This document shows, piece after piece, positions 1-64,000 of a stretch of DNA of 64,000 nucleotides. The notes beneath the pieces are model-generated. The model did not search any database, was not told the DNA's origin, and was given only the letters and a program-made list of their open reading frames with translations. This DNA is from Mytilus galloprovincialis. Lineage: Eukaryota > Mollusca > Bivalvia > Mytilida > Mytilidae. A program made the translations under genes and the position numbers. Positions within the stretch are counted from its first letter, which is position 1. Every line of letters starts with the position of its first letter. Location of the stretch: positions 30,204,218 through 30,268,217 of the forward strand of contig NC_134846.1 of NCBI RefSeq assembly GCF_965363235.1, in the 5' to 3' direction.

Positions 1-1715
1 TGGTCCATATTTGTACTCGACTGTAGTGATTTTTACTCGACAAGTCTGAATTGGTCTGAAATTTACTTGATAATACTCGACTGCAGTCTGAACCATGCTA
101 AACAGTCTGAACTTGTACTCGAACAGTACTTAACCATTTTATATGCGTCTGATCTATGCTCGACCTAGTCTGAACCATGCTTGACCTAGTCTGAACCATA
201 CTCGACCTAGTCTGAACCATACTAGACCTAATTTGTTTTTGTATCTATCTATTGTATTTCATCAATTTAGGATTTTTTTACAACAGCTAAATTTTTGAAT
301 GTGTCAGATATATTTTATGGTTACTGGACAATTTTCACCATCATTTAAGCCTATAGATTTATTGTGTCAGTTGAGTTTAGTTTATAATGCAGTGAATATT
401 TTTCTATTAAAAAATATATAAAATAGTATATAAAGCAACTAAAAAAAATTTATATTAAATGACACTAAACGAGAATTTAAAATAACTAAGATAATAAAAC
501 GTCCATGATATTAATCCTTGATAACCTTTTAAAAAAGGAAATGAGTTCCAAAGTTACAGTACAAATTTCCTTCGATTACTTAAATTTAATCAATTTTTGT
601 CTAAATTAAAGACATGGTATACTAGAAGTACTTTAATAAGGTTTAATAACCTCATAATACATGTGTGTTTTACAGGTAAAAAGAAAGCCCTTTGTTTTCT
701 CAAACTCGTGTAATTCCTATCTTGTCAATTCAAAAGGCCTTGCGATTTAATTTAAACAGGATGTTGCAATTTTGAATGAATGTTATTTAGAATTTAATAC
801 TTTCTGACCAGTCGTGATCTTTTTAATGAGTTTGCGCCAAGCAGCAAGTATCATCTTATACTTCAACACTGATCAGAAGAACAATTTTATTAATCTCTTA
901 ATTTTTTTTATCCCTTTTAGAGATATATATTATATATATGATATATTCGAAATTATAATAATAGATATATTTCTAATATAAGGTTAAACAATTTCAGTGA
1001 TTTTGTTGGCTGTTGTTACCTCATTTAAAAGATAATTATATAACTATTGTATGTTCCCATGAAACCTGGTTTTTATTAAGGAATTGAGGAAAATTAATCT
1101 GAAATTAAAAAAAAACGCATGCCAAACAAGAAGCACCTTAATAAGGTTTAATTATCATCAGCCGTACTCTTAGTATAGGTGTGGTTTTTAAGTAATTTTT
1201 TTTTAACAAAACTCTAAAACTTAAAATTAATATAATTAAATTATTATATATTATGATCATTAGATTTAACTATCTCTATTTCATAAATCTAAGAATCATG
1301 TAAGGATGTTAAAATCTGTTTTTATATACAATATATCTTTATTTTGATGTGGCTGTTGTCATGTCAGTTAAAAAGAAATATATTTAAACGGTTAAAATTT
1401 AAAATAAGTAGAGGTTATTTGGTCAAGTATAGTTCAGACTGGTTGAGTATTGTTCAGACCTTTGGTCGAGTATGGTTTAGACTGAAAAAATAGGTCGAGT
1501 ACAAGTTGACACTGGGTTAAGACTGTTTCAGAGTGGTCGAGTAATAGTTCAGACTATTTGCAATAACAAAGATAAGGGTCAAGTACAAATCAGTACAGTT
1601 GAGTATGGTTAAGACTGGGGTCGAGTAATGTCTAGTAAAATTCAGACCAATTCAAACAGGTCGAGTAAATATTAGTACAGTCGAGTACAGATATAGGCCA
1701 TTTCAGACTTTTACT
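1..1715. mobile_element. Element with long inverted ends built of short motifs (left end cut by window)
   Basis: Positions 1-235 and about 1420-1715 are inverted copies of each other. Both are made of irregular repeats of roughly 20 bp containing TACTCGAC and GTCTGAACCAT (reverse GGTCGAGTA and ATGGTTCAGAC). The right arm continues about 15 bases past the point matching position 1, so the left tip lies just outside the window. The middle (240-1420) is AT-rich with no coding frame. It contains a direct repeat around TTAATAAGGTTTAAT at about 632 and 1139. This fits a non-autonomous DNA transposon with long, internally repetitive terminal inverted repeats. I cannot assign a superfamily and no target duplication can be seen. 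Confidence 0.65.
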
Positions 1716-3184
1716 GGTTTGTAGTGAGAGTACTCGCAGTTAATGAACGCTAGTTAAAAGCCTAAAACAATTAATCATAGAAAAATATCATGCATCAGAG
1801 ACTAAAATCCTTAGATTGCAATTAAATTGCGTTTGCGCCGTCAAAAACCAAAACACCTAGTTCGTATACAAACCAGCTAGAAAAAACGAACACACAACAA
1901 TTAAAAGAAATTGTGTACTAAACTACAAATAAGTATGCATTGTTTTTGCTTTAAACCATAAAAAAAATCAATAATTTTAACATTCACATTAAAATTCTTA
2001 AAATAATAAATTGATAAATATTGAATGGGCCTTACCTGTGTGACACCTAGACGGAACACAATGTTGGCGACTTGAATTAGTTTGTAGCTTGGCATTTCCA
2101 AAAAGGCAAACAATAGTGATCAGTGCAGAAATAATCATAATGCTTTGGTATGCGACGGAGGAAAACAGTTGCACAGAACAGTCGCTGCAAAATCATCACT
2201 TTTGCATTTCTAAACATCCTAAAGTATACTGCGTCGTGTGTGGCAGATGTTTGTTAATATGAATATTGCGTGATAAGATATTTTATGCATGTAATACTTA
2301 TTCAGTTGCTGGAAACTTGATTTTCTTTTTATTGTAGTTAGATGTTTTTGAATTCATTGAATTGAATACGAAAAAATCCCACATCTCAGTGAAACAAAAT
2401 TCCCCGTTTCTATTCTCGATTTCATCTTTTGGCGTTGACCTTGGATTATTTTCTCAGACAGAGCTGTGACTCCGAAAAATTAAAACTCAACTAACAATAA
2501 CAACAATGTTTTTAAATTGATTAAGTTTTTTGAACATTTTATTCATCTCTCTCCATTACATGGCTGTTATTAAGGAACAATATGAAAATAAGACAAATTT
2601 GTCATGATTTTACACCAATCATTGCCTTTTTGAACAAGATTTTATAAACTGTACAACATTTACAAAGTTAACTTATTTTTGTTAATTTGGCATGCGGTAC
2701 ATTTTGTTTCGACAAGCAGCAGCTGATAACTCAACATGGTTGAGGGAGATGCAGGAGGTAATTTTAAAGTTCATAAATACATGTACATACGATGATATTG
2801 GTCTTGTCCCCGTTGTATTACTTGTGCAGTTTTGTGGTCATTTGTTTATTTAAACGTCATCAACAAAATATGCGAACCTGGACTATACCATTACTTTGTT
2901 TATTTTAATAATTTAGGTATGGCATGCATTATTAACAATAAACAATTTTAGAACAAGTTGTATAATCTTCATGATTTCTGAGAAAATATTCTTTGTTTTA
3001 TTATGATTCGTGATACATATTATTATTTAGGTATTGTTTCAAATACTACATTTCACCTTCATTCCTATTTAAATTTAAATTAAACAAACAGGATTTAAAG
3101 ATAATTTTCTATTCATAGTATAATATTACAACGAAAGGGTAAATTTTTTCATTTCTTTTCAAGTTCTTGCTTTAAACTGTAGAC
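1716..3184. other. Intergenic, no supported gene
   Basis: AT-rich sequence with no long reading frame and no repeat I can place. A short ATG-to-GT stretch at 2736-2757 could be a first coding exon, but no partner exon was found. Confidence 0.5.
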
Positions 3185-3188
3185 TTAA

Positions 3189-3771
3189 GGGGGTTCGTTC
3201 GCGTGTCTAAATCAATTTTTTCTTAATATAGGATTTCGTTATATTTTTCTATATATGAACTTTATCTTATACTTAACATGATAGAAAAAATAAAATAAAA
3301 AAATGGGGTCATTTACTCTCACAATCTGCATTCGAAAGAAGCATACACTTTTGTAAAGGTACTTTTTTCTGTTGAAATAATAGGAAAAATGGAGGTAATA
3401 TGGAAATAAAAAAAGAACTAAATTACAGAAATAGGTCAAATTTTACAATAGTTTAGTTTAAGTCATGTAAGTACAGCTTGTTTAAAAAAAAATAATAAAA
3501 AATATAGGTCACAAATGAGTTTAAAAAGATGTTTCATTTTAATGGCCAAAAAATTGCATTTTTGCACCAAAGGGAGATAGCCTAGTTTGTAACTTTTTCT
3601 ATGATATATACATTTTGAAAGTCATCTGGGGTTAAAACGAATTGATTTTTTTGAAGGAGTTTTGTACCATATGATAAAGTAACAAAGTTCTAATAAAGTA
3701 ATAAATAAAATTTGGAATGAAAAAACAGATGTTTAATTTTTTTTCTGAAATTTGTATACCCTCGAGCCTCC
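3189..3771. mobile_element. MITE flanked by TTAA
   Basis: TTAA at 3185-3188 is followed by GGGGGTTCG, and CGAGCCTCC is followed by TTAA at 3772-3775. The ends are imperfect inverted repeats (GGGGGTTCG against GGAGGCTCG) bounded by a TTAA duplication. The 583-bp body has no coding capacity. TTAA targets are typical of piggyBac-like and Kolobok transposons, so this is probably a non-autonomous derivative of one of those. Confidence 0.6.
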
Positions 3772-4003
3772 TTAAATATTAATGTCAGAAGTCAGAAGTG
3801 ATAGATTAAAGTAAATTTTTGGAAATTGCATAAATTATTAATAATTGCAAAATTTTGAATGCAGTTTGACCATAGGTGAAAATAGATGGTTTATGGGACG
3901 AAAATGGGCCCCAACACTATAGGTAATCTTCACCATAACTGATTAAGATTGGGCCATGGTAAATAGGATGAAACACATTTTACAATAGGAGGATTGAGTC
4001 TAT

Positions 4004-4150
4004 TCAATTCAATTCTTTATTACTTTGAACCATACAGTCTATCAGTAATGACAGTAGAGTATAAAATTGAGAATGGAAATGGGGAATATGCCAAAGAGAC
4101 AACAACCCGACCATAGAAACAAACAACAGCAGAAGGTCACCAACAGGTCT
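4004..4150 (+). repeat. Dispersed mussel-type repeat fragment
   Basis: It contains GGGGAATATGCCAAAGAGAC and ACAACCCGACCATAGA. The same core recurs near 31.65 kb (-), 37.4 kb, 40.96 kb and 60.15 kb (-) in this window. The short open stretch across it is not a gene. Confidence 0.6.
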
Positions 4151-5029
4151 TATGCATTAATATACAATTTTACAATTTGGATAGTGGTTAACAAACACAT
4201 AAATAATAAATTGTCAGAATATCAGTCACATGTACAGTTTGTGAGTTTCAGACTACAAATATAAATTTGTATAACTAAAGATGTGGAAGGAAAGTACTGT
4301 TATCATGGTTATTGTTTTATTCATTTGTAACTGTAAAATTAAAAAAAATCTTATCCAAGCTGACTTATCTGTCAGTATAATTTGTATTTTAGAATATAAT
4401 TTGAAGTTGAACTGATAAGAAGAATCTTTACAAAATGTCCCATTTATAAATCACTTTAGAATTTTTCGTAATATTATTATTTTTATATTTAATTTTAAAA
4501 AGTATATGTATGCTATCATCCTGGTTTTCCCATATTTAATTGCAAGTTTTTAATGTTTATAAAGCATAGGGTGTTTTGTTGTTTTAACAATAATTTTAGT
4601 TTATCTATGAATTATAATATCTCTAACATGTCTAAGTCTGACCATTATTTTACCTGTAAAATAAAAAAAAAGATATTTGATTTTTCTGTTAAAACTAGGA
4701 AAATGTATCGAATTTGAAAAAAAACATATATACATACAAAGTTAAAATGTTTATTATTTTGACAAATTATCAACAAATTTTTAAATTGTTAAAATACATT
4801 CTGAAAAAAATAATTTAAAGTTATAAGTAAAACAATAAAACTGCAGAAATAAGCAAATTTAAAATTCACTATATTTATTTTTTTTATATAAAAATAATTA
4901 GAGAATGTGTTTTTTGGCAGTAGATTCCCTCAATTGTAAATATCCATGAGTCAACTTCCACATATGCAGGATTAGAGGTAGTTAAGACTGTCTTGAGATT
5001 ATGATCATTGTGTATAAATTTTCTAACAT
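4151..5029. other. Intergenic, nothing recognised
   Basis: Very AT-rich, with no coding frame above chance and no repeat boundary seen. Confidence 0.5.
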
Positions 5030-5965
5030 TTGGTTGTGACGAAATTAAGTTCGAGAAGAGAAATGACAGATTTATTAATTTTCATACAACCGCACAAATT
5101 ACCGCAAACTTTTTGCGGTCATATATTGGTATCACGTCTTCGTCATCGTCGTCTGAAGACAGATGGTTTCCGGATAATAACTTTAGTATACATAAATAGC
5201 AATCAATAAAATTTTAACACAATGTTTATAATCACAGAAGGAATCCTGGGATTGATTTTGGGGGTTATGGTCCCTAAGGTTTAGGAACTAGGGGCCCAAA
5301 GGGCCCAAAACAAGCATTTGTCTAGTGTCAGGACAATTAGTTGTGTATAAGTATTGAAATTGTTCTGAAATTGTACCACAATGTTTAATACCATAAGTAG
5401 AAGGTTGGGATATATTTTAAGGGTTATGGGACAAACAGTCTAGGAATAAAGTGCAAAAAAGGGCCAAAAACAAGCATTTTTGTAGTTTCAAGACAATAAA
5501 TTGGAGTTATCTTTCTTTGTCAAGAATGGTTGTTGAATCACCTAAAACCAATGCTTTATGAAATATTCTTTGGAAATTGGAGTTATCTTTCTTTGTTCAG
5601 AATAGTAGTTGAATCAACTTAAATCAATGCTATATACAATATACAATGCAATATTCACTTTTAATACCAACTAATAAATTAAAACAATCTCTACCATTCA
5701 GTGATTACAAGCACTTTGATTACCATTCTAGGGTTATGCCCCTTTACAAGTGGAAAAATTGAAGTATTTTTTTGTTTCTATTCTCTTTACTTTAGTTTGT
5801 CTCAACTAAATTAAATGAAATGTGTATATAATGTTTATTACCTCTAAACTCAGTTCAAGTTCAATTTTTGGCAGCTTCACTTTTACAGTTCTTGAGTAAT
5901 GTCCCTTTATAACGTTATATGCTAACAGGGGCATCATCTGTGTCCCTTTGGGCACATTCCCCATT
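5030..5965 (+). repeat. Diverged dispersed repeat with internal duplications
   Basis: The segment opens with a TCGTCATCGTCGTC run followed by GGTTTCCGGATAATAAC. It then carries two degraded copies of a unit containing GGGTTATGGTCCC and GGGCCCAAAACAAGCAT (about 5200-5340 and 5360-5500). Two copies of GTTATCTTTCTTTGT follow at about 5507 and 5583. It resembles a repeat common in bivalve genomes. I see no coding capacity. Confidence 0.5.
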
Positions 5966-6994
5966 TATTTTTTTAGAAGTTACTATTAATTAAATTTGTT
6001 TTAATCATGACTATGACATTTTATATTTTAATATTTTATGATGTATTTAAATGAGTAAACTCCATTAGAAATATGAATTGAGATCAGTTTTGGAATAAGG
6101 GAAATTGGGAGGTGGAAAAAAATGGGGGAGGGGGTCAATTTTTCTCATTTCAGATTTCAGAAATAAAAGAAAATGTCTTCAAACATTTTTTGTTGTTGAG
6201 AGGATTAATATTCAACAGCATAGTGAAATGCTCAAAATAAAAAAAAGTTCATTAGACCACATTCATTCTGTTTCAGAAACCTATGCTGTGTCAACTATTT
6301 AATCACAATCCCAATTCAGAGCTGAATCCAGCTTCAATGTTGTGTCCATACTTGCCCCTACCGTTCAGGGTTTAACCTCTGCGATCCTATAAAGCTAGCC
6401 TGCGCCCTGCAGAGCATCTGGTTTTATTTTAAAGGGGCTTATACAATATTACTCAAAAGTTAATGTTAAAGTTAGGCCAGCCAATTTCAATGATTTGTGT
6501 TTTATTATAATAAACATAGTGTGCATGAGCCATAAATTAAAGTGTGCAGTGAGAAGTGTTTACTCAGACATTTTTTCACAGAAAAGGTATTTTTTGATGT
6601 GTCAGATGCTGTGTAAAAGTTTTCATTCAATTGGACAATATTAGGTGATAAAAAATGGCTATCAAGTTCTTTCCTGTAAAGATTGATTATTGAATAAGAG
6701 ATACTGTTTCACAGGAAAGAAGTTTATAAGATAGATAATAAAAAAGTTACTGAAATGTTTTCGCTATATTTAATTCCATATTGCTAATAAAAACATATAA
6801 AAGAACCAGTTACAGTTTGCTATAAACAAAAATGGAAGTGGTTGAATTCAAAAGTATTTTCAATTGTCTTAACTAAGTTGTTTTTAAGTATCCACCAGCC
6901 TAAACATGCTAAACTGACAATGTAAAAAGAACTATCATGATTGATCAGTAAAGCATCTACATGTAACTATAAAATTAAAATGATGAACTGTTCT
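5966..6994. other. Intergenic, nothing recognised
   Basis: AT-rich DNA without a credible exon. The short open frame near 6.1-6.3 kb lacks any recognisable domain. Confidence 0.45.
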
Positions 6995-6999
6995 ATTAA

Positions 7000-7706
7000 C
7001 AGTCAGAGGTGCGACTTAAACAAGTGATTTCATTATCATGTATTTCAGGGATTTTACAAATTCAGTTATCACCTATTTAAGTGATTTTGGCGTTTCCTTA
7101 GATCTTCAAATGCTAATTTCATTGATTTTCAATATTTTCACAAACTTTTCTATAATTTTCCTACATAAATCAATGATCCCTTTATCTTGGGATATCAATT
7201 TCACTAGTGCACTTTGGCAGTAAGTTAATGCGCTAAAGCTTTTAAACGTGCCCTTGGGAATCGTTCTGTAATCAAATATTCATTTACTACTCTTGCTATC
7301 AGACAAAGGTCAGCAATATCAGGTGACCTGATTGGTTTTCTATAGAGTTAGAAAGATTTATTTTAAGTATTGTTAAGGTTTTGTCCTGATCTACAAATTA
7401 TTCCAGTTTTTGCATATTCAAATAAACTAAAATATGACAGGCTTATCAAGGAAAAGACAATTTCTGCATGTACATAGTTGTTTTTTAAATAAAATTCTTG
7501 TCTTTTGACAAATAAAATATTCAAGCTTGTGGGAAAAATATCCAAAGAATGTTATAAACACTTCTTGAAGTGATTACATTTTAACTTTTCAGATTACTTG
7601 TTTCAGTGATTTTGAAAAGTCTGTGTGAAAATTTTTAATATTTCACAACCAAAATCACTCAAAGAAGTGATATTGAAATCACTTGTTTAAGTAGTACCTC
7701 TGACTG
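7000..7706. mobile_element. MITE with about 38-bp inverted ends
   Basis: The left end CAGTCAGAGGTGCGACTTAA and the right end (reverse CAGTCAGAGGTACTACTTAA) match for about 38 bases, continuing through ACAAGTGATTTCA. Flanks are ATTAA at 6995-6999 and ATTAA at 7707-7711. This is either a 5-bp duplication or a TTAA duplication with one base gained at one tip. The 707-bp body has no gene; it repeats the AAGTGAT motif inside both arms. Confidence 0.75.
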
Positions 7707-7814
7707 ATTAAAGTTTTGTTTTTTTTGTATTAGTTAGTACATGTTTTAATGTATAATTTATGTTTAATTTCACATGGATGATGATCATATATATTCCAGT
7801 TTACATGTCACGTT

Positions 7815-8055
7815 TTAATAGAGACGAAAGCACCATTGCTGTACTGTTAAGTCCACAATACATGTATCTAATGTCTACAACACAGACAAAGTCCACAATA
7901 AATTTCGGCTAAAGTCCATAACGCTGCTACAGTCTTCGAACTTTCAAATTTGCACAAACTGACCTCCACTTAAGTCCACAAAAACACCATTAAAGTTCAC
8001 AATAACAAGTTTCGCTAAAATCCATCAGAGATAAAGTCCATCAGAGACATATATA
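7815..8055 (+). repeat. Cluster of AAGTCCAC-type motifs upstream of the TRIM-like gene
   Basis: AAGTCCACAA, AAGTCCATAA, AAAGTTCACAA and AAAGTCCATCAGAG occur about ten times at irregular spacing in 240 bp. This is a degenerate short repeat. It ends roughly 220 bp before the TRIM-like start, so a regulatory role is possible but unproven. Confidence 0.45.
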
Positions 8056-8271
8056 TAGTAAATGTATGTCTCTGAATCCGTCAAAAGCACCGTTAATACC
8101 GATTTAAAGCTGATATGCTTATGCTTGTATTTTTAAGATTTGGTTGGCTTGCTTGCTTTGTTTGTATAAATATTTGCTCAAGCATATTTTAATTAAGATT
8201 GGCACCTGCAATCAAAAGATAGGTTGGGCTTCAGCTTGTATGCATTACTGGTACTTATTATTTTATTTTTC

Positions 8272-9921
8272 ATGTTTTTAGAAACGAGTGACCATTTTGA
8301 CTGTGTGCCATGCCAAATGCAAGACATTCCGAAAAACGCTACAAATTGGTGTACAACGTGCGAAGAAGGGTTGTGTGACAACTGCAACATTCACCATAAA
8401 GCAAATTAAGCTTCCAGATCCCATACAACTATTGCTGTTGGTAAACTTAAGTCTTTAGATCCTTTTGTATCTTCCTTAAAGACTACATGCGATGTTCATA
8501 ACTTACCCCTGGAGTTGTTTTGTCCAAATCATGAAGCTCCCTGTTGCTCAAGTTGTGCTGCTAATAGTCATGCCACATGTCTTGGGATAACATCTTTTCA
8601 AAAGGTAACACAAGAAGCTAATAACTCAAATCAAATCGATGACATCAATGCAAAACTGGACGATCTTTTAAGTCAAGTTGATATTATGATAAAAAACCGT
8701 AAAGATAATAAAACAAAAATTATTGATCAAGCTGGGAGTCATAAATCTAAGATGAAAGAGCTCAGAAAAAATATAAATGATCATTTAGACATTCTTGAAA
8801 ATCAGCTGCAGTCTAAAAGTGATAATTTAATAACATTAGAGACAGGTGCCATTGAAAATGTGGTTAAACGTTTGAAGGTGAAGAGACATGACATTGACAA
8901 TTTAAAAAACAATATTTTGAATCTTAAAGATGTTGGTTCAAATGCACAAAAATATATTGGCGGAAAAAAGGCAGAATTAACTATTGGCGAAGAGAATAAA
9001 ATATTAGCTTCATTGGCAGATACTTCAGACATCGCTGAGGTCAGTTTAGAATTTACTGTTGACCCCATGACGGAAGAAACCATTATGAAATCAATTGATG
9101 TTTAGATGAAAAAAGAAACTGGAAATTCGAAATCAAAGGAAAAGGTTTCTTCATGTCAGACCATTCCTGATGAAACTACCATTTTGCAGAAAATTTTTGA
9201 CACTTCTGTTTTTGACAGACATGTTACAATATCATCTATTGTTGTTTTACCATGGGAAGAAGTGATTGTTTCTGCTTATTCTAGAAGTTCTGTAGTAGTA
9301 TTCAGCCCATTAGGGACAATGGAACAAACCATTCCACTAATGGATGCACCTTTTGGACTTGCATACATTGGTTGTGACGAAATTTCTATATCTGTTCCAA
9401 AAACAGAGATAATCTTGATCTTCACAACTAAGAGTTATACAAAAAGAAGACAAATAGAAGTGAACGGTCAATGTTGGGGGATAGACTTTGCGAACGATAT
9501 GCTTCTTTTGGCAATAAGATACAAAGGAATTTTGTTTTTAGATAAAATTGGAAGTATGATTAAGAGGGTTTCCATGTGAAATAGCAATCTTACATATGTG
9601 CACATGTTTATGGACAGATATTATCGTGCAGAATTTACAGACAGCTCAGTTCATTGTTATTCATCTACTGGAAAGAAAATTTGGTGTTTTTCAGAAGCAG
9701 ATGCACTCGGTACAAGAAATATGTGTAGCGACTCTGAAGGAAATTTATTTGTAGCCTGTCAAGATTCTAATCGTGTTATATTGATTTCAAAGGATGGCAC
9801 CAGCAGTAAAACAGTACTAGAAACAAGAGAACCAAAGGCTATTTGGTTTGATTCAAAATCATCTGTGCTTTATGTATGCAGTTTAAACGGGGATAACTTA
9901 TCGACATATAGACTCACATAA
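8272..9921 (+). pseudogene. TRIM-like gene (two B-boxes, coiled coil, NHL-type propeller), three in-frame stops
   Basis: One reading frame runs intronless for 1,650 bp with TRIM architecture. There is a cysteine/histidine zinc module (about 8290-8400, CVPC...CTTCEEGLCDNC). A B-box follows (about 8488-8590, CDVH...FC...CCSSC...H..C). Next comes a Lys/Asp/Asn-rich coiled coil (about 8600-8960), then a beta-propeller region with NHL-like repeats (about 9200-9915). No RING is seen. The frame is broken by TAA at 8407-8409, TAG at 9103-9105 and TGA at 9577-9579, one of each stop, and nothing shifts frame. The natural stop is at 9919. The first ATG is 8272; upstream sequence stays open back to 8224 without an ATG. 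In relatives this family acts as intracellular RNA- or protein-binding regulators or ubiquitin-ligase-like factors. TRIM genes are greatly expanded in bivalves. I infer a recent loss of function. Confidence 0.85.
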
Positions 9922-10489
9922 TTATTACATTCACGAGTACTGCTTTCATCCAGCATACCACTGCTCTAGAACTTGCTTTGTAATCTTATGTTTTATGATA
10001 ATTACCTATAAAACCTTTTGTGAAAAGAAAATGTTTTTTTTTATTGATCTTTATACAATAATACAGGTATTTACATGATTTATTTATGATCCTTCCATTT
10101 TATAATCCACTTATCTTTCATGTAAAGACAAGTGCATTATGTATGTATTATCTATACTACTAAAAAAATACCGAGGTCCAATTTGTTAGCCTAACTCAAA
10201 TTCATAATACATCATACATGTAACTAAGTATGGTGTAGATTACGAAATAAACCATTCCCACGGGTAATAACATTGTCATATCAAGAATTTGTATAGATGC
10301 AAATGTCCGCCATTAATCAAGGCATGTTGAGCATCTTCCAGATGCAACACGGGTAATCACACAAATTATCGCGCTGCGTAAGCCATTATTCTATATGTAC
10401 AGTCTATGCAAACGTCCACGAGATTCCAATCCTTCTTACTATACAAGTCCTTGGTCATATCGATGAGCGTTAAATAATATGATTTTGTC
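9922..10489. other. 3' flank of the TRIM-like pseudogene, no gene
   Basis: AT-rich sequence with no coding exon recognised and no poly(A) tract that would prove retroposition of the upstream copy. Confidence 0.45.
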
Positions 10490-10660
10490 CTAGTTTGGTT
10501 AATAGTTATCAAAAGTACCATGATTATAATGTAGTACGCCAGACGCGCGTTTCGTCTAAATAAGACTCGATCATCAGTGACGCTCATATCGAAATATTTA
10601 TAAAGCCAAACAAGTACAAAGTTGAAGAGCATTAAGCATGTTAAGTTAGACAACCCGCTG
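10490..10660 (+). repeat. Dispersed repeat with CCAGACGCGCGTTTCGTCTA core
   Basis: The core is CCAGACGCGCGTTTCGTCTA, followed by ATCAGTGACGCTCATATCGA and AAGCCAAACAAGTACAAAGT. A related copy lies at 59.07-59.23 kb and a short one near 59.97 kb. It is a repeat I recognise from mussel sequence, non-coding here. Confidence 0.6.
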
Positions 10661-10749
10661 CATTCGTTTGCACCTGTCGTAAGTCAGGAACCTGATGTTC
10701 ATTGCTGTAGTTTGTTAATGTGGTTCATAAATGTTTCACGTATCTCGTT

Positions 10750-10875
10750 TTTTATATAGATTAGACCGTTGGTTTTCCTGTTTTAATTTTAATCTACATT
10801 TGAATGGTTTTACACTAGTTATTTTTGGAGCCCCTATATAGCTTGCTGTTCGGTGGGAGCTCAGGATCCGTGTTG
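10750..10875 (-). repeat. SINE-like dispersed repeat, subtype a
   Basis: The minus strand carries the tail of a repeat with AACCAACGGTCTAATCTATA and ACCGAACAGCAAGC. Other copies are at 12.75-12.91 kb (+), 41.0-41.19 kb (-) and 51.89-52.10 kb (+). Confidence 0.6.
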
Positions 10876-11282
10876 AAGGCGATACTAGTATGATCACAAC
10901 TATTGAAATACTTTTGAAAAACATATTTTTGCTGATATTTTTGTTTGCGTTTAACACTTTGAGGCAATATGACTGTAGCCATGTTCCTATGCTGTTCTTT
11001 TGTTCACATACGAAATCAGTGTTTCACATTCTGTCGTTACTTGATATTCTACTAACAGATACATCGCTCGAGAAAATAGGTCGTCTGAAGTAAGATATTA
11101 TCATTAAGTGTATGTTATTATAATTATAAAACACGCATATAATATAAATACATTTTGTACATGATATACGGAGATCAGAAGGGAAAGATATTACTGCATT
11201 CCTATAGCAATTGTCTTTGAAAGTAGGTTTATTTGGAATAGTAAATGACATAAGGAAACATAGTCATATTAATATATAATAA

Positions 11283-11460
11283 GTAGATGTGGAATGATTT
11301 CCAATGAGATAACTATCCACCCGAGACAAAATGACGTAAATGTTACGTCGGTGTACAACCTTCAGCAATTAACAAACCCATACCTCTTAGCAAGGGTACG
11401 ACAACATTAAAGGTAAAGCAATTCAAAAAAGAACACACACGGCCAGATTTTTGTTTAAAA
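11283..11460 (+). repeat. SINE-like dispersed repeat, subtype b
   Basis: It starts with AGATGTGGAATGATTTCCAA and includes GTACAACCTTCAGCAATTAA. It matches the copy at 15.17-15.45 kb inside the transposase intron. The head motif (AGATGTGG.ATGA.TGCCAA) is shared with subtype a. Confidence 0.6.
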
Positions 11461-11999
11461 TAATAGGCAAAACGCAAATATGATATAGACATGACACAAA
11501 AAACAAACTGCAATTGCCGCTTACCAAATGTAACATACCTAAGTCTTCAGACAAGCACAACCAGAAGTAGTGTTACAAATTATACAAATCAGTTGAAAAG
11601 GGGTTAACCCATCAGATAGACATAAAACAAAATTATCAAGTAACATAAACTTAAAGGAGAAAAAGAGCCGATTATGAGTATACTGGAAGTATAACAACTG
11701 ATAAAAAATCCTGAATCCAAGACTAGAAACTTTTCTTAAATTTTAATTCTAGAATAGAAATCTGTTGCCAATACTCATCTTCCATTGTCTTCATCCATCT
11801 TATTCTCTGTTATTTTCAGCTGGTCGGACCAAAAGTATTGTTGTACACAGTTCAAATGTACTAAACAAAATAATACGTTGTGTATCCTTGAATTTTTGAA
11901 ATTCATGTCGATCTCAATAAAATTGACATTTTCATTTACTAACAACTAGACCGACAGTGCTTTATTGCATAGAAGAAAAATGCTTACACGGATTAAGAA
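11461..11999. other. Intergenic, nothing recognised
   Basis: Possibly the continuation of the preceding repeat. No gene is visible. Confidence 0.4.
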
Positions 12000-12560
12000 A
12001 GCATCATGTGCTTGGGGTATGTCACTCTGATTTTGATTTTGACCTTTGCTCCCTATGATAGTAGCTTTAATCCAAATCGTTTCCGGTTCTTATCTTTTGC
12101 ACAGTAAGACTGGTGTCTACTTGAATTGGTATGAAGTAGCATCATGAGATGTGGTGTGTTAAATATCAAATTCAGGCCAATCTCACCTTTGTCACCTGTG
12201 ATAGTTAATCCTTGTATTTGTGTCCTGGGTTTTACTCAAGAACAATCGAACTTTGGTAGACCCAACATGGTACGCTGATACATCGTGGAATGGATGCGTG
12301 TCATATATCTTAATCTTGTCACTCTTGCCTATATTTTGACCATTGACCCCTACAATAGTTTACAAATGTCTAAATAGTGTGGTGCATAACTGCTGTACTA
12401 TCGCACTTAGATTGACAAAAGTAGGTAAAAGGAAGCAGAATACTGACCTTTATCTTCACCATGTTCACCGTAATTTCTGATTTTACAGTATGCTAACCCC
12501 AAACTTTGTTCCTAGGTCAATGTAATTCTTTCAGATTAACCTATCACTAACCATGTGTTG
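12000..12560. repeat. Degenerate internally repeated sequence
   Basis: Four loosely similar stretches each contain a pyrimidine-rich 'TGACCTTT...CACC...TGATAGT' phrase (about 12040, 12180, 12320 and 12450). It looks like an old tandem or dispersed repeat. Family unknown. Confidence 0.35.
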
Positions 12561-12744
12561 ATCTAAGAAACGGGCCAAGCTTATATAATATGAACGACTT
12601 ACAACCGCACATATCAGAATGTATACCTCAATATTAAATGTCACTGTATCAACTAAAATGCAAACGGGAGTATTAGTTCCTCTTTGTGGACATCTTTAGT
12701 TTTTATCAAGAATGAGTAGCTTGAAAAGAGTATATATATATATC

Positions 12745-12910
12745 TATATAGATATAAGAAGATGTGATATGAGTGCCAATGAGACAACTCACATTCAAAT
12801 CACAAATTTTAAAAGTAAACCATTATGTATAATAAGGTCTAAGTACGGTCGTCAACACGGAGCCTAGCCTTCCACCGAAACGTAAGCTACACGGGGCCTT
12901 AAAATGACTA
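12745..12910 (+). repeat. SINE-like dispersed repeat, subtype a
   Basis: It contains AGAAGATGTGATATGAGTGC, CAATGAGACAACTC and a GTACGGTCGTCAACACGGAG phrase, colinear with the copy at 51.89 kb. Confidence 0.65.
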
Positions 12911-13493
12911 TTGTATTCCTATATACCTATATTTGTGATGTACAGATTATCAAATCTATGGACAACATCCCGACCCGATGGGCCTTCAACACAGCACGCC
13001 ATGTCAACTAGAGATCTTAATTACTGTGCTTATCCAGTAATATTTGTGGTATCACAATAGCAATGGCTAAAATAGTTTACCAAAATGCAGTTCGAATTCT
13101 TCTTCCACATACTGATCAACTGGTAAAATATTTTAACAAATTGCTGAAATGAAAGATTTTTAGTATGAAGTGAGTGCTGTGAAATCTATAGTAATACATG
13201 CCATCCAGCTCCAGTTAGTTGATGTTATAACTTTAGATAATAACTTTGACATGAAAACTTCTGTCATAAATATATTTTATGAAACAATAATTCAAAACAT
13301 TGTTTTGTAAGTCTTTTATTTATTGATCTGTTTTCCAACAGCAAGTTAGTGCGTAATGGTTTACATTCACCCTTTTTCACGCTAAGAGCGCTTCTGTAAC
13401 GTCGGTGGTTACCTGGGCGTTTGTTTTTCACTAAAACGCTTGAATCCAAGGTAAACAACAGTATTTCAAGGTGATTCATCGTGAAAATTACAG

Positions 13494-16400
13494 ATGCCGT
13501 CGTATTGTTGTGTCCCCGGTTGCAAGGAAAGTGGAGGTCATAAATTCCCGAGTGACAAGGAACTAAATTTAAAGTGGAGAGTGGCAATAAGAAGAACAAA
13601 CGAGACGAGAGGACTTTGGAGACCGGGAAAACATGATATTGTGTGTCATAATCATTTCACACTCTCTGATTACAAGAACACATTATTAGGTTAGTTTACC
13701 GTTATTTATTACAAAATGTGTTTGTATTTTTAAAACTTGTTACAATTTAAATTGATGCATGCAATTTAAAGGAGGAAACGTCGGATTGATTTTAATAATT
13801 AAAGTGTTTTAAAGATATATCTAGCTGCTACCCAATGACAAATTTAAATGACGAAATTGGCATAGACATACATGTAGTGTTAGATTTTGTTTCTAAAAAA
13901 AATAACTCTTTTTCTTGTTAATCATGCATTTATCATACAGCAAATGAAATAAACTGGTTGACTGAGTAAAATTATATTGGGGTGGTATGGTGACATGTCT
14001 TACTGCATGAACACCTCACAAACAATAAAATATGATGTAATTTGACATATAATGGTTTACTTTTATTAATTGTTATTTGGATGGAGATTTGTCTCATTGG
14101 CACTCATACCACACATTCCTTTATCTATATAGTACAAAGTATAGGTTTACTTGATGTTATTTTTGCAGAAACATGTTTCATCCTGAATGATTATGCATAA
14201 TTTTTCTGTGGACATTTAACAGCCTTCTGTCGTCATCATCTATCCGAAATTAGAAGTCAAACATTCAAGTGACTGGTCATTTTGTGATTGATATTTTCCA
14301 TATTTTAATATAATTTTCTGGTTTTTGTTTAAACCCCAAAAATGTTGGTTGAATGACTTAAATAGTTTCATCTTGACAACAATAGAGAAGATGTTTGTTT
14401 TAATTGTTTAAATACAAAAAATGCAAGATTTGTTTCAATGATTTTGTTAGAACTGCATGATTTTTTCATTGTTCGTGTTGCTTTGTGGTTATATTTTTCC
14501 ATTTTAGGAAGATTGGAAAAAGAATGAGAACAGTAAGTTACATACCTCAACAGAATTTAATACTGAGAACTTGTACATCCTGTACATGTACATTTTATTA
14601 ATGGTCATGAAATTGATACAACATGAATATAAGCTTCTAATGTGTTACAATGAAGTTAAGTATTATAATATACCGTTTTAAAACAGGTATGCATGTTAAG
14701 AATTCTGTTTTTACCTGTCAATAGTTGTACTTCAATTGAATACACAACAAAACAATTTTTTAAGCTAATTATTGTGCCCATTTCTGAAAACGTTATCATT
14801 TATCAAAATTAAACAAATACATGTATACATATGTATACTAGTATATAATAAAACATAAAGGAAATGAGTGAAAAACAATGACAATAAATACATATCAAAC
14901 AAAATTATTCAAGTTATAGGATACACTAGAGTCACACTAGTTCTGGTATTTTGAGTACATATAGAAAGTACTTGTTGAGATTCATACTTTTTTTTCTCTT
15001 ATACTGGATTGATACAGATAATTTTTATTAATCAATTTAATCAATCATTCATGTATTATCATTATTTATGCTTTTGAAGATTTGTTAACTAAATTTATCA
15101 GAAAAAAATACCTTGCACTGTACGTGTCCACATTTGTAACAAGAGTAAAGATTTTGTTCAAGTAAGTATAAAAAAGAAGATGTGGTATGATTGCCAATGA
15201 ACAACTCCACAAGAGACCAAAATGACACAGAAATTAACAACTATAGGTCACCGTACGACCTTCAACAATGAGCAAAGCCCTTATGCATAGTCAGCTATAA
15301 AAGGCCCAGAAATGACAATGTAAAACACATTCAAACGAAAAAACTAACAGCCTTATTTATATAAAAAAAAAGAACAATAAGACAAATATGTAACACATAA
15401 ACAAACGTCAACCACTGAATTACAGGCTCCTGACTTGGGACAGACACATTCATACGTAATGTGGCGGGGTTAAACATGTATTGATTATCCAACATTTTTC
15501 TGATTTAGAAAATAAGATCAGGCCTAAATTAATATATTGTTTGTTTCCCAAATCCGACACTGCCTAGGTAAAAAGCTGGAACAATATCTGTCCATCTGGC
15601 AAACCTGAAAATTTGAAATGAATAAAACAATATTTGAAATTGTTTTTGACAATAAAAATTTCTGAGTCGGACCATTCTTTCAGTCAGGATTGGGCAAACA
15701 AACAATATTTTTTTTAGGTCTGATCTTATTTTCTAAATCAGAAAAATGTTTGATAATCAATACAATTGACTTGGCCCTGCTGCTTATAAATTAAAATATA
15801 AATGTGTGAAACTTCATACATGTACAGCATATATATGTTAATTTGGGGCTTATGATTATGATACTACATGTAGTATAATAAAATTAATAAGTTCATACAA
15901 CTAGTGTGCTTAATGGGTTTATTTTTATTAGGTGACAAGAGTAGACTCAAGAAGGATGTTGTACCCTCGGTCTTCCCTTTTCGTCAAGAAGCTATTGTAA
16001 GCCCAAGAGCATTGAGGATGAAATCCAGGGATCATGGAGATTTGGTCAGTAAAGACAAGTCTATGGAAGGTATTGAAAATGGCATACAGTATGAGGTTGA
16101 AATTGAGACAACAAGTAATGAGCGTCCTATTGAAGTAACAGATGAGTCAGACATAGGGAAGGTTGCTGAGGATAAGAATGTTCAGTGTGGATTGTTGGGT
16201 GACTACTCCATTGAAAATTTCATAAATAACCCCAAAGCAGTATCCTATTACACAGGATTTAGTTGTTATGATCATTTCATATTCTTGTTTCATTCACTTG
16301 GCCCTGCTGCTTATGAATTGAACTATAAATGTGTGAAACTTGAACCAAAAGACCAATTGTTTCTTACTTTGATGAAAATTAGATGTGGAAAGGAAGATTT

Positions 16401-17094
16401 TGAGCTGTCTTTATTTTTTAATATTTCCGAGTCTACAGTATCCAGAACCATTAATACTTGGATAAACTTTTTATATTTTCAATTGAAAGATCTTGATATT
16501 TGGCCCTCAAGGCAAGTTGTAGATGAATTTATGCCTGTGGATTTTGGAAGGAAATTCCCAACTACAAGGGTTATTTTAGATGCCACAGAAATTCCAATCC
16601 AAAAACCATCTGATGTTAACAACCAGAGTGTTACATGGTCGTCGTACAAGCATAGAAATACCATCAAAACTATGGTTGGTTGTACCCCAAGAGGTGCGGT
16701 GTCTTATGTTTCAGACTGTTATGGTGGGTCAGTCAGTGACAGACAAATTATCGAAAATTCACACCTACTTGAAAATGAAATCTTTGATTCTGGTGACAGC
16801 ATTATGGCAGATAGGGGTATCATGGTGCAAGATCTTTTTGCAAACCAAAATGTATTTGTGAATACACCTACCATGCTGAAAGGGAAGTCCCAATTAGAAC
16901 CAGAGGAAATAATAAAAGACCGTAGAGTGGCATCCAAGCGTATCCACATTGAGCGTGTCATTGGATTAAGCAAGAGATTTAAAATTTTAAAATATGAACT
17001 ATCAAGTAGTAAATTTCCTCTAAGTAACAGAATTGTATTTGTATGCTTTGCTTTATTGAATTTCAAGAATGCCATTGTGGATAAATTAGCATAA
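13494..17094 (+). CDS. THAP-domain DDE transposase (ISL2EU/IS4EU type)
   Basis: Two coding exons, 13494-13689 and 15932-17094, join in phase 1 (TTA TTA G | GT GAC) and give about 452 residues. Exon 1 is a complete THAP zinc finger: starts MPSYCC, with C6/C10 pairing with C51-x2-H54, W28 and a following Phe. This domain binds DNA, presumably the element's own ends. Exon 2 carries a DDE_4-type catalytic core: D282 in ILDATE, D359 in ADRG, and E406 in HIERVIG. Before it is a helix-turn-helix-like stretch (FNISESTVSRTINTW). This is the cut-and-paste catalyst, acting in the nucleus. No stop or frameshift is seen, so it could be functional. The 2.2-kb intron holds a SINE-like copy, an inverted-repeat element and a 46-bp echo of exon 2. 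The start is the only ATG placing the THAP Cys near the N-terminus. Confidence 0.9.
14075..14130 (-). repeat. SINE-like fragment in transposase intron
   Basis: On the minus strand it carries the GTGTGGTATGAGTGCCAATG head shared by the other SINE-like copies. Only the head is present. Confidence 0.5.
15170..15450 (+). repeat. SINE-like dispersed repeat, subtype b
   Basis: It starts AGAAGATGTGGTATGATTGC and includes CACCGTACGACCTTCAACAA and GAGCAAAGCCC. It is colinear with the 11.28-kb copy and nested in the transposase intron, so younger than the transposon. Confidence 0.65.
15477..15764. mobile_element. Small inverted-repeat (foldback/MITE) element in transposase intron
   Basis: TGTATTGATTATC at 15477 and its reverse complement ending at 15764 begin arms of about 95 bp. 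The arms stay nearly identical through TTTTTCTGATTTAGAAAATA and AAGATCAGRCCTAAA. The central loop is about 90 bp. No coding capacity. The strong arm identity suggests a recent insertion. Confidence 0.75.
15769..15814 (+). repeat. 46-bp echo of transposase exon 2 inside its own intron
   Basis: The segment ACTTGGCCCTGCTGCTTAT... matches 16296-16341 of exon 2 (coding for GPAAYELNYKCVKL) at 43 of 46 positions. It lies directly beside the inverted-repeat element ending at 15764. Confidence 0.7.
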
Positions 17095-17504
17095 GGAAAT
17101 CACATTACTGATACATGTACAATAGGTCTTTTCCCTACATTAATATACAATTTTCTTCTACATTTAAGTAAAAAGCAGTCACACTACTAAATTTTACAGA
17201 TATATATTATATTTGTTCTTTTGTAAGCAATAAATTAACTTCTGTATATATACAGTATTTACAAAATGTGTTTTTTACCAGTTTATAATCTACAGTTTAA
17301 ATTTCCTTTAATAATATTACATTTGTACAACCAAATTATAAAACTTTTCTTTCCGATATTTAAAATGCTGTAAAATCAGACTTTAATGAGTGTTTTAATT
17401 AAAATACAATTTTGTTGTTTAATTAATAAAAATTTCAAGAAGTACATTATTTCAATTGATAAAAAAACATTCCACTTTTATGAATTTAAGAAAATATGAC
17501 TAAC

Positions 17505-20500
17505 TCACAACAAAGTGGCAATGTAGGGTCTGAAATGTCTAGTGTAGAACAACTGTAATTTGGGTATTAAGCATCCAACACAATAGTCATGATTTATTTC
17601 AATTTTTTGCACAAACAAATCAACAAAGGTGTAAACAACAAAAAAGCAATACTTCCTTTTACACAAAAAGAGTTGTCCTTGAATTTGGTCATAATAAGGA
17701 CTACTTTTTCTCAAGACCATTGTGCCATCTCTTTCATACATTAAAAATTTAAATTTTGACCCTGGGAGAATTTTTTCATTTCTCCCACTGTAAGGACATT
17801 TAACCTCAACCAGACTGTCTGCTCCCACAAGTCCATCTGGAGATGCTCCCAAAAATGGGTAATGGTGGGAGACAATTAATCCACAATTAACTACATTCAT
17901 TTTATAATTTTGTTTGAATTGAGTTAAAGCCTTGCTTTCATACATTTTTCCATGGAAAATTTGAGGCTTGTTAATAGGTTTTGGATTGTGAAGTGAGTCA
18001 CAAAGTTTTTTTATGTTCCTTCTAGCTGTTATTTTTGTGACTTCACCAAATCTGGATGCTGTTACCCTCCACTGACGGGCCTTGAACCATTCTTTGTTAT
18101 TTGATTGGCCTCTTGTGGTCTTTTCAATGGATTGTGCTTCCTTTTCTGTGACCTAAAAATACATGTATGTAATCAATTAAACATTATAAATGAAATTGGA
18201 CAGCACATTATTGGTCAATGTGAGCTATGCTTATAAAATTATATTTAATTGCTTTTGATATTTAAATTCTCCAAGTTAATACTTTGAATAGCAAGAATGT
18301 TTATTATTTATATATAATTAACATGTAAATGATAGATGTAGGTTTGTGGGATACATGTAAATTATAAACAGGAACCAAACAACAACAATGCAGCAAATAT
18401 CTTCTAAAGATAATCATATAACATTCAACAAATTGAGAAGTGTGTCTGTGTCTATGGTTGTGATTAAAGAAGTTTAGTCAGTAACCCAAATAAACAACTA
18501 TTTAAATGTTTGTTTTAAACATGTTAAAAAAAATCAATGGTTTGTGTATTGTCTAATTTGTAAAAGTATGTATTGCTTGAAATGTATTGTTTTTTGCTTA
18601 ATGTATTCTCTTTGAAACTATAATACATGTATGAACAATTGGGTTGCTGCTTCATATTATGATATATACATATATTGGTCTGAAGTGTCATTATATTTCT
18701 TTTTGCATGATTTTATATTGGGCTTCAACACTAATTTGATGATATTTTGGTTTAAAACAAAAGAATGTAATACATGGTAAACATTATGGTAGTTTACAGT
18801 TAATATACTTTTAGGGCTAAAATTATATTTGAGTACTTGAACAAACTCCTTGAACTATGTTTAAACTTATTCGAAAGTTTAATTACCTTTACAGCTTCAT
18901 CAACCCAATGTTCAGCAAATGGCAATTTCAAATAATGATGATCATGTTGGGCAGCCTGAAAATGATATATTTTTTTATTATTCATTTATAAATAAATTTG
19001 GTGTATTAACTGTCTTCTGATTGGTTAAAAGTATTAGTTTTATTTTCAATGTTGTTAATTTTTATGGCGACATGTACGCCCACTCTGACGTTGTGTATTC
19101 ATAACGCCAACATGTGTGTACATTGTTATTGCTTCGCAGATTATTCAATGTGAAAAGTCAAAAATTAAATTTATGGTTCAATAAATTCAAAATAAATAAT
19201 AGCCATTCATTAAATAGAACAGCCATTTTTTTTGTTCTGCCATTTCTTTATTATTCATTATTAATATACTTAGTAACAAACATGATTAATATTAATTTAA
19301 TTGTCAGCAATGTTTCTTTTTCAGGCAGTAGTATTTTTATAAGATAAATAAACATACCAGTAAGTTTGCTCTAGGGAAAAGATATCTCATGGCAATGTCT
19401 TTAGATGAGATGGCACAATAGTTAACCATTGTGTTTCTTACATAATCAGTATAGTCTTTCATTCTCCTGTACTTTTCTGGTCTAGGATCAGAAAGTAGAT
19501 CATCTCCAAGTTTCCTTTTCAATGGAATGTCCTCCAGTTTTAATGGTTTACCTAATTGCAAAATAAGAAAACAATTGACTAGCTATTACTTTTCCTTAGT
19601 CAAAATATATCAGACAATGTTCAATAGTACATTGTATATTCAGTTCTTGCCTCTTTACAAGTAAAATGTCAGAACAAAATATTTTTTAATTTGTAGTTAA
19701 AAGAAAAAGATTAATATATTTTATCCTAATAATTTACATTTGATAAAAATCTATCTAAAGTTAAAATTCAATATTTTGATTGTATAAGAGTTGTCCTTCT
19801 TAATACACAATATGCCTTGAATTTTTTTTAAAGATTTAAGATGCTGTTTGATATTCACATGTATTTTCTTAAAGGAAGTTGGTATTTACAAAAATATTGT
19901 TTGTATTAAATTGGCAAATTAAAACAGTTCTACAAATCAGTGGAAGTTACTTTAAAGGACAATATTAAATGCACTAAAAAAAAATCAGACACAAAGATTT
20001 TATTTTAAATGTTAAACATGTGTACTTTTACTTTGTTAGTATTTATGAAAATGTTTTAGGCAACACTTATTAAAATCAGCATTTCAACATATTCCATACA
20101 TGTAAGCGACATGTACAATTCTATAAATGCTTTATCTCAGCAGAGATTTTATACATTTATCACTTTGTTGTATGTTTATGTATAATATGCTTTTTGTCTT
20201 AATATCAATCCTATAAATTTGGATTTTAAATCAATAAAATAACTTATCTCACTTATCTTATCTTACCAGTATAATATGCCCTAGGTTGGTTGAATGTTTG
20301 GAGTCCTTCTGTACAAGATTTCTCCACAGCTAGTTGGCCTGACTGGGAAAATTCTTCTAGCATTAGTAGTACTGCTGCAATATGTTTGCAGGTTGCATGC
20401 GGACCCTTTCCTGCCGGACACTCACATTGTGAATTTACTGGACTTCCTGACCCCTTTTCCATTTTCAATTTGTAGTTATAAGTTACCTTAAAAAAATGTT

Positions 20501-22679
20501 ATTATTATAAAAATAAGAAAAAATTATATTTTTGCCAATGGCATGAATGGCAATGAGACAAATACATTTGTATCAACTAGATTTCAGTTAATGTGGATAA
20601 AAGCAACTGAAGGTCATCCTACAGGCTTCAACAATGAGTGAAAATACATGTCTAGAATTATTGTTGATAGCAGATCACTGTTTCTTTCTGTTTTAAACAT
20701 ATGCAACTGTTTTGGATGTGGGAAAATTTAGAGCTTTGTTGCATACACACATGTGTTTTGTTTACAATTGCATGTCATTCTCTAAATATCGTCTTATTTC
20801 GTTATTGTAATATTTTGCTTCATCAATATTTACTTAACTTCTCTGTATATCAACTTAGTTACCTCTTTCTAGAGTTTTTGTGGTCATAGAACTAAACAAA
20901 TATCACTCGATAGATAAGAATCTTTTATTCCAAACATATTTATGAATATTTGTACTGCATTTAAAAAAAATATTTATACTACATATATAAATATAAACCT
21001 GTTTCTTCATGGCAGCACCAACAATCCCAGTAAGATAAATGTCATCCACAGTAAATAAAACAGATGAAGCCAGGATCTTCTTTGCCTCCAACAAGTTTTT
21101 TCCTTTTTCAATTGCTTTTATATCTCCATTTATCTGCTTATCACCTTCAAAACATTATTGATTTTATCAAAATTAAAATGGAACATTTAAAAGGTGTGCA
21201 TACAAAATATTGAATGTTGATTAAAGATCAACTGAAAATATGACATATTTTTCATGTTTCAATTTTTTTTTTTATATTTCTTTAAAAATGTCCACTTTTG
21301 ACATAGAAACTGTAAGGACGCATATTTCTATATATGCCAATCTCCCTATAGTACTGTGCAGAGATATAGAAAGAGAATATAGAGAAATTACAAAGTGCAC
21401 GGTTGTATTGAAGAGGTACAGACTACAGTACCTGCTGAGGAATATACATGTAGGGGTTATTTAAACTTATTATTGTATGAGACTTTTGAAAAAAAAAAAA
21501 TTATTGTCTTTATTTTCTGAAGACCTTTCTGAATAACCTTAACCCGTAGCTGTACAACAATGGACCTTTTTCAATGCCACTGTAGTATAAATCACAATAT
21601 ATATTTTCACCAAAATATAAGGTTTTGTCTGAACTTCGAAAAAATGATGACAGACAGCAAGACTTGGCAATGATTGATCCAATTTTTAGATAAGGACAAC
21701 AGAGTGGATGTGGGGCCACTAAGCTAATCTGCCCGCTTTGCACCAGCTAATATCAATTAATGCCTAGGGTGGGAATCGAACCCACATACACCAACTCTGT
21801 TTTCCTACAATGACCTAAAGATGTGAACAAGAACATATAAATTGACTACATACCAGCTAATCTGTATAAAAAGTACCCATCGATCTGTTCTCTGGTGAGT
21901 TTGGAAAAAACCAGTCTATGGTCTGAAATGAGTTGCTTATAGCCACACTTAGGCCATGAAATATCAGTGTGGTCAGGGATTTCAATGGCTGGCTGTTTGA
22001 AATTTCTATTTTTGTCATAGGCAATTAATCTGTGGAAAAGATATTTTAGAATGTTTTTAGTGTTAACAGATAAACATTAAAACCTAATAACATTTTTGCT
22101 AACTGTTATTGTTATGATAAAAGTTTATTTTTTTTACAAACCAATGCCATTGGCAATGCAGATTTGTTTATCTTTATTTTTTTATGATATGGTTTTGTCA
22201 GTTCAGTTGTTTTAAAAAAAACTTTCGATATTCTGTTAACATAAACACTCCGTCTTGAAATTATTAAATGTCAAATGAAATGGTCAGCAAAAAAGTCTTG
22301 TGTTTAAGTCATCAGAAAAATTTAATGCTTTAAAACAATGACTTTCACCAAATGAGCAAACAAAACTGTTGAAATTCTGAATTTAATGGTACCAAGTTTA
22401 TTAAAATCGGTTCAGTAATGATACCACCATATACTTTTTAAAAATTGTGATGCCATTTGAAATCTATTTCTAGAACGGAAAATTGCAAGTGACACAGTCT
22501 CAGTTTCATGGTCAGAAACATTTTCTATTGACGGCTGTTTTATACTGTTGATCTTATTTCACATTGAAAAAATACCTATCAATCAGGTCTGCTTTTCTTC
22601 CTGTTATCACAGCTCCCCTTACAACCAATTCTGCCTTTAACTTCGGTACCGTCCACTTGTTGTACTTTGCCGCCTCCAT
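17505..22679 (-). CDS. SAP-SWIM-YqaJ nuclease of the ISL2EU-type transposon
   Basis: Seven minus-strand exons join in frame: 22679-22576, 22029-21854, 21144-20999, 20486-20267, 19551-19358, 18955-18887 and 18152-17505, giving about 518 residues. The N-terminus is a SAP-like DNA-binding motif (YNKWTVPKLKAELVVRGA). The middle has a SWIM zinc finger (CECPAG...CKHIAAVLL). The C-terminus is a YqaJ/lambda-exonuclease-like fold: WFKARQWRVTASRFG, then SPDG...VEVKCPYS (the D...ExK nuclease signature), then a conserved Tyr/Gln-Gly helix (YYDQIQGQL). YqaJ proteins degrade or process DNA ends in phage recombination; here I infer processing of excised or target DNA. Splice phases agree at all six junctions and no stop interrupts them. 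Its 3' end lies 410 bp from the transposase stop, tail to tail. Confidence 0.88.
21690..21830 (-). repeat. tRNA-derived SINE-like sequence in nuclease intron
   Basis: On the minus strand it has a good pol III B box, GTGGGTTCGATTCCCACC. About 40 bases upstream lies a weaker A-box-like TAGGTCATTGTAGG. The fold does not give a clean cloverleaf, so a SINE head is more likely than a tRNA gene. Confidence 0.45.
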
Positions 22680-22785
22680 TAGTTTATCGTAGTTACAAGC
22701 GTCTAAACGATAAAAAGCGTTTCGCTAACCACCGTTAACACACAAACGACCTCTCGAGTGCAAATTCCGGTGAATGAAAACCATT

Positions 22786-24045
22786 GTAATTTGTATATTT
22801 TTTTTCTAAAGCAATAACTTATCTGCTACTATAAAAGGGAAATTATTTACATTACTGTTAAAGCAGCACAATTTTGTTCTGTCTCACAAATATCAACTTC
22901 CTTCATTTGGAAAGTAAATTATTTGTAACATTATTTCCATGAGTATTTTGTTAAACTGTTATCCTTGGTTTTCAAAATAACACTGACATTTATTTCTAAG
23001 TTGATTAAAAATTTTAACTTTTGAAAATATATTATGGAACACATTCAAAGTTCTATAAATCGTACAAATTCCTCTATAAATAAAGAAGGTATCACCAGCC
23101 CAGTAGTCAGCAATTCTATACATCAATTCTATATTGACATGAATTTTCATTGATATGGTGAAATCATAGATTAACTGTATTGCAAAACTTTGAATTGTTC
23201 AAAGTACTAATGATTTTCTACAACAGAGAAATATATAACTAATACCGGTAAGCAGTATTTTGCAAAATAAATCGTAATTTCGCGTCCTCAAAGCTTTTTA
23301 ACTTTCTATATAATATAGCTACTAAGTTGGCATTTCTACTTTTTTCCCTAGTAGCAATGAAGAATCTTTTGTTGGCAAAGTTATTAGCCTGGTATTATTG
23401 ATTAAATTTTTATAATACTATTACTCAATAAAAAATATTTCCCTTTAATGCCAGCAGATCTGTAATTATAATAGAAAAAAACTATCTAAATTACAAATAC
23501 GCACCAACTTGCTGTTGTGTCAAACACGTTATCGTAGAATTGATTCGAATAAGTCGAAAGTGAAATGTATATAAAGAGAAAACCCACTATCCTAATAGTG
23601 TATGTCATCGCAAAGTGTTTACTATTTGACTATAGACATCATCGGGGACGAAACGTTCACTAGCAGTGGCAAAAAATGGCCATGGCTAATGACAACGACT
23701 GGGTGGTTGTAAAACTTATCACAAATCTAGTTACGCTAGACGATCTTTTCGTCTACATACTTACCAGGGGTGCTTCAATCTACATTTGGTATGATTTGGT
23801 AGCCAAAAGGATGGCGAGCATTGATAGCCAGAATTTATTGGCATGCAAAAGTTATATAAAGTTATATTTTGAAGATATGTAATGCAACCCATAATCAACG
23901 TTCGATGACGACCAAATTTGTTGGACGAAATAGAAAAATGTAGAATACTACATCGAATTACAAACAGACGAGCTAATAACATATTTTGTTGTCATCGAGT
24001 ATCATTTCCTAGTCATTGACTATAAAATATGATATTTGATAAACA
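22786..24045. other. Intergenic, no supported gene
   Basis: Space between the ISL2EU-type element and the AACGTT element. A short open frame at 23.68-23.88 kb has no recognisable domain and sits in ordinary AT-rich DNA. Confidence 0.45.
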
Positions 24046-25714
24046 CCCCACTAAACACATAACGTTCAAAGAACGTTGTGGATTGGTTCCTGTAAGGTTA
24101 TTTCGGACCTTAACGTTACACGAACGTTGTGAGAACGTTAAAATGGAACGTTACACTTCAACGTTCTAGGTACGTTTTGTTTCAACGTTGTGTGGAAGTT
24201 TCAGTTTGGTGATGTTACAAATAATACGTTGTAGAAACGTTTAATATTAGTTACTTTTTAACGTTACTTTACTAACATTCTTAAAACGTTCGAATAATGT
24301 TTCTCATTTTTTAAAAAAAAAAAAATAAATAATCTTTCCAAAAAAAATTAAAAAAAATAGCAAATAAATAGCAAAAAATGCAAGTAAGATGTTTGCCGTC
24401 TTGCATGTTAATCAAACATTTATTTTGTTTCAGAAAGTGAATGCTGATAATATTTAAAACTAAAAAACCGACACTGTATTAAGAACAAAATAACTTTTTA
24501 TTCCTTAAAAATATAGATTGCTCGATTAAAAGTTAAAATTCATTATTTTCATTATTTATTTTATTTTTTTACATTCAACTTTAATTTGTGAAACATAATT
24601 AGCAATCATATACATAATGCTATTTGATACAGCCATTATGTTAATCAAGCATATTCTGATAAGGTTGACCTATAGAATGATGTTGACCAGATGTTAGACA
24701 AATTTCAAAGATAGTTGCTATGGTAATTAAGGTTATAGGAAATCTAAGTGTAATGGGATAGTCACTTTTGAGACTATTTCCTGTCGTGTATTTGTAAGAA
24801 AGCAGTGATAACGAAGAAAACAAAAGAGAACATCGCATCATCTAAAGAAAAGATACATGTAAGTTGATTGTTACTTTAAAAATTCTGATATATGTATATG
24901 ATTATGAATGACAAATAATACATGTTTTTTAACCACAAATAAAACTTTTTTTATTTCTGAAATCTTTGTTAAATGTGAAGATTTTATTTATAACCCCTAT
25001 CAATGGAAAAGTGTATTTTCGAATTTTCCTTGTTACATACTGTTTCAGAATGTTGTTTAATTATTTTTAGGTCATACAAATTTAAAAGAATTGGACAAAA
25101 TGCACAATAAATTACTTTAAGTTAGTAACATAAAAGCAAATTTGAATCCTTAATGCCACATCGGATTCGAAATTTGCAAATATATATGCTTAATTAAAAT
25201 GTTAAATATTATAATACCGATAATGCTGTTGTATTTAGAAAAAAGTAAAAACACAAAAATACTGAACTCCGAGGAAAATTTTGATTTGACAGTGTATTTT
25301 TTTCACAAGAATTATTCATTTAGTTAGAACATTTTTTTACATGGTTCTGTTTCCTGTATCCATATCTATCCTCAATTTTCCGGCTAAACTTAGCTAGCAC
25401 AGTGAAGTCTAACAATCTAAATAGATGTTGGAAGATGTGGTATGAGTGCCTTATCTCTATGGCATCGCCTTGTATAGTCTAGTTTTAAACAAGAGTCTTT
25501 TAGGATTTATTATATTCATAATAAGTATACATTGAGTACTCATTTGTTCATTTCTTTATTACAGGGGCAGTGAAATAATTTTTATGAAGATTTACTACAC
25601 TGGATAAGAATTAAACAAAAGACGGATTCAGAAAAAGTGCCAAATGAAAGTGTAGCAAAAAACAAAAGGAACACTCTTGTGAATACAACCCATGTTAGAT
25701 AACAAATTAGGAAA

Positions 25715-26140
25715 TAACTGTATAAACCTAATGAAGTGAAATTACAGAACTAGGAAGTAAGTGTATAAACACAATGAAGTGAATTACAAAACTAGGAAAT
25801 ATTCGTACGAACCGAAGGAAGTGAAATTACAGAACTAGGAAATAACTGTATGAACCTAATGAAGTGAAATTACAGAACTAGGAAATAATTGTATGAACCT
25901 GATGAAGTGAATTATATAACTAGGAAATAACTGTATGAACCTGATGAAGTGAAATTACAGAACAAGGAAATAATTGTATGAATCTGATGAAGAGAAATTA
26001 TAGAATTAGGAAATAACTGTATGAACCTGATGTCAGAAGTGAATTACAGAACTAGGAAATAACTGTATGAACCTGATGTCAGAAGTGAATTAAAGAACTA
26101 GGAAATAACTGTATGAACCTGATGAAGTGAATTACATTTA
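25715..26140 (+). repeat. About 43-bp minisatellite
   Basis: About ten copies of a unit built from AGGAAATAACTGTATGAACC plus TRATGAAGTGAAATTACAGA. Copies differ by small indels. It lies inside the AACGTT-ended element. Confidence 0.8.
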
Positions 26141-26504
26141 CAAAAATGAAACATCATGAATATACTTTTTAATTTCATTCTAGATCTGATGTTGCAACGT
26201 GTAGATACATAAAATTAAACTTTTTTAGAATTTGCTCCTTGTCTAGCTAAAATAAATGATGTATTGGTATTCATATCTTTGTATTCATTATTTAAGAAAA
26301 ATAGGTAACATAGATGTGTTGATTTAATTCATACAAATATGGGTACAATTCCTGGAGGGAAAGATTAATTGATTGTTGTTTGCTAAAACGTCCAGTGTCA
26401 AAATGTTTATGCATGTTCAGGAAGATGGAGAGAACACAACGTTGAGCCAATGAATATAGATACGTTGGGCCATTGTTGTGCCAACATACAAATGTTATCT
26501 GGGA

Positions 26505-26690
26505 CTAGGCTAAATTTGGGTTCCAGATTGGTAACAAATGATTAATTTAGGTTCCAGATTGGTTACACAAGGTTCTATAAAGGTTTCTGATTGGTTACAC
26601 AAGGTTCTATTAAGGTTCCAGATTGGTTATACAAGGTTCTATCAAGGTTCCAGTTTGGTTACACAAGGTTCTATTTAGGTTCCAGGTTGG
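26505..26690 (+). repeat. 30-bp minisatellite
   Basis: About six copies of AGGTTCCAGATTGGTTACAC plus AAGGTTCTAT, near the right end of the AACGTT-ended element. Confidence 0.8.
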
Positions 26691-26835
26691 TTTTCCATAA
26701 CGTTATATCATAACGTTCTTACAACGTAACTGGTAGTCCATACTTTTACGTTCCTACAATGTTAAATCACAACGTTCTCACAACGAAACAGAAACGTTCC
26801 TGGAACATTTCCTGAACGTTTTTGTGTTTTGTGGG

Positions 26836-27756
26836 ACAGGTCGTTTCCTTTTTAATCGCAATACCACGTTTGTAAGCATCAATAACACTTTATTTTCTGA
26901 CATAGGGCTGATCAGTTTAAAAAGCTTATTTAGTTAACACGGTATGATGGGATTTTAATCTTTATAAATTGTACTAATTTTCATTAAATCTCATATTGAA
27001 CTACACATCTAGTATATATGCTAAGAATTTTTATGCATGCATATTGTAATAGCATTTAATATTAAAAAATAAATGGTAGTTAAAAAATGTGAATATGTGT
27101 ATGATAGATATTTGCTATACAAGCTATAGACTGGATCTTCTTAAACCGATTGTGACCTCTCATTGCAGATGTACTTTTCATCAACAAACAATCGGATGTC
27201 ATTAGTGGAGTTGAAAAATACTTTTCATTCCATTTACTCTTTAGTGCGTTCCACTTTTTTTCTATTTTCTGTAGATCGTGGACTTGATTGTTGTTGGTCG
27301 TTCGTTTTGTATTTGTTTGCAAGTTATATGTCTACTGCCGACAAATGTTTTGTTATCCCTTTAGTTTTGTCTTTCCTCTTCCCCTTTCACGGGATAAATA
27401 CTTAATTATTTGGCTCATTTTACATATTTACCGTTATCTACTAATTCATTCAGCTTATATTTTAAAATACGATAACAATGTAGAATGTTCCTGTCATAAC
27501 AAAGAATGTTCCTGTCATAACAAACGAAACAACACTTTATAATGTTTACGTGTCCGAAGCGCTTTTCTGAATCTACCTTCAGCAGGAACGTTCAATATTC
27601 TCAATACCGAATGTTAAAACGTGTTAGTACTGAAATTAAGCTTGTGATACCCTCGGCTACTGATAATTTACTAACAACAGTATCCACCAAGAGTTGTATA
27701 GAGCGCCTTTCTTGTTGTCTTACAATGTTTTAGCAGTTACCCTTCTAACATTCAAG
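26836..27756. other. Intergenic, no supported gene
   Basis: The only structure seen is a perfect two-copy 21-bp duplication (GAATGTTCCTGTCATAACAAA) at about 27482-27523. The open frames are short and unrecognised. Confidence 0.45.
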
Positions 27757-27985
27757 GGGGCCTGGGTGGCCGAGTGGTCTAAGAACATGTAGAAGTCCAA
27801 CTAGTTAATCAATAGTCAGTTAACCATGTTTACACTGTGGTGGTAATTTTGATTACCGCACTTTACATGTGCAAGTGATTCTAATTTTTATTGACTAGGA
27901 TTGTCAGATCTCCTACCGAAGGATGAAATTACACAATATTGTTGAAAGTAAACATAGAATTCCAATGAATCAATCAATCAATCTA
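27757..27985 (+). repeat. tRNA-derived SINE with AATC tail
   Basis: It begins GGGGCCTGGGTGGCCGAGTG GTCTAA, which contains a tRNA Leu/Ser-type A box (TGGCCGAGTGG). About 225 bases on it ends in (AATC)n, CAATCAATCAAT. No intact B box is seen, so this is a diverged or 5'-promoter-only copy. Confidence 0.65.
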
Positions 27986-28434
27986 ACATTCAAACTATAC
28001 AAGTGTCGATATTGGATGGCTAGGATAAAATAAGAGATAAGACTTTAAATTTGTATGTGTACATAATAGAATTCTAAGTAGAACTTTTCAATCTGTAATT
28101 TATAAAATGTCAAAAGTGTTATATCCCACTTTTAATCCGTCTGTGTGACAGATTTAACCTAGATTACATGATATACTCTCGTTATGCAACACAACCGGTT
28201 TAAATATTTATGAAAAATTCGAATATAAACACTATCTAATTACAAGATAACTACATGTAAGTGCAAGAGTTAATCTCTTCTTGTATGGTACTACTGAATA
28301 CTCCTTGTCATCACAGTCTTTAACGGAATATACAAGCAGTCTGAAATCACTCACATTTAAAATGTTATTTGCATCCTATTTTTGGAAAGAAAATTGTGTC
28401 TCTTATCTATAATCAAATTAATCTCGGAGTGTTT

Positions 28435-31400
28435 TCAAAGTGTTTTCGACTTTTCTACATCTAACGATTTATCTTCGTTGGAGTCGATTACACAAACACT
28501 GTCAATTGTTTTCTCCGATTTGACAAACTTGTTTGTGCAATCCTGTAAATTACAAGTTTTGTATACCGATGGATTAGCTTCCTGTAGTGCTGGTTCATTT
28601 ACTGTTGTAATTTTTGGGATAGCAGATTTTTGTTCGCTTGGCGTTGTATTTGTTTGTCGGTTTGTATAGGTTGGAACATATCAGGATATATATTACTGGT
28701 AGCTTCTTTTTCCAACGGTGAAGAATTTTCAATACATTGATGCACCGTAACTATTACTTCACACGCATTCGAGTTTTCTTGGCAACTGTCCTGAGGTATT
28801 GTGTAAGGTTTACAATATTCTGCATTGTCTTGTGTCGCAAAATCTGAGTTAAAAGAAATATTTGACAAGCTTTCTGTGTGAACTATTTGACCATCTATTT
28901 TTGAAGTGTCGTTTTCCATATCAAAGTATACGTCAAGGTACCCTGTCGATTTTTCATCTTCGATTTCTGTTATAATCGATTGTCTCCCCTGCGAAATGAA
29001 ATCAACAGATTTCCTAAAAGATGCTTGTGATGCAACATTCAGTTCCGTTGTATCAAATATTAACGGGTTTTCGTCGACCTCACTATAGATGCCAATACAT
29101 GGGGTCGGTTGAAAAGATTCCAAAACAACTTCTTTATTGATTTTTAGTTTAAGTGATCGTTGCTTTCTCTTTTTATGTAATAGATGAACCACAACAGTTA
29201 GAGCAGTTAACCCACTTATACACAGTGTATACATTATCCATTCTTTGATTGAACTTCCTGAAATATGATTAGAAATAATTAAAAAATACAACTACAATTT
29301 AAGAGAAATCAATAGCAACATTATTATACACAACAAATTCGAATTCTCTATGTAGTTAATATACGAAGGAAATTATCGCCAGCTTGTTGATTCACTATTT
29401 CTTTTTATGAATACGATACTTCTGAAGTCAACTTGATAGAATCAAAAGATCTAACAACTAACTGACATCTTGATATATATGTATTTATACATGTTCCAGA
29501 CCATATGAGTATTTGGACCGTACACGTGTATTTTTCAAATACGCGTACGGTATGTTTGGTTTTAAGAAGTTGGTCAAGTTTAGTAGATACAAATTTATAT
29601 TACAGAACAACATATTAACTGAAATATTATATTAATTCAAAATGTTAAATTGTAAATCTAACTATGAGAAAAAGTCATGTTAATTTAATCTGATAATCTC
29701 CGGTATTTAGCATGTCAGTAAAACATGAAAATGAATTAAACTCGCTGACATTGAAGGTATTAAAAGGAAAAATAATAATAAAATTTTACTCAAAAATGCA
29801 AATGGAAAGGAATATGCATGAGGAAAACATGTAAATGTATAAAAGGTGTTTTGTCTAAAGACACCATACAACAGTCAATTGATATGGTCAGTGTGTGTCG
29901 ATTTGCTTTTTTCTCATGAATAATGTATGTAGTTGCCAATCTAGTTCAATTTAGAACTATCATTGAGTGCAATATTATACAGATATATCAAAAAGGTGTC
30001 CACAGTTTATGTCATTAGCGGCAAAATGAACGTAAAGATTGTTTTAGTCTGATATATAAACTCATGTATATTCAAACTTACTATCTTTCAAAGTATTGGT
30101 CTGTTTTCCAGTGACTGTTTCATTTAAAAATTTAACTGACACTGTGCTCTCTGCAAATAAATAATTCACATCAATACTACTAATAATAAATAGCAAAAAC
30201 TTTAAACTGCAGGAAAAAGACAGCAAATCTTCGACCAATCGTAATCATTTTAGGACTCATCTCCTGAGGGAATAGCAACCACAAATTTAGTACAATGACG
30301 TTATTTATCAATACTACAAAGGTAAATAACACCAGTCGTCGATTGTATTCGAATATGTAACATATATTTATCATGTTTATGTTTTCGGCAGATCCATAAA
30401 TAATAACCTATACATAACACAAAAAAGCTGTGTTGACTTTAGAGCCAATAATACTCATTTAAAACCCGAATTAATTATCGTCATTCATGATAGACATTCC
30501 CTCGCAAGCAGGTGTATATAAAATATTATATAGCATCAATGTCTGCTGCCATGATGTACAATAAACAAACTATTACCGAGTAAAGCAAAGGAAAATGATG
30601 TAAACCTATAAAGGTCATAGCTGGACGGTTAAGAGAGATTAAAATAATAATTTAAAAAATGATTAACAATTTTAAAAAGAAAGCAAAATGCCTGATTCTA
30701 CTTACATCATTAAAAAACATGAAATACACCAATCGATAGATTGAAAATCAATATTAAAGGAAAAAATCTATATTTTGAAACACACTTTACTAATTAAAAC
30801 CTGCATGCTCAACGATCAAGTTTCTCATGTTTCAAACGCACGAACTATTGTCTTAGTAAATCAGATAATAGATGGTTTACCTGTGCTCTTTGAAATACAT
30901 CCCACCTCATTATCGCACCTATTTTGTGTTAAAAAGAATTAATGTTATTTCTTTACATCCTATATAGCAAACATGTGAAATGATACATTATATATAATAT
31001 CAAGTTTCCAATAAATATAAGAATTAAAAAGAATGTGAATTACATCCGAAAAGGGGGATTTTCATGTCTATGTCTCAACTTATTGCTCGAGCCCAAAGTA
31101 TTTGAAAATCCAACGCTTAGTAAAACGACAAAGAGCTACAAACCAAAACGGTCGATAAAAAAGCCTAATCCAGGAAAACTGCGTTACTATTTTAAGCAAA
31201 AGTATCATCAAGTTAATTGAAAGTGTTCTTAATAAGTAAAATAACAAAAGACACCGAAGTCCAAGAAAACTTCAAAATGGAATTAAAGTATCTTATCGAA
31301 TGGCAATATCAAAAACTCAAAAACCTCAAACGAATTGAAATTAACTCTCATATTCCTGACTTGAACATGTTGAAATTTATAAATTACATGGAATATCAAT

Positions 31401-34400
31401 TCACTTTATTTCAGTACCAACCATACTATCTTTTTTTTTATATTTTTTGTTTTGTTTGGGTTGCAACTTAGAAACGTACCTTTCATAAGGATTACAGTCA
31501 CATGTTTCACTACATAAAATACCATACATATTATATTTACATGGAAGACATCGACCTCCATCTTCTCTTGTTGTTGTTCCAATTTTGCATTCTAAAAGAG
31601 GGAAGTATTGATAAGTTCCTAATAAATGATATCCGCTCTTTGGACGGGTTTTGGTCTCTTTGACACATTCCCAAATTTCCATTCTCCATTTTATTTTCAA
31701 GCATTAAAATAATGTTAACAAAATTTCAATAACAATATGTTCATTTAAACATGTTAAAGGCGGCGTTGTCAATAGAATTTTATGAATTGCTATCCATTTT
31801 TCAAATCATGTACAGAAAGACAAAGTCATTCGATTTTTTTCCCTAATTTTGTTCTTTGAAATGTTTTCCCCCCACTGTTTATCTATATGCTTTTCTTAAC
31901 CAGAACACACAAAAGCACCTAATGTTGTGCTCATTTTATCGTTTTATATATGTTAAGTTTTTTTATTTTTTTTATCTCATTGTTTTTGGTTATTTCTACG
32001 ATATAATTTCTATAATCCCTGGTACCGTCTTCTCTTTTTCCTTTTAATTGACATCTTAAATCATTCTTGAAAAACTTTTTATCAATTATGACGAACAAAA
32101 GTCAATATTTTCAATTAAAAAAAATCGAAAAAGAAAACAAACGACAGTGATGAATAGTCTACAAATCAAAACAAGACACTCAGTGTCACGACTCAAACGC
32201 ACACAAATGAAGCCATGCTTCATTGCACGATTCGTACAGTTACTCTTGGGTATCGTATATCGATGAGTTATAACCTGTAATTATATATCTTGTACTTGAT
32301 AAAACGTTTTCCATATTTATAAATTATGGACATGCATATTTTATATAAAACCGTATTCATGATCAAAGGTAAAGTTTTAACTTAAAGCTTGTTTTCATCA
32401 TTTATTTTTTCTTTATTGTTGAAACTGTTAATTTGAGGCTAACGGTCTATTTATTTTATATGTCAGATCATTTTCACCAATGACTAATTAAATACATTTG
32501 TTTTTATCATTTTAAAAATCGCTACAACTATTGACTAGAAGTTCATTTTGGAGATCAACAATCCAAAAGAAAGGACAAGGAAGTATTTTGTACCAATTAA
32601 GTTTCTCCAGACTATTAGTTTCATTGTTGATGAGTATTTTAATTGTGTTAGATAGTTCTTGTAAAGTTAACACCATTGCACATAACCCTTTTCACGTTTA
32701 ATCTGTTCTATTTGATTTTTCAATGATAAATTTTCGCGAATCAATATTTATATATTTTATCTTATTCATATAATTATTATAAAGAATCAGTTATTACACT
32801 TATTTTCTTCTGTGCACGTTTGTTTACATTCTATCAACAAGGTTTTCCCTTGAACTTGTGCTTTGCGATGACCGAAGTTTTAACGAGAGGTATCGTAGGT
32901 AAGGTCACGGCAAACACCGGAAAATAAGTGCACAGGAAGACAAAAATTCAATAGCAGTACATTTAAATACACTATTAAAATATAAAGGATTTTCTTGTAC
33001 AAGAAAGTTCACATACAATGTACACACGTTCTAAAGTTAGAGTGTAAGTTAGGATTTCAATTAATACAGACATATTCAACTTGTACATCATTTTTAAGTT
33101 TCATTTGACTTTTGTTAACCTAAAATAACAAAACAATGAAGATCAATTTCATGGTACAAATGGCAATGCAAAGGATTGGAATAAGACGTTTGGTTTCTTT
33201 ATTGAAACTACACCATCCGTCACAATCTTGATTTTTTAGTTACATGGCATTGTATCCAAGTGATATTTGCATAACTTTTTGGATTCATTCTGGATTGTCT
33301 TATAAAAATTTACTCGAAATACTTATATTTTAGGAATAAGTTAACAGAATAACAGAACATGTTAAAAGAAAATTGGCTAACGTAATAGTACATTTAACGC
33401 TTCCTTTTGCATTTATTGTCCATTTTTTTTATTACATGTATCTATGCCACCTATCCTTTAAAAAAAATATTCAATCATATAGACCTCAAAGTAGTTTACA
33501 ATGAAACAAAGATTTGGCTTTTCATATTATAATATGCACCGCATTCATTTTCCTATTATTTTATGTCACTTAAATCATAGAACATACTCTATACACTAAA
33601 TAGCACCCATACCAATGTTGATATAGTATTCCGTAATCTGTTTAGGAATTTTATACTGTAAAAAGACATCCGTCAAATATGGTATTTAGACAATATGACT
33701 ATTGAGGAGTACTGATACATTCCGGAAAAGTATACATTGATAACTAGAGGCTCTAAAGAGCCTGTGTCGCTCACCTTGGTGTATGTGAATATTAAACAAA
33801 GAACACATGACAAAATTGTGTTTTGGTGATGGTGATGTGTTTGTAGATCTTACTTTACTAAACATTCTTGCTGCTTACAAATAACTCTATCTATAATGAA
33901 CTTGGCCCAGTAGTTTCAGTGGAAAATGTTAGTGAAAATTTACAAATTTTATGAAAATTGTTAAAAATTTACTATAAAGGGCAATCATTCCTTAGGGATC
34001 AATTGACCATTTTGGTCATGTTGACTTATTTTAAGGTCTTACTTTGCTGTACATTATTGCTGTTTACAGTTTATCTCTAATTAATATAATATTCAAAATA
34101 ATAACAAAAAACGGCAAAAATTCCTTAAAATTACCAATTCAGGGGCAGCAACCTAACAACCAGTTATCCAATTCATCTGAAAATTCTAGGACAGACAGAT
34201 TTTCACCTGATTAACAATTTCACATCCTGTCAAATTTGCTCGAAATGCTTTGGTTTTTGAGTTATAAGCCATAAACTGCATTTTACCCCTATGTTTTACT
34301 TTTAGCCATGGCGGCCATCTTGGTTGGTTGGCCAAGTCACTGGACACATTTTTTAAACTAAATACCCCAATGATGATTAAGGCCAAGTTTAGTTTAATTT

Positions 34401-37155
34401 GGCCCAGTAGTTTCAGAGGAGAAGATTTTTCTCAAAGATTACTAAGATTTACGAAAAATTGTTAACAATTGACTATAAAGGGCAATAACTCCTAAAGGGG
34501 TCAACTGACCATTTTGGTCATGTTGACTTATTTGTAAATCTTATTTTGCTGAACATTATTGCTGTTTATAGTTTATCTCTATCTATAATGATATTCAAGA
34601 TAATAACCAAAAACAGCAAAATTTCCTTAAAATTACCAATTCAGGGCAGCAACCTAACAACAGGTTGTCCGATTCATCTGAAAATTTTAGGGCAGATAGA
34701 TCTTGACCTGATAAACAATTTTATTCAGTTCAGATTTGCTCTAAATGCTTTGGTTTTTGAGTTATAAGCCAAAAACTGCATTTTACCCCTATGTTCTTCT
34801 TTTAGCCATGGCGGTCATCTTGGTTGGTTGGCCGGGTCACGCCACACATTTTTTGAACTAGATACCCCAATGATGATTGTGGCCAAGTTTGGTTAAACAT
34901 GTTAAATGTGGTCCAGTAGTTTCAGAGGAGAAGATTTTTGTAAAAGTTAACAACGACGACGGACGACGACGGATGCAAAGTGATGGGAAAAGCTCACCTG
35001 GTCCCTCGAGCCAGGTGAGCTAAAAATGATAAAGAAGGAAATATGACAAACACTTGAGAACACATCTGAACAGTCAAAATGCTCTATTAAGGAAACCCTT
35101 CATTAATTTTTGCGACGCTGTTATACTTTAGTTTGACAATCCTTGATAGCAGATATACTTTAAACTATCATGATACCAGATTCAAAAATGCATGTTAGAT
35201 AGATAGATAGTTTATTCTTATAAAACCATGCAAGTAAAAAGGTTACAGAGAAGTTAAAAACAATAATATACATAATTACAAAAATAGAAATGCATTAAAA
35301 ATGCATAAAATTTCGGATGAGATAACATATAAAAGAATATATATATATATACTTATACAGTCAAATGTGAAATGTTCGATTGATAGCTTTAACAAATAAT
35401 TAATAAGACGAAAGATGTTCATTCTTATATCTCTAAATTATGTTATTTGTTCGTTTGTTAGTAATTTTCGTCATCTTGCATAATCCCCTTTGTAACATTA
35501 AAGTTACACAAATAAAAATCCTTGATAATGTTCCTGACTAGAATAAAAATGCAAAATTAATTTGCAGATATCCATCATGTACGTGCTGTCTACAAACAAA
35601 GGTATTGGTAGAGTCGAATCAATATGTATTTGTTATTTCAGTCTGGAAATATTAAAAAGCAACTTACCCGTGCACAGTAGATCGGTCCATTCAAAGTTAG
35701 AACAGCAGAAATGCTTGCTGAAGGGTAAGAAAACTAATCATTATCATACTAAAGTAATAAGACATTATTATAAAAAATGTGAGCTGCCTACAGATCGATC
35801 CAAGACAAATCTAAAGTCGTCTATTGAAGGATTATAATATATTATTTATTAAAAAATAAAAAACTTAATCATGTTAATGTAACGATAAAGTCAATAAAAT
35901 CTGACGAAGCAAAATTCTAGATTATACAAAACCACAGAACGATTAAAAACAGTTCTTGTATTTATGTACCGGAATTGCCCTATTAAAAACGATGGGATCA
36001 ACCTTGCGTGATTGAGTTATTGTGATGTAAAAGTTGGAAATGATCAAAGTTGAAACCATTTGAAACAACTGAATATATTGATCAGTAGCAATAGATTGTG
36101 TTCTATTGTTTGTTTGTTTGTCTTTTTCATTTTTAGCCAGGCGTTAACAGTTTATTTTCGATTTTTGATTTCGACTGTCCCTCTGGTATCTTTCGTCCCA
36201 CTTTTACAACTTTTCATTTCACATATAGTTTCAACAAACCTTAAAAGTGTAGTGATTTCAAATTGGTTTCATTTGCAAGATATCAACCGATACCAGGATG
36301 AGTCTTACACATACACTCTTATAAACTGTGCTTTGTAGCATGTAATCAGTTCTGAATACTTCATCGAGCTGTTATCTTTTATAAATTTTCATTATTTCAG
36401 TTTTGTAAATTTTTGACAAGCACTAAGTGATACATTAATCGCATACATAAATATGTATTTCAACATATATTACTGGTTGCCAATTTGAAATAACACATAC
36501 TATTAGTATATACTCACTCTGTACTTGCATTGTAATAATAGTTCTCATTTAATTGCAAGGAACTTCTTATTCCATAAATAAGTAAACAAATCACTTGAAA
36601 CTTCATTTTAGATCAATTGGAGAAACAACAATTTATGAGAGTGCACTTAGACCAAGGAGGAAGAATTCATTAAACAATGTCATTTGAAATACATTTTATA
36701 ATTTTATATAATAACGCATTATACATGTTATACATGGAAATCAGGCACATTGAGGAACGAACACAACGGATGCTTCCATTTATATCCATTGCATTTTTAA
36801 TGTTTTGCATATTTTTCAAATAAATTTTAAAATGTTCTGTTTCTAAACACAATCTTATAATTATAAATATCAAATAGAGTCAAATGAGTTTGAAATAAAT
36901 GGCACTTATTCTGTGAATTACATATTTCCAGCCGATAATTAGGTCGAAGTTATCCTAAAATGGTAGGTGAGTGTAAGCATTTGTTCTATAGTAATTCCGC
37001 TTTGTGATTATGAGATTCAGGCCAACACAACTAGAGTAAATTATACAGGTTATATCTGCGTTTTTGTTTTTAGTATTGTAAAGAGCATATTTAGACATGA
37101 CTTACCACCACATAATCCTCCTTTTGCACTGGATGGTTATGTTGTCTAAACCATG
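28435..37155 (-). CDS. Type I membrane receptor: cysteine-rich/EGF-like exons, TM, tyrosine-motif tail (5' end not found)
   Basis: Six minus exons join in frame: 37155-37106, 35717-35668, 31591-31480, 30918-30881, 30150-30082 and 29257-28599. The first four encode an EGF/scavenger-receptor-like ectodomain (CKHFCCSNFEW, LCTECKIG, CLPCKYNMYG, CDCNPYERCDNEVGC). A Ser/Thr-rich linker and a membrane segment (WIMYTLCISGLTALTVVVHL) follow, then a basic stop-transfer KKRKQR. The tail of about 190 residues has YSEV, YLDVYFDM and YPDM; YxxM is the known PI3-kinase p85 SH2-binding motif. The frame stops at 28599. Near 28650-28680 another frame opens and stays open to TGA at 28435 with the same S/T/E/K-rich composition, so a one-base shift may have shortened the tail. 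A signal peptide exon was not located. Resembles mollusc MEGF-like receptors. Ligand unknown. Confidence 0.72.
29497..29546. repeat. Short palindromic repeat
   Basis: ACCGTACACGTGTATTT and AAATACGCGTACGGT form a near-perfect hairpin with a tiny loop, in an intron of the minus-strand receptor. Confidence 0.5.
31240..31372 (-). repeat. Dispersed repeat fragment in receptor intron
   Basis: On minus it reads GTTCAAGTCAGGAATATGAG and AATTTCAATTCGTTTGAGGT, colinear with copies at 41.74, 46.10 and 51.52 kb (+) and 63.12 kb (-). Confidence 0.55.
31630..31705 (-). repeat. Dispersed repeat fragment in receptor intron
   Basis: On minus it reads GAGAATGGAAATTTGGGAAT followed by GTGTCAAAGAGACC, the same core as the 4.07-kb repeat. 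It ends about 40 bases upstream of the 31.59-kb exon acceptor. Confidence 0.55.
33742..35025 (+). mobile_element. Hairpin-ended dispersed element, copy 1 (internally duplicated)
   Basis: It starts AACTAGAGGCTCTAAAGAGC (hairpin AGGCTCT/AGAGCCT) and ends in the hairpin AGCTCACCTGG...CCAGGTGAGCT plus a CGACGACGGA microsatellite. Two head-to-tail units of about 500 bp (about 33905-34397 and 34398-34920) repeat TGGCCCAGTAGTTTCAG...CCATGGCGGCCATCTTGG...TACCCCAATGATGATT. No open reading frame. It is a very common bivalve repeat; the mobilising enzyme is unknown to me. Confidence 0.75.
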
Positions 37156-38604
37156 CTAGAAATATAAAAACTATAATATTGTAAGTATGTATTTCCTACT
37201 TTGTGAAGAATTCAGATATGCCAGATTGCAGATTTAATGGCATTCGAAGTCTGTCAAAATTGGAATATCATTATTAACTTATATTGAATACAATTATGAT
37301 TAAATTGCACACAATAAATGGCAAATAATAGAAGTAGATGCCAAAAGAAGATGATACTATTCAACTATTGAAATGGCAAAGATGACCCATTCTTTAACAT
37401 CGGAAACGGAAGATGGGGAATGTGGCAAATAGACAATAACCCAAATTAAGAGCAGAACACAGCCAACGAATGGGGCTTCAATGTTCAGTTTGCATACTTC
37501 TAGTTGTAAGCGTAATCATAATTTTATAAGACGAGAAAACTACCAAATACCAAGGAAGCGGATGTCAGAAAGAATGAGAGAAAAAATGAATAGATGGTTA
37601 TTTCTGAAACGGAATCCTTGCTTTAATACCCTGAATACAGAAGTTGAAATCTAGATATACACACATCATAAACAGTTGATATATGTACATTACTTTCTTT
37701 AAAGTAAGATATAGCTAGGAATCATATAACTATTCCATGTTTTTTTTTTCTTTTCTTGTTGACACATTTTAATTTATATAAAAGAGATACGCATGACATA
37801 CGTTATTTAAGAAATAAAAAAAGACACAAACAAAAACATCAAAAACAAAGACTGATCATAAAATAACAATTTGATAGATGACATTTGTTAATTTGCATAA
37901 ACTATCTAGTGAGAAACCTAGCACAAACGTATACAGCATAGACATACTTAATATATGTGATGATAAAAAACTATCGAAAACTTAACTACACTTCCGGACA
38001 CCTGAAATTGGAATAAACTGCAAACATTCATGCCTAAACTCTTGGATTATCAAATGTCTTAATAAAACCGTCGGTGCTGATTTTGTTTATTAGTAACACG
38101 CTATTTGTTAAAATCTAGCATGAAGTCTTAATCAAATACATTTTTCTTTTAACAAATTTTCTGTGGGTGTTTCTGTTTTTGTTATTTAAGTTCTGTTCAA
38201 ATTTGAACTATTACTTTCGAAACTTAATATTTTAACATTCTAGCTGGTCAAACTAGATTTAATCTTGTATCGAAGTAAATTGTGAAACAAACCATAACAG
38301 TAAGCAACATAAGGTTTGCAATATTTAATCTATGAACGGAAAAATCAAGTGAACTTAGAAACGGAAACAAAAACAAAAAAGACTGAAAGTAATGATACGA
38401 GAACTTTATTTTTTTGTTATTTCAATCACTAGTATACCAAATTTTACACACAGAAAAAGAATTGGATTAAAAAAAAACTTTCAACTCTAGAATATCGATT
38501 TTTGTCGGCATAACAGATGACAAAAGCACAGTTCTGTCATGTAATGTTGTCATTTTATTGTTATATTTAACATTGCCATAAAAGCCACCATTATGTTATT
38601 AAAT
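37156..38604. other. Upstream of the minus-strand receptor, no exon found
   Basis: I looked here for a minus-strand signal-peptide exon ending in phase 0 and found none I trust. A fragment of the GGGGAATGTGGCAAATAGAC repeat lies at about 37405-37475. Confidence 0.4.
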
Positions 38605-38800
38605 TGTCCTGTACCAAGTCAGGAAAATTGCCATTGTTATTATAGTGTGTTACATTTCAATGGTGAGTTTCTGGTGTGTCGTACGCGTTGTTCTCCTCTT
38701 ATATTCGATATGTTTACCTCAGTTTTAGTTTGTTACCCGGATTTTTTTCTCAATCGATTTATGAGTTTCGAACAGCGGTATACTACTGTTGCCTTCATTT
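38605..38800 (+). repeat. Dispersed repeat (CCAAGTCAGGAAAATTGCCA type)
   Basis: Colinear with the minus-strand copy at 58.68-59.05 kb: CCAAGTCAGGAAAATTGCCA, then TTGTTCTCCTCTTATATTCG, CCTCAGTTTTAGTTTGT and CAGCGGTATACTACTGTTG. The 134-residue open frame across it is repeat-derived. Confidence 0.65.
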
Positions 38801-40334
38801 TCCAATTAAAACAGAAATACAGAATATGTGAAGGTTGTAAAATAAAGTATAGATTATTCCTGCATGTTGTTTTCGGAATTGAGATACAGTCCATGCTGTG
38901 GACTTTCAACTTACTGATGACTTTAAAAACAAATGTAGTCCTAAGTAGGCTAAAACATATCCCAAAGCAAGGGGTACTACTATGGTGTATTATTTGAGCT
39001 TTGAAGTGTTAGACTTCGTTATTGCATTATACTTTAAACATTATAATATTCGTGTCTTTTGTATAAAGTAAAGCCCACAATACCGTTACACTCTTTGTTA
39101 AATACCATTTCAAAATTATGTCCACGCGTATTGCAATGTACTAGTTCTGAATTTTGATAAAAAATGGAACGCAAAATATAGAATTTCAGATTTGCAACGG
39201 ACACATTATGAACTCGATACATAACTTTAAGGCGTAAAATACATGTTTTATTGACGATTGAGGATTTTCAAAATTGGATTATGTCCCATTTACCAACACA
39301 AATCTGAAATCAGTATAACCCAATGATACAAACTACATTACAAAAAAAAAGAAAATTATGTTGTTTTGTTTTATGTATGGATAATGTTGATTACAACCTA
39401 AACTTTTGTATGTTTGTATGTAATAACTCTTTATATCAAGTTTAGCATGTTTACATATGCCAGGATATAATCTTTTTCTCTCGATACGTTGTATCCAACG
39501 GGTTTGCTATTATTTTTTTTTTAACTATAACTATAACTTAAAAGAATCCCGCATAGAAAGACAAAGTTTGGCAAATACATATTTTGCTATGTTAATGACG
39601 TCACAGTGCCATCACCAATGCAATTTTCAGACTTTCAATTTGAATAAAATAAATGGTTAACACAGTTTGACTGCTCTATTTTACGATCGATATATACATT
39701 TGTAGTCTTATTCTGTTTTAATTAAGTTTGCGTTGCAACTAAATGTTCAGGTGTATACATTATATATTGCACATATTTTCCTCGTTCATTAGATCCAAGT
39801 TGGCTACTTCCGGGCTATAATAATCGTGGAAATAACAACGATAAATTGCATTAGTTCCTCATCTATACTCATTGTTAGACACCATGTCAAAAAAATTTCC
39901 AAATAAATTGACAAATTGCAATGCATTTGTACATATGCACTCAAAAAGTGTAAAGCATTCATTGTTACTTTTTTTTTTTGAAACAAAGCAGGATCTTGTC
40001 TGACTTTTTTTAAATGATATGAACTGCTAATACACATGAAATATAATATATATGACTGTATGCAGAAAAGCTCCACATTAATCTTTTTAAAAAAATGTCA
40101 TCTCTATTGCCCTCTATTAAAAAATATAGCGTGAAATAACATACTTTCTTTATATATTTATTGTCAATGTTGGTTGTCAGAACGTTTCTACAAAATAGGT
40201 GACAATCCTTGTACAACTAGGGTTGATTGATAAAGATAATTTATGCTAACCAGTAACTCATCATTCTTATCAGTTTCCAGTATTCTTAGACGATTTATCC
40301 ATTTCCTGACATGTTAATTATTTTTCGCAAAAAC

Positions 40335-40743
40335 GGTTCACAATCGAAAAGATCTGGATGCAATCTGGACTAAATCGGCAGAAAAACAGCAATGAAAAAT
40401 TTCTCCAGATCATTCCCGTTCCACAGGACACCATCCAGAATACACAGAACATTGTTAGGATTTTGATCCGATACAGTAGAATCTGTCACGACATAGGCAC
40501 AATTGTAGTCCGACTAGACAAAATCGGCTGAGTTTCCCCGAATGTTACGGGACGCACCTGTCGGGGTGCTTCGGCGATCTATTCGGACCCTTCCCGACCC
40601 GTAGGAATCTGTTACAAACTAAAACGACTGCGGTCAGACAATGATAGGACAGATAATTGAGGATAATAATCCCACTTTTTCACTTTTCGTGTCGTATCGC
40701 TGTCTGATCTCTAACGGGAGCAATAATCGGCAATGTGTGAACC
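40335..40743. mobile_element. MITE-like insertion, GGTTCACA ends
   Basis: It is bounded by GGTTCACA (40335-40342) and TGTGAACC (40736-40743). The body is richer in G+C than its surroundings and has no counterpart in the right copy of the duplication. No coding capacity. Family unknown. Confidence 0.5.
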
Positions 40744-40979
40744 CCGCATTAAGCGTCAATGCTCAGTTATGTAATTAAGTTGTAGTTGGCCGACCATATT
40801 TATGCTAAAAGCATACACATACTGTATGTAGAATAAATAAATTATGAGACACCAAATTTTGAAAAATTCTTTACATATTTCATCTGTTCATATTTCTGTT
40901 TTTTTTTTTTTTATTTTGAATAACCAATTTTGTAAAAAAATAAGTAAATGGGAATATGTCAAAGAGATAACAACCCGAC

Positions 40980-41195
40980 TATTCTTTTTTATATAGATTA
41001 GACCGTTGGTTTTCCCGTTTGAACGGTTTTACATTACTAATTGTTGAGGCCCTTTATAACTTGATGTTCGGTGTGAGCCAAGGCTCCGTGTTGAAGGCCG
41101 TAGCTTGACCTATAATAGTTTACTTTTATAAATTGTTATTTTGATGAAGAGTTGTCTTAGTGACACTCATACCACATCCTCCTATATCTATATAA
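40980..41195 (-). repeat. SINE-like dispersed repeat, subtype a, inserted in left duplicate
   Basis: On minus it reads ATGTGGTATGAGTGTCACTA ... ACACGGAGCCTTGGCTCACA ... AACCAACGGTCTAATCTATA. It is absent from the right duplicate. Confidence 0.7.
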
Positions 41196-41487
41196 GAGAC
41201 TAACAAAGGGTAGAGGCTTCTGACGACTTGTGAGAGCTTCAAAAATGTAGAGAGGGATTAATATAATTCCCAATCCGTTATAAATAAATATGTAAACTTA
41301 ACTTCAAAAATGCTGAGGGTTTAAACATGTTTTGTGAGATCTCACCCCTTATAGATGATAGTATTGTACCATTTAGAAGTTAACATACTTGAAAGCAATA
41401 AGTGGTATATCTATTGTTTGAAGATGTTTACGTACTCCAAGGATGTATCAAATTATAAAATTTCACTTGAAATCTATAAATACATAC

Positions 41488-41581
41488 CGTGGGCTTGAAT
41501 TTCCTCTATCACACTTAGCTGTGAGGATTTTCTTGTTACGTCAATAAATCTAATTTTAAGCAATATGACTGGACCTTGATA
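41488..41581 (-). CDS. Candidate exon: end of an F5/8-type (discoidin-like) domain
   Basis: On minus, an acceptor (GAAATCAAG) precedes a 94-bp open stretch and a GTATGT donor at phase 1. The translation contains GPVILLKIRFIDVTRK and QLSVIEEIQAHG. That resembles the last beta strands of F5/8 C or fucolectin-like domains, which typically end 'LSL.E(I/V)(Q/E)V.G' at a phase-1 intron. The right duplicate (about 45850-45945) keeps GSVILLKIRYIYVTRKSSQL in the same frame but has lost the end. It could belong to a minus-strand receptor related to the one at 28-37 kb. The phase does not fit directly onto the 37155 exon. Weakly supported. Confidence 0.3.
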
Positions 41582-41734
41582 CTTGATTTCAAACAGAAAA
41601 AGGAAAATAAGATAAACGGAAACTCATGTGCTTTATACAATTGAGGACATATTCTACGAAAAATATAATTCGAAGTATTTTTTTTGAAATAATACTTATT
41701 AAAATCGGAAGTGACACAGTGATATCCTTCTTAG

Positions 41735-41876
41735 CAGGTGCTCCATACTAAGTCAGGAATATGACAGTTGGTATCCATTCGTTTTATGTGTTGGAGCTTT
41801 GGGTTTTACCATTTGATTAGGAACTTTCCGTTTTGAATTTTCCTTGGAGTTCAGTATTTTTGTGATTTTAATTTTT
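41735..41876 (+). repeat. Dispersed repeat (TATGACAGTTGGTATCCATT type), left duplicate
   Basis: It contains TAAGTCAGGAATATGACAGT and ATGTGTTGGAGCTTTGGGTT. The 46.10-kb copy is its duplicate and 51.52 kb is a third copy. Confidence 0.6.
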
Positions 41877-42774
41877 TTTTTTAAACATTGGATTCTCCTT
41901 TTTGTTTAGACTTATGCAGCTTGTATGTTTGAATATATCATATAAAGCAACAAAAAAAAATAACTTCTTGAAATTGCATACCTTCAGTTACATGTATATA
42001 TATAGGTAAAAACGGTATATATTTTACACTGAACTGTATCCATTTAAAATGCGTTTCTGTGCTTGTGAACTTGAGAAACTTAAAGTTATTCAAATATGAC
42101 AAGAAAACCCTTCAAACAAGCATTTGTTTATGCATAGTTTCTGTAATGATAATTATAACATCGACCCTTTAATTAAAAAAGAGAGAAAGTATGTACTTTT
42201 TAGTAATGATGACGTTTCCTCCTACATGATTTGCTCAAATTTCGGTACTAAGCCTCCCAACTACTATTGGAAATATTCAAACTTATTTTTGAATGATATT
42301 TAGATCATGAAATCATTATTGAATTATATATTTTATAGTTGATTACAACTTAAAACATTCTTATTCTTTGAATAAAAACAAAGCACCATGGGTGAATACA
42401 TACATGTACAGTTATTCCTCATATATCAGTCTGATAAATAGACGAAATGTTAATTTAAACAACATGTTCAGTAATGATGTATTGCTACGAAAAGAAGTAG
42501 AACGTACTTTTTTCAAAGTATTATAAATGACTCAGTTAATATTTTATATATCTGATAATTTACGTGTGATAGGCTTCTATTATATTTCAAGTTAACAAAA
42601 TTGGTAGAAAACGAACATCTTTCCTTTTTACGAATATTCAAGACAAGCAGTCGTGTAACAATATTTTCTTAAATTCCCAAAATAAGTTCTTCGAGTGTTT
42701 TTTTCAATAAGCCCATGGAAATCATAATGAGGTTGTATGGTTATATGGGATTTTTTTTTATTTTTAATAATTTT

Positions 42775-43570
42775 TAGCTCACTTGGCCGAAAGGCCAAGT
42801 GAGCTTTTCTCATCACTTGGCGTCCGGCGTCCGTCGTCGTCCGTCGTCGTCCGTCGTCGTCGTCCTGCGTTAACTTTTACAAAAATCTTCTCCTCTGAAA
42901 CTACTGGGCCAAATTTAACCAAACTTGGCCATAATCATCATTGGGGTATCTAGTTCAAAAAATGTGTCCGGTGACCCGCCCAATCAACCAAGATAGCCGC
43001 CATGGCTAAAAATAGAACATAGGGGTAAAATGCAGTTTTTGGCTTATAACTCAAAAACCAAAGCATTAAGAGCAAATCTGACAGGAAGTAAAATTGTTGA
43101 TCAGGTCACGATTTTTCTGCCCTGGAATTTTCAGATGAATCGGATAATCGGTTGTTAGGTTGCTGCCCCTGAATTGGTAATTTTGAGGAAATTTTGCTGT
43201 TTTTTTGTTATTATCTTGAATATTATTATAGATAGAGATAAACTGTAAACAGCAATAATGTACAGCAAAGTAAGAACTAAAAATAAGTCAGTATGACCAA
43301 AATAGTCAATTGACCCCCTAAGGAGTTATTGCCTTTCATAGTCAAATTTTAACAATTTTCTTAAAATTTGAAGATTTTCAATAACATTTTCCACAGAAAG
43401 TACTGTTATAGATAGAGATAATTGTAAGCAGCAAGAATGTTTAGTAAAGTAAGATCTACAAACACATCACCATCACCAAAACACAATTTTGTCATGAATC
43501 CATCTGTGTCCATTGTTTAATGTTCACATAGACCAAGGTGAGCGACACAGGCTCTTTAGAGCCTCTAGTT
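42775..43570 (-). mobile_element. Hairpin-ended dispersed element, copy 2 (single unit), with an empty site nearby
   Basis: It is the reverse complement of the 33.74-kb element: starts AGCTCACTTGGCCGAAAGGC (hairpin) and ends GGCTCTTTAGAGCCTCTAGT. One internal unit of about 500 bp instead of two, and a CGTCCGTCGTCGTC microsatellite. At the matching place in the right duplicate (about 47200) the poly(T) stretch passes directly into TATTGAGATTTCCCCGCAC, so that copy preserves the uninserted site. Confidence 0.8.
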
Positions 43571-43605
43571 ATTGAGATTTCCCCGCACAAATTATATTTT
43601 ATAGA

Positions 43606-44105
43606 CGATTTTTATGGAACGCCGGAACTGTCTTATAGTGTAAATATTTAATGTGTTCTGTCGCTTTGTCTTTACGTCCTGTCGTTTCTTCTTTATGTTA
43701 TGTGCAAATGTTTGTATTTCATGACACGGCATCTCTGTGCTATGTCAAATTAGTTATTTGTTTGGTCAAACAGTAGTATGATATGTCATTGTTAAAGTTT
43801 GTTGTGTACAATAGGCATTACATCATGCTTTAACTACTATATATTCTGTGAATACGTCGAAACTTTATGATCAACCACCTTTACATTCTCTAATATTTTA
43901 TCTATGTTGTGTCTATTCTTCTTTTACGTAAGTCAGTTAAAAATTGCGTCCTGTCTCAAGTGTTATTGTTATGTTAAATGTTCTAAACGTTTTGTGTACA
44001 TTTATATTAACACATGTTTTGTTTTTACTTTACATCAATTTAAAGAGCAAGTAGCATTTAATAAAGGAGAATAACACTTCCAAAATTTAAGTCCGTTTAA
44101 CATGT
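43606..44105. other. Spacer between the duplicates, no gene
   Basis: No exon or repeat is recognised in this stretch. Confidence 0.4.
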
Positions 44106-44109
44106 TTAA

Positions 44110-44512
44110 GGATGTACTTAGGTGATTTCAGGTAAAATTTGATTAATCAAGAATACAAAATTGATACTTAAAGATGGAAGAATATTAGTTAAGGATCAAA
44201 ATAAGCAAACAATATTGATAGGTCTTGGATCTCCTTTTTGAGATATTTGGTTTATAAAATATGGCGTGAAAAGGCTGACTCTGACTTTTTCCTTGTATTT
44301 GCATTGATATTATTTTGGTCTCAAATCAAAAGAAAGAAAATTAAGAATCTGCCTAAATTTTGTCAAATGACTTGTTATGAGTTATTAAGTCTTATGTTAA
44401 CAGATAAATTATTAGTGTTATGGGGCAAAATAGTTTACCTTGTATCGTATGGACAAATACAGAGGAATCCGAACATTTGACACTTATACCAAAACATCAC
44501 CTAAGTAGATGC
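44110..44512. mobile_element. MITE flanked by TTAA
   Basis: TTAA (44106-44109) then GGATGTACTTAGGTGAT; at the right ATCACCTAAGTAGATGC then TTAA (44513-44516). The inverted ends match at 14 or more of 17 positions. The 80-residue open frame inside has no domain and is part of the element. Confidence 0.75.
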
Positions 44513-44759
44513 TTAATGCTGTTATTATTATTTTCAGGTAAAAATCTAGTATGCCTTAAAAATGTTTTCACATTATAGAAAACATGAATTAACTATTAAC
44601 TCGATGCATAAATGGATTGGTTTTAGAATAAATAGATAATGAATAATGCCTGAACATAATCACCTCAAAATGTATCTAAATGCATATATAATGCTTACCA
44701 TGCTAGAAGAAACAATTTAGGTCAAATATTTCTAAAGAACTATACAAAAAGTTATTGAA

Positions 44760-47230
44760 TCAGTATGTGTCATTCATTTAAGTGATATGAACTTCTAACA
44801 AACAAAAAACAAAAGAAATATGACAAATAAGTGAAAGTATTCAAAAATGTCATCTCTATTGACGTAGTACCTAAACAATAAATAGCTTGACATTAAAACT
44901 TTCTTCATATTTTTATTGTCAATGTTTGTTGTCAGAAAGATTCTACAATTAGGTATATATCCATACACAACTCGAGTTGATGGATACAGAGAACTAGTAT
45001 TGACCAGTATTTTTATCATTGTTATCGGTTTATCATCAATAATGAAAATACCCTTTAGCATTGTTAAAAGCGAAAATGCAAAATATATCAAAGTCTAATG
45101 AGACTTTTTTGTAGGTAATCAAATACAGAATAACACTAGTAAACAAATAAGAGTAGTTTTCAAAAGATGAACAATAAGACAAAGTTGCAGTTCATATTTA
45201 ACTTGATGTATTGCATGGTACTGCAATTTTTTCATTAAATATTGATATTTCATACCAACATCCAATAATGAAAATAACACACGTAAAGTAAAGAAGTTCA
45301 GTTTTAAATTGATCAAATGGATCATTTAAATAAATTTGTATACTCTTTTTATCAATTTATCTATACAATGAATGAAAAACTGTATAAATTTGTTTTTATC
45401 TTCAATCACACATTGTCTCGCTACCGTAATATAAAGTGGATGGAACTATTCCAACATATCTTCAAATTTGCACACGCACTGTCGATTTCTTTTCAAAACC
45501 CCAAAACAAAATGAAAACATAACAAAGTCTTTAAGCGGGAAAGCTCATGTATGTCAGTTGTAGTTGACACAGTATATACTCATGGTAAAGGCTTACATAT
45601 ACTGTATGGAGAATAAATTAATCTTAAGACGCCATTTTAAAATAGATGCTTACATATTTTAAATATTTTGTTTTTATATTTTGCTTAATCAATTTTGTAA
45701 AAGATAAGCAGGTCCAGCCCATAGATCATATTACTGTACCAGTTAGCTGTTAACAAACTTAACAATAAGTGGTATATCGTTTGAAGTAGTATTCAAAATA
45801 TGTAACAAACCATAAAATTCCACTTGAAATCTATAAATACATACAATGGGTTTTTATTACCAACCTTTGCATTTAGCTGAGAGGATTTTCTAGTTACATA
45901 AATATATCTTATTTTAAGCAAAATGACTGAACCTTGATACTTGATTTCAAACAGAAAAAGGAACATAAGATAAACGGAAACTCAAATGCTTAATAAAATT
46001 GAGGACAAATTCTACGAATAATCTAATTTGCAGTATTGTTTTTGAAAGAGTACTTTGAAAGATTAAAATCGGAAGTGACACATTGGCATCTTCCTTTGCA
46101 GGTGCTCTGTTCCAAGTCAGGAATATGACAGTTGGTATCCATTCGTTTTATGTGTTTGAGCTTTGGATTTTACCATTTAATACGAAACTTTCAATTTTGA
46201 ATTTTCCTCGGAATTCAAGATATTTGTGATTTTACTTTTTAAATCCTTATCAATCTTATTTAATCATTGAATTGTCCTTTTTATTTAGACTGATGCAGAT
46301 TATATGTTTGAATATGTCAAAAAGAGCAACAAAAATTAACTTCTTGAAATTGCATGTCTACAGTTACATGTATATGGTGGGTGCTAGCGGTACATCTTTC
46401 CAGTGAACTGTATCCATTTTAAATGCGCTTCTACGATTGTGAGATTGAGGAACATAAAGTTATTTCAATAAAATAAGAAAACCCATCGAACAAGCATTTG
46501 TTTATGCATACTTTATGTAATGATAGTTATCACATTGACCCTTTAATATAAAGAGAGAAAGTACGTACTTTTCAGTAATAATGACGTGTCCTCCTATTGG
46601 AAATATTCAAACCTATTTTTGAATGATATTCAGATCTTAAAAATAATAATTGAAATATACTTTATAGTTGATTTTCATACTATAGCTTGTCACAACTAAA
46701 AAAACATTCTAATTCTTTTAATACAAGCCAAGCACCACGCGCCGTTCGGGTGAAGACATACCCATAATCGTATGCATATCAGTCTGATCAAGAGAGGAAA
46801 AGTTCAAACAATAGGTTCTTTATGTTGTAGTGCTACGACAAAAAGCCGAAAGTACTTTTTGTAATGACTCTGTTAATATATCTTTAACATGTTTAATATA
46901 TATCTTATAATGAAAGTGATGGCTTTTCACGCCACAAGTTTATAACTTTATTGTTTATCAAAATGTTTCATGATTTTTTTTCAGTAAGATTGATATCAAT
47001 ATGATCCTATTCTATTTCAAGTAAATAATTGGTAGAAAACGAATATGTTTCCTTTTTACAAATATTCAAGACAAGCAGTCGTGTAACAATATTTTCGTCA
47101 ATTCTTGGATTGTTTTCGGTTTTTTTTTTCAATATGCTCATGGAAATCATAATGAAGTTGTATGGTTATATGGGAGTTTATTGGTTTTTTTTTGTGTTTT
47201 TTTTTATATTGAGATTTCCCCGCACAAACT
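44760..47230. repeat. Tandem segmental duplication, right copy
   Basis: Colinear with the left copy at 39985-43605 (anchors given there), but without its three insertions. A minus-strand phrase LTTNIDNK..KKV...NRDDIF is open in both copies (about 44840-44960 here, 40090-40190 in the left copy). This may be a relic of coding sequence or simple conservation by recency. Confidence 0.8.
46100..46236 (+). repeat. Dispersed repeat (TATGACAGTTGGTATCCATT type), right duplicate
   Basis: Contains CCAAGTCAGGAATATGACAG and ATGTGTTTGAGCTTTGGATT. It was already present before the duplication. Confidence 0.6.
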
Positions 47231-47754
47231 GCCTCTTGTTTATCTTTTTATAGTGAAAATACACAAACCTGTTGCACTTGAGTCAATGTCAACACAGTAT
47301 TAATTGAATTATCATATCTTGCTATTTTGTTGTATGTATTGCCTGTAGTATATATGTTTATTTTTATTACACATGTTACATATCTATTGTTTGTGTATCG
47401 CATATGCTATTGTTTATAATGATTATGTGTGTACCCTCCTGGGTCCCTAATTTGTTGAATAAAAATATTCTATTTTATTCTATATATAATCTGGAATCAC
47501 TTTGGACTTTCATTGTTCAACAACAGGATTGTGTCACGTTATCTGTATATATCCTATATAAAATGAATTGTCGTATTTAAATAGAAAACTACTTACTAGA
47601 TTTCTATTTGTTTTCCTTTGTGATGAGTGAATCTTCCTGTTTAAAGAGAAAATACTTAGTTAATGTGTTCTAAGTGTCATTTGAATTAATATGTTTTTTT
47701 AATATCAAAAATATATTATTAGCAAATCAAAGTTTGAAGGGAAACGTATATGTG
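47231..47754. other. Upstream region of receptor gene A
   Basis: AT-rich, with no TATA or initiator that stands out. The 20-odd bases before the ATG share AAGGGAA and TATA/ACGTRTAT phrases with the sequence before the gene B ATG, so homology extends into the 5' untranslated region. Confidence 0.4.
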
Positions 47755-50700
47755 ATGGCAACATTCCATTCTAATCATGATAGAAATAATCTGTGTTCAC
47801 CAAAAACTGTTGTGGATGAAAACCACACGTATGAGCCTTTAAAACCAATACACTTGCCAATATCGAATGGCAGGTATGATACCTTGCTAAACGTTCAAAA
47901 TTCTGGAAAAAATCATCAAAACAAGCTCAGTGGAAACAGAGAACAAAGGGATTGTAATTTGGAGCACAATCAAACGTATGAAAGATTTACTAATCAACGT
48001 GGTAATAACCAAAATATTTACGATTCGACACATACAGACGCAGCATATGTATCTAAACATTTTGTGAATTCCGCGCCGAAATCCAGATTATGCTATAATC
48101 AAAATACTTATTGTTACGCTACCACGGCAGAGATTAAACAAGATGATCATTATAGCGAATTACAAAAACAGAATTCTCGCAGCTCTAACATATATGAGAT
48201 TGCAGATGGAAAACAACTAAACTTAACCCAAAACACAGGACCAAATAAACTGTTACCTATCAGTGATAAAAAGAAAACAAATATCGTAGGTCAGCGAGGA
48301 AAGAGATGTGTGTGTTTCGTAATTGGTTTCCTTTTGGGAGGTGCCATAGCTAGTGTGGCTGTGTTTATGTTGCTGAATACTAATTCGAACATGTCTAAAG
48401 ATGTTGAAAAGTACAACATTCAGGCACAAGGTATTTATTCTATTTGTTAATTACCGCTCAATATTTCACTTGAGTAAAAATAATTTCTCTCAAAAATATG
48501 TAAATTATATTTAAGGTAGATGGGTGTCTAATTAAAATTCATTAATTTTTTTAATAATTTGTCAGAATATAATTTATATTATGCTATTTTGAAAAAATAT
48601 CATAACATGTGTGGATCACCACAGGCTTTTCTTCACGCTACAGGTTGTTCAACATTGTCAGATGTTGTATAAAAATAAACATGAAAACCGAATTTTGTGT
48701 GATAAAAAGAGTTACATGAATATGTGGCAAAGTTAAAACACATCATTTTCTATGTTAACATGAAAAGTCTTACACATCTGTTCAGGAAAATTTTGCCAAG
48801 GTAGAAAGTCTTAAGTAGTTCGACAAATACGAAGTTTTGTCATCAGCTTATTTATATGCTCATATGTTTATAGGATATCAAAAGTCAAAAACAGTCAAAT
48901 ATCATATAACTACAAATCAATGGCACTTAGCGCCAAATGTACACGATTCAAATGATGGAACTCATTGATGATGACTGGAAAAGCCAACATCTACGATATT
49001 GATCTTTAATATTCAATAGGTCTATATATATATACTAGTATCCTGTTAATTTTTTATGTGTCATAGATTAGAAAGAAAACAACTATTTTAAATCAAAATA
49101 TATTTACTACAATTTCTTGATTAAAATGTTCATTGTAATATTAATCAATTATAAATATGTAAATATGAGCCTTTATATCATGAGATACGTGTATAATTGT
49201 AGTGTATAAGAACATATCGGTATGTGAGTGGGACACGTGGTCTTCCTGGTCAGAATGCAGTTTTTCATGTGGAAATGGTACACAATATAGAGAAAGACAA
49301 CAAACTGGAACATGTAATGATAAAGCTAATAACGATACAAGAACATGCACTAATAACCCTTGCAAAGGTACATGTTGATAACATTTTTTTAATTATTCAT
49401 AATTTAAATTTAAAAGATATACATATAGCTATGAAAAACATGAGTAAGAAGGGCAAGACTATTGGTATACAGAATCGTTTGGTGATTTATTACTTTATCA
49501 TGTTTATACACTATCATGAAAAGCCGAACAGAAATATAGCCTCGAACAGCAATTTGTTCGATCAGTCGTCACAACAAACTTTTACTCGTTAAACAAACAT
49601 AATACAAATAGTACCGGTAGTAATATGACTTCTCTACATCCGTTTTATATCTCCTTTAATGTTACTGATATATATGTTTTTAAGTATGCTAAATAGTTTT
49701 TTGACATAATATCACGAAACAGTTGAATGACTTTTTGGTATATTTCGGCTGTCATTTCAAATAATATTTTATATATTTTCAAGCAAATACACAATGCTTT
49801 CGTTTCGTATCCGTAGCTGGCACCAACAGCTCGCTATAGCTTGCTCATTTTGAGGTAAAGAGGTTTGATCCTTGGAAAGTAAAGACAAAATCCGTAAATT
49901 TGTCTACTCTAATATTTTTCTCTCGTATACTTTTCATGTCACCTACTTTTCTAAAAATGATCCGGAATAAACTCAGGTACTAGTTGTAAAGGAAGACATG
50001 TCTGACTGCTGACTTTGTCGTTGATAGCCAACATGACAATAAACAATCGCTGCTGAATTTATATTATTTCGAGGATAATTACTCAAGATTTTGTAGTAAA
50101 ACCTAAAGCATAGCATAGTGGTTGTTTTTTTCAGCGTCGATGCATTGTTATCTTTTATTGTTTGAATCTGTGGCATTAAAGTTAATAAGAATCAACAGTG
50201 GTATTTATTTTTTTTCAAATTACCTTTCTCTCTTTCAGTAAAATCATAAATATTTTTCTGATGCGAAACAACATCTGAAGAAGTGATAATGGAAAAAAAC
50301 ATTTCATATATTATTATAGAATTAAGGCCTTTTACAAAATGTTTTAATAATGAGATATGAATGTTTAAGAGATAACAACACTAATTTGAAAATGTATATT
50401 TTCTATCCTAGGTAGAAGAGTATTACTGGATATGACTTTCGACCCATCTACTCTAAATGCGAAACGGTATTTATCAAGAGACAATACAATTCTGAGCAAC
50501 CAGTGGTCAAGTCAAACGCCCAAAGGGTCTCCTGGTAGAGGCGCACTACAAACATATAGTGGAGTCATTGCAGACCAGTGTTTCGGAAATGGAAAGAAAA
50601 TATATTACCGTGTTTTCTATAGCTATACTTTGAAAACTGTTTTGTCGGCCACTAATCTTATTTTAGAAGTAGGTCTTTCACAGAGGGACGAGGTTGATCG

Positions 50701-51061
50701 ATCTGATTTTGTTGGAAATGTACAGCAAAAGGGTTGGTCATTTGCACTTGCCAGATGTGGTTCTTCAAACAACATTTGTTTGAGAGCAAAACATCTTAGA
50801 ACACTACATACTAATGATTTCTTCAGTGGGAACAGTGTAGGTTTGCAGAAAAATGGTACCTTTGAGTTACTTATAGACAGGCAGAAAAATAAGTTTACTT
50901 TGAAAATTTCAAATACTCAAAAAACTGTTATTTCGTTTGAAAATGTTGCCTCAAACAAAGTACTTTGTCCAGTATTCGGAGTTCATAACATACCAAAAGT
51001 TAATGTTCTTCTCCAGATATTGGAGAGTAGAGATGTTACACAAGAACAGTTCGAATTTTAA
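47755..51061 (+). CDS. Receptor gene A: tyrosine-motif tail, TM, TSP1, SPRY/B30.2-like (type II membrane protein)
   Basis: Three exons, 47755-48430, 49203-49367 and 50412-51061, all joined in phase 1, give about 496 residues. Residues 1-184 are hydrophilic with no signal peptide and carry Y26EPL, Y41DTL, Y75ERF, Y89DST, Y133SEL and Y147EIA. A basic RGKR precedes the single membrane segment (about 185-207, [20 protein letters not shown]). Then one TSP1 repeat (233-280: [20 protein letters not shown], six Cys). The C-terminus (about 290-496) is SPRY/B30.2-like: [16 protein letters not shown] (PRY-like), [36 protein letters not shown]1 is a disulfide-rich extracellular module, so I infer N-in/C-out topology. 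The ATG at 47755 matches the start of the paralog. AATAAA at 51099 could be the poly(A) signal. Ligand and partners unknown. Confidence 0.85.
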
Positions 51062-51519
51062 ATAAAAAAAGATAATATTTTTTTCATATAGAGAAAGAAA
51101 TAAACATGAACAATAGATAAATAGATCAATAGTTATATAGATATGTAATTTTATGTATATACATAGATACATAAATTGATTGATTCATAGAAAGATGAAC
51201 ATAGTTTAAACATAAAGGCCATATATAGACATGTGTATTTTTGAATTCTTGTCATTCATGTTTGTCCATGGGCTTTGTGTATATGCCATTTTGTTTTGCT
51301 TTGTTGACATATTTGGTTTTTTTGATAGTGATAATGATTACTATAACACAAAGTTTGATTGTCGTATTCTTATTTCTGAGATTTTTACCTATTATGTACG
51401 TATACATTTGTTTTGTTGATAATATTGCTAATATAATGGAATCGTATACCACTATCATGCAAGCAAGGGGTTTCACTAGCAATCAAACTTGATTTAATTT
51501 ACTATTTTCTACATATGGA

Positions 51520-51662
51520 AATGCCTGTATTAAGTAAGGAATATGACAGTTGTTTTCTTTTCGTTTGATGTGTTGGAGCTTTGAATTTAGCCAGTTGATA
51601 AGGGACTTTAAGTTTTACATTTTTCCTTGAGTTTGGTATTGTTTGTAATTTTACGTTTTGTT
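51520..51662 (+). repeat. Dispersed repeat (TATGACAGTTG...TGTGTTGGAGCTTTGAATTT type)
   Basis: Third + strand copy of the family also seen at 41.74 and 46.10 kb. Confidence 0.6.
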
Positions 51663-51782
51663 CGCGAAGATAGGAAGTTCCTTATTGATTACTCATTCCG
51701 AAAATTTACATATACTTTAATTGATGTTCTTTATTTGTTCAAGTAAAAGGAGAAATATCAAACTAATCAAGGTTTCATCAAG

Positions 51783-51835
51783 TATCTTCATCAAGTATCT
51801 TCATCAAGTATCTTCATCAAGTATCTTTTAAACCA
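51783..51835 (+). repeat. 13-bp tandem repeat
   Basis: Four perfect head-to-tail copies of CATCAAGTATCTT. Confidence 0.9.
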
Positions 51836-51892
51836 GCATCTCAAAGATTCAAAATTAAAAATTAAAATTGAATGCAACAACTCAAAAAACAT

Positions 51893-52105
51893 AGATATAG
51901 GAAGATGTGGTATGAGTGCCAATGAGACAATTCTCCATCCAAATAACAATTTATAAAAGTAAACCATTATAAGTCAAGGTACGGTCTTCCACATGGAGCC
52001 CTGGCTCACACCGAACAGCAAGCGATAAAGGGCCCCAAAATTACTAGTGTACAACTATTCAAAACGGAAAAACCAACGGTCTAATCTATATAAAATCTCC
52101 TATAA
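51893..52105 (+). repeat. SINE-like dispersed repeat, subtype a (best copy)
   Basis: It runs from AGGAAGATGTGGTATGAGTG through CAAGGTACGGTCTTCCACAT, CACCGAACAGCAAGCGATAA and AACCAACGGTCTAATCTATA. This is the longest copy of subtype a here. No clear pol III boxes, so SINE status is a guess from size and copy number. Confidence 0.65.
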
Positions 52106-52885
52106 AGAACAAAATCGCGTCTAAATCACTGCTAGGTGAAAAAATCGCATCGTCAGATATAAGATTTACAAATGTAAAACAATTCAAACTTAAATACTGA
52201 CACCTTGATTAATATATAAACCAATATCCGTTTAAAGAATAGGATATACAGCAATAAATGACAAGCACTGAATAACACGATTCTGTCTTGAGACATGCAC
52301 ATACAGAACAAATGAGTCGTTTTAAAAATTCATTATACATTATTTTTAAAGGTACCAAAGTCCTCCGATTTTGCTGCTTGCTGTTTTGGCTGTGTCGTCG
52401 TGTGTCTTTGCTGTGCATTGTTTAAGCAAGTACGATGTTTAAACTTCATTTATGTATGACCAATTTTAAAACCACATTATCGAGTCTTGTCAATATTCAT
52501 TATAATTGTGAAAAAGCATCTTATCATTAAGTAGTATTTATAAAAGTTAATTCAAACAAAATCTGGAATAACTTCAACTGTGCTTATTCTGCTGCACTTA
52601 ATGTGCATTCGACAGTTGAAGTCTCTTCAGTGCTTAATGTCTCTTCGGGGTCCAAATGTAGAGCTTCTAAACCATAAGGGACACAGAAATGTAGCCAAGG
52701 AATCAGAACGATGCATTAGCAAGGTTGATATCTTATAGTAGAATTGTTTAAAATATTTTATAGCATAAAATTTACGTTACAATATATCAATATTTTCATG
52801 ACATTACCGAAGTGCTGGCAATATTCTTGGCTAATAGCTCTGATACAGGGATTCTGGGATACTGATTACTTGCGAAGTTACATTT
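52106..52885. other. Intergenic, no supported gene
   Basis: Nothing beyond AT-rich sequence and a repeated CTCTTCRGTGCTTAATGT phrase near 52620. Confidence 0.4.
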
Positions 52886-53352
52886 ATCATCTATATCATG
52901 GTATCTCTGTATCATGGTATCTCTGTATCATGGAATATCTCGGTATAATGGTATCTCTGTATCTTGGTATCTCTGTATCATGGTATCTCGGTATAATGGT
53001 ATCTCTGTATCATGGTATATCTGTATCATGGTATCTCTGTATCATAGTATCTCTGCATTATGGTATCATTGAATATCTGTATCATGGTATCTCTTCATCT
53101 TGGAATCTCTGTATCATGGTTTCTATGTATAATGGTATCTCTGTATCATGGTATATCTGTATCATGGTATATCTGTATCATGGTATCTCTGCATTATGGT
53201 ATCTCTGTATCATGGTATCCCTGCATCATGGTATCTCTGTATCATGGTATCTCGGTATCATGGTATCTCGGTATCATGGTATATCTGTATCATGGTATCT
53301 CGGTATCATGGTATCTCGGTATCATGGTATATCTGTATCATGGTATCTACAG
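52886..53352 (+). repeat. 16-bp minisatellite
   Basis: About 29 copies of ATCTCTGTATCATGGT with scattered substitutions (CGGTATCATGGT, CTGCATTATGGT). As 16 is not a multiple of 3 and the unit lacks stops, all three + frames stay open across it. They read the same 16-residue peptide (SVSWYLCIMVSLYHGI). These frames are not genes. Confidence 0.92.
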
Positions 53353-53629
53353 TATCATTCTTTAGAATTCAAAACAACTTACAAATTGTTACTGTTAATG
53401 ACGTCTTTACACTACATCCATAGGATATTGGATGTGTACCGATTGATGTTTTATTCATATATACATGATGTATAATTAGTTGTGATCCCTCTTATTATGT
53501 ATTTGACTTTCCCAAGTCAGGAGTCTATTATTAAATGGTTGTTGTTTGCTGTGTAACACATTTGTTTTTCATTCATTATTTTGTACATACATTATGCCGT
53601 ATTTTGTTTACATTTGCCATTTTAAGCCT

Positions 53630-53750
53630 TTTTTATCTAACTATACGACATGGGCTGTGCTCATTGTTGAAGGCCGCGAGGTAACCAATAGTTGTTGTTT
53701 GGTCATTTGAGAGTTGTCGTATTTGAAATCATACCATAATTATCTTCTTT
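53630..53750 (+). repeat. Dispersed repeat fragment
   Basis: CTCATTGTTGAAGGCCGCGA and TTGTTTGGTCATTTGAGAGT are a phrase I recognise from many mussel repeats. Confidence 0.5.
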
Positions 53751-54132
53751 TTTATATCATAAACATTCGTTTAGCCCCAAAATGAATTCTTTCAACATAG
53801 ATTTAAATTAATGGTTTATTTAGGCGCCATGATTTTTAACGTTTGCTCTGATTACCAAAGTAATGAAGCTTGACAAAGTTTCTAATATAGCCGTAAACGG
53901 GGTTTTGTCATTTGAGAACACGGAAAATAATGTTCTGAAACGTATCCAAAAGGGCATCTAAACATGAAGGAGCTTTTTGTTTTACATAGTTTTTTCAAAG
54001 ATATCGACCTCGGACAATAGTGAAGAATACTTAAATAGACTTTTTTAATGCGTGACTTGAGTTCGGAAAAATAGTTTTAATTTTTATACTGTCTGCCATA
54101 TGGGTTGGAAACACAACTCATGTTATATTTGA

Positions 54133-54759
54133 AACATTTACTAATTTAAAGTACACTGCGTGTTTAACTACATGTATGCCTACTTTCAAAGTGGGATTGG
54201 CTGTCAACTTCATGTTGATCGATTTGACTCAAAGTCCCATATTAATATAACCCATTAGCTGGAGATGAAGTTTGCATGAATGATGCGTGCGCAGTTGTTA
54301 AAAGGAATTTAATGTCAACATCGAAATTGAAACAAATGTAAATCCTTCTTATACAGGTAAAAACGAAGATTACCATATAAGGTTAACCTATAATATGAAA
54401 TAAAACAGACCTTGAAATTTTCAATTGAACGAGTTCGCTATCTTTATATATCTATATTTATAGTTATCATGAAAATACCGCTTTTTAAACCGTCGGATGT
54501 CTTCTGGAGTCACCATTATGGTTAAATAGATTGCGTCTAGCCTAAAATACTCACGAAACGATGATACGTATTAGCAAGCCCATGCATTGCAGGTTTTTTA
54601 TTTTTATAACGTGGTGATACATTGTACGTTTTAGTATGTTATAAATCAAATATGGGAATTTAAGTCAAATCGATCAACATGAAGTTGACAGCCAATCCCA
54701 CTTTGAAAGTAGGCATACATGTAGTTAAACACGTAGTGTACTTTAAATTAGTAAATGTT
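54133..54759. mobile_element. Inverted-repeat element with about 115-bp near-identical arms
   Basis: AACATTTACTAATTTAAAGT at 54133 and its reverse complement ending at 54759 begin arms that continue through GTTTAACTACATGTATGCCT, CTTTCAAAGTGGGATTGGCT and TCAACTTCATGTTGATCGAT with only a few differences. The central part is about 390 bp with no gene. The target duplication is unclear. High arm identity suggests recent activity or gene conversion between arms. Confidence 0.8.
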
Positions 54760-55925
54760 CTAGATAACGGATAAACATATATATTTTCTTGCACACACTT
54801 ATGACTAGTTTAAAGGGAAGTGGATGATACTTCTTGGTACTTAAACAATAACTGGAAATAGTCAACCCTATTTGGACCAGGTCATGTAAATCGTAAATTA
54901 ATCAGTAAATTGTATTTGAAGGTTGATTTTGATATTGCTAATTATAGCTGCGAGTCATTATGATGTATCCGTTTTTCTTTCAATAGATAAGATTAAAAAT
55001 TTGAGTCAGTGCTTCTCGGTCTGATTAATTAAAGTAAGTATTCAACTCATCCAATATAAAGTTGACTTATTAACTACATAAATAAATATATCGGAGTTGG
55101 ATAACACTATCCGCCCTCTTTGGTCGCAACACTTTCTCTCCTTGTATCACTTATCTGAGTTTAATTTAAATTAATTTTGTCGCAGAAATAATGGACTAAT
55201 GTAGCGTCAGTCAAAATGAGAAAAACAAAGTGACAAATACATACACAGATCCTTAAAAATAAGAAGACAAATAGGACAAAATATGTGCTCAGAAAAAATG
55301 AGCAATTCCAATTATGAATACGGTAACATGTTCGGGAATGTGAATCCACGAAATACGGAGACAGTACACATCACTTCCAATAACGATCGATCAGACATAG
55401 TCTGAGAGATGAAACTCAATATATTTGTAGGGATACCGATTTTATACCCCGAGCTTATTTTAAAATCTAGAAAAATATGTCTCTTTTATTATGGATGGTG
55501 GAGATGCAGGAATAATGATTTACAACAAAACTTATTACGAAAAACAAATATGACGGACATGAATATTTCGGCAACTTCTATCTAAATATTCATAAGGAAA
55601 AGTGATAACGGGTCAGTGAAGGTATATGTCATAGAAATATACAGTCAACGCATTTTGACTGTTCAAATAGAATGAGTACAGTATAAAAGCCAATAACAAA
55701 CTAGTAAAAAATCTAAGATAATGTGTGACATTCTTGTCCCGCTTGTGTCTTTGTCAAATTGTCTAATTTTAAAAACTTAGTACATTATGTGTTTTGTTGG
55801 AAACTTGACACTTATTTTTCATTTAAAGACTGTTTTCAAGAAGAAAGACATATTTAGATATTATTGATTTTAAGAAAGGTAGTTCATATATTAATTCAGA
55901 ATCGGTGCTTTTCCATTACATTAAG
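54760..55925. other. Intergenic, no supported gene
   Basis: No exon or repeat boundary recognised. Confidence 0.4.
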
Positions 55926-55929
55926 AATT

Positions 55930-56256
55930 GAAAATGCTAGATACTAAAAAAAATTGTATTGTACAGCTGATAAAATTGAGGATGAGCGTCATTTTTCAAT
56001 CCAATGCTCACTTCATAATAATTTGAGGGAGGAACTCTTTCACCATATTTCTAGCAGATGTAAGAACTTTAAAAAGTTAGATATAAATATGATAAATTTC
56101 GATGTTAGCACAAGGAAACTTTACTATTATGGGGGAAATGATGATTACATTGTTAGTTCTTTTGAATTATGTAGTACATGTCTTGATACTGACTGTTATT
56201 TGATATCAATGTGTTTTTTTTTTTATCTATTTTGTCTTGGCTCCGATTGTGACTGA
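55930..56256 (+). mobile_element. LINE 3' relic (reverse transcriptase C-terminal cysteine motif)
   Basis: The translation CTADKIEDERHFSIQCSLHN is the typical end of a non-LTR retrotransposon reverse transcriptase protein (C-x..-EDE-x-HF-x(3)-C). About 100 residues remain open. No upstream reverse transcriptase domain lies in the adjacent DNA, so this is a 5'-truncated copy, the usual outcome of target-primed insertion. Confidence 0.6.
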
Positions 56257-56344
56257 GGCTTATAGTGATATACAGATAATCATATCATATTAGTATTGTA
56301 ATGTCTTAATGTTGACCCAATCATTAGACTGCCGCTTCGAAAAA

Positions 56345-56700
56345 AAGTGGAGGTATACTGTTTTACCTCTGTCTGTCCGTCAGTCCAACCGTCCAACCGT
56401 CAGTTTGTCCGTCCGTCCCATAAATATTTTCGTTGCATGTTTTTCATGAACTACATTACAAGGATTTGTGAAAGGTTTATAGGAGTCGTCTATATCGTGT
56501 GATGCGTTTTCAAATTCATTACTCATTACATGACAGCCAAAGTTGAAAATTGTCGTCACATTTTTCTCAGGAACGACAATACAATGATTTCTGAAATTTG
56601 GTTTCAAGGTTTATAAAAGTCAGATATACTTTGTGATGCTTTTTCAGATTCACAACTCAAAAACTTCCTGTCTACCGAAATGTTTTTGCGGAGGTATCAT
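56345..56700. repeat. Dispersed repeat with GTCCGTC microsatellite
   Basis: GTGGAGGTATACTGTTTTAC opens it, then CTGTCCGTCAGTCCAACCGT and tandem CGTCCGTCC, then two degraded copies of a unit with 'ACAATG/ACATTACAAGGATTTGTGAAAGGTTTATA'. It is a bivalve repeat type; non-coding. Confidence 0.5.
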
Positions 56701-56962
56701 CAGTAGCTCGTACCATCAATGATTGTTCTTGATTTATATGCTCTTTAAAGATTCTTGAATTTGGAAAATGAAATATTCTTTTCTGTTATATTATACATAC
56801 AGATTTCGAATTGAGTATAGAGAAAGTATTCGAACTACCTCAATAGCCTTATGTTATGTATCCGGAGTTATTTCTTAAAATATGTTATTACATATCTAAA
56901 CGTAATAATACAGACAGAGAAATTTTATTTTACCCTGATACCCTGGTACGTAACTTGATAAG

Positions 56963-57060
56963 TGCCGGACTTATGGGTTGTCGGAGTATTGGGCTGTCGG
57001 AGCAATGCGTTATCGGACTATTGTTTCTCGGACTAATGGGCCGTCGGAATAATGGCATGT
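56963..57060 (+). repeat. Degenerate short tandem repeat
   Basis: Five to six imperfect units of about 17 bp around TGTCGGAGTATTGGGC / CGTCGGAATAATGGC. Confidence 0.6.
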
Positions 57061-57584
57061 AACCTTCAATATCTACAGATTTAGTATACAAAACAATATT
57101 AAATCAATGTCAGAAACAGAAATATGTTTAAATCAACACGAAACTATTATTGCAAGGTAAACCTAGACCTTGCTTACGTTTAAGTCTCATCTAAAGCAAA
57201 AAATATTTTTGTCATAGACGCAATATTGTATATATAATACAGATATGTAAATTTATTTTAACGTCCCATGACTCACATCAATTAAAAACATGCACTTGAT
57301 AAATTTACCACGAAATTACGCGCAAGGGATGCGTCATCTTGATAAGAACATGTCAAATTATCTGTAAATAAAACAATAGACCCAAGGAATTTCCCATTTG
57401 ACAAGTTTGAAATATCATGTTCAAACTTTAAATAAAAACTACTTTATTTAAAGAAAAACTGTATGTTCCTTTGTTTTGGTGTCGGTGCCAACTTCAGTAA
57501 ATGTTGCTTGATGCATGAAATTTAAAGTTATTTATTAGTACAAAGTTAACTCTGCGATTAGAAGGGAATATACACGTGTATATT

Positions 57585-60500
57585 ATGGCCAAATCATATT
57601 CTAACCGTGATGGAGATACTTCAGTCAAAACACTTTTAAGTGAAAATCAAACGTATGAACCGTTGAGGGAGCAGCACTCGGAAGCAACAAATTGCAGGTA
57701 TGATACCTTGCAAAATTTTCAAAATGCAGAACACAATTATAAAAACTCGAACAGTAGAAACATGGAACAAGAGGATTGTAAAATGGAACAGAATCAAACT
57801 TATCAAAGTTTGACCCTTGAATGTCGACTCACTCCGAACATTTATGATTCCACGAACTGTCAGGGCGACGTAGAACATGTGTTTGAAAATTGTGTTAATT
57901 CAGAGCCAACATCAAGAATCTACACTTACATTTCTTGTGATACTAATCAAATTGCAGATGTTCAGCAAGGTAATTATTATAGTGATTTGCAAACCCAGGC
58001 TTCTTATAATTCTAAATTATATGAGATTGTGGATGGGAAGCAACTGAATCTCACTAAAAATGCCCCTAGAAGTTGTAAAAATATTACAATTTTCGACAAT
58101 CAGCGAGGAAAATGGTTGGCATGTTTTTTCGTGTTCTTCTTGTGGTAGCTGCCATCGGCTGTGCCGCTGTTTTTCTGTTGACGAAGACCAAAACTGAAGA
58201 TCCCGACAGGCAAAATATTACGGATCAAGGTATTTAGTCTTTTTATAATACATTTGTTAACAACTAAAATATTGGTTGCATACTCGTTTTCTCAATTACT
58301 AGTAGTTAATGCTGAATTGAATTAAAATTTTATCATTTTCAAAATATAGTATCCAAGTTTGAACTTGGTGTGTAATCGTTTGCCTCAAAAATTGTAATTC
58401 CTCTTTGTATTGAGTAAAATCTTAAAAGCGTATTTTATATTATTCGAACATACAAAATTTATTAAAAAATACCACACAAATGTTGAATATGTCACTAGAC
58501 AGTATAATCTCTATGACTAATTTGTTTTTGGGTTTTACTTTTCTACTTCATAAGATAAAAGTCTACAAGAATGTATGCCTCTCTACTCTGACACATTATT
58601 CTGACTTCGACATGGTTTTCGATTTTACTCTTAAACGACGATGAGAAACATCAAATGCTATTTTACGTTGTTTTTTAAATAAAGACAACAGTAGTATACC
58701 GCTGTTTAAAATTCATAACTCAATAGAGAAAAAAAACAAATCCGGATTACAAACTAAAACTGAGGGAAACGTATGAAATATAAGAGAACTACGACACAAC
58801 AAAGACACAACACCGAAACGTAGCACACACAGAAACGAACTATAATGTAACAATGGCCATTTTCCTGACTTGGAACAGGGCATTTTATGAAAAAATGGTG
58901 GGTCGAACCTGGTTTTGTAGCATGCCAAACCTCCCGCTTTAATGGCAGTGTTAATTATAACCTTAAAAGGACAACATTACACGACAGGGTTACACTAAAT
59001 AAACAGATAAATGGGAGAAAATATAGGACAGAGAAACAAACGAATAATTGCCATCCAAAGGTAACAGGTTAAAAAATATTTTATACACCAGACGCGCGCT
59101 ACGTCCACACAAAACTATGCACGGATGTCAAAAGTTTGAAAGCCATAACAACTACCAAGTTGAAGATCGTCGAGGACCAAAAGTTCCAAAAAGTTGTGAG
59201 GCCAGGGTTATTCGCCTGGGACAAAATCATCATTATTATCAAGCATAATACATAGTTTTGCAAACAGTAAATTTCATAAAATGACTATAAATTAGATATA
59301 CATGATTAAACTAAAGTGGTGACTAGCTGTAGAATAAAAAACGAATATACTACAAAATCACAGCCCTGTTAACCTGGTCGATTATCGAACCACGACGTTC
59401 CGGTCTCACTGTGATCACGCAACCGTAGGTGATACATCCAGGGATTATAAAGATTATTCAAAATAGATGTATTACCCAGAATAACACAATTTCTACGATA
59501 CATTAATGTTTGGATATTTCTGTTATTCTCTTTTATTCAAAGCATACATGTTTGATTACATTGTCATTTATTACTGTCAGTATTCTACTAGGAGATATTC
59601 TGTATGCTTCATTGTCATCTTCATGGGACATGGTACATAACATAGCTGCGTTATTACATAGGATCTGTAGAAAAGTAAAAAAAATCTAACACAAAGATGT
59701 ATATGATATACTCTGAAATTAGACATAAATGGGGCAGGAAGATGAATTTAGGTTTCATTGCCATTCATAAACTTGTCAATTATATGATCGGAAATGACTT
59801 CGTGTCAAACTTAGTTATGAAAATTTAATTGTTCTATGTGTGTGTTTCGAGACTTATCAGATAAAGTTAGTGACATGTTAAAGACCAAATTTCAAAAAGA
59901 CATAGTAGTGATATTTAAGAGACATTTCAATATCTTAATCTATCAAACAAGTTTTAAAAGTATGTACAACAGACAGATGCGCGTTAGGTCAAAAGACCCA
60001 ACTGTGACGCTAGAATCAAGCTAATAACATAAGCAGGCCAAATAAAGAACGAAATCAAAGAAAAAATTATGACAACATAAGTTTAGAATTTTGGACGGTT
60101 GACGACCTTATGGTACGGTGGCATTCGGCTGGTATCTACTCTATGGTCGGGTTGTTGTCTCTTTGTCATATTCCTCATTTCCATTCTCAGTTTTACTAAT
60201 ATGTAATGGTCGGCCCTTACAATGTTTTATTGATAGTTATTATGCTAGCGCTGGATTATTGAAACTTTGAATAAGCGATCTAGAATGTCGCCTATCAATG
60301 AAACAGTACATTTAAAAAGTTACGATATGCTTAAGCAACATTATTCAAAATGCTGGGGTTTCTTGTGATTAAGGATACATTGAATATTTATGAAAATTAA
60401 CATTGATATCTCTGGAAATATTCTTTTTTTAAATATATATTATAAAACTCATGCACATGTAGTCGGATTTTGAAATAGTTGAAATTCGATACATGTATAT

Positions 60501-63500
60501 GGTTAACATATTGATGCCATCTGGAATAAGATAAGCACATGTTAAGCGTAACAATAATACTTCTCTGAATTACATACTCTACACAAGGCTCGCGTTTCAC
60601 AATTGGTTGTATGACTTACATATATCACTACACTAAAGTTTTATACCCTATCCAACTATAAATGTATCATTTGACATTCAATGTTACTCGTATGAAACGT
60701 ACGCCAAATACACTGACAGAACAATACTTTTGAATTATGTATTAGGAGGAAACGAGCATGCACATCTAAAAACAAAACAAAACTAAATGTTATTAAAGTT
60801 TGTCTGAGACATATTTTTTAATATAATTTCTATTCATTTAAAGTCAAATCCAACATTTGATATACCAATAATCCATAGAACTAGTTCATGTAGTAGTATG
60901 CCTTTTATATAGATTTATCAAATGATGGAATACACTAATTATGACTTTTCTACATCTAACTGTAGCATTGAATAACACATCAGGATGTGAGTGGGTCACT
61001 TGGTCTTCGTGGTCAGAATGCAGTGTTTTATCTGGAAATTGTACACAATATAGAGAAAGATACCAAGATGATACAGCGCAAACATGTAGTGGTAAAACTG
61101 ATAATGAATCGCGAACATGCAACAATAAATTTTGCCAAGGTACATTTTAAGAAGAGGGTACAGTTGTTAAATTAGAAATTCGTTTTTAATGCAAATTGTA
61201 TTGGTCGTCTTCGTATATTTTGAAGATGTTTATTTTTCTTAAGGGGAAACGCTATTTGAATTCCAACAATGTTGGGTATTTGATTTCTTCCAATCTAAAC
61301 CAAACAGTCACGCTTAACTTCGTTTTGAACACAGGAATAGTTGTCTCATATTCAATCTAACCACATGTGCAGCTCCTGATTGGACATGAACATACAAGCT
61401 TACGCATCTACTACATCTAGACAAGTGTACTTTAAAGGCGGCAAGTTATTTCGTATCTTTACCGTTTTGTTCCTCTGCCTTTACGATATATCTTTTAAAG
61501 AAATAAAACATTAAGGGAGTACTTCGCTTATCAGTTTCAGAGTAATTAACTTTTCAAAACATTAGTTTATATTGATAGGGAAATAATAAAGAGATTCAAA
61601 GAGCAAAAAAAATATATAGGTCACCGTGCTTGTTTTCGAGATATAAGCAATTGAAATTTTGGCGGGAAAATATTCTCTCTTGGCTTTTCATAGCTTTATC
61701 ATTGACAGGTTGAAGTTCTAAAAAACTGTTAAAAAGTAATTAAAATTTTATAAGACTTTCACAGATGGCTTATCATTATACATGTAAAAGATTTACAAAT
61801 AGAAAAATGGGGGTCACCGGGCAAATTTTTTCAAGGCATTCAAATGGATAAAACCAGAGGATTCCGAAAATCTGACAAAAAATCCAAAACAAGACAAGCC
61901 AGCTTCCTTAATAGATTTTTGTTGTAAATATTACATTAATCATGTTAATAAAATGAAACCAGCCATGGACATTTCTTTTAAGACCGATGTTTTGTTTTGA
62001 TAAAGCAGTACTTTGAAACTTGCAAACTTTGAATACACTTTTTTTTTGCAATATTATACATAATTATTTTTTCAACTCTAAAATAATGAAGTAAATTTAG
62101 CAACCGTTTTTTTTTTATATTTATGAACAGTTGTTCAAATAAATCTTGCATGAGATACGAAATGGTATAGATATGAATCTTCCATGGGGTAATGGCCTAC
62201 ATATAAATCTTCCATGGGGTATGAAACGGTATATACATATTGATATTCCATGGGATACGAAATGGTCAATGTTCGAAATGCACACGGAACTAAAATGTCT
62301 TTCCAGGGTACGAAACATTAAGGATACGAAATGACTCCAATACTCAAAACTGTCTTTAACATGTTTAAATATACGTATATAAAAATGATGGATCACACTA
62401 TCATAAACTTTCCTGCTCCTTATCTCAGTGCTCAATAGGCCACTAGTATGTGAATGGGACCAATGGTCATCCTGGACAGAGTGCAGTGTTTCGTGTGGAA
62501 ATGGTACACAATATAGATCTAGACGACAAAATAGAAGATCAAAAACATGTATTGATAAAGTTAAAAGAGACACAAGAACATGCACTACTACACATTGCCA
62601 AGGTAATTGTAAAATTCAACATGATTAAGATATCTTTGTACGTTGCTATCAAAGAAGATAATAAAGATGATCTCATCCTAATGTCTCTGAGCATTTCGTA
62701 CTTATAAAATTCATTTCTTTTTCTATAAATATTTATCATTTACTCGTCAATGGAAAAGCGGTAAGTAGATCACTTAACAACATCCGTTGAATGTTTCCTA
62801 TTTTGTAAATGCAGATATAGATGTATGTGTATAGTAAGTAAATGTTTAGGTTATGTTTAGGTTAAAATATACATGTAAAATCACAAAAAGATAATTCTAT
62901 TTATGCAGTTTTAAGAGACATATATATATGCAATACCTTCCTCATGTCACTTTGGCACCTTGTTGATTTGTAAAGTTGTTATTTGCTTCTTCTCCAATGA
63001 GTTCCCACATTTTAAAGTCGATCTCGATTATTACAATGTATTGGTCAGCTTTGAACAAAATGTTGAAAAACAGTAAAGTAACAAAAATTCTGAATTCCAA
63101 AGATAATAAAAATCGGAAATACCTTTATCAAATGACAATATCAAATGCTCAAACACATCATAGGAATGGAAAACAACTGTTATATTCCTGACTTAGTACA
63201 TAAAAATGATTCTGAATAATTTTATATTATAATTTCTCGTTCTTGTATAAATTTATTGAAGTTATAGGGAAATAAAACGTATCAAACATAATGATTTTGA
63301 TGACCTTTCATTAATTATTATACTATAAAACACTATACATAAAGGTGTATTTATATATATTTGAATAAGTTTTAATGTTTAATTTCTATCCTAGATGGAG
63401 GACGACCGATGGACATACGATTCGATCCTTCTACTCTAAATGCGAACTGGTATTTATCAAGTGACAACAGAATACTGAGCAACCAGTGGTCCACGCAAAC

Positions 63501-64000
63501 ACAAAAAAGTTCTCCTGGTAGAGAGGCACTACAAAGGTATAGTGGAGTTATTGCAGACCAGTGTTTTGGAAAAGGAAAGAAAATATATTACCGTGTTTCT
63601 TATGATTATACTTTGAAAACTGTTTTAACGAACACTAATCTTATTTTAGAAGTAGGTCTTGCACAGCGTGACGAAATTGATCTTAGTTATTTTGTTGGAA
63701 ATTTACAGGAAAAGGGTTGGTCATTTGCACTGGCCAAATGTGGATCTAAAAACAACATTTGTTTGAGAGCAAAACATCGCAGCACACTAAACATTGAAGA
63801 TGTATTCAGTGGAAACAGTGAAGAGTTGCAGAAAAATGGTACTTTTGAGGTTCTTTTAGACAGACAGCACAATAAGTTTTCATTGAAAAATTCAAATGCA
63901 CAAAAACCTGCTATTTCATTTGAAAATGTTGCCTCGAACAAAAATCTTTGTCCTGTGTTCGGAGTTCATAATATACTAAAAGTCAATGTGCAACTCAAGA
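57585..64000 (+). CDS. Receptor gene B: paralog of gene A with two TSP1 exons (3' end outside window)
   Basis: Exons: 57585-58229, 60966-61139, 62429-62602 and 63395 to beyond 64000, all joined in phase 1. The tail repeats the gene A plan: Y24EPL-11-Y39DTL, Y73QSL, Y87DST, Y132SDL-10-Y146EIV. The first TSP1 ([13 protein letters not shown]...) has a Cys displaced, LSGNC where SCGNG is usual. The second ([20 protein letters not shown]) is standard. The SPRY-like exon starts [18 protein letters not shown] and stays open to the window end. In exon 1 the frame meets a stop at 58146 inside the membrane segment. The alternative frame continues [14 protein letters not shown] to the conserved donor, so one base is missing relative to gene A, around the T6 run near 58120. 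Exon 1 is 645 bp where phase demands 3n+1. This is either a real disabling change or a homopolymer sequencing error. Role as for gene A. Confidence 0.83.
58675..59045 (-). repeat. Dispersed repeat (CCAAGTCAGGAAAATGGCCA type) in gene B intron 1
   Basis: Reverse copy of the 38.6-kb repeat, longer here: CTACTGTTGTCTTTATTTAA at its minus start, CCAAGTCAGGAAAATGGCCA, and TGCCATTAAAGCGGGAGGTT further on. Confidence 0.7.
59075..59235 (+). repeat. Dispersed repeat with CCAGACGCGCGCTACGTC core
   Basis: Related to the 10.49-kb repeat. It includes AAGTTGAAGATCGTCGAGGA and GGCCAGGGTTATTCGCCTGG. Confidence 0.55.
59370..59445 (-). repeat. Possible tRNA-derived SINE fragment
   Basis: On minus, a B-box-like GTGGTTCGATAATCGACC lies about 35 bases after GCGTGATCACAGTGAGACC. 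The B box is imperfect and no cloverleaf forms. Confidence 0.3.
60095..60205 (-). repeat. Dispersed mussel-type repeat fragment
   Basis: On minus it reads GAGAATGGAAATGAGGAATA, TGACAAAGAGACAACAACCC and GACCATAGAG, the same core as at 4.07 kb. Confidence 0.6.
61515..61907. mobile_element. MITE flanked by TTAA, in gene B intron 2
   Basis: TTAA (61511-61514) then GGGAGTACTTCG; on the right CAAGCCAGCTTCC then TTAA (61908-61911). The ends are imperfect inverted repeats (GGGAGTAC / GGAAGCTG). The body contains GGGGGTCACCGGGCAAATTT. It resembles the 3.19-kb element in size and termini. Confidence 0.6.
62140..62335 (+). repeat. Degenerate tandem repeat with CCATGGG, just before TSP1 exon 2 of gene B
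   Basis: Four to five loose copies of a unit of about 35-60 bp with ATACGAAATGGTATAGATAT and ATCTTCCATGGGGTA. It ends about 95 bases upstream of the exon acceptor. Confidence 0.55.
63115..63200 (-). repeat. Dispersed repeat fragment in gene B intron 3
   Basis: On minus it reads CTAAGTCAGGAATATAACAG and TTGTTTTCCATTCCTATGAT, the family also found at 41.74, 46.10 and 51.52 kb. Confidence 0.5.

Follow-up and report, generated by a model that had tools for sequence, protein, structure and literature searches.

The 64-kb stretch of bivalve DNA analysed here (hereafter, the window; G+C ~31%) carries two neighbouring gene copies, A and B, and raises the question of whether they encode a surface receptor in which an ITAM-like tail, one membrane segment, a TSP1 stalk and a SPRY-like domain follow one another. 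An earlier note on this DNA had proposed such a receptor as an undescribed class. We address the question from the gene models and their conservation, then from the domains and their predicted orientation, and finally from the rival explanations and the known systems that resemble the proposed design.

Gene layout and constraint in the two copies

Copy B lies about 10 kb downstream of copy A on the same strand and repeats its exon order, i.e., tail and membrane segment, TSP1 and 3′ exon, with two TSP1 exons instead of one (Table 1). Copy A is predicted to encode a 496-aa protein from three exons, running from the ATG at 47755 to the TAA at 51059-51061 without internal stop, and an AATAAA poly(A) signal stands 3′ of this stop at 51099. 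All 10 splice sites of the two copies display GT or AG and every intron is of phase 1, so the TSP1 exons are symmetric (1-1) and the GT-AG introns keep the frame in the predicted models of both copies. The description of two adjacent paralogs with compatible, in-frame phase-1 splicing thus stands, and the gene layout can be regarded as well supported at the sequence level. No third copy was found within the window.

Table 1. Coordinates of the features of copies A and B (position 1 is the first letter of the window)
Feature	Coordinates	Strand	Description
Copy A exon 1	47755..48430	+	ATG, tyrosine-rich tail, membrane and juxtamembrane parts; open frame, GT phase-1 donor
Copy A ITAM-like pair	47830..47886	+	YEPL-x11-YDTL, residues 26-44
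Copy A membrane segment	48307..48375	+	Hydropathy 2.51 over 19 residues
Copy A TSP1 exon	49203..49367	+	55 codons, phase 1-1; PF00090 E 8.7e-8; splice sites
Copy A terminal exon	50412..51061	+	SPRY/B30.2-like domain and TAA
Copy B exon 1	57585..58229	+	Tail and membrane segment; one-base frameshift inside
Copy B ITAM-like pair	57654..57710	+	YEPL-x11-YDTL, residues 24-42; spacing same as copy A
Copy B frameshift region	58124..58148	+	Run of six T (58124-58129), then in-frame TAG (58146-58148); seen on aligning the nucleotides of both copies
Copy B first TSP1 exon	60966..61139	+	58 codons, phase 1-1; PF00090 E 8.2e-6
Copy B second TSP1 exon	62429..62602	+	58 codons, phase 1-1; PF00090 E 1.6e-8
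Copy B SPRY-like exon	63395..64000	+	Ends at window edge; 76% identical to copy A

Of the two paralogs, copy A is intact but copy B is not, since it is frameshifted and its last exon runs past the window end. Indeed, exon 1 of copy B is one base short compared to copy A, at or near the six-T run inside the membrane segment; its own frame stops at the TAG given in Table 1, and another frame continues to the splice donor. This frameshift could be genuine damage to the gene, an allelic difference or a mistake of the assembly. Note that the post-frameshift frame offers an ATG at 58112 or 58121, a hydrophobic leader and a phase-1 donor (58112-58229); if the frameshift is real, a start at either ATG would yield a tail-less form.

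The conservation between the copies claimed earlier was borne out by two comparisons. BLASTN similarity tracks the predicted exons, being confined to them plus at most ~25 bases (in copy A, 47733-48221, 48256-48445, 49194-49376 and from 50391), apart from one 42-base match outside the copy A exons (46881-46922 against 62353-62391). In addition, dN remained below dS in all exon comparisons: dN/dS was 0.31 for the tail exon (49% identity), 0.40 for the SPRY-like exon, 0.63–0.74 for the TSP1 pairs and, with few sites, 0.87 over the 30 codons past the copy B frameshift. Through these substitution patterns, we show here that the predicted protein is under selective constraint. The copy B tail is much more diverged, with a dS of 1.08 in the tail versus 0.38 in the SPRY-like 3′ exon, a gap that would be explained if the 3′ exons had undergone gene conversion or if the 5′ exon had a different ancestry.

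Several other features were observed in the window. On the reverse strand, an ORF at 28599-29291 has a membrane segment and then a tail with GIYSEV, TGYLDV and NIYPDM, and the cysteine-rich stretch upstream of it (31401-31703) resembles an EGF-like repeat (CKYNMYGILCSETCDC); by eye, the two together look like a MEGF or scavenger-type receptor, and Pfam gave no match for these ORFs. A frame at 8410-9921 (+), broken by stops at 9103-9105 and 9577-9579, starts with a B-box-like part (PF00643, E 0.00075, below the cut-off) and ends with a beta-propeller-like part, and is likely a decayed TRIM-like gene. Mobile-element and recombinase sequences are represented by a transposase ORF at 15874-17094 (+; DDE_Tnp_4, E 6.3e-41) and a YqaJ-like recombinase ORF at 17505-18152 (-; E 9.3e-16). 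Finally, a 16-base tandem repeat (TATCTCTGTATCATGG, ~30 copies), crossed by long open frames, lies between copies A and B at 52885-53358.

Protein domains and predicted topology

The TSP1 repeats were recognized significantly by an HMM search against PF00090, with all three TSP1 exons passing the gathering cut-off of 21.6 bits (32.7 in copy A; 26.4 and 35.1 in copy B). In the first TSP1 of copy B, the cysteines are displaced (CSVLSGNC versus CSVSCGNG) and the disulfides may consequently be altered.

A single membrane segment, as proposed, agrees with the single hydrophobic peak of the protein (Kyte-Doolittle mean 2.51, the next best region reaching 1.12). Since this sole hydrophobic segment lies away from the N-terminus, no signal peptide is expected at the ATG. 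Moreover, a 5-base gap in the alignment of the two copies upstream of the ATG means that the frame there is unconserved, so the ATG is likely the start and the missing signal peptide is credible. The net charge on the N- and C-terminal sides of the membrane segment is +5/0 in copy A and +1/−1 in copy B (read through the frameshift), and the TSP1 repeat stands C-terminal of this only membrane segment; both points favour an N-inside orientation. A type II protein with a cytoplasmic N-terminus is therefore favoured for copy A and remains the best reading of the topology suggested earlier, as judged from TSP1 position, flanking charge and the start of the frame. N-glycosylation sites were dropped as topology evidence because NxT sequons are present in the tail too. 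A secreted TSP1-SPRY product was considered and rejected, since the stretch from copy A exon 1 to the TSP1 exon was found to contain no leader exon whose phase-1 donor could be used.

The SPRY/B30.2 label given earlier to the C-terminal domain draws weak, concordant support from a profile of solved B30.2 domains and a fold search, but not from Pfam, for which neither the SPRY nor the PRY model matched either copy at E up to 10. Searching the PDB by sequence with the single-copy domain gave TRIM9 as the best match (E 0.42, two collinear pieces), and a two-copy profile gave zero matches. Our B30.2 profile was built from MID1, MID2, BTN3A3, TRIM14 and TRIM21, using the sequence letters of their PDB entries; it scored 14.4 bits in copy A and 22.3 bits in copy B, against a maximum of 11.1 bits in 5000 shuffles of the copy A domain and at most 0 for reversed sequences. 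The alignment was full-length in copy B and limited to the first 60 residues in the best stretch of copy A. Using hhalign, the comparison with this profile reached E 7.8e-5 over 153 columns, the minimum in 200 column shuffles being 0.017. The AlphaFold model of the domain was of low confidence (mean pLDDT 41.9), and a second model, for which copy B was placed first, did less well (pLDDT 31). With the former low-confidence model, Foldseek returned MID1 first, followed by TRIM67 and MID2 (14–18% identity), and VIA gave MID1 a Z of 11.3 (rmsd 3.9 over 147 residues). NCBIfam provided no useful match. Searches of viral, phage and bacterial-genome collections returned no relative of the domain, which is what one would expect if the gene is of animal origin. 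Altogether, it is plausible from profile and model that the domain is a divergent SPRY-like one lying below Pfam detection, its membership being unproven.

The N-terminal 184 residues of copy A form a tyrosine-rich tail. Using the consensus YxxL/I-x6-12-YxxL/I, one ITAM-like pair was found per tail, a YxxL-x11-YxxL present in both copies, in line with the ITAM-like tail of the earlier note, though such a pair arose by chance in 3.7% (A) and 4.4% (B) of composition shuffles; because the copies are related, these two rates do not multiply. Seven of the nine aligned tail tyrosines are kept, which is not significant (p 0.08). Given these shuffle rates and this p value, the evidence that the pair acts as a signalling ITAM is suggestive.

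The proposed receptor and rival explanations

We propose, tentatively and with a little under an even chance of being right, that copy A is a type II, ITAM-tailed surface receptor with a TSP1 stalk and an external PRY/SPRY-like ligand domain. The 184-residue tail would be cytoplasmic and the lone hydrophobic segment would serve as signal anchor, so that the TSP1 stalk would expose, on the cell exterior, a diverged beta-sandwich of PRY/SPRY-like type that may bind a protein or glycan ligand. Clustering would then lead Src-family kinases to phosphorylate YEPL-x11-YDTL and the adjacent YxxPhi sites, and the phosphorylated tail would recruit a tandem-SH2 (Syk-like) kinase, resulting in uptake or activation comparable to those of CLEC-2/Dectin-1 and Draper/MEGF10. 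Copy B would be a tandem paralog, possibly broken or mis-assembled at one base.

The main rival reads the tail differently: copy A would be a type II adhesion or scavenger protein whose YxxPhi (AP-2) and NxxY motifs are endocytosis and adaptor signals, with uptake proceeding without Syk-type signalling. Four tail motifs fit YxxPhi (YEPL, YDTL, YERF/YQSL and YSEL/YSDL in A/B), in excess of shuffles in copy B (p 0.005) and marginally so in copy A (p 0.06), and three NxxY motifs are conserved (NHTY/NQTY, NGRY/NCRY and NQTY/NQTY). Yet the exact x11 ITAM spacing is kept in both copies despite the low tail identity, and we consider this account rather unlikely. A quite improbable alternative concerns the other end of the protein, where a different sandwich of the concanavalin type (L-type lectin or galectin-like) would make copy A an ordinary lectin receptor on a TSP1 stalk. 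Structural comparison is compatible with it, as VIA on the same pLDDT-42 model gave Emp46p, VIP36 and galectin-8 Z values of 10.4–11.2, about tied with MID1. Sequence evidence nevertheless favours B30.2: TRIM9 came out of the PDB search, Pfam returned no lectin family, and the MID/TRIM/BTN profile, the one family profile built here, spans nearly the whole domain including its PRY-like start.

The three-exon protein itself might not be made, if the tail/membrane exon is never joined to the TSP1-SPRY exons in one transcript or if the array is decaying. The copy B frameshift would fit such a scenario, and the dS gap between tail and 3′ exon suggests separate histories. Against this, exon order and compatible phase-1 splice sites are repeated in both copies, copy A is stop-free with a poly(A) signal, conservation is exon-limited, and dN stays below dS throughout the exons (slightly, and on few sites, past the frameshift); we thus judge it unlikely.

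Comparison with known systems and significance

The nearest design to the proposed receptor is that of CLEC-2 and Dectin-1, which are hemITAM-bearing C-type lectin receptors of type II and likewise have an N-terminal YxxL tail, a single transmembrane segment as signal anchor, a stalk and a C-terminal extracellular ligand domain. Consequently, the earlier suggestion that ITAM-type receptors are built here in a new way was overstated; relative to these receptors, the novelty would lie in the stalk and in the module that binds the ligand. The likeness is one of architecture: in copies A and B, the stalk is formed by TSP1 and followed by the SPRY-like domain, Pfam gave no match to a C-type lectin domain, and the tails carry two ITAM-spaced YxxL motifs instead of one hemITAM. 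Draper, MEGF10 and CED-1 are also single-pass proteins with tyrosine motifs in their tails (ITAM and NPxY-type; PMC8092387), as predicted here. They differ in being type I, with an EMI/EGF ectodomain and NPxY, whereas copies A and B would be type II with NxxY and without EGF, Pfam having given TSP1 only.

Regarding the C-terminal domain, the B30.2 domains of TRIM9, TRIM67, MID1 and MID2 are the nearest solved ones by sequence and model (14–18% identity when structurally aligned), and these proteins are ubiquitin ligases of the cytosol that also contain a RING, a B-box and a coiled coil. Butyrophilins are membrane proteins with a B30.2 domain, as copy A is predicted to be, but they are type I, with an Ig ectodomain and a cytoplasmic B30.2; in copies A and B, Pfam gave no Ig match, TSP1 stands between the membrane segment and the SPRY-like domain, and the latter would be on the opposite, outer side of the membrane according to the predicted topology. 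Precedents for an extracellular PRY-SPRY are found in vespryn and stonustoxin, secreted venom proteins in which this domain acts outside the producing cell, without the tail or TSP1 of copies A and B; a stonustoxin chain was also among the PDB matches of the MID1 B30.2.

SPRY domains bind viral and other molecules within cells, and the SPRY-like fold serves cytosolic pathogen sensing in TRIM proteins and pyrin. In a published description, SPRY domains are sensors that adopt a concanavalin fold and are linked to immune effectors (PMC8195603). In the open-access literature, we found no paper on a mollusc receptor joining TSP1 to SPRY or SPRY to an ITAM. The two copies may represent a bivalve family with an external SPRY-like domain on TSP1 repeats and an ITAM tail, in which the number of TSP1 repeats varies and 3′ exons are exchanged, a generalization that we find doubtful although far from negligible.

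Bivalve immunity operates without antibodies. If the proposed receptor is real, invertebrates would have arrived independently at receptors of the ITAM type, with other modules as building blocks, and the two copies would provide a testable receptor-ligand system for bivalve immunity.
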